Virus record (IMG/VR): IMGVR_UViG_3300037427_000343 | Coordinates: 1-31,927 of that record | DNA: 31,927 nucleotides | Origin: a virus | Strand: one strand, 5' to 3' | Shown here: positions 1 to 31,927 of the stretch, one piece after another | How positions within the stretch are numbered: position 1 is the first letter of the stretch | Layout: each line of letters opens with the position of its first letter | The notes under the pieces: model-generated | The model's input: only the letters and a program-made list of their open reading frames with translations | Told to the model about the DNA's origin: nothing | Databases searched by the model: none | Position numbers and translations under genes: made by a program

Positions 1-3000
1 ATGCATACTCCCCATGAGGTTCCAAGTATACTGGAGAAGGGAAGGTTGCTCTGGTTGGAACTGAAGCATCAGTACTAACTGTTATATTTTCGGAATTTAA
101 CACCACACGAGCATCAGGAGATACCAATTTCTGAGTTGGGAATCCCAATTCCATAGTCCTTAATTCAACAAATGCAGGAACTGTAGGGTCAGTATCAACA
201 GTTGCAAAATAAATTTCTACAGATGTTACATATGCACCATACTTATCAACCTCAAATGATTGTGCCAATGGGTCATCATTATTTGGAGCAGGAGGAGGAG
301 CAGGTACTGGAACAGGAACGGGCTGAATAATAGTCCGTGTGTTATCAATAACCGTAGTATTATTGATTATAACTGGGGGTGGTGGTGGAGGTGGTGGGGG
401 CGGTCTACGGTTTACAAAGGTTAGATTAACATCTCTCTGTATTGTTGTAGTCTCTAAGGTCGTAACCCTAACATCAGTCTGAACAATTCTTGTAGTTCCA
501 ACAGCAGTATATACAGCAGCAGCAGAAGAAATAGCACTACTTCCTCTTAATCCAGATGAATTGACAGAACTAGAAGTTACTTTAAATTCTCTTTCTCCAG
601 ATCTTACTCTAGCAAGTGGAGTAGGTGAAGAGAATGGATCTCTAATCCATACACATGCAATTACTTCACCATATGGATCTGACATCAAATTCAAATTAGA
701 AATGGTTGCTTGAGCACCACTACTATTACCAGAAACAATAGTTCCTACTGGAAGATGTCCAAAGAAATCTCCTTGTGACTGTGCAGCAAGAGCAGTTGTA
801 TCAATATTCAATACAGTAGAACCTTGAGAATATGCTGTAGGCAATGTCTCATTTCTATCTAATGGATTAACTTCAAATGTAACAGTAGGAGAAGCAAATG
901 GTCCTGATTTATGATCAGGTCTACAAAGTCTAAAGGTATAAGTCTCTCCATTTACAAGAGCAGTGATTGTTTCACCAACTGTAAATGCACCAATAACACT
1001 CTCAACTCCAATAATCTTGGGTACAATATCTACATTACCTAATTCATCAAAGAATGTAAAGAATCTAGCATTAGGTCTTAATCCAGTTACATTGTATTCT
1101 ATATTTCTAGATCTAATAAAAGGATCAAATGTTTCACTAGCAATGTAGGTATTCCTTGATTCTATATCATCTCTTTCTACATTAGATACAAATTCATTTG
1201 TACTTGCTTGTAATTCATCATCACCAAATCCACCATCAATATTAGTTACACCTACTCGTGTATCATAAGTTGTTCTTCTAATAACTTGAGTAGTAAGAGT
1301 CTCAGTTCTAAGAGTATTAATCCAATTATCACTACTTGGATTTAATTTTAATTTACCAATATAACTATAAACTAGATATGGGTTTAAGTTCTCAACCCTT
1401 GTTGCCATATCCTGTTGTATAAATTCAGTTTCCTTATACTTAAGGGTAATCATTCTACCCGTCTTTTGGGCATTTTCATCTAACAGAGCAAAATCTGTTC
1501 CAAGATCATATGTTTCTGGAGATTGCTGTATAGAAGGCAATACCTGCATATCAATAGTATCAATATCTGTAAGAGGTTGTACATGACCTCTATCAGTATC
1601 AATATCAACTGGAGATGCTATATCAACAAAGTCCTTAGTTTTAAAGGAATCGGCAAAGAAACCACTCTTAAATCTATCAAGTCCATCTGCATCTTTAACT
1701 TGTAAAGTAGATGCTTTCTGTTCTAGTAATGATAGAGAGGTTACCTTTTCTAAATTATTAAGTCTATCTTCAATATTACCAATATCACGCATAGTATAAC
1801 GACGATTATCAATTAAGAATACTCGTGCGCTAGTAGTATCATAAAGATATGGAGGCCAAACAATAGTAGCGAGAGTCATTCCTAACTCTTCATCTACAGG
1901 TGGTTTAGGATTACTAGAAGATTCTCCTTTCTTAACTGTAATAATACCAGTAGTTTTTAAAATTACTTTATCAATTCTACCAAAATAATGTTGATATTTA
2001 AATCTAGATGTTTCGTTTGGTGTTACAATTCTATCTAAAGTAAAGTTATTTCTATTTTCAGGGAAGAATGGTGAAATAGATGCACTAGCAGGAGTAAATT
2101 CTGATACTCTAGGTCTAAAATCAAGCGTATCAGTAGCTCTCTTATTAATTTTTCCTATTCCTGGAATATTTTTAGAGAATCTATCAGCATCATAACTATT
2201 GACTGTAAATACATCTCCAGTATCTGCAGATGGAATTTCATATCTATCGAGAATAATTAAAAGTTTTCTGGTAGGAATATAACCATTACTAACTCTTAAG
2301 AGTCTTGAATAGTCATAGAATTGATCCCTTTGACCTTTATCTAAAGTAAAGGAATTAGTAACATCATTATACTTACCAGGAATCGTTGACTGTAAAGTAG
2401 CAGAAGAATTAGATTCTTGGAAGAGTAAAGTTTCTAAAAGTTGGAATTTATCAAGAGTTTTATATACAATACTAAGTGTACTAGATCCAGCATCAATTGC
2501 TGCTACTCTTGCAACAGCATTAGTATTTTCTCCTACAATAGTTTCACCTACAGTTGCATTTTCAAAAATAGGATCAGTAGAAGTAAATACTAACTTATCT
2601 AAAATTGCTTTGTTTGTATCTAAAGATTCATAAACAGCAACAACTTCACCAACATCAGGATGGTTTAAACAAATTTCTTCATCTTGTACTCGTATTCCAT
2701 AAAGACCACTAGGAGTTAATCCATCATTAGCAGTATTACCAGTAGTAGTTCCAGAAGTAAGTTTACTTGAATATGTAATTTCAACTTCTTGACATCTCTT
2801 ATATTCTTTAACCTTATTCTTAACATTGCTCTTAGCAACTGTTACATTAACTTTAATACCAGTTTCTGAGAATTTTAATCCATTAATAGTTAATACAGAA
2901 TCAGTAACAACTACCTGATCATCGGTAATAACAGCAATTTCACCATCATCATATTGTACCTGATATCTCTCTTGATCAAATGCAACAAAGTTAACATCAT

Positions 3001-5089
3001 CAATACCTATAGAACTAGTGTTAACAACTAAAACACCATTAGCATCTGTGGATTCACCAGTTACTTGCTCAGTTAATACAAGCTGCGCTCCTGTAAAATC
3101 AATATCAGAAATATGGCGTTTAGGTAATTTTAAATATAAACCAGAATTGTCTTCATTAGTTAATCCACCTTCACCTTTAAATATTTTACCTTCAAATGTA
3201 CTACCTGGAAGACTTCCAGTAAATAAATCAGGATTAGTAGTTAAAGCAGCTAATCTCATGCTACTACCGTCAACAGCAACATAAGAAACTACATTACGAT
3301 TAGGTATAGATTGATTAGATCTATTGTAAATGACTATATCACCAGGTTGGAACCTTTCAAATGTCTTACCTGTAGATGTAGTATCACCATTAGTAGCAAT
3401 ACGAACATCAGCATCACCAATATTGTATGGAGCTACTGGATTTAATTTTTTCTTACCATAAAATGTATTTGCCTGTTGAACATTTTCAACATCATTCATA
3501 TCATATGGAATTACCTTATCAACTATCCTAGAAAGATTTTGATTACTCTTAAATTTAATCTGTTCACCTGGTTGGAAATGACCAGATACTTGTGTAAGCG
3601 TAACACTACTTACTCCAGCACCAGCAGCTATTGTATACCCTGTAGCACCACTCTCTGCACCTTCAACAAAAGCAGATTTGATAACTTCATCATTAGAAAC
3701 ATTAGCATTTAGATTTAATTTTGTATATAATTGAACATCATAAAGATAAGCATCAAATTCAGTAGTATTGTTTACATACTTGGAATCAGATAATCCAAAA
3801 TTATATACTTTAGCATCACCAATCTTCTCACTACTAATACCACTCTGAAGATCTATAGTATTTCTAAATGTAGTGATACCACTAACACCATTAAGTTTGA
3901 GTCTATTACCTAATCTAAATGGAAATGATTCTTCTATTTCTTCGGAAGTACTTCTTGGTTTTTCAACATCAAGAATTTCTCCCATACTTTCATATTCATA
4001 ACCTTTAACATATGCAGTTCCTGGAGAAACCTTAACACATGCTAATCCATCATCAGGTGTATTTCCTTGTCTAGTACTTTCTGTAGCATAATATACACCT
4101 TCATTACCCTGCCTATCATTTAAACTATCAAGAATATTGATGAAAAATGGCTTTACAGTATAATCTCCAGATTCATCACGAGTTCTTTTTGCAATATAAT
4201 CCCTAATTAAATTATATTCACTATGCTTGTCAATATCTCTTTCAACAATACCTGCCCTGACTCGCATAACTTCAATGAAGTCAGTATCATCAAGATCACT
4301 AATATCCTTTTTAGCAAGAACAAGATCAATCTTTAATCTGTCTGCGCCTGGTGCAGCAAAGTTTGAAAATCCTTTAGCATTATCATAAAGCGAATTATCA
4401 TCCTTCGCATTAATCATTTTCTCTACAACCTGCAAACCAACTCTATAGAAAGGTTGGTTATCATACTGATCTAGAATAATAGTTTGCTGATTTACTCTAA
4501 CAAAAGAACCTCTAACGAAAAATACACCATCAGAAATAGATGCAGCAGATCCAGATACACAAGAATCTAACAATACTGTTGAAGCAATAGATGAACCAGT
4601 ATTTAATGTTGTATTACCATAAGTTACAGGTTCTTCTAATGAAAGTAATTCAGAATCTTCAAAGAAATCAAATGATCCACTAGGACCAGGAGAAAGATAT
4701 TTTACATATAATGTTGGATCTGAAGCTTGAGAAGTTGCTGCAGTGATATAATTTATTACCTTTGCCGTAATTCCAGAATTCTGTCCCTTAATTCTTTTCC
4801 CTACAAGATGCTTTAAATATACTTCAATATCTGTTCCTAAATGTGTTGGATCTAACCTAACAGCAAAATAATTTCCATCATATGTTAATCCACCAGGAAT
4901 AACAATAGAGCCATCCTTAAACATATGGCTACCAAACTGTTCAACCTGATTCTGCATAATAGACTGCAGACTGGTTAGCTCACGAGCTTGAACAGGATAT
5001 CCTGGTTTAAACAGAACTCTATGGTAATTATTTGTCCTGTCAAAGTCGTCGTAATAGGGACTTATATTCAGGTTAGTCTGTTGTGGCAT
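1..5089 (-). CDS. DUF4815-type virion structural protein, C-terminus cut by window edge
   Basis: The frame is open from the ATG at 5089 to the left edge, giving at least 1696 codons with no stop in view. The start MPQQTNLNISPYYDDFDR, followed by KPGYPVQARELTSLQS, matches my recollection of the DUF4815 virion proteins that follow gp8 in T4-like cyanophages. Further family-like stretches are TLDFRPRV, the helical RRYTMRDIGNIEDRLNNLE near residue 1096, and GLRPNARFFTFFD near 1335. Near residues 1563-1572 there are ten consecutive prolines, then a second Pro/Val/Ala-rich stretch, then DPLAQSFEV, which opens a probable C-terminal domain. It lies four bases after gp8, so it should share the gp8 late transcript. 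It sits where T4 has genes 9/10, so a baseplate-periphery or fibre-attachment role is an inference; the family has no firmly known function. The true C-terminus is outside the window. Confidence 0.85.
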   Translation of the reverse strand, partial: MPQQTNLNISPYYDDFDRTNNYHRVLFKPGYPVQARELTSLQSIMQNQVEQFGSHMFKDGSIVIPGGLTYDGNYFAVRLDPTHLGTDIEVYLKHLVGKRIKGQNSGITAKVINYITAATSQASDPTLYVKYLSPGPSGSFDFFEDSELLSLEEPVTYGNTTLNTGSSIASTVLLDSCVSGSAASISDGVFFVRGSFVRVNQQTIILDQYDNQPFYRVGLQVVEKMINAKDDNSLYDNAKGFSNFAAPGADRLKIDLVLAKKDISDLDDTDFIEVMRVRAGIVERDIDKHSEYNLIRDYIAKRTRDESGDYTVKPFFINILDSLNDRQGNEGVYYATESTRQGNTPDDGLACVKVSPGTAYVKGYEYESMGEILDVEKPRSTSEEIEESFPFRLGNRLKLNGVSGITTFRNTIDLQSGISSEKIGDAKVYNFGLSDSKYVNNTTEFDAYLYDVQLYTKLNLNANVSNDEVIKSAFVEGAESGATGYTIAAGAGVSSVTLTQVSGHFQPGEQIKFKSNQNLSRIVDKVIPYDMNDVENVQQANTFYGKKKLNPVAPYNIGDADVRIATNGDTTSTGKTFERFQPGDIVIYNRSNQSIPNRNVVSYVAVDGSSMRLAALTTNPDLFTGSLPGSTFEGKIFKGEGGLTNEDNSGLYLKLPKRHISDIDFTGAQLVLTEQVTGESTDANGVLVVNTSSIGIDDVNFVAFDQERYQVQYDDGEIAVITDDQVVVTDSVLTINGLKFSETGIKVNVTVAKSNVKNKVKEYKRCQEVEITYSSKLTSGTTTGNTANDGLTPSGLYGIRVQDEEICLNHPDVGEVVAVYESLDTNKAILDKLVFTSTDPIFENATVGETIVGENTNAVARVAAIDAGSSTLSIVYKTLDKFQLLETLLFQESNSSATLQSTIPGKYNDVTNSFTLDKGQRDQFYDYSRLLRVSNGYIPTRKLLIILDRYEIPSADTGDVFTVNSYDADRFSKNIPGIGKINKRATDTLDFRPRVSEFTPASASISPFFPENRNNFTLDRIVTPNETSRFKYQHYFGRIDKVILKTTGIITVKKGESSSNPKPPVDEELGMTLATIVWPPYLYDTTSARVFLIDNRRYTMRDIGNIEDRLNNLEKVTSLSLLEQKASTLQVKDADGLDRFKSGFFADSFKTKDFVDIASPVDIDTDRGHVQPLTDIDTIDMQVLPSIQQSPETYDLGTDFALLDENAQKTGRMITLKYKETEFIQQDMATRVENLNPYLVYSYIGKLKLNPSSDNWINTLRTETLTTQVIRRTTYDTRVGVTNIDGGFGDDELQASTNEFVSNVERDDIESRNTYIASETFDPFIRSRNIEYNVTGLRPNARFFTFFDELGNVDIVPKIIGVESVIGAFTVGETITALVNGETYTFRLCRPDHKSGPFASPTVTFEVNPLDRNETLPTAYSQGSTVLNIDTTALAAQSQGDFFGHLPVGTIVSGNSSGAQATISNLNLMSDPYGEVIACVWIRDPFSSPTPLARVRSGEREFKVTSSSVNSSGLRGSSAISSAAAVYTAVGTTRIVQTDVRVTTLETTTIQRDVNLTFVNRRPPPPPPPPPPVIINNTTVIDNTRTIIQPVPVPVPAPPPAPNNDDPLAQSFEVDKYGAYVTSVEIYFATVDTDPTVPAFVELRTMELGFPTQKLVSPDARVVLNSENITVSTDASVPTRATFPSPVYLEPHGEYA

Positions 5090-5093
5090 CGGT

Positions 5094-6665
5094 TTAGAAT
5101 TCTAATACGATTTTAATGTCTTCTTTTTGACGAACATTTCTTGTAATAGATGGTCTATTATCAAGATAGATGATCTCGCCACTCCTCTTATTTATTTCAG
5201 CATCTGCAAGACCATTTGTGAATTGTACACCTAGGTCTACAACTTTACCAGAAGGTGTTGTTGTAGATATGCCACTAAAGGTTTGATCTACATTGACACT
5301 GAAAGCAGTACTAGTTACTGCATTAGCAGCAGATTGGAAATTCAAAACAGGAGTTTGAACTGCAACCTCTCTACTATCCGTTGGATCGAATAGTGATTGA
5401 TTATATGATAAACTTCTATCTTGGAAATATTTAATCACTTTGGTATCAATATCAAAAGAAGCAACATATCCTCTGGCAGTACCAACTCCAGAAATATTTT
5501 GCTCAATCATAGTTCCAATACCGAGAACTTGTGAAGTATCTCCAGTAAATTTAAGTGCTCTCAATCCAGAGAATTCAGAAGTTTGTAAGTAAGTTGTACC
5601 AGAAGCACCAACTGCTTGTGGGTTTCTAATCAATCCAACTTGAGCAAACTTTGTATCAGATGCAAAATCATAAGATGATGCATCAAATCTTGTGTAAATT
5701 AGAACCTTATCAGTACCTAATTCCTTATATGCATTATATCCATGTCCTTTAGATGGTGGAATAATCGGACTTAATTTTGCAAATTTAGTAGCAGCACCAT
5801 TAATAGAAGACAAATCAACACGACCATAACTATAACCCCTTCCACCCTGCGTAACCTGTGCAGAAATAATCTGTCCATTGGTGTTTGTTAGAATTCTAAC
5901 TTTACCACCTGTACCATCACCAATTATATCAACTTCAATAGGACTTGACAAGAAACTATAACCAGTTCCTGCTTCATCAATTGATACTACTTTAATTTGG
6001 TTATTATTCGTATCAGAGTCTCCATTGTCTCTAACAACTTTGACATCAGAATCTGTTGTTGAAGTCCATTCATTAGGAACAGCAATATACTCAGTAGAGT
6101 CAAATTTCACGATATCCGCAGGAGGAACCGTAAACATGTACTTCCAAAGATACCCATCTCCACTAACACCAGCAGATGATGGTTCAAGATCAGTAAAAGT
6201 TGGTTCATCCAGAGATGCACTTGCAATAGTAGAAATACCAGCAGCACCATTATTAATACAAACATAGACTCTATAGTCTTTGTTCATAATATAATAGTTT
6301 GAGGAATATAATCTACTAGAGTTAGATACTAATGATCTATTATTCACATCATAATCATGACGGTACATATCATATGATGTACCTTTTGTCCAAGTAACTT
6401 TTCTAACCAATCTCCGAACATCTCCTGGGAAGATTTTTCTTCCAAAAAGCATTGTATCGTAGATATGATTGTTATAATCAATACTGTCAATAGGTGATGG
6501 TGGTTGAATTGTGGTACTATTCCAAGTATCAGTTCTTCCATAACCAGAAACAGTAGGATTTGCCAATCCTAGAAAAGCATAGTAAGAATTCGTACCTGCC
6601 GTAACATCATCCATGAAGTTATTAGCATTTATAATTCTAAACTGATCGGTTATAATTGCTGCCAT
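5094..6665 (-). CDS. 8: Baseplate wedge protein gp8
   Basis: This 523-residue protein is a T4 gp8 homologue, a subunit of the hexagonal baseplate wedge together with gp6, gp7, gp10, gp11, gp25 and gp53. Visible similarities to T4 gp8, compared from memory, are GDGYLWKYMFTVPP (169-182) followed by EYIAVP (192-197), the VGLIRNP segment, and the C-terminal SGEIIYLDNRPSI ending in IKIVLEF, which matches the T4 SGEMIYMENRPPI...INILFTF ending. T4 gp8 is about 334 residues, so this one is much longer. The extra length includes two Gly-x-Gly-Tyr modules (around 233-236 and 275-278) that also occur in the giant gp7-like neighbour. A TATAAATA late promoter lies about 37 bases upstream of the ATG, and the DUF4815 gene follows after four bases. 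Confidence 0.92.
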   Translation of the reverse strand: MAAIITDQFRIINANNFMDDVTAGTNSYYAFLGLANPTVSGYGRTDTWNSTTIQPPSPIDSIDYNNHIYDTMLFGRKIFPGDVRRLVRKVTWTKGTSYDMYRHDYDVNNRSLVSNSSRLYSSNYYIMNKDYRVYVCINNGAAGISTIASASLDEPTFTDLEPSSAGVSGDGYLWKYMFTVPPADIVKFDSTEYIAVPNEWTSTTDSDVKVVRDNGDSDTNNNQIKVVSIDEAGTGYSFLSSPIEVDIIGDGTGGKVRILTNTNGQIISAQVTQGGRGYSYGRVDLSSINGAATKFAKLSPIIPPSKGHGYNAYKELGTDKVLIYTRFDASSYDFASDTKFAQVGLIRNPQAVGASGTTYLQTSEFSGLRALKFTGDTSQVLGIGTMIEQNISGVGTARGYVASFDIDTKVIKYFQDRSLSYNQSLFDPTDSREVAVQTPVLNFQSAANAVTSTAFSVNVDQTFSGISTTTPSGKVVDLGVQFTNGLADAEINKRSGEIIYLDNRPSITRNVRQKEDIKIVLEF

Positions 6666-6701
6666 TGCAATATTTTAGATAGAAGGGTCTTACTATTTTG
6701 G

Positions 6702-6709
6702 TATTTATA
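6702..6709 (-). promoter_or_regulatory. T4-type late promoter (TATAAATA) for gene 8
   Basis: On the minus strand these eight bases read TATAAATA, the late promoter element used by T4-like phages and their cyanophage relatives (sigma gp55 type). It is about 37 bases upstream of the gp8 ATG. The TAA stop codon of the giant gp7-like gene (6705-6707) is inside the motif, so one sequence serves as both stop codon and promoter. It implies that gp8 and the DUF4815 gene can be transcribed without reading through the 15.4-kb upstream gene. Confidence 0.75.
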
Positions 6710-9700
6710 AGGTTTTGTTAAATGCTCCAGTGTTTCTCAATCCAATATTGCGCCTTTGTGCAATTGGGAAGTTATCTAGATCAGGATTATAATCTAATCC
6801 TTTAACTGTTAAAGCAATTGGGTAACTGACATCTCTAATAGCAGAAGAGAAGCGTCCCCATGTAAATCTTGCTGCAGGATGTAAGGTTGATCCAACACCA
6901 ACTAATCCACTAACATCAGTTCCTGAATGGATGTTGCAGGTTATAACACCTGTTCTAGCACTTCCATCCCATGATAATGCATGTGCATAGTATATATTGT
7001 CAACTTCAAAGGTGCTAATACCAATAACATCCGAATCATGTGTATCTGTACTAGTAATTACTCCAGCAGCAGGTGATATACCTGTTCCGTAAACCTTAAA
7101 CGGATAACCTGTAGCAAATCCAGTAACAAATGATGCATTGTTAGAGTTAACTAAGTTATTAGTATCCAACTGGAATACAATACCAAGATCAGTACCAATA
7201 CCAACAGAAGTGGTAATACCAGTAATTAAACCAGTATAACCTTTAACATCAGTAACTAAAGGATCTATATCATTCCAAACTTCCCAGTTAACACCTGCTT
7301 GTGCAGTTGTTCCAACACCAACACCGTAAACATAAAGTCCAAAGTCATCAGTTAATTGACCATCAAGATCTCTAAAGTTCTCAGTATGATCAACATATAA
7401 TGTTGTATCAGTTGCAGCAAATCCAGCAATAACATTTGCTGTTGGATAGATTTGTGCTTCACTAGAATCTCTAGCTTTAGATACTATAGCACCACCAAAG
7501 ACTTTATCAGACTTTTGCTTATTCCATCTAATAGGTTTGTAGTTATCATTACTGACACCTCCTCCTTGATAGAATGGTGTTTCTACAACAGATGCAGTAG
7601 CAATCCTAGAAACAATTCTTGGTTCATTTTGATCAAAATTGTCTGTAATCTTAGGAACAGTATTTTTCTCAATTTCAGCACTCTTGAATAATTCTAATGA
7701 ATCACCTTCTTTAATAATCTCATTCACATCAAAGAATGAACTATCTGCACCAACTGTACCTCTATAGAAGAATATAAAGACATCATCTTCAATTGTTGGA
7801 GCAGTCTCAAAACTAACTGAAGTACCACCAGTAAACTCATAATGCTTATAAGGTTCTTGTAGAACACCATTAACAAATATCATTAATACTGGAGCAAGAT
7901 CAATCTCTCTCGAATCAGAATCATTATTATCAATTTCAAAACTGACTAATTGATTCTGATAATAAAGTGGGAATCTCTTTCTATTACCATCTTGGAATGT
8001 CTTAATATTGTCAATATAGTCAATATTACCAAATTGCCATGCAGCAACATCATCACTAAAGACATTAATAACTTCAATTTCAAATGGAATGAATAAATCA
8101 CCAGCAGTAGGATCAGTAGACAATCCAACTAGATTGATCTTATCACCTCTCTTAAATCCATAACCAAACTTAGTCATCTTCCAAATATAGACTTCATTCA
8201 ACTGGAATTCAGAACCAGTTGAGTATCCAACAAAATTAGTAGATAATCCAATAATATCTACTGTAATAGAACATCCAACACCAGTAGTTGTAGTATTACC
8301 AAGTCCTTCTCGATAACTACCAGTTACTGCTAAGTTACTTCCAGATGGCCAAGGAGCAGAAATATATGTATTGGTTGCAATATATCCACTACCAGCATGA
8401 TCAATACTATAGATTAAAGTACCACCTGCGCCAACTGTCGCTGTAACTGTTGCACCAGCACCACTCTTTGTACTATCAACAACGCAAATTGCTTCGGTAA
8501 TAGTTTGTAGATCAGTAGTATACCCAGAACCAAACGACAGTTCATAATAAGGAGCTGCAGTACCACCAGCATGATAAGAGTGTGGAATTGTACTTGGACC
8601 TGCATTGACAGTGAAAGTCTTAGCAGAAATGATTCCAACAACATCTAATTGCTGATCATAATCTGGATAAATGTTAGTTGTTAAACCAACTCTTACTATA
8701 CCACCACCAGTATAAGGATGTGTTAAAGTAGATACTCCAACAAATGTAGTAAAGGATGTAGTAGTACCTACAGACCTTACAGTGTAATAGTAACCTTGAA
8801 CACCACTAGGATAAGTCTTAGAACCATATGTACAAGTAACTCCGATACCTGCTAACTTAAAGTTCTCAGGTTTTACTAATCCATGATTATTAGCAGTAAA
8901 CTGAATAATACCAGTTGAGGGATTGTAAACTGCATTTGTTGGAGTTAAAGCAGCACCAGACCAAGAATCAATATAAAGTGCGCTAGAAGCAGCACTAACA
9001 AATTGATGACTGTAATCACCACCATACTGAACTGCTCCAGTTGTAGCACTTTGGAAGGTATGAGCGTAATTACCACCAGAGACTACTGCATTAGTTGCTT
9101 CATGCCCTGCACCTATATCATAACGATGTTCAGATGTGTCAGTTGCAATACCAACTTGAAGTGTAATATATCCAGTCTGTTTCTTAAGACCATCAGTAAC
9201 TGCACTATCAAATCTATGATCAAACTGTTGAGAAGGACCAGATTTGCCAACATCAACCGCAAATGTATTAACAGTTGTGCTTGCAATTGATACCCACTTA
9301 CCGCTAATCGGATCAGAAGGTCTTGGATATGAATGTGCAATACGATACCAATCTCTATAACACTTGAAGGAAATTGAATTATCATCAAACTTAACTCTAT
9401 CACCATTCATGAATCCATGACTAGCGACTGTTACAGTCATAATACCAGCAACACCATCATATACACCATCAGTTATTGTTCTTGTAGTTGCACCAACACT
9501 AACAATATCAATTGGTTGATCATATGCCCTATCACGCTTTTGATCCATACTACCAACACCAGCAGCCTGGAAAGTATGTCCATAAGCACCACCACCATGA
9601 ACTTGTGATCTCTTAATAGCACCAGTTACACCAGATAAGAATATGTGGTCTGATTGTCCTGTAAGACCAGACTGCATACTATTAACTCTAAAGGTATTGG

Positions 9701-12700
9701 TGGTTACATTAGAAACCTTAATCCACTTACCACTGTAAGGATCAGTTTCTCTAGGATATGCATGTGGTGTACTATTGTCATCCATAGCACAGGTAAAGGA
9801 TACTGCTCCAGTATCAAACATAACATAGTCACCATTACTTAATCCATGATTAGTAGAAGTAACAGTCATGATACCTACAATACCATCATACTGCGTACCA
9901 GATTCAGCAGTTAACCCTTCATGCGGTACATAATGATGAGTTGAAATATTTGTGGACGGTTGTGACGCTAAAACTTGGAACGAAATTGAATTTGCGCTCG
10001 TAGAAGCGATAGAAACCGCAGTTGTAAATCCAGGATCACTAGATCTTGGATATTTGTGTAGACTCTGGTATGTGTCTAATCCACACCTAAATGACATCGA
10101 TTCAGGTGAAATTTGGATAGATTGACCAGTCATCAAGCCATGGTCACCTATCGTAGCTGTTACGATGCCAGCAGTGGGGTCGTAGACCGCCGAGGAGATA
10201 CTATAAGGTGCTATAGGTGACTTACCTACCTCAACAGTAAATGAAGTGGTTCCTATGCCCGTTATCGGCAACCATTTGCCACTAACAGGATCAGATGATC
10301 TTGGATAGGTCTTCGTAGAAGTACCGCCATCCATGTCGCACTTGAAGGAAATAGAGTCATTATCGAAGCGTATATAATCGCCATCATGAATAAGTCTACC
10401 GCCAGGTACGACTGTAACGGTCATAATACCAGCATTTGCATCATAAACTGCGCCATTTACAGTCTGAGTATCTATTGTATTGCGTGGATATGCGTGAGAA
10501 GAAATATAACTATCAGTTGCACAACGGAAAATAAGTGATCCAGTCGCTAACTTAATCGCAGTTTGTTCTGCTAGTCCATGTTGACCAATATTAAGATCAA
10601 GGAAACCAGTTGCAGGTGTATAAGTTGCAGTAGTAACACTGTAATTAACAGTAGGTGATGTACCTACAGTAATGGCAATGCCAGTTGCAGTAGTAGAAGC
10701 AACTGAAATTGCTTCATTATAATAAGGATCAGTTAATCTAGGATAAGACTTAGTTTGACTATTTCCATCCATAGCACACTTAAAGTCAAGTGAATTGCCC
10801 TTAAGTTTAATAGTAGTACCTGCCATAATGTTATGGTTAGGTATAGTCATCGTCATGATACCTGCTACAGGATCATAAACTGCATTAGTAGGTGTCCAAC
10901 CAACATTACTAGTAATACCAACAAATACATCAAAAGTATTATTAGTAACATTCCTTATTTCAAGGAACTTATCATTTACAGGATCAGATGCTCTTGGATA
11001 TGTGTGATCAGTTGCATATTCATCCTGACTACATGTGAATGTTAAAGCACCTGTAGTAATACCAATTAGATTAGGATCAGTGAAGTTGTGATTAGCATCA
11101 GCAATAATTGTGGCAATACCGCTAACATGGTCATATACAAAGGAGGTAATACCAATAGTGCTTCCATACCCAAGACCAGATTTACCAACATTGATAGTAA
11201 TACTATCTGCAGTAGTCGTAGCAGAACCAGTCTTATTATAGAAAGGATCAGTTAATCTAGGATATGCATGGTATGTTGCATAGCTATCCTTATCACAACT
11301 CATAGTGACTGACTCTGTAGCAAGTCCGACAATATTGTTATTAGCATATACCAGACCTACAGCAGTAGATCCGATGGATAATGTCATCGCACCTGTCAAT
11401 GCGTTATACCTAGCATCAGATACATCTGCGTAGACTAAAGTTGAAATACCAACATTTAAACTAAAAGCAGTAGTTGAAGTAGTTGTTATACCAGTTGTTA
11501 CACCGCTAATTGGGTCAGTACTACGAGGATAAGTATGCTGAGTAGCATGATTATCTCTAGAACAAGTATATGTAAGTGAATTTGCGTCAAGAGTAATAGT
11601 ATCACCAGTAGTCATACCATGAGCAGTACCAAATGATAATGTTAATACACCAGTACTTGCGTCATAAGTAGATCCATTTGGACTCTTCTGATTACCTGAT
11701 TCTGCACCACTTTGGACATTGACCGCATTAGTAGCAGTACCACCATCCCAAGTATGAACATAATCACCACCCATAATTAGAGCATTGGAAGTAGCACTTC
11801 TGAATATGTGCTTATAACCAATACACTCCATTTGGAGTCCATTTAGATAAACTGGATCTTCAATCTTAAGATTATGAGGTGCAACTGTGCTAACCTCCAT
11901 AATTCCACTTTCATTATTATAGAAAGCAGTACTTACAGCAACTGCGCTTCCTACTGTTGGTACACCAACAATACTTGTTAGAGTACCATTACTATCAAAT
12001 AGTGGTTTTACATTAGCACCTATGAATGGAGCATATCCTCTACCTGGTGTAGATGCAACAGAAACAATGATGCCACCTCTAGGTAACTGGTTTTCATTAA
12101 TATCTCCAGTGTCTATTATTGGAGTATCATATCCAAAGGAACTGATACCAGTAAATACAACGCTACTAATTCCTGCAGCTTCTTCAATCTTAAAGTTTGC
12201 TTTTGTATTATTTTCACTATATGGTGCTTGGAATATATTATTAATGAATAGCACACCGTTACCACCAGTTGAACCAATACCAGTTACAGCAGATCCAATA
12301 GTTGTCAATGGATAGGTAGTTTCTAACCCATTAAACCTCTCAGACATATCATCAAAAATTTGATTCTTAGCATAATCTTGTCTTAAGAATGTTCTACCAC
12401 CAAATGTTGCTCTTGCAAACGGAAGATTATTTGGATTAATAATACCAGTATCACCACCAAGAGGTGCTTGTGTGAAATGTACCTTACTATCTAAGATCTG
12501 GAATGAACCTCTAAAGAGTCTAGCGGTTTCACCAGCAGCATGTGCAGTAGCAGCAGTACCAATCGCACCTCTTTCTATTTCTACTAATGTCCAAGTACCA
12601 ATACCAACAGTAGGACCAATTGTAGTAGTACCAAATCCAACAGTTCTTACAATTGAATACTCATCTTCAATTTTAAGCAAATCTCCTGATCTGATAGATG

Positions 12701-15700
12701 AAATACCACTAAGAACAAATGCGGTTACAAAACCAGCAACAGGAACATCAAGAGTATAATTGATAGCAGTATAAGAAATTGGTTTCTGTACAAGACCACT
12801 AATAGAGATCATTGACTTAGAATCTCTCTTTCTCATAGAGAATCTATGTTGGTTACCAGTACCAGTATTTTCTAAGAAAGTTACTCCAGCACCGATTTTA
12901 GCATCATTTTCTGTTAATGCTATTCTATACTGTTGATTATTATCCTTAATAGCATAAACTGTATCTGGAAGATAACCAGTTGTACCTGCACCTGTCTGAT
13001 ATACTAAAGCAGATCCACCTACACCAACAAGGTTGGAATCTGGTTTATATGTTAACTGTTCGTAAGTAGAGAAGAAATGTTTCTGATTAAATTGACCTAA
13101 TGAATAGTCAAGTATAGTAGGATCAGATATATTACACTCTTGAGCGTAAATAGGATATCCTCGATACTTAAGATCAAATGATTTGATATCTCTGTTATTG
13201 ATTCCTAGATATACATTTTGTGCAACTGATTCATATGATTGTCCATAATTTAATTCACCAATACCATCAATAGTACCGTTGTTATCCAACTGTAGGTACA
13301 TAACCTCATTATAAGCAGTAACACTAACAACCCCTGCTACAGAAGGATGGAACTCTAAATTAATATTTCCATCTGGTCTATAGGTAGATCCAAATGTACC
13401 AACACCTGTTGTAGAACCAATAGCAGCTAAAGGAGTTTCAGTTATAAAGTTTTGTTGATTATATGGATCAGTTAGTAAGTAAATTTGATGTAATGACTGT
13501 GTAGCACCATAAGAGACATGAACTGTTGATTTAACTGAAAGATCAGTTATACTTGATATACCAGCAATAGTTGTAATACCAGATTTAGACTGACTAGATG
13601 CTTCTATACGACCAGATCTTTCCGTTCCATCTGGGGTAAATGGAATCTTAAATCTATAATTGCTTGGTCCTACTGTAGATGGATCAATAGCAATTGTCTT
13701 ATATTTGACATTAACTGTATTTGTACTTCCATTTTCAAAATCAAGTTTAAGTAATCCACCTTCAATTTTAGAACTAAAGGTTCCTATAAAGTCTGGACCA
13801 GATAATCCACTTAAATTCTGTTTAGAGTTAAATGCAGTTAACTCAGTTAGATAAGTATCTACTCCATTATGCATTACTGCATATTCAAAGTAATCTACTT
13901 GTTTTGCAGCACCACCACCAGGATTATCAATAACTATAAAATGTATAAGAGCAGCTTGAGTACTTAAGGTTGATAAACCAACAACATTAGTTGTAGTGGA
14001 AATTCCAAGTGTAGATGCAGCAGCAACTTGAGTAAGACCACCATCTAATCGAATATGACTAAATGCAGAAGTTCCAACACCTACAGAATCAGCAAAATTC
14101 TGTTGCCAAGTCTTAATTTCATAATTAGTGTCAAATGCTTCATTTGGTCTAGCAATCAAATAAGTTTTTGATGATGCAGGATCATAATCAGTATCAAATA
14201 CAATATATCCAGTACCAAGACCAACCTGATCAAAATTCTTCATTTCTTGCTTTTGAAGCAAGTAAGTATCACCATCAATAGTTACAGAGATAAATTCATT
14301 TAATTGATACTGATTTTTCTTAGGATCTTCTGCATGATGAACAGTTTGAGTAAACCATCTTTGAAAATAGCGTCCTGCAGGATATTGAGCAACAACTCTA
14401 TAATCACTTAAATCATTAGACTCATTAGACACAAATTGAGGTGAAATATCGTCAATATTCAAAACTCTATTAGTTCTGTTTAAAATAAAGTCAGAAAGTC
14501 TAGTAGTCCGTAATTCAATAAATTTTGAAATATTTCCTTGTGCTAAGAAGTCTCTTCCAAGATCAAATGGATATATTGAGTCAACTCTAATAGGATCTCC
14601 AATAAAGTCAAGAACAAGACCACCAGCATCTTCTGCTGGCTTAATAGTATCTCCAGGAACACCTTCTGCAATAATTTCAGTATTAGCAAAGTTTTTCATC
14701 CCAGATGGATGAACTATATCATTAACATAGGTAACTAATTCTTCATATGTCTTTTTACTTTCAATAGCATAAGACATATTCTGATAGTAGTCATTATCAG
14801 GCAATACTTGGTTAGTATCATTAATAATACCAATATTGTCTCTCCATCCAACTAAAGTTTTAACAGAAGAGGCAATATTAAAACTACCATCAAATTCAGT
14901 TATACCAATAACTCTACAAAGAGAACCACTAAGTTTACCTATTAAAATATCATTTACTTCTAAAGGTTCAGCACCACTAACAATAATCTTAGCAGCATTC
15001 TCATCAATGAAATCTAACTGAATATCAGCAAGAGCATTTTGATTTCTCTTGAATGGTTCGTTAGGTATGAACTTAGAAGTACCTTTAACTACCTCAAATC
15101 TCGCAAGATACTCTGATTGAGTTATTTGACCAAATCCAAACGAAACAGTTGCTCCAGTACCAGGATTGGTTGAAATACCGTTTAGATCAAATGTAACTTG
15201 TCTTGGGTTTGTTGCATCATTGTAATCAGTAACAATAAATGGAGCAAACTTATAATCACCAGAGTTATACCCAGTACCACTTCCAGCATCGTATGATATA
15301 CCCTCAACTAAACATGAATCACCAATACCAATAGGTTCGTTAGTATATCCTAAAACTGGAGTTGTAATCTTACAAGTAAGGATTCCAAGTTGCGCTTCTG
15401 CACTAACAATACTAATACCGTTACTATTTCTAATAGGTGAAACGCCATAGTCATTATTTGACAATCCAATTGGAGGTACAGAAACAGTTGCACTAGTAAC
15501 TGCAGAATCGCTTAATTCGCAAGTAATTAACCCAGTATCAACAATTGTACCTGTTCCTTTATCATATAATGCAAGTGCAGGAGCATTAATATAGAATTTA
15601 CCACCATAGGTAACTCTAACTTCATCAATAGTAGCAAAACTATCAATCTCAACAACTCTAGGAATAAATGCGTCTGGTTTTAAAGTATTATCTGATGGAT

Positions 15701-18700
15701 ATCCATAAACATCATCAGGAACCGTCATTTCTGCCAATTTATTAATTGAAGACGATTCAGGAATTAAAGTAGCATTAATACCACTACCAGCAATACTAGA
15801 AATACCAGGAAGTCTAGAATAATTTAATCCACGGTTAGCAATCCGTATAGTAGAGATTCCACCAGTAGCAGAAGCAGATTTAGTCGTATATTCTAATACA
15901 TCGACATCTGAAGCATTATATTGTAAAGATTCTGGTCTAAATCGTAAATTAATTGAAAATTCTGTAGATCCAATACTAGTAATATCATAAGAACCAGTAT
16001 ACGAACTATCAACATATTTAATCTCAGTTCCATTAACTACAGTAGAATCAGTAGTAACAATTCCACTTGGACCAAATAAATTGTAGAATAATACTGGAGG
16101 AATGGTATCAGAGTGTTTTAAAGTAAGTGTTGGATGATATTCATTAGTAGCAACAGGAATAGTAGACCCAATACCAACAGTTGCTAAAGTACTTACTCCA
16201 ACAACCTCAAATCCAAGACTTGTACCAGATCCAACAAATTCATTAAAGAAAGTTGCATCATAATAGAATTTTAAGTCATATCCTTGTAATGTTGAGTCAC
16301 TAAGATCAAAAACAAGATCACTATTAGAATATGGTCTTAATTGTGGGTTAATAGGATTAATAGTTTGTCCAGAACCACCTTGAGAGGTAATATTGACAAC
16401 ATTAGGAGTGCCTAATGCTTCTTTAAGAGTATTTGCAAGAGATAGTGTATTATCGTCTATTCTGATAACATAATACTCTCTTTCGGTTACTCCATCAGGA
16501 AGATTGGATCCATAATAGAGAATCCTGTCTCCAGTTATTAATCCATGACTATTTGCAGTAATTCTATTACTAGTTGTGTTTATTCCAGTCTGATCTATGT
16601 TAAATGGATTTGATATGATATAATTATTGATAAGTTGAATCTTAGTGTATGTTGTAGATCCAATACCAGTAGCAAGTCCAGGTTTAACGATTAAATCGAT
16701 CTTATCAGTATCAGACAACTCATGTTCACTTTCAGTCTGAATTGTAGATGTTATCTTTTGGACAGATCCAGTAACTTGATTGATTTCTTGCTTTTCAAAC
16801 AAATAATCATACTCAGTAGTACCAGTATTAACAAACCAAAGATCTTTAGAAGATTTAGTGGTCTTTATACCAATAGTATCATTAGTTTTGGGTGTTACAT
16901 AAAGACTTTGACCGTCTGCTAGGTTAAAAGTACCAGCATAATTAAAATCAGTCGTAGCACATCCAATTGTCTTACTAGTTCCTGGTGGGAAATAGAATTT
17001 AATCTCATCATTAGTTTTTAAACCATGATTAGGCCAATATATTGTTTGAACTAATAAAGATCTATCAGTAGTAACACCAAGATACTGATATGAATTTGTT
17101 ACTGACAATCCAGGAGTTGTACCGACACCAACTGCTTCAGTTGCGTCAAAATAGTACTTTATATTTGGTTTAGATGTAAATTTATCCGTTATAAGAGGAA
17201 TCTCTATTTGATCTGCATAATAAGAGATACCTAATCCAATAATACCAGAAGTAGTAACTCCAAGAGATCTACGAACCCTTAATGCACTATCATTTCGGTA
17301 AATATTAAGAATACTAGCAGTTTCTGTTCCGATTCCAACAGTTGTTCCAATTCCAACTAAACTTGGTGTATATGATGAGAATCCAACAGTAGAACCAACA
17401 GAAACAGTTGGTGGAATGTACTGAACTCTAATATCAGTTACTAATCCAACAAATCCATCTTCTAACAATGTAGTTGAATAATTTACTGAGGCAATTTTAT
17501 GAGATGCAGTTAATTTATTAACACTAGTAGATAATCCAGCAACTTGAATGAAATCTTTAGAATTTAAGTCATGGGATGGTGCTATATGAGCAATAACCCT
17601 ATCATTTCTCCATTCAAAAGTTGTTCCAGTGTAATTAAGGAATGTTGTTTCAATTTTAGTAACTTCTTTACCAGTTAAAGTATCAACATATGCTAATGCA
17701 CCAGATCCACCAGTATCTTCATTAGTAAAGTCAATTTTTGCACCTATAGTGTAACCTGTTCCTGGAGAAGAAATTCTAATATTGTCAATTGATCCAATAT
17801 CAATTTTATATGGTGTTGCAACATTAGGTATCTGCTTATAAGGTTGATATACGAAATCATAAGCAACCCCATCTCCAAACATCTTATATGGAAGGGTATT
17901 TCGTACTAATTGTGAATTTTCAAAATCAAATGCTTGCTGTTTGATTTTTTCACCAGATACAGTGTTAACTCTTAATGGAGTACCTCTATAAGTATCACCA
18001 ATGTAATAAGGAAACTCTGGATTTAATATATTATCTACTGAAGCATGATAAACATAAGCACCTTCTGGAAATTCGGGTGTTTTTGCAAATCTACCATTAT
18101 GTTCATCTAAACTACCTTCTGTATTATAATAATAATCTTCAATAAAGAATCCTGCTTCATAATCTGATATAGATGGTCTATTATAAACTCTATTTGAATC
18201 AAGTTCATATGATGTAGTCATCCTTGTCGCTGACGACTGAATATCATCAATATCAGTAAATCCATAAGGTCCATAAATTGGATTTCCATCATATGCCCAT
18301 CCAATAATGGGAGAATGACCTGAACCATCATCATTAAACGCATTTCTTACAGTTGCTCCATATGCAACAGATTCAATTGCTAATCCATCTTCAACTGGTG
18401 CTAGGTAATCACCATTTAATGTTCCAGTAGTCTTATACTTGTTAGCAACTAGTCTTCTTACCTTTGTAGAGAAAGTTGCGGAATCACCAGGTGCTTTAAC
18501 AGTAACTGATGTTGTAGTAGAAGCATAACCAGCACCTTGAGCAAGAACTCTAACAGAGGAAATTTCTCTTGCGTTCATTACAGCACGAAGTTTAGCACCA
18601 GTAGCAGTACCTACACCAGTAACTGTTAAATCTGGAGGTCCATCATAATCTTGACCACGAGCTTGAACAAATGCATCAATAATTCTACCATTAACAATAG

Positions 18701-21700
18701 TTAATCCAATTTGTCCAAAATTACCAACATTAATATCAACTGAAGGTGCTTTTTCAAAATTAATAATATTTGATCCATAATCTCTACCTTTATCGTAGAG
18801 AATAGTATCTACAACTTGACCACGAACAATAGGATTAGCTTCAATTGTCTGTGGGGTATCTGCATCAGTAATAACATTAACATCAACTGTTACAGAAGGA
18901 TAATAGAAGTCTTGATATCCTGTACCATGATTAGCAAAACGAACATATTCTTTATTGAGATAATTTGCTGTATTTGGAGTCCTAGTAGTAGCAATTCCTG
19001 AATAACATAATCTAAATCTATCTTCATCCAGTTTTAATACTTGATATTGTGCAGTAGAACTAAGACCACTAACAACAGATCCACCAGTAGTTGATATACC
19101 ATAATGAACTACTTCACCATTACTAAATCCATGATTTTCAAATTCAACAAAATCTCTAAGAGTACTAATACCTGCAGGTGCTACAGATAGTCTTCTATTT
19201 GTATATCCAGATCCACCCTCTAGAATTGTCATTCTAGAAATGCGTCGTTTTGTATAATAGTCTCTAAACTGATGAATACCAGTATTTAAATCAGCTGCAG
19301 TTGTACCAAATCCAACAGTATTGGCAACACCAGCAACAGCATCAGATTTTGTTCTATAAAGTTTAAATATCGTTGCACTAGTCACACCAACATAATATGA
19401 TTGACCTTCAACCAAACATGTATCAATACCAGCAGATGCTGCAGTATGTAATCCAATAACAGGATTATTATTTGAAGTATAAAGTACTCTATCCCCAGTA
19501 TTATAATAATGGGGTTTATCCATGATAAATCGACCACCCTTACCATCTAGAGGATCAATATTACCACCATCATAGAATGATTTTGCGTTAAATGTAAATT
19601 GTCTATATGCTAATTCTGTTACTGCCTGTGCTTTTGCGCCTAAACCATTTCCACCATGTATATCAACGGAAATAATCTTTTTAACCTCATAATCAATAGG
19701 ATCAATTAAAACATCAGTAACTGTACCTGCAATAGATACTCGACCATAAGCAGTATTAATTCCTGTACTATTTTCAATTGTTATTTGAGGAGGATATAGT
19801 ACATCATAATCTCTACCAGAATTAACAATATCTAATGATTGAAGAGGTCCATAATAAATGAATTTGTCAGATTTATAGTTGGTAATTTCAACACCATTAA
19901 TCAACATTCCAGTATTACCATCCAAAGTTCTTTCAGATGTTGTTTGTTGTTGGTATCCCTTATCTAAAAACTGTTTTAAAATAAATCTCTTAAGTGTTCT
20001 ACCTGGGAAAATAGATTTTCTTGCCTGTTCTATTCTAACAAAATCATGAACTCCAGTAGCAACATTTGGAGGACTAAATTCTACTGAAATACCAGAAGGA
20101 ATAAAAGATCTAGAAGGATATAATTTAATTTTGTTTTTCTGAGATAAAACCTCTACAAAATAAGAATTCTTATCTAAATTTCCTATAGGTACTGTATTTC
20201 CACCTGGAACATAAGCAACTTCTTCACCAGTTCTAAATGGTACATCCTGTGGGAATGAAATAATAGTATATTTGTCTGTTAATGTATTATACCCCTGCCA
20301 AGCACCGCCAGATACAGTTGGGTTTGTTAAAACAGAATGAACTTTATCACTAATGATTGGATATGAAGGAATAGAGTTAGAAGCAACATATCCTTCCTTT
20401 ATATTGTTCTCTGTATTCTTGGCATCAAGAATATATGTATTAGTAACATCGGATAATATCTGATTCTGACCACCGATAATAGGTACTATACTACTAGTTG
20501 CTTTTTCCTGAATTCTTCTTATATCATAAGATAATCCAGGAATAATTGAGAAAGTTCCACCAATACTAATTGAATTATTAGTGTTATTAACATAAGTAAC
20601 AGGTAATGAAGCAGCAGCTACTGTTTCTGTGTTTCTAACCAATAATTCTACAGTATCACCAACCTTTAAACTGGACTTATCAATATCACCTGTTAAAGTA
20701 ACAGTAGAACCACTTAAATCTTCGATTAAATATCTTGCACTAGTATTATAAATCCAAGAATTAAAGAATGTTTGTTCCCAAGTAGAATTTACAGCAGGAT
20801 TGGATATATTTCTTCCAAGGTTCTTAATTGCAACTCTAGAAGTTTCAGATAATCCATACAAATCTTGAAGAGAATCAAATTCCCTCAAAACACCAGTTAT
20901 TCTCATATTAACTTGCTTTGAGGTATCATTATCCTCATATCCATACACTACAGTTGGTGTATAGATGCTAGTAGCAGAAAGAATATCCTTAGTGGTTGTT
21001 GTAACTCCAATAAACTGGTTTACAGTCTTTTCAGTATAGTCTAATTTTTGATATGATGTCTCTGTAGTTAAACCAACATCAATAGTACCTGTTTGACCAA
21101 ATCCTATAGTAGAATCAACTGTAACAACAGTTGCACCAAGTCCAACTTTACCAATTACTTGAGTTTTACCTGGAACAACAAATGTACCTTGAATTAAGTC
21201 TCTATCATCATATCCAATAAAGACAGATAGACGATAATAGTCGTCTCTAATCTGTACAACCTCTGAAATAGGTCCACTAGCAGCATTTACTAATGTATTA
21301 TTAGGAACATCGTCCTGATAAAGAGTTTGACCAATCAGTTTAATCGGATCTCCAGAAATTAACTGAACAGCAAAAGACTCTCTTCTTAAATAGTTGGCAT
21401 AAGAGGGTTTTATGAGGTATTTTTCAAGATCATTGATTTTTGGTTCTAAACCAAATAATGCTTTAAATAAAATCTTGAAAGATTCGTCAGTACCCTTAGA
21501 TTCATATAAACTTCTTGCTTCTTTTATAAAATTATTAACATCTAAGTCAGGACTAAGAGGAACTCCTTCTAAACCAGGTGTATACTGTACTTTTAACTTT
21601 TCATAAAATTCTTTAAGGAATAAAGAACTCAAATTTTGAATATTTGCACCTGATGAATGAGAATCTGCTATTGATTCTGTAAATGTTAGATTTTTTGGAT

Positions 21701-22115
21701 CATTTATCGCATGATATGTTGTAATTCCACTAAAACCTCTTACACAACCAGTAAAACTTGTTTCTGTTTTATCAGTATATGTAATAATCTCATTATCAAT
21801 TTTTAAAAGACCCCATTTTTGAGGAAATCCTTTAGTATTACCACTAACAGTAATAATATCATCAGTAGTAGTAATACTAGAAGCAGTTGTTACTACACCA
21901 GAGATAACATCTTTGGTTAAATTATCAACCCTAATATATTTGTCAATGTTTTCGCCAATATCTACTACTCCACCCTGATATTCCTGAGAAATATAATATT
22001 GCTCTAAAAAATTCTCAAAAAGAGGATTTTCATTAATAGCAAATTCGGGAGCCTGATCAGAGACAACTTGATAAGTCTTAACTCTGTTAGATAAGGGGCT
22101 ATAGGTTTCTATCAT
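6705..22115 (-). CDS. 7: Giant gp7-position baseplate wedge / virion structural protein
   Basis: A single open frame of 5136 residues between gp6 and gp8, where T4 has gene 7 (1032 residues). Three stretches resemble the C-terminal core of T4 gp7 as I remember it: YESKGTDESFKILFKALFG (about 208-226), LIGQTLY (about 258-264), and an SYAIES...VNDIVHPSGM segment with its His at 2469. In T4 the second and third are close together, so here about 2200 residues separate them, and about 2650 more follow the third. The insertion holds several Gly-x-Gly-Tyr beta modules, many VGIGTT-like linkers, and a YHYH-family motif GWAYDGNPIYGPYG near residue 1272. The extension holds NGVLQ-P type modules (one near 4700-4790) and nine C-x2-D...YPR-x2-DP repeats. 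No signal peptide or membrane segment is evident. The ATG is six bases after gp6. Baseplate location is inferred from synteny and the split core. Confidence 0.85.
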   Translation of the reverse strand: MIETYSPLSNRVKTYQVVSDQAPEFAINENPLFENFLEQYYISQEYQGGVVDIGENIDKYIRVDNLTKDVISGVVTTASSITTTDDIITVSGNTKGFPQKWGLLKIDNEIITYTDKTETSFTGCVRGFSGITTYHAINDPKNLTFTESIADSHSSGANIQNLSSLFLKEFYEKLKVQYTPGLEGVPLSPDLDVNNFIKEARSLYESKGTDESFKILFKALFGLEPKINDLEKYLIKPSYANYLRRESFAVQLISGDPIKLIGQTLYQDDVPNNTLVNAASGPISEVVQIRDDYYRLSVFIGYDDRDLIQGTFVVPGKTQVIGKVGLGATVVTVDSTIGFGQTGTIDVGLTTETSYQKLDYTEKTVNQFIGVTTTTKDILSATSIYTPTVVYGYEDNDTSKQVNMRITGVLREFDSLQDLYGLSETSRVAIKNLGRNISNPAVNSTWEQTFFNSWIYNTSARYLIEDLSGSTVTLTGDIDKSSLKVGDTVELLVRNTETVAAASLPVTYVNNTNNSISIGGTFSIIPGLSYDIRRIQEKATSSIVPIIGGQNQILSDVTNTYILDAKNTENNIKEGYVASNSIPSYPIISDKVHSVLTNPTVSGGAWQGYNTLTDKYTIISFPQDVPFRTGEEVAYVPGGNTVPIGNLDKNSYFVEVLSQKNKIKLYPSRSFIPSGISVEFSPPNVATGVHDFVRIEQARKSIFPGRTLKRFILKQFLDKGYQQQTTSERTLDGNTGMLINGVEITNYKSDKFIYYGPLQSLDIVNSGRDYDVLYPPQITIENSTGINTAYGRVSIAGTVTDVLIDPIDYEVKKIISVDIHGGNGLGAKAQAVTELAYRQFTFNAKSFYDGGNIDPLDGKGGRFIMDKPHYYNTGDRVLYTSNNNPVIGLHTAASAGIDTCLVEGQSYYVGVTSATIFKLYRTKSDAVAGVANTVGFGTTAADLNTGIHQFRDYYTKRRISRMTILEGGSGYTNRRLSVAPAGISTLRDFVEFENHGFSNGEVVHYGISTTGGSVVSGLSSTAQYQVLKLDEDRFRLCYSGIATTRTPNTANYLNKEYVRFANHGTGYQDFYYPSVTVDVNVITDADTPQTIEANPIVRGQVVDTILYDKGRDYGSNIINFEKAPSVDINVGNFGQIGLTIVNGRIIDAFVQARGQDYDGPPDLTVTGVGTATGAKLRAVMNAREISSVRVLAQGAGYASTTTSVTVKAPGDSATFSTKVRRLVANKYKTTGTLNGDYLAPVEDGLAIESVAYGATVRNAFNDDGSGHSPIIGWAYDGNPIYGPYGFTDIDDIQSSATRMTTSYELDSNRVYNRPSISDYEAGFFIEDYYYNTEGSLDEHNGRFAKTPEFPEGAYVYHASVDNILNPEFPYYIGDTYRGTPLRVNTVSGEKIKQQAFDFENSQLVRNTLPYKMFGDGVAYDFVYQPYKQIPNVATPYKIDIGSIDNIRISSPGTGYTIGAKIDFTNEDTGGSGALAYVDTLTGKEVTKIETTFLNYTGTTFEWRNDRVIAHIAPSHDLNSKDFIQVAGLSTSVNKLTASHKIASVNYSTTLLEDGFVGLVTDIRVQYIPPTVSVGSTVGFSSYTPSLVGIGTTVGIGTETASILNIYRNDSALRVRRSLGVTTSGIIGLGISYYADQIEIPLITDKFTSKPNIKYYFDATEAVGVGTTPGLSVTNSYQYLGVTTDRSLLVQTIYWPNHGLKTNDEIKFYFPPGTSKTIGCATTDFNYAGTFNLADGQSLYVTPKTNDTIGIKTTKSSKDLWFVNTGTTEYDYLFEKQEINQVTGSVQKITSTIQTESEHELSDTDKIDLIVKPGLATGIGSTTYTKIQLINNYIISNPFNIDQTGINTTSNRITANSHGLITGDRILYYGSNLPDGVTEREYYVIRIDDNTLSLANTLKEALGTPNVVNITSQGGSGQTINPINPQLRPYSNSDLVFDLSDSTLQGYDLKFYYDATFFNEFVGSGTSLGFEVVGVSTLATVGIGSTIPVATNEYHPTLTLKHSDTIPPVLFYNLFGPSGIVTTDSTVVNGTEIKYVDSSYTGSYDITSIGSTEFSINLRFRPESLQYNASDVDVLEYTTKSASATGGISTIRIANRGLNYSRLPGISSIAGSGINATLIPESSSINKLAEMTVPDDVYGYPSDNTLKPDAFIPRVVEIDSFATIDEVRVTYGGKFYINAPALALYDKGTGTIVDTGLITCELSDSAVTSATVSVPPIGLSNNDYGVSPIRNSNGISIVSAEAQLGILTCKITTPVLGYTNEPIGIGDSCLVEGISYDAGSGTGYNSGDYKFAPFIVTDYNDATNPRQVTFDLNGISTNPGTGATVSFGFGQITQSEYLARFEVVKGTSKFIPNEPFKRNQNALADIQLDFIDENAAKIIVSGAEPLEVNDILIGKLSGSLCRVIGITEFDGSFNIASSVKTLVGWRDNIGIINDTNQVLPDNDYYQNMSYAIESKKTYEELVTYVNDIVHPSGMKNFANTEIIAEGVPGDTIKPAEDAGGLVLDFIGDPIRVDSIYPFDLGRDFLAQGNISKFIELRTTRLSDFILNRTNRVLNIDDISPQFVSNESNDLSDYRVVAQYPAGRYFQRWFTQTVHHAEDPKKNQYQLNEFISVTIDGDTYLLQKQEMKNFDQVGLGTGYIVFDTDYDPASSKTYLIARPNEAFDTNYEIKTWQQNFADSVGVGTSAFSHIRLDGGLTQVAAASTLGISTTTNVVGLSTLSTQAALIHFIVIDNPGGGAAKQVDYFEYAVMHNGVDTYLTELTAFNSKQNLSGLSGPDFIGTFSSKIEGGLLKLDFENGSTNTVNVKYKTIAIDPSTVGPSNYRFKIPFTPDGTERSGRIEASSQSKSGITTIAGISSITDLSVKSTVHVSYGATQSLHQIYLLTDPYNQQNFITETPLAAIGSTTGVGTFGSTYRPDGNINLEFHPSVAGVVSVTAYNEVMYLQLDNNGTIDGIGELNYGQSYESVAQNVYLGINNRDIKSFDLKYRGYPIYAQECNISDPTILDYSLGQFNQKHFFSTYEQLTYKPDSNLVGVGGSALVYQTGAGTTGYLPDTVYAIKDNNQQYRIALTENDAKIGAGVTFLENTGTGNQHRFSMRKRDSKSMISISGLVQKPISYTAINYTLDVPVAGFVTAFVLSGISSIRSGDLLKIEDEYSIVRTVGFGTTTIGPTVGIGTWTLVEIERGAIGTAATAHAAGETARLFRGSFQILDSKVHFTQAPLGGDTGIINPNNLPFARATFGGRTFLRQDYAKNQIFDDMSERFNGLETTYPLTTIGSAVTGIGSTGGNGVLFINNIFQAPYSENNTKANFKIEEAAGISSVVFTGISSFGYDTPIIDTGDINENQLPRGGIIVSVASTPGRGYAPFIGANVKPLFDSNGTLTSIVGVPTVGSAVAVSTAFYNNESGIMEVSTVAPHNLKIEDPVYLNGLQMECIGYKHIFRSATSNALIMGGDYVHTWDGGTATNAVNVQSGAESGNQKSPNGSTYDASTGVLTLSFGTAHGMTTGDTITLDANSLTYTCSRDNHATQHTYPRSTDPISGVTTGITTTSTTAFSLNVGISTLVYADVSDARYNALTGAMTLSIGSTAVGLVYANNNIVGLATESVTMSCDKDSYATYHAYPRLTDPFYNKTGSATTTADSITINVGKSGLGYGSTIGITSFVYDHVSGIATIIADANHNFTDPNLIGITTGALTFTCSQDEYATDHTYPRASDPVNDKFLEIRNVTNNTFDVFVGITSNVGWTPTNAVYDPVAGIMTMTIPNHNIMAGTTIKLKGNSLDFKCAMDGNSQTKSYPRLTDPYYNEAISVASTTATGIAITVGTSPTVNYSVTTATYTPATGFLDLNIGQHGLAEQTAIKLATGSLIFRCATDSYISSHAYPRNTIDTQTVNGAVYDANAGIMTVTVVPGGRLIHDGDYIRFDNDSISFKCDMDGGTSTKTYPRSSDPVSGKWLPITGIGTTSFTVEVGKSPIAPYSISSAVYDPTAGIVTATIGDHGLMTGQSIQISPESMSFRCGLDTYQSLHKYPRSSDPGFTTAVSIASTSANSISFQVLASQPSTNISTHHYVPHEGLTAESGTQYDGIVGIMTVTSTNHGLSNGDYVMFDTGAVSFTCAMDDNSTPHAYPRETDPYSGKWIKVSNVTTNTFRVNSMQSGLTGQSDHIFLSGVTGAIKRSQVHGGGAYGHTFQAAGVGSMDQKRDRAYDQPIDIVSVGATTRTITDGVYDGVAGIMTVTVASHGFMNGDRVKFDDNSISFKCYRDWYRIAHSYPRPSDPISGKWVSIASTTVNTFAVDVGKSGPSQQFDHRFDSAVTDGLKKQTGYITLQVGIATDTSEHRYDIGAGHEATNAVVSGGNYAHTFQSATTGAVQYGGDYSHQFVSAASSALYIDSWSGAALTPTNAVYNPSTGIIQFTANNHGLVKPENFKLAGIGVTCTYGSKTYPSGVQGYYYTVRSVGTTTSFTTFVGVSTLTHPYTGGGIVRVGLTTNIYPDYDQQLDVVGIISAKTFTVNAGPSTIPHSYHAGGTAAPYYELSFGSGYTTDLQTITEAICVVDSTKSGAGATVTATVGAGGTLIYSIDHAGSGYIATNTYISAPWPSGSNLAVTGSYREGLGNTTTTGVGCSITVDIIGLSTNFVGYSTGSEFQLNEVYIWKMTKFGYGFKRGDKINLVGLSTDPTAGDLFIPFEIEVINVFSDDVAAWQFGNIDYIDNIKTFQDGNRKRFPLYYQNQLVSFEIDNNDSDSREIDLAPVLMIFVNGVLQEPYKHYEFTGGTSVSFETAPTIEDDVFIFFYRGTVGADSSFFDVNEIIKEGDSLELFKSAEIEKNTVPKITDNFDQNEPRIVSRIATASVVETPFYQGGGVSNDNYKPIRWNKQKSDKVFGGAIVSKARDSSEAQIYPTANVIAGFAATDTTLYVDHTENFRDLDGQLTDDFGLYVYGVGVGTTAQAGVNWEVWNDIDPLVTDVKGYTGLITGITTSVGIGTDLGIVFQLDTNNLVNSNNASFVTGFATGYPFKVYGTGISPAAGVITSTDTHDSDVIGISTFEVDNIYYAHALSWDGSARTGVITCNIHSGTDVSGLVGVGSTLHPAARFTWGRFSSAIRDVSYPIALTVKGLDYNPDLDNFPIAQRRNIGLRNTGAFNKTL
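8690..11690 (-). repeat. Coding tandem repeat array in the giant gp7-like protein
   Basis: Nine diverged protein repeats lie in frame inside the giant gene. Each unit has the order Y-D-x-x-x-G-[IV]-[ML]-T, then H-G-[LM], then [FY]-x-C-x2-D, then x-[HKS]-x-YPR-x2-DP, then a Thr-rich strand. The YPR codons fall near 11525, 11260, 10994, 10741, 10486, 10303, 10046, 9756 and 9325. Spacing is 253-290 bases, except for a short unit of about 183 bases (10486 to 10303) and a long one of about 431 (9756 to 9325). A tenth, degenerate unit (TCTYGSKTYPSG) is near 8810. His-rich linkers such as GHTF and SHQF are interspersed. The DNA copies are diverged, so this is an old protein repeat and not a fresh DNA duplication. 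It may form a row of beta domains projecting from the baseplate, which is inference. Confidence 0.85.
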
Positions 22116-22121
22116 TCTTGT

Positions 22122-24041
22122 TTACTGTCTAGTAATTGTACCATTAGAGTAACTAGATGTGACCTTATACCCAATTCCAGAGATTTGTTGTCCAGAAGAT
22201 ATAGTGTCTCTCACAATATTTATCGTAGTATTTGACATGTCTAATTGAAGATACAAATCCTTCAATCCAATAATATCATTGGATTCTGGAAACGCTTGTA
22301 TTTCAATAATACCCGAAGCAAGTGAGGATGATGTAATATTAATAGTATTAATCATTATTTCACCTTTTTCATAATCTACTGTTCCTGCAGAAGGAATAAC
22401 AACAGGTGCATCTTCACCTGACAATTCAGTTATTTGAATAACAGCAAGATCACCTGTTTTTAAGTCTGCATGTGGTAAATCTGTAAAGTATAATGTATTA
22501 CCATTATTAGAAATAGTAAATCCAGTAGATTTAATATTTTTACCTTTAGGATTTACATGAAATGAATTACCAAAGCATAATTCATACTGCGAAGATGCAT
22601 TAAATATAGGTTTCAAATCTCTTCTCATCTTCAATTTAGTAATATTGGAAACAAATGCGCTATTGGATTCATCAATAATTTTCTGAACCTCAGAAAACTT
22701 AAATCTACCACCAAATGCATTTAAATTAGTAGATTTTCCATAATTTGTTAACGCATCACTCAATTGAGACTTCAATCCATTCGTATCACTAAAAATATTT
22801 GCATTATAATATGCATTAACATCCATTTCAACATAAAGAACCTTCAAATCAACGATTCTTTGATTAATCCCTGCAATAGAGTAACTTTTTAACCTATCTA
22901 AAATTTGTGTTTTACTAAAGTCAGACAAATAAGTGGAATTTCGAGGTTTAATGCTTAAAATAACTGTTCCATATTCAGGAGGATCTAGTTCTTCACCTCC
23001 AATGACGGAAACTGACTCTGCATCAGGGAATATACTCTGTACAATACCTTCGTAATCCCTTCCTGTAACCGCCCTGTACTGCGATGAATAGACTCTAGGT
23101 GCAATATACTTAATTGACTCTATATCTTCGATATCACCGCCTCCTTTAGCGGTCTGTACTGTTGTAATAGTTATGGTTTGTGATGCAGGAAGAGGATTTC
23201 CAGCATCATCTACAGAATCACCACTAAATGAGAAGAATTTTCCATCATTTCCTGCTTTTCCATCGGTAATAATGTAACTTACTTCAATAATATCACCATT
23301 ATCGAGTTTTTTACCGAATAGTCCATCACCAAACATCAATTCATACTTCTCATCCTTAATTTCTTGAATAAGATAGATGTTTGACTTCTCATTAATACCT
23401 GTAATATTATCAATTCTCGAATATTCAAGACCAGAAGTGGATCCAGACTTCCTTACAAACACTCTAATCGAATCAGCATCAATAAATGAGTTATCTAATA
23501 CAAATCTTTGGTCTAAACTACCACTAACTACGAAATTTTTCTTTAAAAGTGTACCTTGATATACTGTTATGTCTCTAAATTGCGCTGTTCTTGGTGGATT
23601 TACTAAAACATTGCTTCCAGCATCAATTGGACTAGTAACAGTTATATTATCTGGGATAGAAAATGTAAAAGAAGTGTTATTTTGTGCTCCTACACAGATT
23701 AATCCTTTGCGTAATCTAACGCTATTGCTATTTCCGTTGAATTTAAAATCAAAATTTATAATTGCTTGAGCAGATTTACGAGATCTTGGTACATATCCTA
23801 TATTTCTTGCTAAAGATACGACATTTTCTCTTAGAGTTGCTGAATCCAAGAAGGATTCGTTGACAACCATGTTACTATTAAATGCTGTAATATAAGTATT
23901 GTACGCTAAAATGTCAATTAAGATAGAAATATTCGATCCTTCAAAGTCAAAATCAGTAAAATTACTGTTTGCTCTAAGATAAGAACGAATTTGTGCCTTA
24001 ATTTGGTCAAAATCAAGGTTAGTAAACTTGGTTACGGGCAT
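22122..24041 (-). CDS. 6: Baseplate wedge protein gp6
   Basis: 639 residues, close to the 660 of T4 gp6. The N-terminus MPVTKFTNLDFDQIKAQIRSYL, followed by FEGSNISILIDILAYNTYI and FLDSATLRENVVSLARNIGY, is the typical gp6 / baseplate J-like opening. Gp6 forms the ring of wedge dimers that ties the six baseplate wedges around the hub and helps drive the change to the contracted state. A mid-protein stretch with YSSQYRAVTGRDYEGIVQSIFPDAESVSVIGGEE fits the baseplate J-like core. The gene starts four bases after the gp25 stop and ends six bases before the giant gp7-like gene, so it belongs to the transcript from the late promoter at 24466. Confidence 0.93.
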   Translation of the reverse strand: MPVTKFTNLDFDQIKAQIRSYLRANSNFTDFDFEGSNISILIDILAYNTYITAFNSNMVVNESFLDSATLRENVVSLARNIGYVPRSRKSAQAIINFDFKFNGNSNSVRLRKGLICVGAQNNTSFTFSIPDNITVTSPIDAGSNVLVNPPRTAQFRDITVYQGTLLKKNFVVSGSLDQRFVLDNSFIDADSIRVFVRKSGSTSGLEYSRIDNITGINEKSNIYLIQEIKDEKYELMFGDGLFGKKLDNGDIIEVSYIITDGKAGNDGKFFSFSGDSVDDAGNPLPASQTITITTVQTAKGGGDIEDIESIKYIAPRVYSSQYRAVTGRDYEGIVQSIFPDAESVSVIGGEELDPPEYGTVILSIKPRNSTYLSDFSKTQILDRLKSYSIAGINQRIVDLKVLYVEMDVNAYYNANIFSDTNGLKSQLSDALTNYGKSTNLNAFGGRFKFSEVQKIIDESNSAFVSNITKLKMRRDLKPIFNASSQYELCFGNSFHVNPKGKNIKSTGFTISNNGNTLYFTDLPHADLKTGDLAVIQITELSGEDAPVVIPSAGTVDYEKGEIMINTINITSSSLASGIIEIQAFPESNDIIGLKDLYLQLDMSNTTINIVRDTISSGQQISGIGYKVTSSYSNGTITRQ

Positions 24042-24045
24042 TTTT

Positions 24046-24438
24046 CTATCTAGTTGCCTCTAAGAGGAATGAAAATGATTGAGTAGAGTAGTCTTGACCT
24101 ACAATTTCATATGATACAATAACTTCAAAAGCATTTCTATCTGGAAATGGGAACGCTTCAACGATAACATCAGCAATTCTGGGTTCCCAACTAGCTAGTT
24201 GGTCTTGAATTTGTCTTGCAATTACACTTCCAGTGGCAACATCAACAAAACCAAATAGAGAATCTGTTATATCTGTTCCAAGTGTGCTATAAAACCTCTC
24301 GTTTATACCAGTTTGCACTAGATTTTTTACAGAACGAGTGATGGCCCTCTCATTTTTAAGTACATTCAAATCACCAGTTACGGGATTTGGTACAAAATCA
24401 AGAGAAATATCTTTATAACCTCTGGATTTAGTCGCCAT
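24046..24438 (-). CDS. 25: Baseplate wedge protein gp25
   Basis: About 130 residues (T4 gp25 has 132). Gp25 belongs to the gp25/TssE family and sits at the sheath-baseplate interface, where it nucleates sheath assembly with gp6 and gp53. The signature EPR motif is present in ASWEPRIADVIVEAFPFPDR, and SLFGFVDVATG...IQDQL matches the family's preceding helix. I prefer the ATG at 24438, giving MATKSRGYKDIS; a TTG two codons earlier is possible but has no added support. No strong Shine-Dalgarno is visible. The TATAAATA late promoter is 28 bases upstream, making this the first gene of the baseplate operon, and gp6 follows after four bases. Confidence 0.93.
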   Translation of the reverse strand: MATKSRGYKDISLDFVPNPVTGDLNVLKNERAITRSVKNLVQTGINERFYSTLGTDITDSLFGFVDVATGSVIARQIQDQLASWEPRIADVIVEAFPFPDRNAFEVIVSYEIVGQDYSTQSFSFLLEATR

Positions 24439-24465
24439 TAACAAGTTGGCATTACATATCAGGGT

Positions 24466-24473
24466 TATTTATA
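24466..24473 (-). promoter_or_regulatory. T4-type late promoter (TATAAATA) for the 25-6-7 operon
   Basis: On the minus strand the bases read TATAAATA, 28 bases before the gp25 ATG in the short gap after the Ycf35-like gene. The motif matches the late promoter element of T4-like phages exactly. It is probably the main promoter for gp25, gp6 and the giant gp7-like gene. Confidence 0.8.
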
Positions 24474-24483
24474 CTCTATTTTC

Positions 24484-24867
24484 TCAATTCCAACGAGTGA
24501 CTACTAATTCGATGCTATTATCATCCATTTCCCATTCTTCTGCTACCTGCCAACCATCTTCTTTTATCTGATTATGAATAGTCATCCTTGCATATTGTTG
24601 TGTGACTTTTTCAATAAACCTTTTTGGAGGAATAGGATGATCCCATGTTTGCAAATCTGCCACTAATTCATATACACCTGTTACTTCATTTAAACGAAAT
24701 CCTATATCATTCCCTATAGCAACATCAACTTTTACCTTCTCATGATTGTGATCAATAGGGTTAATTAATAAATGATCCTCCTGCACATCGTACTGAAGGA
24801 TCTCTAATGCTTCGAGCAAAGCGGGTTTTTTTGTTATCTTAGTCTTTATCGTACTAAAGTGTGACAT
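24484..24867 (-). CDS. ycf35: DUF1257 / Ycf35-like protein
   Basis: 127 residues starting MSHFSTIKTKITKKPALLEAL, the hallmark opening of the DUF1257 (Ycf35) family of cyanobacteria, algal plastids and some cyanophages. Other family features are the central IGNDIGFRLN then YELVADLQTW, and the later FIEKVTQQYARMTI. The biochemical function is unknown. In bacteria the family is often found beside DUF2997, and sometimes near a Ycf46-type AAA ATPase or a ferredoxin; neither of those is seen here. It overlaps the upstream DUF2997 gene by one base (TAATG), indicating translational coupling, and is the last gene before the late baseplate promoter. It is likely a host-derived auxiliary gene, which is inference. 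I considered gp53 because of the position, but the N-terminus argues clearly for DUF1257. Confidence 0.9.
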   Translation of the reverse strand: MSHFSTIKTKITKKPALLEALEILQYDVQEDHLLINPIDHNHEKVKVDVAIGNDIGFRLNEVTGVYELVADLQTWDHPIPPKRFIEKVTQQYARMTIHNQIKEDGWQVAEEWEMDDNSIELVVTRWN

Positions 24868-25073
24868 TAGCAGCCTTCCGAGTCGTGTACATATTCTTCA
24901 ATTGGTTCATTCTCATAATAAGCAGGACTAAATTCCCTAGTTAATACTGTTCCTAGTTCTGCTTCTACTTTATTAGTTATCTCTAAACATTGACTGCCAG
25001 TTACACCTGTTGTCTCTACCGATACTAAACCATCTTGTCTGATGGAATACTTAACCGTTTCCTGTTTTGACAT
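24867..25073 (-). CDS. DUF2997 family protein, partner of Ycf35
   Basis: 68 residues: VKYSIRQDGLVSVETTGVTG followed by SQCLEITNKVEAELGTVLTREFSPAYYEN. This fits the DUF2997 pattern I know from cyanobacteria: a short beta hairpin, a GxxGxxCxxxT segment, an E-x-x-LGTV-x-x-RE helix end, then a Tyr-rich tail. In cyanobacterial genomes this family is commonly adjacent to DUF1257, and the same order with a one-base overlap (TAATG) is kept here, so the two probably act together. The function is unknown. A near-consensus late element (TCTAAATA) lies 23 bases upstream of the ATG. Confidence 0.8.
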   Translation of the reverse strand: MSKQETVKYSIRQDGLVSVETTGVTGSQCLEITNKVEAELGTVLTREFSPAYYENEPIEEYVHDSEGC

Positions 25074-25095
25074 AACTAAAAAAGCGAGTGTGTGT

Positions 25096-25103
25096 TATTT
25101 AGA
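25096..25103 (-). promoter_or_regulatory. Possible late promoter, one mismatch (TCTAAATA)
   Basis: The minus strand reads TCTAAATA, one base off the TATAAATA late element, 23 bases before the DUF2997 ATG. It overlaps the stop codon of the upstream 49-aa gene, as the gp8 promoter overlaps the stop of the giant gene. With one mismatch in an AT-rich genome it could be chance. Confidence 0.3.
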
Positions 25104-25248
25104 ACTGTTTAGGATGTGTAACTACATCACCATGTATTTCACCTATATCATCTATATGTGCATGATCAATCTTTTCAATATGTAAATGCTCTAGAGAATT
25201 AGCAATTCTTTCAAGAGCATTTGCAATACGATTAAACTCTTCACTCAT
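25099..25248 (-). CDS. Small conserved-looking protein, 49 aa
   Basis: An ATG frame of 49 residues reading MSEEFNRIANALERIANSL, then EHLHIEKIDHAHIDDIGEI and HGDVVTHPKQF. The first 20 residues form an amphipathic heptad-like helix (FNRIANALERIANSLEHL); the rest is His/Asp-rich. A good Shine-Dalgarno (AGGAG) lies about 11 bases before the ATG, unlike most neighbours. It overlaps the end of the preceding 28-aa membrane peptide. The function is unknown. The alternating His/Asp tail might bind metal, which is speculative. Confidence 0.65.
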   Translation of the reverse strand: MSEEFNRIANALERIANSLEHLHIEKIDHAHIDDIGEIHGDVVTHPKQF

Positions 25249-25327
25249 GATGGGATTTTCTCCTATGATAAATTTGGATACACATTACAAGTAATATAAG
25301 GATAAAAACAATGATATCATCAATCAC
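25241..25327 (-). CDS. Tiny single-pass membrane peptide, 28 aa, GTG start
   Basis: A GTG frame of 28 residues: an acidic start (MIDD), a hydrophobic segment IIVFILILLVMCIQIY (about residues 5-20), then a basic tail HRRKSHHE. The GTG shares bases with the TGA stop of the upstream 64-aa gene (GTGA), the kind of coupling seen across this phage, and the frame ends just past the next ATG. The charge pattern fits a single transmembrane helix with the positive end at the C-terminus. The function is unknown; membrane location is a prediction from hydrophobicity only. Confidence 0.5.
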   Translation of the reverse strand: MIDDIIVFILILLVMCIQIYHRRKSHHE

Positions 25328-25518
25328 GGTTTACCAGTTCTTACCTGTGTCTCTAGTATAGCCTCTTTTATAACAGTTTTCAACTGCCTTAACTTCTTCT
25401 TACCGAGACCTGCTCTTGTATCGATCTTTACCTTTACCCAATATACTCCTGCTAATACTAACAGAAAGGGAATAGCATCTGCCCAAGAGATCTCATTCCA
25501 TGCTTCTACTACATTCAT
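25324..25518 (-). CDS. Small membrane protein, 64 aa
   Basis: 64 residues with one predicted transmembrane helix (about 15-31, DAIPFLLVLAGVYWVKV), followed by a Lys/Arg-rich amphipathic stretch (AGLGKKKLRQLKTVIKEAI). The ATG overlaps the TGA of the upstream 47-aa gene (ATGA), and its own TGA overlaps the GTG of the 28-aa membrane peptide, so three small genes are translationally linked. AGGAAG lies just before the ATG. I do not recognise a family. Two adjacent small membrane proteins could suggest a lysis or membrane-remodelling role, but nothing here proves it. Confidence 0.65.
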   Translation of the reverse strand: MNVVEAWNEISWADAIPFLLVLAGVYWVKVKIDTRAGLGKKKLRQLKTVIKEAILETQVRTGKP

Positions 25519-25658
25519 CTTCCTTGTCCTCTATAAGGCTTACGAGCCGAGTTTCGGGCGGTAGCGGAAAATTTGGTATTCTTACCTTGCCCTTGTCTAG
25601 TCTTCTTCGGGGTTGTTTGAATTGTTGTCCCCGTTGGACTGGTGTACAGTTTTGCCAT
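25515..25658 (-). CDS. Small basic protein in an overlapping frame, 47 aa
   Basis: A 47-residue ATG frame reading MAKLYTSPTGTTIQTTPKK, then TRQGQGKNTKFSATARNSAR and KPYRGQGR. It is strongly basic with no clear acidic residues, so nucleic-acid binding is plausible. The first 62 bases overlap the 3' end of the 75-aa gene in a different frame, and the stop overlaps the ATG of the 64-aa membrane protein (ATGA). The sequence resembles small basic hypothetical proteins I recall from marine cyanophages, so I believe it is real; this rests on memory. It is too short for common ORF cut-offs. The function is unknown. Confidence 0.6.
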   Translation of the reverse strand: MAKLYTSPTGTTIQTTPKKTRQGQGKNTKFSATARNSARKPYRGQGR

Positions 25659-25824
25659 TAGTTACAATATGCGAAATAATATCAGGTGATGGATAACCAC
25701 ATTCATAATAACATTGAGATAACTCAATCATCTTATCCATAAAATCCTCTTCAGAGAGACCTGTATAGATCTCTCCTTCTTGGATTACTATAGTATAAGA
25801 CTCAGATGACTCGTTGCTTTTCAT
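25597..25824 (-). CDS. Hypothetical protein, 75 aa
   Basis: 75 residues. The N-terminal two thirds look folded: SYTIVIQEGEIYTGLSEED forms a short beta segment, followed by a helix FMDKMIELSQCYYECG. The tail from about residue 58 is low-complexity and Asn/Asp/Glu-rich (SNGDNNSNNPEED). That tail is the part overlapped by the 47-aa basic gene, so its composition may be shaped by the other frame. The start overlaps the 3' end of the glycosyltransferase-like gene by 23 bases. The family is not recognised. Confidence 0.6.
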   Translation of the reverse strand: MKSNESSESYTIVIQEGEIYTGLSEEDFMDKMIELSQCYYECGYPSPDIISHIVTNGKTVHQSNGDNNSNNPEED

Positions 25825-26557
25825 GACCTACACGGATACGAGGATCGCACCATATCTCAAAACCAGCATCGAGAGCATCTAGACAGAAGGAGACATCCTC
25901 TCCACACATGTCTTGTACTTCTCCACTTTCAAAGACTTGCATCTTAGGTGCGAACCAAGGATACTTCATCTTATCATGTTCCCATACACCATGTTTGATA
26001 AGAACCCAACCAAATCCTGTGTAATCGACAGTGAATGGTTTGTTACGCTTAGTCATGGTTTCACCAGTCTCATGATTCATGACTCCTCCATTATTACGGA
26101 AGTTGTCCTCATCGAGCCAGTGAGCAACAGAAGTAGTTTGACCATCTTCTGTCATATACCAACCTGCAGCAATGTTCTTCTCCATGAGAACAAGTTGCAA
26201 GAACTTCTCAGTATTAAAAACAATATCACTATCGATCCATAACTGATAGTCATACTTAAGTTTACCATCCCAAGGTACTTGATCTGGTCCTCTTAGTACA
26301 TTTGCACCAAGGCACTTGCATCTAGCAAAGTTTACCATTGATGAGTAGTCTTGTGATATTTGTATACTTACTCCATGTTGAACTAAATCAAATGCGAGTT
26401 GTACAAAATTCTTTAAGAACACATATGAACAACCACGACCAGGCATACAGAAGACGACAGACTTGCCTCTTACTAGTTCCCATGCTCTATCGTAGTCCCA
26501 TTCTTGTTCAGTTTTCTTAGGCGGGTTCTTTGCCTTAACAGTAAATCCTTTAGCCAT
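25802..26557 (-). CDS. Glycosyltransferase-like protein (GT-A type)
   Basis: 251 residues. A Rossmann-like start (GKSVVFCMPGRG, 31-42) is followed by SIQISQDYS (64-72). The DxD-type motif WIDSDIVF (107-114) would bind metal and nucleotide sugar in GT-A enzymes. GEDVSFCLDALDAGFEIWCDP (219-239) then His245 match the ED...H acceptor-side pattern of family-2-like transferases. The donor and acceptor are unknown; phage enzymes of this kind modify virion proteins, host surface glycans or DNA. It has its own sigma-70-like promoter (26580-26608), so it may be expressed early or independently of the oxygenase gene upstream. Confidence is good in the fold class and low in the substrate. Confidence 0.72.
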   Translation of the reverse strand: MAKGFTVKAKNPPKKTEQEWDYDRAWELVRGKSVVFCMPGRGCSYVFLKNFVQLAFDLVQHGVSIQISQDYSSMVNFARCKCLGANVLRGPDQVPWDGKLKYDYQLWIDSDIVFNTEKFLQLVLMEKNIAAGWYMTEDGQTTSVAHWLDEDNFRNNGGVMNHETGETMTKRNKPFTVDYTGFGWVLIKHGVWEHDKMKYPWFAPKMQVFESGEVQDMCGEDVSFCLDALDAGFEIWCDPRIRVGHEKQRVI

Positions 26558-26579
26558 AATGTTTTACTTGGACATCAGT

Positions 26580-26608
26580 ATTATAACAGATTATATAGGT
26601 ACAGTCAA
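26580..26608 (-). promoter_or_regulatory. Sigma-70-type promoter for the glycosyltransferase-like gene
   Basis: The minus strand reads TTGACT (26608-26603), a 17-base spacer, then TATAAT (26585-26580). That is one mismatch from consensus with ideal spacing. The start point would be near 26573, about 16 bases before the ATG at 26557. The TGA stop of the oxygenase gene (26607-26605) lies inside the -35 element. It is likely read by the host RNA polymerase. Confidence 0.7.
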
Positions 26609-27216
26609 CCGTGAAATAATTGATTAAAAAATATATTACCACTCATTGATATTCTAGTTACATCTGTCTTAAATGGCATAACCATATGAAACAGATTAGC
26701 AGGAAACATATAACAATCACCAGTAGCAGGTACAAAGACTTTCTTATCGTCTCCCCATGTAAATGTAATCGAACCAGGAGGGGGCGCAGTACCCTTTATC
26801 TTGTCCAAATCTATACTATTAGTATATTCGGGTATATCGAGATATATGACGAATGAGAGGTCTCCTACATGGTTATGCAGTGCTGCCATATCATTCTTCT
26901 TATAGAAGTTTGCCCATATAGCATTTAATTCCCATGTACGCAACTCTGCATCAGTCATAGGAGGTAGACTATTATGTGCAGCATAACCCTCTAAGTATGC
27001 CTTTAAGTACTTATTCCAAACTCTCTTAAAGTATTCTCCATCTTCCTCAGTAAAATACCACTCATTACCAAAGTTAAATGGTAGAATTGGCTCTGCAGTC
27101 TTCTTACCATGACACGCATGAGCTCGTTTAAGTAATTCTTTAGTCTCTTCATCACGAAGATGAGTTTTCCACAGGTATGGTCCCCATGTAAACGATTGTC
27201 TCTCAATAAGAGGCAT
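26605..27216 (-). CDS. 2OG-Fe(II) oxygenase-like protein
   Basis: 203 residues from the ATG at 27216; the frame extends seven codons further to a TTG, but MPLIERQSFTWGP is the better start. The C-terminal half fits a double-stranded beta-helix 2-oxoglutarate dioxygenase. LHNHVGDLSFVIYLDIPE (113-130) supplies candidate iron ligands His114/His116 and Asp119. GDCYMFPANLFHMVMPF (166-182) supplies the distal His177, and Arg188 in TRISMSGNIFF would bind 2-oxoglutarate. Similar proteins are common in T4-like cyanophages; the substrate is unknown. The start overlaps the upstream 56-aa gene by 14 bases, and the stop lies in the promoter of the glycosyltransferase-like gene. The exact ligand set needs structural comparison because the motif is HxH-x2-D and not a simple HxD. 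Confidence 0.72.
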   Translation of the reverse strand: MPLIERQSFTWGPYLWKTHLRDEETKELLKRAHACHGKKTAEPILPFNFGNEWYFTEEDGEYFKRVWNKYLKAYLEGYAAHNSLPPMTDAELRTWELNAIWANFYKKNDMAALHNHVGDLSFVIYLDIPEYTNSIDLDKIKGTAPPPGSITFTWGDDKKVFVPATGDCYMFPANLFHMVMPFKTDVTRISMSGNIFFNQLFHG

Positions 27217-27373
27217 CTGACATATCCTCAGACTCAACTTTTAGTATTGTAAGTTCTTTATGTTTATTAACTCTCTCTTTAATCTTTGTTAGCAACTGAT
27301 CTTCGTCAAGGTTTATTAAATCACCTACGGGAGTATTGTTATCATCATAAACATGAAAGGTTGTGTTAATCAT
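27203..27373 (-). CDS. Hypothetical protein, 56 aa
   Basis: From the ATG at 27373 the product is 56 residues: MINTTFHVYDDNNTPVGDLI, then NLDEDQLLTKIKERVNKHKE and LTILKVESEDMSDASY. A short beta segment is followed by a charged helix. An in-frame ATG eight codons earlier lies within the end of the upstream gene and is less likely. The chosen ATG overlaps the upstream TAA (ATGATTAA), and the 3' end overlaps the oxygenase gene by 14 bases. No family is recognised. Confidence 0.55.
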   Translation of the reverse strand: MINTTFHVYDDNNTPVGDLINLDEDQLLTKIKERVNKHKELTILKVESEDMSDASY

Positions 27374-27536
27374 CTGATTCTTCAATGTAAAGACCATCTG
27401 CTTCTATAGACATATTTAATTCACTACCTTCAAACCAATCAAAGTGATTTATAAACGACTCTGGAATTATTAAAGTATATTCATCTGTAATGGGATCGAC
27501 CCTTAGAGACACTTTCGTGTTATTAAATTTTTTCAC
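27366..27536 (-). CDS. Small hypothetical protein, 56 aa, probable GTG start
   Basis: The frame between an upstream TAG and the TAA at 27366 encodes TKVSLRVDPITDEYTLIIPE, then SFINHFDWFEGSELNMSIEA and DGLYIEESDD. It contains no in-frame ATG before LNMS, so I choose the GTG at 27536 (MKKFNNTKVSL...); a second GTG at 27512 is possible. The pattern of strand, Pro-Glu, helix, W-x-E-G-x-x-L, strand resembles small cyanophage proteins reminiscent of AbrB/MazE-type DNA-binding folds; this is a weak, memory-based likeness. It is the first gene downstream of the strong promoter at 27809-27837, with a leader of about 265 bases. It overlaps the next gene by eight bases. Confidence 0.5.
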   Translation of the reverse strand: MKKFNNTKVSLRVDPITDEYTLIIPESFINHFDWFEGSELNMSIEADGLYIEESDD

Positions 27537-27565
27537 ATTATTGTGGACTGACCGTATGATTTTAT

Positions 27566-27595
27566 ATATCAGAAATTTTTTTTCTAAACTGATAT
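27566..27595. repeat. 7-bp inverted repeat in the leader of the first accessory gene
   Basis: ATATCAG (27566-27572) and CTGATAT (27589-27595) are perfect complements around a 16-base spacer that is mostly T on the plus strand. It sits 30-60 bases upstream of the probable GTG start at 27536. It could be an operator or an RNA hairpin in the long leader. It is not a convincing terminator because the T run is in the loop. Confidence 0.4.
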
Positions 27596-27674
27596 CACGA
27601 AGTCGAATTGGGTCGTTTATAGCTTATGAATAAGGAACCCTATTAAACACCGCATCGCAACACACCACGATAAC

Positions 27675-27877
27675 ACATAAGACGCAAAACACTGCCTCTC
27701 ATTGATACTTAGTGCCACACACAGTTCTTATTACATAAGACTGCCAATTACATAATGCTCAGTGTTACTCAGAGTGTCATGATTACCTCTTAGTTGTTTA
27801 TACACTGTATTATAACATGATGCTCACAGACTGTCAACAACTGTCAGGGTCTTATGTTATACAAATTGACATAAGAC
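27675..27877. repeat. Four copies of the 9-mer ACATAAGAC around a promoter
   Basis: ACATAAGAC occurs exactly at 27675-27683, 27733-27741 and 27869-27877, and in inverse orientation at 27849-27857. The last two form a perfect 9-bp inverted repeat with an 11-base spacer. That inverted pair begins 12 bases upstream of the -35 element of the minus-strand promoter at 27809-27837, and the other two copies lie downstream of its start point. A partial copy (CTTATGT) is near 27931. The arrangement suggests binding sites for a regulator, which is inference. Confidence 0.5.
27809..27837 (-). promoter_or_regulatory. Perfect-consensus sigma-70 promoter
   Basis: The minus strand reads TTGACA (27837-27832), a 17-base spacer, then TATAAT (27814-27809). 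Both hexamers and the spacer match consensus exactly. The predicted start point is near 27802, leaving a leader of about 265 bases before the first gene at 27536. It probably serves as an early host-polymerase promoter for the block that includes the oxygenase gene. Confidence 0.75.
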
Positions 27878-28061
27878 TTGATGGACTGAGTGTTACAAAC
27901 TGTGTATCCTCTGATTGACATTGAGTCTTCCTTATGTTACGCTCGCTTAGTCAACATCATAATGACACGATTAGACCCCTTAGAGTATCATTTAGTGACC
28001 ACACAGTTAATGATACATAACACGCAACATAGTTTATTTAAGTATTTAAAAGAAATGCGTA

Positions 28062-28095
28062 GTTTTCCACAGTTTGTATCATTTATGTGGAAAAC
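28062..28095. repeat. Inverted pair of TTTTCCACA (DnaA-box-like) sequences
   Basis: GTTTTCCACA (28062-28071) and TGTGGAAAAC (28086-28095) are perfect 10-bp inverted repeats with a 14-base spacer. TTTTCCACA is, to my recollection, the DnaA-box form reported for cyanobacterial chromosomal origins. An AT-rich stretch lies immediately to the left (28028-28057). A third TTTTCCACA occurs at 27165-27173, but there it encodes part of the oxygenase. The alternative reading is an RNA hairpin ending the gene that stops at 28130, although no U-run follows on the minus strand. Confidence 0.45.
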
Positions 28096-28129
28096 ACTTG
28101 TTGTTACTTAGTGGTGTAATCCTTGAAAC

Positions 28130-28402
28130 TCATTGTATATCAAGGGGTCTGTACATTTGCGCCTTATATGTACTTACTGGGGAAATTACACTGTCTTCAG
28201 TGTTAACAACCTCTGTGCAATTCTCCCAGTCTTTAGTATAAATGAGTTGACATACTTTTGTTGTTGGATGTAAACTATTAGGACAATGTGAGGGTTTCTC
28301 ACTAACACAAAAGGTGATGTAATCCTCTGAAACAAATTGTACATCACCTATCATATTATCATACTTAATTGTTAATCCAATTTGGAAGTCTGCTTTCTGC
28401 AT
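28130..28402 (-). CDS. Hypothetical protein, 90 aa, KOW/SH3-like pattern
   Basis: 90 residues with FQIGLTIKYDNMIGDVQFVSEDYITFCV near the start, a strand-rich I-G-x-x-[IV]-x-Y-x-x-x-I-G-x-V-x-F pattern recalling small beta-barrel proteins often seen in cyanophages. VCQLIYTKDWENCTEV follows. There are four cysteines. The function is unknown. The start overlaps the upstream 65-aa gene by 31 bases, which is long but leaves no better ATG. It is the last gene before the non-coding region. Confidence 0.6.
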   Translation of the reverse strand: MQKADFQIGLTIKYDNMIGDVQFVSEDYITFCVSEKPSHCPNSLHPTTKVCQLIYTKDWENCTEVVNTEDSVISPVSTYKAQMYRPLDIQ

Positions 28403-28569
28403 GATACTAACTGGTGTAGTGTTGATTGTAATAAATCCTCCACATGTGCAGGTAGTTTGTTATCACCTTTGTCACGCCATGTGTACTGATAGTTTAATAA
28501 CAATGTATGCAAGAATGTCACTTGATTGTGTGATAATTCCACTGAGTATTGTGATGATTTAGATGTCAT
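28372..28569 (-). CDS. Hypothetical protein, 65 aa
   Basis: 65 residues, mostly helical in appearance: YSVELSHNQVTFLHTLLLNY then QYTWRDKG, and VEDLLQSTLHQLVSCRK. The ATG overlaps the TGA of the upstream 54-aa gene (ATGA), so translation is probably coupled. No recognised family, membrane segment or catalytic motif. Confidence 0.55.
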   Translation of the reverse strand: MTSKSSQYSVELSHNQVTFLHTLLLNYQYTWRDKGDNKLPAHVEDLLQSTLHQLVSCRKQTSKLD

Positions 28570-28730
28570 TTAGTGTACCTAATATCATTATGATTGTTAA
28601 TATCTAGGGGGCGTGATTCGTTGTCAATTCTTGATACATTCAAACCACGATTAATCTCCTCTGGATATTGTTTAAAATACTCAACTATCTGCTGATAAGT
28701 ATCAACATTGAAAGAAGAAGTAGAGGGCAT
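28566..28730 (-). CDS. Hypothetical protein, 54 aa
   Basis: An ATG frame of 54 residues reading MPSTSSFNVDTYQQIVEYFK, then QYPEEINRGLNVSRIDNESR and PLDINNHNDIRYTK. A helix (TYQQIVEYFKQYPEEI) is followed by a polar tail. The stop overlaps the next ATG (ATGA). No Shine-Dalgarno is seen. It starts a three-gene unit just after the terminator at 28772-28800. The function is unknown. Confidence 0.55.
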   Translation of the reverse strand: MPSTSSFNVDTYQQIVEYFKQYPEEINRGLNVSRIDNESRPLDINNHNDIRYTK

Positions 28731-28771
28731 TTGTTGTTAATTAGTGAGGTGAATTGTGTGTACTAGAGTAA

Positions 28772-28800
28772 TAAGAAAGAAAGGGGAAAATGATCCCCTT
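28772..28800 (-). terminator. Rho-independent-type terminator
   Basis: On the minus strand AAGGGG and CCCCTT form a six-bp stem around an eight-base loop (28800-28781), followed by a T-rich run TTTCTTTCTT. It lies directly after the stop codon of the 98-aa gene at 28804, so it would end transcription from the genes upstream at 29635-28804. Confidence 0.65.
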
Positions 28801-28803
28801 ATC

Positions 28804-29100
28804 TTAACACTCCTCTAGTGAAATTAGATCACACTCAATAACATTTAGATCTTCACCTATAATGTTAATTAGTGAGCGTAATTGCTTCTGTCCATTACTA
28901 TAAATGTTGAAAGTAACGGTGTAATTGTTAACAAGAATTGCATCAAAGATTACATCCTCTTGTTGATATTTAGAGGCGAAATCCTCAAGCAATATGTTAT
29001 CTAATAGAGCAAACTCTATTTCACACTTAGCGACATAACCTTCAAAGAAGTTTATATCTTTTGCCAATCTTTCAGGCGTTAGAGAAGATTTACGACCCAT
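28804..29100 (-). CDS. Hypothetical protein, 98 aa
   Basis: 98 residues. The N-terminal half is helical (LTPERLAKDINFFEGYVAKC), and the middle is strand-rich (VIFDAILVNNYTVTFNIYSN). The C-terminus LNVIECDLISLEEC is acidic. It starts three bases after the stop of a 36-aa gene and is followed at once by a hairpin terminator. No family recognised. Confidence 0.6.
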   Translation of the reverse strand: MGRKSSLTPERLAKDINFFEGYVAKCEIEFALLDNILLEDFASKYQQEDVIFDAILVNNYTVTFNIYSNGQKQLRSLINIIGEDLNVIECDLISLEEC

Positions 29101-29103
29101 GAT

Positions 29104-29214
29104 TTACTCACCTACGAGTTCATTTAATACTGCTAATACATCATTTCCAGTTTTACAATCTTCAAAGATTGACTCTAGATCAATGTTAACAAAGGGAACG
29201 GATTGTAGAGACAT
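29104..29214 (-). CDS. Very small hypothetical protein, 36 aa
   Basis: An ATG frame of 36 residues: MSLQSVPFVNIDLESIFEDC then KTGNDVLAVLNELVGE. It fills the gap between two genes, ends three bases before the next ATG, and is acidic and helical. The neat fit and the coding-like composition support it, but at this length it could be chance. Confidence 0.45.
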   Translation of the reverse strand: MSLQSVPFVNIDLESIFEDCKTGNDVLAVLNELVGE

Positions 29215-29287
29215 AATAATAAGAAATGGTACAAAAATACCCCTGTTATGTTTATAGTCCCACAGAGGTGATTGGGGGGACTAAATG

Positions 29288-29635
29288 TTAAGCAACCTGT
29301 AAGGATTGCTCATCTAAAAGTATCATTCCATCCCAGAACATTAGTGTTTCTTTGTTCTTACTTAAGTACCAAACAAAGTTCTTTTGAAATACTTTCACAC
29401 CACACATTACCTCTTCTAAAATAGCATTTAGTCGAGATTTTGTGGTTACTGTTTCATATCCACATGAAGACAATTTGAGAGCATTTGTTGTATGATCTAG
29501 GGTAGCAATGTTGTGACCATGTAATAAGACTTGACTGCAATTTGTTGACTCGTTATAAAGAACAGTGGTGTTAGACCCTGCCCAGTTGCCCTTATTGCTA
29601 AGAGCGAAGTTCATTTGCTTTTCAAGTTTTCTCAT
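29288..29635 (-). CDS. Conserved-looking hypothetical protein, 115 aa
   Basis: From the ATG at 29635 the product is 115 residues; a TTG three codons earlier is less likely. MRKLEKQMNFALSNKGNW is followed by NTTVLYNESTNCSQVLLHGHNIATLD and the segment TTKSRLNAILEE, then VFQKNFVWYLSKNKETLMFWDGM. The pattern of R-K-x-E-K-Q-M start, V-x-L-H-G-x-x-I-A, T-K-S-R-L-N-A-[IL]-L and V-F-Q-K-N-F-x-W is familiar to me from cyanophage hypothetical proteins, where no function is assigned. A TATAAT sequence lies about 36 bases upstream of the ATG. Confidence 0.7.
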   Translation of the reverse strand: MRKLEKQMNFALSNKGNWAGSNTTVLYNESTNCSQVLLHGHNIATLDHTTNALKLSSCGYETVTTKSRLNAILEEVMCGVKVFQKNFVWYLSKNKETLMFWDGMILLDEQSLQVA

Positions 29636-29670
29636 AGGGTTCAAAATGCTTTGGTTTGCTTTACTCTTTA

Positions 29671-29676
29671 ATTATA
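29671..29676 (-). promoter_or_regulatory. Possible -10 element for the 115-aa gene
   Basis: The minus strand reads GTGTATAATTAAAG in the 122-base gap before the 115-aa gene, with an exact TATAAT at 29676-29671. The start point would be about 29 bases before the ATG. No TTGACA-like -35 is found at 16-18 bases. The same GTGTATAAT context occurs before the gene at 30861. Apart from this, I see nothing in 29645-29766. Confidence 0.35.
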
Positions 29677-29766
29677 CACGATTTAGGGGGCGTGTATACC
29701 CTTGATGGGACACTTTGTCCAGTGGCACACCTAAAATATCATTTAGCGTGTGCATGGTTTATAATA

Positions 29767-29895
29767 CTATTGGCACATATCTTCAAAGCGTTGATATGCA
29801 ATAGTGGCATTAGTTTCCTCACTATTTGTAGGAAACTCTTCGCATACTTCTTCAAATAGTGTTTCAAGTATGCTTTCATTGTTTATATTTGACAT
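29767..29895 (-). CDS. Hypothetical protein, 42 aa
   Basis: An ATG frame of 42 residues: MSNINNESILETLFEEVCEE then FPTNSEETNATIAYQRFEDM and CQ. It is acidic and helical. A strong Shine-Dalgarno (GGAGG) lies 10 bases before the ATG and belongs to the recurring junction found in this block; here it encodes the last Gly-Gly of the upstream protein. The function is unknown. Confidence 0.55.
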   Translation of the reverse strand: MSNINNESILETLFEEVCEEFPTNSEETNATIAYQRFEDMCQ

Positions 29896-29901
29896 GATTA
29901 A

Positions 29902-30063
29902 TTAACCTCCATTTGTATAAGAACCAAGGACACATTGTCCATATCTAACTTCTGCATAACCGTATTCTTCAGATAATTCTAAACATAAACCCCAACAATC
30001 TTCGAGGTTAATGAAAGAACTATTTTCAAAAGATGCAGAAGGACAGTGTACAGAATACCTCAT
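29902..30063 (-). CDS. Hypothetical protein, 53 aa
   Basis: An ATG frame of 53 residues: MRYSVHCPSASFENSSFINL then EDCWGLCLELSEEYGYAEVR and YGQCVLGSYTNGG. It has four cysteines and is rich in aromatics, so it may be disulphide- or metal-stabilised, which is a guess. The ATG overlaps the upstream TAA by one base (TAATG), and GGAGGG seven bases upstream is encoded by the last codons of the previous gene. Confidence 0.6.
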   Translation of the reverse strand: MRYSVHCPSASFENSSFINLEDCWGLCLELSEEYGYAEVRYGQCVLGSYTNGG

Positions 30064-30266
30064 TAATTACCCTCCCAGTTGTTGATAAATTGGTCTAGTA
30101 ATTGGATGTCTAAATCATCATCATCAAAGTCAATCTTTGCTGCTGATTGTACACCCCATTCATTCAATTCTATGGTGAATTCTTCCCAATTAGAGCAGAA
30201 ACATGCCATGTTTTGAAAGTTATCTACATCCTTAATTCTTTGGATTAAAGTATTAGTTTTGTTCAT
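30063..30266 (-). CDS. Hypothetical protein, 67 aa
   Basis: 67 residues: a basic N-terminal helix (MNKTNTLIQRIKDVDNFQNM), NWEEFTIELNEW in the middle, and a strongly acidic run (IDFDDDDLDIQLLDQFINNW) before the ending EGN. Such acidic small proteins often act as nucleic-acid mimics or inhibitors, but I see nothing specific here. The start overlaps the upstream TAA (TAATG), with GGAGGG encoded in the previous gene's end, and its own end repeats the same arrangement. Confidence 0.6.
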   Translation of the reverse strand: MNKTNTLIQRIKDVDNFQNMACFCSNWEEFTIELNEWGVQSAAKIDFDDDDLDIQLLDQFINNWEGN

Positions 30267-30514
30267 TAATTGCCCTCCACTAATGATGAAAATTGTACAA
30301 TACCTTTTGTATTGTCAGTAACAACGAAATCAAAGTTATTAACTCTGTTAAGTATATCATCACCCATGTTAAATGCGGTGACAATTCTCTTAGTTAGTGT
30401 CTCACCATTAAATGTAAGAATTCTAAGGAATTTGTCTGTTATGTGTTGTCCACTCCATGTTTTTACAGGGTAGAAATCAACAACTACAGAACCAGATTGT
30501 GATTGAATTTGCAT
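30266..30514 (-). CDS. Hypothetical protein, 82 aa
   Basis: From the ATG at 30514 the product is 82 residues: MQIQSQSGSVVVDFYPVKTW, then SGQHITDKFLRILTFNGETL, a middle VTAFNMGDDILNRVNNFDFV and the ending VEGN. It looks strand-rich. The frame extends upstream to a TTG within the previous gene, but the ATG avoids a long overlap. No Shine-Dalgarno is evident before it. The stop overlaps the next ATG (TAATG). The function is unknown. Confidence 0.55.
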   Translation of the reverse strand: MQIQSQSGSVVVDFYPVKTWSGQHITDKFLRILTFNGETLTKRIVTAFNMGDDILNRVNNFDFVVTDNTKGIVQFSSLVEGN

Positions 30515-30546
30515 AATAAAGAATGTGTAATTTGTGCTGTTAAGTG

Positions 30547-30861
30547 TTAAACTCCTTGTGACATTAGGAGATCTTTTAGATAATCTTCTGCACAATCTTG
30601 TGCATCATAGATATCATAAAACTGACCTAATTGTACAGAGCAACCTGATAAACAACCGTCATAAGTGTAGTTCATTGATTGAACAACAAAACGATCATTA
30701 CCGTAATGATAGATCGCAAGATGCGGATCTAAATTGTTATCTCGTGTATACTTATCAAACATATTTGAAGAGAATGTTTTAGTATAGTCAAAAGATAGAT
30801 AGTCATCAGTCAAATCGATTGACTGGGAAAAGAGAGATTTTGAAGTAATTGTTTTGTTCAT
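30547..30861 (-). CDS. Hypothetical protein, 104 aa
   Basis: From the ATG at 30861 the product is 104 residues, starting MNKTITSKSLFSQSIDLTDD. An in-frame ATG ten codons upstream would place the start inside the terminator hairpin and is rejected. PHLAIYHYGNDRFVVQSMNY and DCAEDYLKDLLMSQGV indicate a mixed fold with a C-terminal helix. A TATAAT sequence ends seven bases before the ATG, so the message could begin at or very near the start codon. It is the first of a run of five coupled small genes. The function is unknown. Confidence 0.6.
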   Translation of the reverse strand: MNKTITSKSLFSQSIDLTDDYLSFDYTKTFSSNMFDKYTRDNNLDPHLAIYHYGNDRFVVQSMNYTYDGCLSGCSVQLGQFYDIYDAQDCAEDYLKDLLMSQGV

Positions 30862-30867
30862 ACCTCT

Positions 30868-30873
30868 ATTATA
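30868..30873 (-). promoter_or_regulatory. Possible -10 element directly before the 104-aa gene
   Basis: The minus strand reads GTGTATAATAGAGGTATG, placing TATAAT (30873-30868) six bases before the start codon's A. There is no TTGACA-like -35; that position is occupied by the terminator stem. If active, it would yield a leaderless or nearly leaderless transcript. Confidence 0.35.
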
Positions 30874-30877
30874 CACA

Positions 30878-30900
30878 CAAAAACCCCCCAAATGGGGGTT
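30878..30900 (-). terminator. Rho-independent terminator
   Basis: The minus strand reads AACCCCCATTTGGGGGGTTTTTG: a seven-bp stem of AACCCCC with GGGGGTT, a short loop, and a run of T. It lies 16 bases after the stop of the 51-aa gene and separates that operon from the genes starting at 30861. Confidence 0.8.
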
Positions 30901-30916
30901 TAGTGTGCCAGTTTGT

Positions 30917-31072
30917 CTACTGGTTTGCTATCTGGTCTAAACTATTAATTACTGGTGCTAATTCATCTAACTCATTATCACTTAGGTCTATACTCATTTG
31001 TTCTACACACCACAGCAATAAGTCTGCTTGATGCTTATCAACTGTAACAGATTGTGTTGTAGTTGTTGTCAT
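30917..31072 (-). CDS. Hypothetical protein, 51 aa
   Basis: An ATG frame of 51 residues: MTTTTTQSVTVDKHQADLLL then WCVEQMSIDLSDNELDELAP and VINSLDQIANQ. A Thr-rich start precedes two helices with an acidic middle. It is the last gene before a strong terminator, which supports it as a real operon end. The function is unknown. Confidence 0.55.
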   Translation of the reverse strand: MTTTTTQSVTVDKHQADLLLWCVEQMSIDLSDNELDELAPVINSLDQIANQ

Positions 31073-31107
31073 TGAAGGGGAAGAGATTAGAGTGATAAAA
31101 GTGTTAA

Positions 31108-31257
31108 CTATTTAGTGAGGAATTCAAAGATAAAGTAATCTAAACTAACATTGAGTTCTTTACACTTTTCCTCATAATGTGCTAGACTCTCCTTGTTAGT
31201 TTCCAGATCAAAATAGTCAGTCTGGATGATAAACTCTTCAGGTAATTGTTGGTTCAT
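31108..31257 (-). CDS. Hypothetical protein, 49 aa
   Basis: An ATG frame of 49 residues: MNQQLPEEFIIQTDYFDLET then NKESLAHYEEKCKELNVSLD and YFIFEFLTK. The ATG overlaps the TGA of the 83-aa gene upstream (ATGA). A helical, charged middle is followed by an aromatic-rich end. No family recognised. Confidence 0.6.
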   Translation of the reverse strand: MNQQLPEEFIIQTDYFDLETNKESLAHYEEKCKELNVSLDYFIFEFLTK

Positions 31258-31505
31258 TGTTCCCAATGTAGAGCATTAAATTCAGCGATTGATAGATACT
31301 CAGGGTCATGCAATTTGCCCAACTGATCTACATCTTCATCACCATTTTCATCATAACAAATGAATACAAATTCCTCGAAGAAATGTTCAACAGATGGCAC
31401 ATTTTCTCTTTCAATACATCTTAAAATGTCACCAATTTGTTCATCATCCATGTTACATTCATCAATGCAAAATGCAATGTTTTTCTCTAATTGTGATGTG
31501 CTCAT
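31254..31505 (-). CDS. Hypothetical acidic protein, 83 aa
   Basis: 83 residues, very acidic: LEKNIAFCIDECNMDDEQIG, then RCIERENVPSVEHFFEEFVF and CYDENGDEDVDQLGKLHDPE. It has three N-terminal cysteines. A good Shine-Dalgarno (GGAGGG) lies nine bases before the ATG and is encoded by the LEGN ending of the upstream gene. The stop overlaps the next ATG. The function is unknown. Confidence 0.65.
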   Translation of the reverse strand: MSTSQLEKNIAFCIDECNMDDEQIGDILRCIERENVPSVEHFFEEFVFICYDENGDEDVDQLGKLHDPEYLSIAEFNALHWEQ

Positions 31506-31507
31506 TG

Positions 31508-31660
31508 TTAATTACCCTCCAATAAAATGTTAGTTTCCAATTCAAATACCTCTGGTGAGATATTCTTTTCTCTTGCAAGTGCTTCGAGAAAAATGTTAGT
31601 GACCTGATCTAATTCATCACCAGTAAGTAAATCATAGAGATCAATCTTTGTTTCAGTCAT
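31508..31660 (-). CDS. Hypothetical protein, 50 aa
   Basis: An ATG frame of 50 residues: MTETKIDLYDLLTGDELDQV then TNIFLEALAREKNISPEVFE and LETNILLEGN. It looks helical and acidic. Its last codons contain the GGAGGG used by the next gene. GGAG lies nine bases before its own ATG. An in-frame ATG five codons upstream is possible but overlaps the previous gene. The function is unknown. Confidence 0.6.
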   Translation of the reverse strand: MTETKIDLYDLLTGDELDQVTNIFLEALAREKNISPEVFELETNILLEGN

Positions 31661-31662
31661 TG

Positions 31663-31927
31663 TTAAGAACTCCATGTGAATTGTGGTTGCTCAAGTATAA
31701 TATCTCTGACTCTTTCACGATCTAAACTATCACCTCCACCCCAACTATATGTTACATTGAACCATCTTCCGTTATTACTTTCTGCCTCTTGTATCCTTTT
31801 ACGATATACTTTAAAAGCATCTAATATGTCATCCTTAGTTAAACCTTTTATAGGGTAGATTGTATCATCATGTTCACCATAAAATGACCAGATGTATTCA
31901 ACGAAAGAGTTTAAATTAGTAATGCTC
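31663..31927 (-). CDS. Hypothetical protein, N-terminus beyond window edge
   Basis: The frame is open from the right edge to a TAA at 31663, with 88 codons visible. Readable parts are NLNSFVEYIWSFYGEHDDTI, YPIKGLTKDDILDAFKVYRK, and WFNVTYSWGGGDSLDRERVR followed by DIILEQPQFTWSS at the C-terminus. The combination of SFYG, YP-x-K-G-L-T and W-G-G-G-D-S-[LI]-D-R-E-R-V-R is familiar from cyanophage hypothetical proteins without a known role. The stop is two bases before the next ATG. Confidence 0.65.
   Translation of the reverse strand, partial: SITNLNSFVEYIWSFYGEHDDTIYPIKGLTKDDILDAFKVYRKRIQEAESNNGRWFNVTYSWGGGDSLDRERVRDIILEQPQFTWSS

Follow-up and report, generated by a model that had tools for sequence, protein, structure and literature searches.

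Among the described counterparts of T4 gp7, gp17 of phage XM1 (242 aa) has a discontinuous domain I made up of residues 1-79 and 107-133, and the loop between them (residues 80-106) and the C-terminal stretch 201-242 each hold six tail spikes (PMC10457771). For pelagi- and cyanomyophages, T4 Gp7 was reported to be absent, with VrlC as its substitute (PMC7029224), and Sullivan et al. 2010 placed gp7 in the non-cyanophage core and called it highly divergent (PMC3037559). The records of P-SSM2, P-SSM4, P-HM1 and S-SM2 already name a gp7, those of P-SSM2, P-HM1, S-SRM01 and ACG-2014f use gp7 or baseplate wedge initiator, and gp7 is spread over several PHROGs with conflicting names. We found no solved structure of a giant gp7 in the PDB. 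The gene itself was already known; judged against the open-licence literature searched, what is new here is the split-core anatomy, the size series and the evidence against the claimed absence of gp7.

We analyzed a viral fragment of 31,927 bp (IMG/VR IMGVR_UViG_3300037427_000343), referred to below as the window, in which all recognisable genes lie on the minus strand. By its gene content, the source of the window is a Kyanoviridae-like (marine cyanophage-like) T4-type phage, with a PF23790 Kyano_Gp96 match at 29291-29644 and hundreds of cyanophage matches. We are confident that its 5,136-residue ORF is the gp7 wedge protein of such a phage, with an insert and a tail that probably form outward arms. 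The genes of the wedge region and the parts of the giant protein are as follows.

2..5089, minus strand, VrlC homologue (DUF4815), 1696+ aa (PF16075 E=3e-58)
5094..6665, minus strand, gp8, 523 aa (PF09215 E=1e-14, phrog_438 E=3e-148)
6705..22115, minus strand, giant gp7 (baseplate wedge protein), 5136 aa (phrog_2885 baseplate wedge subunit)
6708..14645, minus strand, C-terminal extension, residues 2491-5136 (from length comparison among relatives)
9126..11765, minus strand, array of about nine repeats of 85-90 residues, residues about 3451-4330 (from self-comparison)
14646..14843, minus strand, second core half D-x-x-YYQ-x-x-SY...HPSG, residues 2425-2490 (from profile comparisons)
14844..21170, minus strand, main insert of about 2,100 residues, residues about 316-2424 (from the size series in relatives)
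18033..18326, minus strand, YHYH domain inside the insert, residues 1264-1361 (PF14240 E=8.9e-24)
21171..21410, minus strand, domain V equivalent with LIGQTLY, residues 236-315 (from chained profile alignments)
21411..21620, minus strand, first core half with the SKG helix, residues 166-235 (from profile alignments and searches)
21621..21920, minus strand, small hairpin insert, residues about 66-165 (gap in the profile alignment to a compact gp7)
21921..22082, minus strand, N-terminal helical hairpin of the core bundle, residues 12-65 (aligned to residues 6-58 of the compact gp7 L235)
22122..24041, minus strand, gp6, 639 aa (PF21379 E=3e-18, phrog_219 E=1e-191)
24046..24444, minus strand, gp25 (PF04965, phrog_261)

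The wedge cluster runs in the order gp25, gp6, the giant ORF, gp8 and VrlC, the last at a position that matches genes annotated VrlC in relatives. The giant ORF (6705-22115, minus strand) is a single uninterrupted frame of 5,136 codons, and the gene-7 position claimed for it in the earlier note was borne out by gp6 (PF21379) on one side, with gp25 beyond it, and gp8 (PF09215) on the other. The neighbouring genes have features of their own. The VrlC/DUF4815 protein (2-5089) contains a long proline run, and its gene is incomplete at the contig end. The gp8 protein (5094-6665) has 523 residues vs 334 in T4, and a GxGY-type module (phrog_460) is common to this gp8 and the gp7 insert. A DUF1257 gene adjoins gp25 (24487-24867, PF06868 E=3e-21), and upstream of the wedge genes lie a glycosyltransferase-like protein (25805-26557, a weak assignment) and a 2OG-Fe(II) oxygenase (26608-27237).

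In the PHROG search, phrog_2885 (baseplate wedge subunit) matched residues 1-2500 of the ORF with E=0 and the remainder with E=1e-281, covering residues 10-2486 and much of the chain up to about 3704. Residues 1-2500 were matched by 465 phage records, 93 of which cover at least 80% of that stretch, all at less than 60% identity. On these matches, giant gp7 is a form common to hundreds of cyanophages and not a singleton. We tested the gp7 name against T4 with separate profiles for each core half. The first-half profile, built from eleven diverse relatives without T4 rows, gave only two matches among 177,635 distinct PDB sequences, both of them gp7, from T4 (E=2e-7) and KP1 (E=1.7e-6). The second-half profile without T4 rows had a single match in the whole T4 genome, at gp7 865-897 (E=0.001), which is the RFVHPVG segment; PDB-wide, its T4 match was weak (0.71, rank 6). 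A second-half profile of close relatives only was likewise weak against T4 (E=0.07), which was resolved by adding distant relatives and searching T4 genome-wide. In profile-profile comparison with T4 gp7, the first-half core reached P=1.1e-18 and the second-half core P=1.5e-5 at the VHP site, and none of the controls (T4 gp6, gp8, gp9, gp10, gp11 and all reversed sequences) was significant. Both segments thus align to consecutive parts of T4 gp7 in the comparison that the earlier note had suggested, and its picture of a wedge protein whose core was opened by a huge insertion and then extended agrees with this result. Gp7 identity and a split core are supported.

A single-sequence PDB search with ORF residues 1-2500 found no match, and PF23786 Baseplate_wedge matched residues 191-226 at 20.4 bits, below its curated cut-off of 27. 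The T4-type gp7 family phrog_964 had no match in the window at E<=1, the ORF beginning at the hairpin; the N-terminal domains of T4 gp7 (residues 1-640) were not found in the ORF, and domain VI (PF21456) had no Pfam match in the window at E<=1. Domain V (PF21427) was also without a direct Pfam match in the window and was reached by chained profile alignments only. A separate gp7 elsewhere, which would have spoken against the earlier note, was not found: each half occurs once per record in the searched genomes and contigs. We rejected an assembly artefact or gene fusion, since more than 30 relatives have complete ORFs of 3,890-5,458 codons from stop to stop and dN/dS is low.

We then placed the boundaries of the core. 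The ORF carries YESKGTDESFKILFK at 204-218, LIGQTLY at 260-266 and SYAIES...IVHPSG at 2448-2472, and the T4 gp7 counterparts are FYSTKGIEASYKFLFK near residue 733 and LVGQTIY near 781, followed further toward the C-terminus by SYYVMKIKS...RFVHPVG. All three motifs were found within a few residues of the places first given for them, but T4 reads S-T-K-G and not S-K-G. Over its whole length, the stretch 13-313 of the ORF is matched by residues 6-191 of L235, a compact gp7 of 590 aa (P=3e-15), the one gap, about 100 residues long, falling within the N-terminal hairpin. L235 aligns in turn with T4 gp7 641-830 (P=2e-14), a span that takes in hairpin, SKG helix and the greater part of domain V, in agreement with the match to phrog_964 positions 644-829 (E=2e-6). 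ORF residues 236-313 align with domain V. From these two alignments, domain V appears to be largely retained, and the main insert begins after it, at about residue 316, and stops before the D-x-x-YYQ-x-x-SY...HP segment at 2425. The split described in the earlier note is thus seen, but it spans about 2,100 residues rather than about 2200 and starts after most of domain V. By alignment, residues 12-315 (minus the small loop insert) and 2425-2490 are the conserved halves of the wedge core together with domain V. The hairpin insert (21621-21920, ~100 residues) is a third insert in its own right; its counterparts in Syn19 and P-SSM3 are about 500 residues long, and in some relatives, L003 and L004 among them, a portion of it reappears downstream of domain V.

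The structural comparison was made with the compact protein. Foldseek of the AlphaFold2 model of L235 against 350,542 PDB chains ranked 5iv5 (E=7e-7), 9f4a (5e-6) and 5hx2 (1e-4) first, with the next entry at 0.2. All three are T4-type baseplates; 5hx2_A is gp7 and the other two chains are of gp7 length. The pLDDT fell below 50 over the hairpin and the last 32 residues, so that the core was not resolved in this model, and such low confidence might be expected without gp6. Since the wedge-fold domain I is discontinuous in published structures, the insert site is suggested to be a permissive one, and the insert seems to occupy a family-wide insertion point of the gp6/gp7 fold.

The main insert is predicted to be beta-rich, as the earlier note had proposed. 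The AlphaFold2 model of residues 320-1480, made with 38 sequences, has 38% strand and 6% helix at a mean pLDDT of 70.8, and residues about 750-1230 have pLDDT mostly above 80 and 52% strand. Foldseek of this model against solved structures gave no significant homologue. The insert contains a YHYH domain (PF14240, 84.9 bits against a cut-off of 25), which has been proposed as a metal-dependent hydrolase (PMC7824862). Its histidine pair is not intact: the signature is YVYH in the window and YAYF in most relatives that could be read, and catalysis by this domain is therefore doubtful in this branch.

The C-terminal extension is about 2,650 residues in the window, absent or 16-20 aa in many compact relatives and up to 3,141 aa elsewhere. 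Because the chain ends 16-20 residues past the second half in many compact forms and in S-B68, the long tail is a separate addition. The tail repeats match the tail-fibre PHROG families phrog_5342 and phrog_17885, and their copy number differs among close relatives. A DNA-level tandem-repeat search detected no array, the repeats being too diverged. The dS in the repeat array is 0.34-0.48 vs 0.55-0.87 elsewhere in the ORF, and this lower value suggests that the array was recently exchanged. Part of the tail (6708-14615) weakly resembles the E1 FCCH beta-barrel (PF16190 E=0.026). Uba1 chains, not significant, appear in the Foldseek list of the insert model.

By homology with T4 and XM1, wedge and trifurcation unit would be assembled from six copies of the gp7 core, each paired with (gp6)2. 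The insert may leave the core where loop 80-106 of XM1 gp17 does, and the tail where the XM1 C-terminus does. As these two points together anchor the twelve spikes of XM1, the gp7 chain itself probably extends outward here and supplies the baseplate periphery with two sets of beta-domain arms. We infer that the insert and tail may serve as peripheral host-contact arms which would take over the structural and host-contact work of T4 gp9-gp12. The gp9/gp10 and gp11 families were detected in none of S-SRM01, P-HM1 and S-B68 with T4 as the positive control, so something else must form the periphery, and gp7 is a candidate; in Syn19 a gp9-like match was seen. Likewise, gp9-gp11 were undetected in phiM12, a phage with a gp7 of only 1,007 aa, which shows that the absence of these proteins need not stem from a giant gp7. 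In its widest and more tentative form, the proposal is that the post-domain-V loop and the C-terminus are general sockets on which phages mount the machinery of host contact. In marine T4-like phages, the entire outer baseplate would then consist of six gp7 chains instead of gp9-gp12, with the variable repeat array as its exchangeable part; each chain would weigh ~0.56 MDa, by scaling from the 724 kDa reported for a 6,619-aa protein of S-SZBM1.

The alternative that survives best is that insert and tail stiffen the baseplate as an inner structural shell or an inter-wedge belt, rather than forming outward host-contact arms; we regard this alternative as possible though somewhat unlikely. It would fit the near-constant length of the insert in the window's group (2,091-2,172 aa) while the tail varies, the lack of any recognised receptor-binding domain in the insert other than YHYH, and the degradation of the YHYH histidine pair in most readable relatives. 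The use of both exit points for spikes in XM1 (PMC10457771) argues for outward arms instead, as do the variable repeat number of the tail between close relatives and the fibre families that the repeats match.

The strongest argument that the two halves belong together comes from natural variation in relatives. Loci were fetched using only the first half of phiM12 gp7, and an HMM of the second half, built from cyanophage rows only, was run on 685 ORFs from the fetched loci and five reference loci. It matched 65 ORFs, 62 of which also carry the first half. Two other ORFs, at L200:2989 and L204:9250, contain the second half with no first half detected, which we read as a split gene or frameshift, and in S-SKS1 (HQ633071, 127908-132226) the C-terminal part of a giant gp7 lies on two annotated ORFs, again a split gene or a sequencing error. 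Within single ORFs of relatives, the halves are 57 to 2,761 residues apart, in the series 57, 331-382, 576-932, 1,087-1,298, 1,592, 2,091-2,172, 2,300, 2,666 and 2,761. The smallest spacing is that of Desulfovibrio phage 7757, whose 587-aa gp7 lies between gp6 and gp8 and found no relatives in a viral-contig search. S-B68 has 1,592, P-HM1 2,300, Syn19 2,666 and P-SSM3 2,761; the range 2,091-2,172 is that of the window's group, including L009 (2,142), which shows no difference from the window in residues 320-1480.

In a tree of the two halves, a single supported group (95/97) unites the inserts of at least 1,592 residues, and a separate group contains those of 1,087-1,298. The window row was dropped from this tree as a duplicate of L009, and the root is not firm, with several long branches meeting there. 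If the small form is ancestral, at least two expansions past 1,000 residues would have taken place. The reverse course, in which compact gp7 is derived and an ancestral large insert was lost in T4, XM1 and others, appears improbable. It draws on the uncertain root and on insert sizes that are structured by clade with few changes (5 on the tree), but the distant lineages are small (about 100 residues in T4, 57 in the Desulfovibrio phage, 473 in HTVC008M), and inserts above 1,000 aa in two separate clades fit repeated growth.

We also considered whether the giant chain is made and packaged whole. Against three relatives, dN/dS is 0.15-0.29 in every segment of the ORF, the tail included, with 0.25-0.29 in the insert. 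Published virion proteomes of two cultured cyanophages, obtained by mass spectrometry, speak for large gp7s as virion proteins. S-CREM2 ORF122 (gp122, 1,937 aa) was found in the virion proteome with 91 unique peptides and 27.2% coverage (PMC10665884), and a 6,619-aa, 724-kDa protein of S-SZBM1, named 'baseplate wedge initiator' by annotation, with 71 virion peptides (PMC9146016). ORF122 carries both gp7 halves, at 182-237 and 1859-1921, 1,622 aa apart. A coverage of 27.2% corresponds to about 527 of the 1,937 residues, whereas only some 316 lie outside this interval, so insert peptides must be present in the virion. Large phage proteins can undergo cleavage, and processing is invisible from sequence, but that the chain is cut, or the insert removed like an intein, to leave a mature gp7 of ordinary size is very unlikely: no intein family matched the window at E<=1, by which we rejected an intein as the explanation of the insert, and the S-CREM2 coverage exceeds the residues outside the insert, although a chain that is cut and retained is still compatible with it.

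The published view that T4 gp7 is missing and replaced by VrlC (PMC7029224), which would make the giant ORF an unrelated structural or fibre protein, is hardly tenable: T4 gp7 as a single-sequence query finds nothing in giant-gp7 genomes and gp7 stands in the non-cyanophage core list of Sullivan 2010 (PMC3037559), but both core halves match gp7 in order, and VrlC lies beside gp7 in the window. It does so in HTVC008M as well, where both halves are detected (E=1e-23 and 9e-18) in the gene flanked by gp6 and gp8. The claim that cyano- and pelagimyophages lack gp7 is thus contradicted by these alignments. The results support the name gp7 for a gene variously called gp7, structural protein, hypothetical or head closure in cyanophage and pelagiphage records. 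They suggest that one wedge core accepts inserts of 57 to about 2,760 residues at a single point, and a testable prediction follows for the baseplates of abundant ocean phages.

Compared with known systems, the window ORF is closest to the phrog_2885 cyanophage gp7s or baseplate wedge initiators of P-SSM2, P-SSM4, P-HM1 and S-SRM01, which are its orthologues. S-SRM01 and P-SSM2 share 36-39% identity with it over nearly all of residues 1-2486, whereas tail length and repeat number differ within this family, and the 3,895-aa gp7 of S-SRM01 has no YPR-type repeats by the pattern used. The gp7 of phiM12 and the compact IMG/VR gp7s (phrog_17744) have both halves and, judged by profile alignment, domain V as in the window, but with inserts of 331-1,298 residues and tails of 16 to 566. 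In HTVC008M, I899_gp055 (phrog_3465) also has both halves and lies between gp6 and gp8, but its insert is 473 residues; it is recorded as 'head closure Hc2' (L276:33435-36485), a likely misannotation that matches the phrog_3465 name. T4 gp7 (phrog_964; Gp7_helical, Gp7_5th, Gp7_6th) shares the slot between gp6 and gp8 and, judged by profile alignment, the order of helical hairpin, SKG/TKG helix, domain V and VHP segment. T4 gp7 starts with about 640 further residues and includes domain VI, and neither feature was detected in the window; in the window protein, about 2,100 residues separate domain V from the VHP segment, and another 2,650 follow it. By its published description, XM1 gp17 has a loop-interrupted domain I and a C-terminal extension at apparently corresponding places, but the loop has 27 residues and the extension 42, where the window has about 2,100 and 2,650, and the XM1 spikes are a separate protein.

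Follow-up and report, generated by a model that had tools for sequence, protein, structure and literature searches.

The window analysed here, a 31,927-base IMG/VR virus record that covers a partial phage genome, is a fragment of a cyanomyophage. On its minus strand it carries two small adjoining genes, which encode a DUF2997 protein and a DUF1257 protein of the Ycf35 family (Table 1), and the stop codon of the first shares one base with the start codon of the second (TAATG). Both products exceed their Pfam cut-offs and match from the first to the last profile position: PF11211 scores 56.7 bits on DUF2997 (cut-off 24.1, E 2.2e-15, profile 1-47 of 47) and PF06868 scores 75.9 bits on DUF1257 (cut-off 22.2, E 3.4e-21, profile 1-103 of 103). 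A previous inspection of the letters alone, hereafter the sequence-only reading, had named this pair, and its coordinates, gene order and overlap were correct. In PHROGs, each product belongs to a family of unknown function. A match of DUF1257 to NpmA (E 0.014) lies far under NpmA's own cut-off and is ascribed to chance.

Table 1. Features at and around the DUF2997-DUF1257 pair in the window
Feature	Position	Strand	Evidence and remarks
His-rich 49-aa gene (phrog_35332), just upstream of the pair	25099..25248	(-)	frequent, non-obligate companion
CTAAATA, candidate late-promoter-like motif before DUF2997	25096..25102	(-)	overlaps the 49-aa gene's stop codon
DUF2997, 68 aa	24867..25073	(-)	PF11211; one-base overlap with DUF1257; invariant Cys29
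DUF1257 (Ycf35 family), 127 aa	24484..24867	(-)	PF06868; phage-specific HxHE at residues 40-43 (loop comparison); AlphaFold2 pLDDT 88.6
TATAAATA, candidate late-promoter-like motif between the pair and gp25	24466..24473	(-)	motif match
gp25-like baseplate wedge gene (context)	24046..24444	(-)	PF04965, 31.9 bits; phrog_261
gp6-like baseplate wedge gene (context)	22122..24041	(-)	PF21379; phrog_219

Downstream of the pair, and on its strand, follow first the gp25-like and then the gp6-like gene, and the earlier placement of the pair beside the baseplate operon is correct. Further along the minus strand, a single reading frame of 5136 amino acids (6705-22115) occupies almost half of the window; it matches the giant baseplate wedge family phrog_2885 and has tail-fibre-like parts toward its end. 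Upstream, at a distance of about 1.5 kb from the pair, the minus strand encodes a 2OG-Fe(II) oxygenase (PF13759, 26605-27237), an iron enzyme, and genes of this type recur near the pair in other loci.

Two candidate motifs in the window resemble the T4-type late promoter consensus. Because one of them, TATAAATA, sits before gp25, the pair may form a transcription unit separate from gp25. Late-promoter-like motifs precede DUF2997 by no more than 150 bases in 35 of 141 loci, compared with 283 of 8089 control windows, an excess that may be partly due to the relatedness of the loci and to the 49-aa gene's stop codon. Judged from these motifs, late expression of the pair is possible in the window phage, and the position on the gp43 side in P-SSM2 may entail a different timing.

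In the phages examined, the pair proved to be a strict, inseparable unit. Searching 50,697 annotated phage records by tblastn revealed DUF1257 in 15 records, each of which also has DUF2997 directly upstream, and DUF2997 in no others. They represent 12 viruses, namely P-SSM2 (three records), P-SSM5, P-SSM7 (two records) and nine marine single-cell viruses; none of the 12 is named for Synechococcus, although 376 Synechococcus-named records match the gp43 polymerase (E <=1e-100). IMG/VR contains 502 stretches with DUF1257 relatives and 346 with DUF2997 relatives, and the best 80 of each correspond to 144 loci, some of which lie on the same contig. The two genes are adjacent in 140 of these 144 best-scoring loci and in 140/140 of those with an uncut 5' side, while the remaining four end with the contig merely 4-79 bases before DUF1257. 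This adjacency is far beyond chance. Among the 15 annotated records and the 144 best-scoring IMG/VR loci, singletons of either gene were found solely at contig ends; the IMG/VR count covers the best-scoring loci alone, and more remote singletons are possible. The sequence-only reading had proposed that the two proteins act as a unit and had suggested a survey of pairs versus singletons, with frequent singletons speaking against the idea. Such singletons were not seen in what was examined, and the proposal is supported by this and by the single phage clade in both trees described below.

The surroundings of the pair are far from constant. Neighbouring genes were clustered and representatives annotated, which left 30 of 155 loci unclassified. 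The pair adjoins gp43/DUF6561 in 40 loci, lies between small genes and gp25/gp6 in 32 and between head-closure and sheath-stabiliser genes in 17, and has several further settings; in some phages it is found near nucleotide-sugar enzymes. Mapping ten named settings on the phage DUF1257 tree requires at least 18 changes; the pair is retained while its surroundings change. In P-SSM2 a Nol-like carbamoyltransferase gene and gp43 flank a stretch that contains the pair and two small DUF6561 genes; in P-SSM7 psbA and a 2Fe-2S ferredoxin gene follow closely downstream of the pair, with petF and hli genes nearby. In these isolated Prochlorococcus phages the orthologous pair is annotated as T4-GC 174 and 175, there labelled 'hypothetical proteins', and it occupies a genomic setting different from that in the window. 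A significance of the baseplate neighbourhood is not supported, as related phages place the pair in many other spots; because ten or more genomic settings contain the pair unbroken, this neighbourhood is incidental. In single loci, a plastocyanin-like copper protein gene (PF00127) lies near the pair in L133 (4652-5011), and L097 (10736-11314) encodes a phage protein of 192 aa bearing a 4Fe-4S-like motif, which appears NdhI-like by eye and which PHROGs assigns to an unknown family with a weak ferredoxin match.

The origin of both genes was addressed by phylogeny. In a DUF1257 tree of 111 proteins and 128 columns, calculated by a quick method, a single branch (SH-aLRT 98), drawn within the picocyanobacterial part, sets the 30 phage rows apart from all others. 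The nested origin inside Prochlorococcus that this first tree depicted was dropped, since a picocyanobacterial clade excluding the phages is not rejected by the AU test (p 0.74) and long branches meet. When the paralogues and four long phage rows are left out, phages and picocyanobacteria stand together apart from the other cyanobacteria with a support of 99. The DUF2997 tree likewise has one phage side, with a support of 99. At the level of sequence phylogeny, both phage genes are shown to be host-derived and nearest to the picocyanobacterial copies. The comparison with cyanobacterial homologues, which the sequence-only reading had named as a check, gave one phage clade in both trees, and independent origins were not seen.

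Derivation from a cellular host gene, which is expected of auxiliary metabolic genes, is found here with a support of 99. The pair resembles psbA, hli and petF in being host-derived and carried by cyanomyophages. Median dN/dS values of 0.11 and 0.25 indicate that both genes are under purifying selection. The maxima are 0.7 and 3.9; since the two sequences of each comparison were taken at equal length and left unaligned, the value of 3.9 probably results from gap-shifted comparisons.

The gene arrangement in the hosts was surveyed in 194 genomes of the cyanobacterial phylum, centred on a Synechocystis genome, using both families as queries. DUF2997 is present in 120 and DUF1257 in 98 of them, the latter also in 52 of the 61 genomes sampled from the picocyanobacterial family. 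DUF2997 lies directly upstream in 84 of the 87 genomes with a strong-class best DUF1257, a count that leaves out 11 genomes; it is 1.7-1.9 kb away in two of the exceptions and absent from that contig and strand in the third. The one-base overlap also occurs in a host locus (L246). Most host loci contain a CxxCxxC ferredoxin reading frame after ycf35; the motif scan overlooked some genuine instances, L248 among them. Scanning genome contigs with the phage profile revealed no relative, which, because its patterns are specific to phages, is not evidence of gene absence in hosts. Some genomes of 1.8-2.1 Mb in the phylum, possibly from non-photosynthetic members, show weak DUF2997 matches and no DUF1257 match.

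The host arrangement corresponds to a described operon. The accessible part of PMC4284462 defines cluster g of cyanobacteria as DUF2997-ycf35-fed7, in which fed7 encodes a [4Fe-4S] ferredoxin, and reports that Fed7 is required for tolerance of iron starvation and of oxidative and metal stress and that it is part of an FTR-glutaredoxin relay. Excerpts from other studies indicate that fed7, ycf35 and ssl1263 are SigD-dependent in their transcription (PMC8875361), that Ycf35 is among the proteins raised upon copper/iron deprivation (PMC8141849) and that Ycf35 is one of the predictors of Prochlorococcus light ecotypes (PMC13131479). The last source also mentions DUF2997 in 'some viruses', and beyond this remark the literature searched, as far as it was accessible and with subscription papers mostly outside, contains no treatment of the pair in cyanophages.

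The phage pair shares with cluster g the two families, their order on one strand with DUF2997 directly upstream of DUF1257, and a similar spacing, and both phage genes are nearest to picocyanobacterial copies. In contrast to the host operon, the phages lack fed7. A Prochlorococcus Fed7 query matched 0/20 pair-carrying phage records, some of them fragments and the complete P-SSM2 and P-SSM7 genomes among them, and PF13370 matched 0/6 phage records while detecting Fed7 beside ycf35 in 3/3 control host genomes; in the window, the position of fed7 downstream of DUF1257 is taken by gp25. The phages also differ from the host operon by frequent His-rich and Nfu-like companion genes and by a loop of DUF1257, in which the RGYxGQT of host Ycf35 is replaced by NPxxHxHE. 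G39 and G42 are conserved in 100% and Y40 in 97% of 70 host rows, while H40 is conserved in 96% and H42 in 100% of 30 phage rows. Other conserved positions of DUF1257 are mostly unaltered in the phages, and Cys29 of DUF2997 is found in 100% of phage and host rows and is invariant in all three groups.

Structure prediction gave a good model for DUF1257 (Table 1) and a poor one for DUF2997 (pLDDT 58). Foldseek comparison of the DUF1257 model with the PDB returned nothing at E <=0.001, and a second structural search produced KA1-like and CPSF/Integrator C-terminal domains at Z <=6.4, which is too middling to indicate a function. A PDB sequence search with DUF1257 gave no match; with DUF2997 it gave two copper ATPase domain matches at chance level (E 0.34 and 0.61).

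The 49-aa companion has a helix-like start (RIANALERIA), and 20 columns of a 15-sequence alignment are invariant, including H23, H29, H31, H39 and H45; the protein could bind metal. Its gene belongs to Prochlorococcus-type phages, by the pair or away from it. Of 155 phage loci, 86 contain the gene. In 55 of the 96 loci whose flanks are long enough it is no more than 1 kb from the pair, usually immediately upstream and occasionally immediately downstream. Within the annotated phage collection, 15 records encode it; they correspond to 11 of the 12 pair viruses plus P-TIM40 (two records). In some pair viruses the gene and the pair are on different contigs, and in P-SSM2 about 45 kb separates the two. 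When 80 IMG/VR loci were selected by the His-rich gene, DUF2997 followed 5-29 bases downstream in 42, the pair lay on the other side in one, one locus was cut, and 36 had no pair in the available flank. DUF1257 is missing from 13 of the 14 larger records behind these unpaired loci, most of which are fragments and one of which is the complete P-TIM40. With 36 of 80 loci pairless in the available flank and P-TIM40 carrying the gene without the pair, an obligate third partner is not supported.

The second companion, an Nfu-like gene (PF01106, NifU C-terminal), is present in 10 of the 12 pair viruses and, among the other cyanophages, in P-TIM68 alone, where the pair is lacking; within the INPHARED cyanophages it is thus nearly confined to pair viruses. 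Nine further matches are in records named for Listeria, Staphylococcus or Salmonella. In 8 of 96 loci it is no farther than 1 kb from the pair, for example in L106 (4134-4370) and L097 (3001-3243). P-SSM7 has the pair with neither companion. The co-occurring viruses are partly one lineage. AG-345-D19 (gp43 68%) and P14 (60%) are distant from P-SSM2, yet carry the pair and both companions, whereas S-SRM01 and S-SKS1 (gp43 79%) are closer and absent from the searches for all three. This distribution argues against simple common descent of the co-occurrence, on the basis of few independent events.

The presence of the pair, without fed7, in ocean Prochlorococcus viruses suggests that the two proteins share a task concerning iron or redox. 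We tentatively propose, as a possible reading and the best-supported functional one, that the pair is a host-derived two-protein accessory of iron-sulphur/redox metabolism, which Prochlorococcus phages have remodelled and keep for Fe-S/redox support. DUF2997 and DUF1257 would most likely form one small complex, which in the host would work with the [4Fe-4S] ferredoxin Fed7, itself tied to iron limitation and oxidative stress; this link to Fed7 is confined to the host because the phages carry no Fed7. Prochlorococcus phages would have acquired DUF2997-ycf35, without fed7, from a picocyanobacterium or a close relative and turned the most conserved loop of Ycf35 into a histidine-containing one. 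During phage production the pair would uphold an Fe-S/redox function and so benefit infection, with host Fed7 and its thioredoxin-reductase relay as candidate targets, or else Fe-S carriers, of which the phage Nfu-like protein is an example. The sequence-only reading had considered a photosynthetic or redox role; the redox suggestion gains circumstantial support from the host operon as described in the accessible part of PMC4284462. A bolder version, which we regard as doubtful, holds that the phages have swapped host Fed7 for a module consisting of the His-rich microprotein (IDHxHIDxI...HGDxxTH), the Nfu-like Fe-S carrier and the HxHE loop, which would handle iron or Fe-S.

Another reading starts from other neighbours of the two families. 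Many cyanobacteria encode extra DUF1257 genes beside AAA+ ATPase genes of about 500-550 aa (for instance in L354-L360 and L251). Four of these AAA+ neighbours were confirmed as AAA by Pfam, and some of the paralogues have their own DUF2997, which constitutes a second conserved context of the families. The pair might correspondingly be an adaptor that presents substrates to a host AAA+ remodelling machine, perhaps a Ycf46-like protein, and the phage would redirect this machine. The paralogues belong to the same Pfam family as the phage proteins, but to another subfamily, which has an AAA+ neighbour instead of fed7 and which separates from the Ycf35 and phage rows in the tree, save two rows of unsure place. 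According to the accessible part of PMC5940233, the presence of four plastid genes, ycf35 and ycf46 among them, correlates with red algal habitat, which would suit an adaptor. In the host loci examined, however, the Ycf35 class ancestral to the phage proteins adjoins fed7 and not an AAA+ gene, and the neighbours in the L357 region lack a Walker A motif, as judged by a simple pattern in this one region. An AAA+ gene was found neither among the scanned window neighbours nor in the annotated surroundings of the pair in P-SSM2 and P-SSM7, and we consider the adaptor unlikely.

The replacement of the most conserved host loop in all phage rows and the absence of fed7 would also fit a decoy, in which the altered phage proteins would be competitors of host Ycf35-DUF2997 that obstruct the Fed7 pathway or divert it. 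Purifying selection and the mostly unchanged conserved positions fit a working protein equally well or better, and a decoy appears quite unlikely. A place of the pair in the baseplate itself is rejected on account of the varying neighbourhood among phages. A broader service in tail or baseplate assembly could draw on gp25 and gp6 in the window and on the setting between head-closure and sheath-stabiliser genes, but it is highly improbable for proteins of cyanobacterial descent whose genes elsewhere lie by the DNA polymerase gp43, upstream of psbA or by nucleotide-sugar enzymes.

Ycf35 has been retained in many plastid genomes and in most cyanobacteria without a known function. The phage pair represents a natural mutant series of this system, in which DUF2997 is the sole constant partner, the ferredoxin is gone and one conserved loop is changed, and it indicates a two-protein core and a loop that may contact ferredoxin. 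If the iron-sulphur/redox reading is true, Fe-S upkeep would join the functions that Prochlorococcus phages bring into the cell. If Fed7 has indeed been swapped for phage proteins, the resulting module would sustain iron-sulphur or redox proteins in the infected cell and would disclose what Ycf35 and DUF2997 do.
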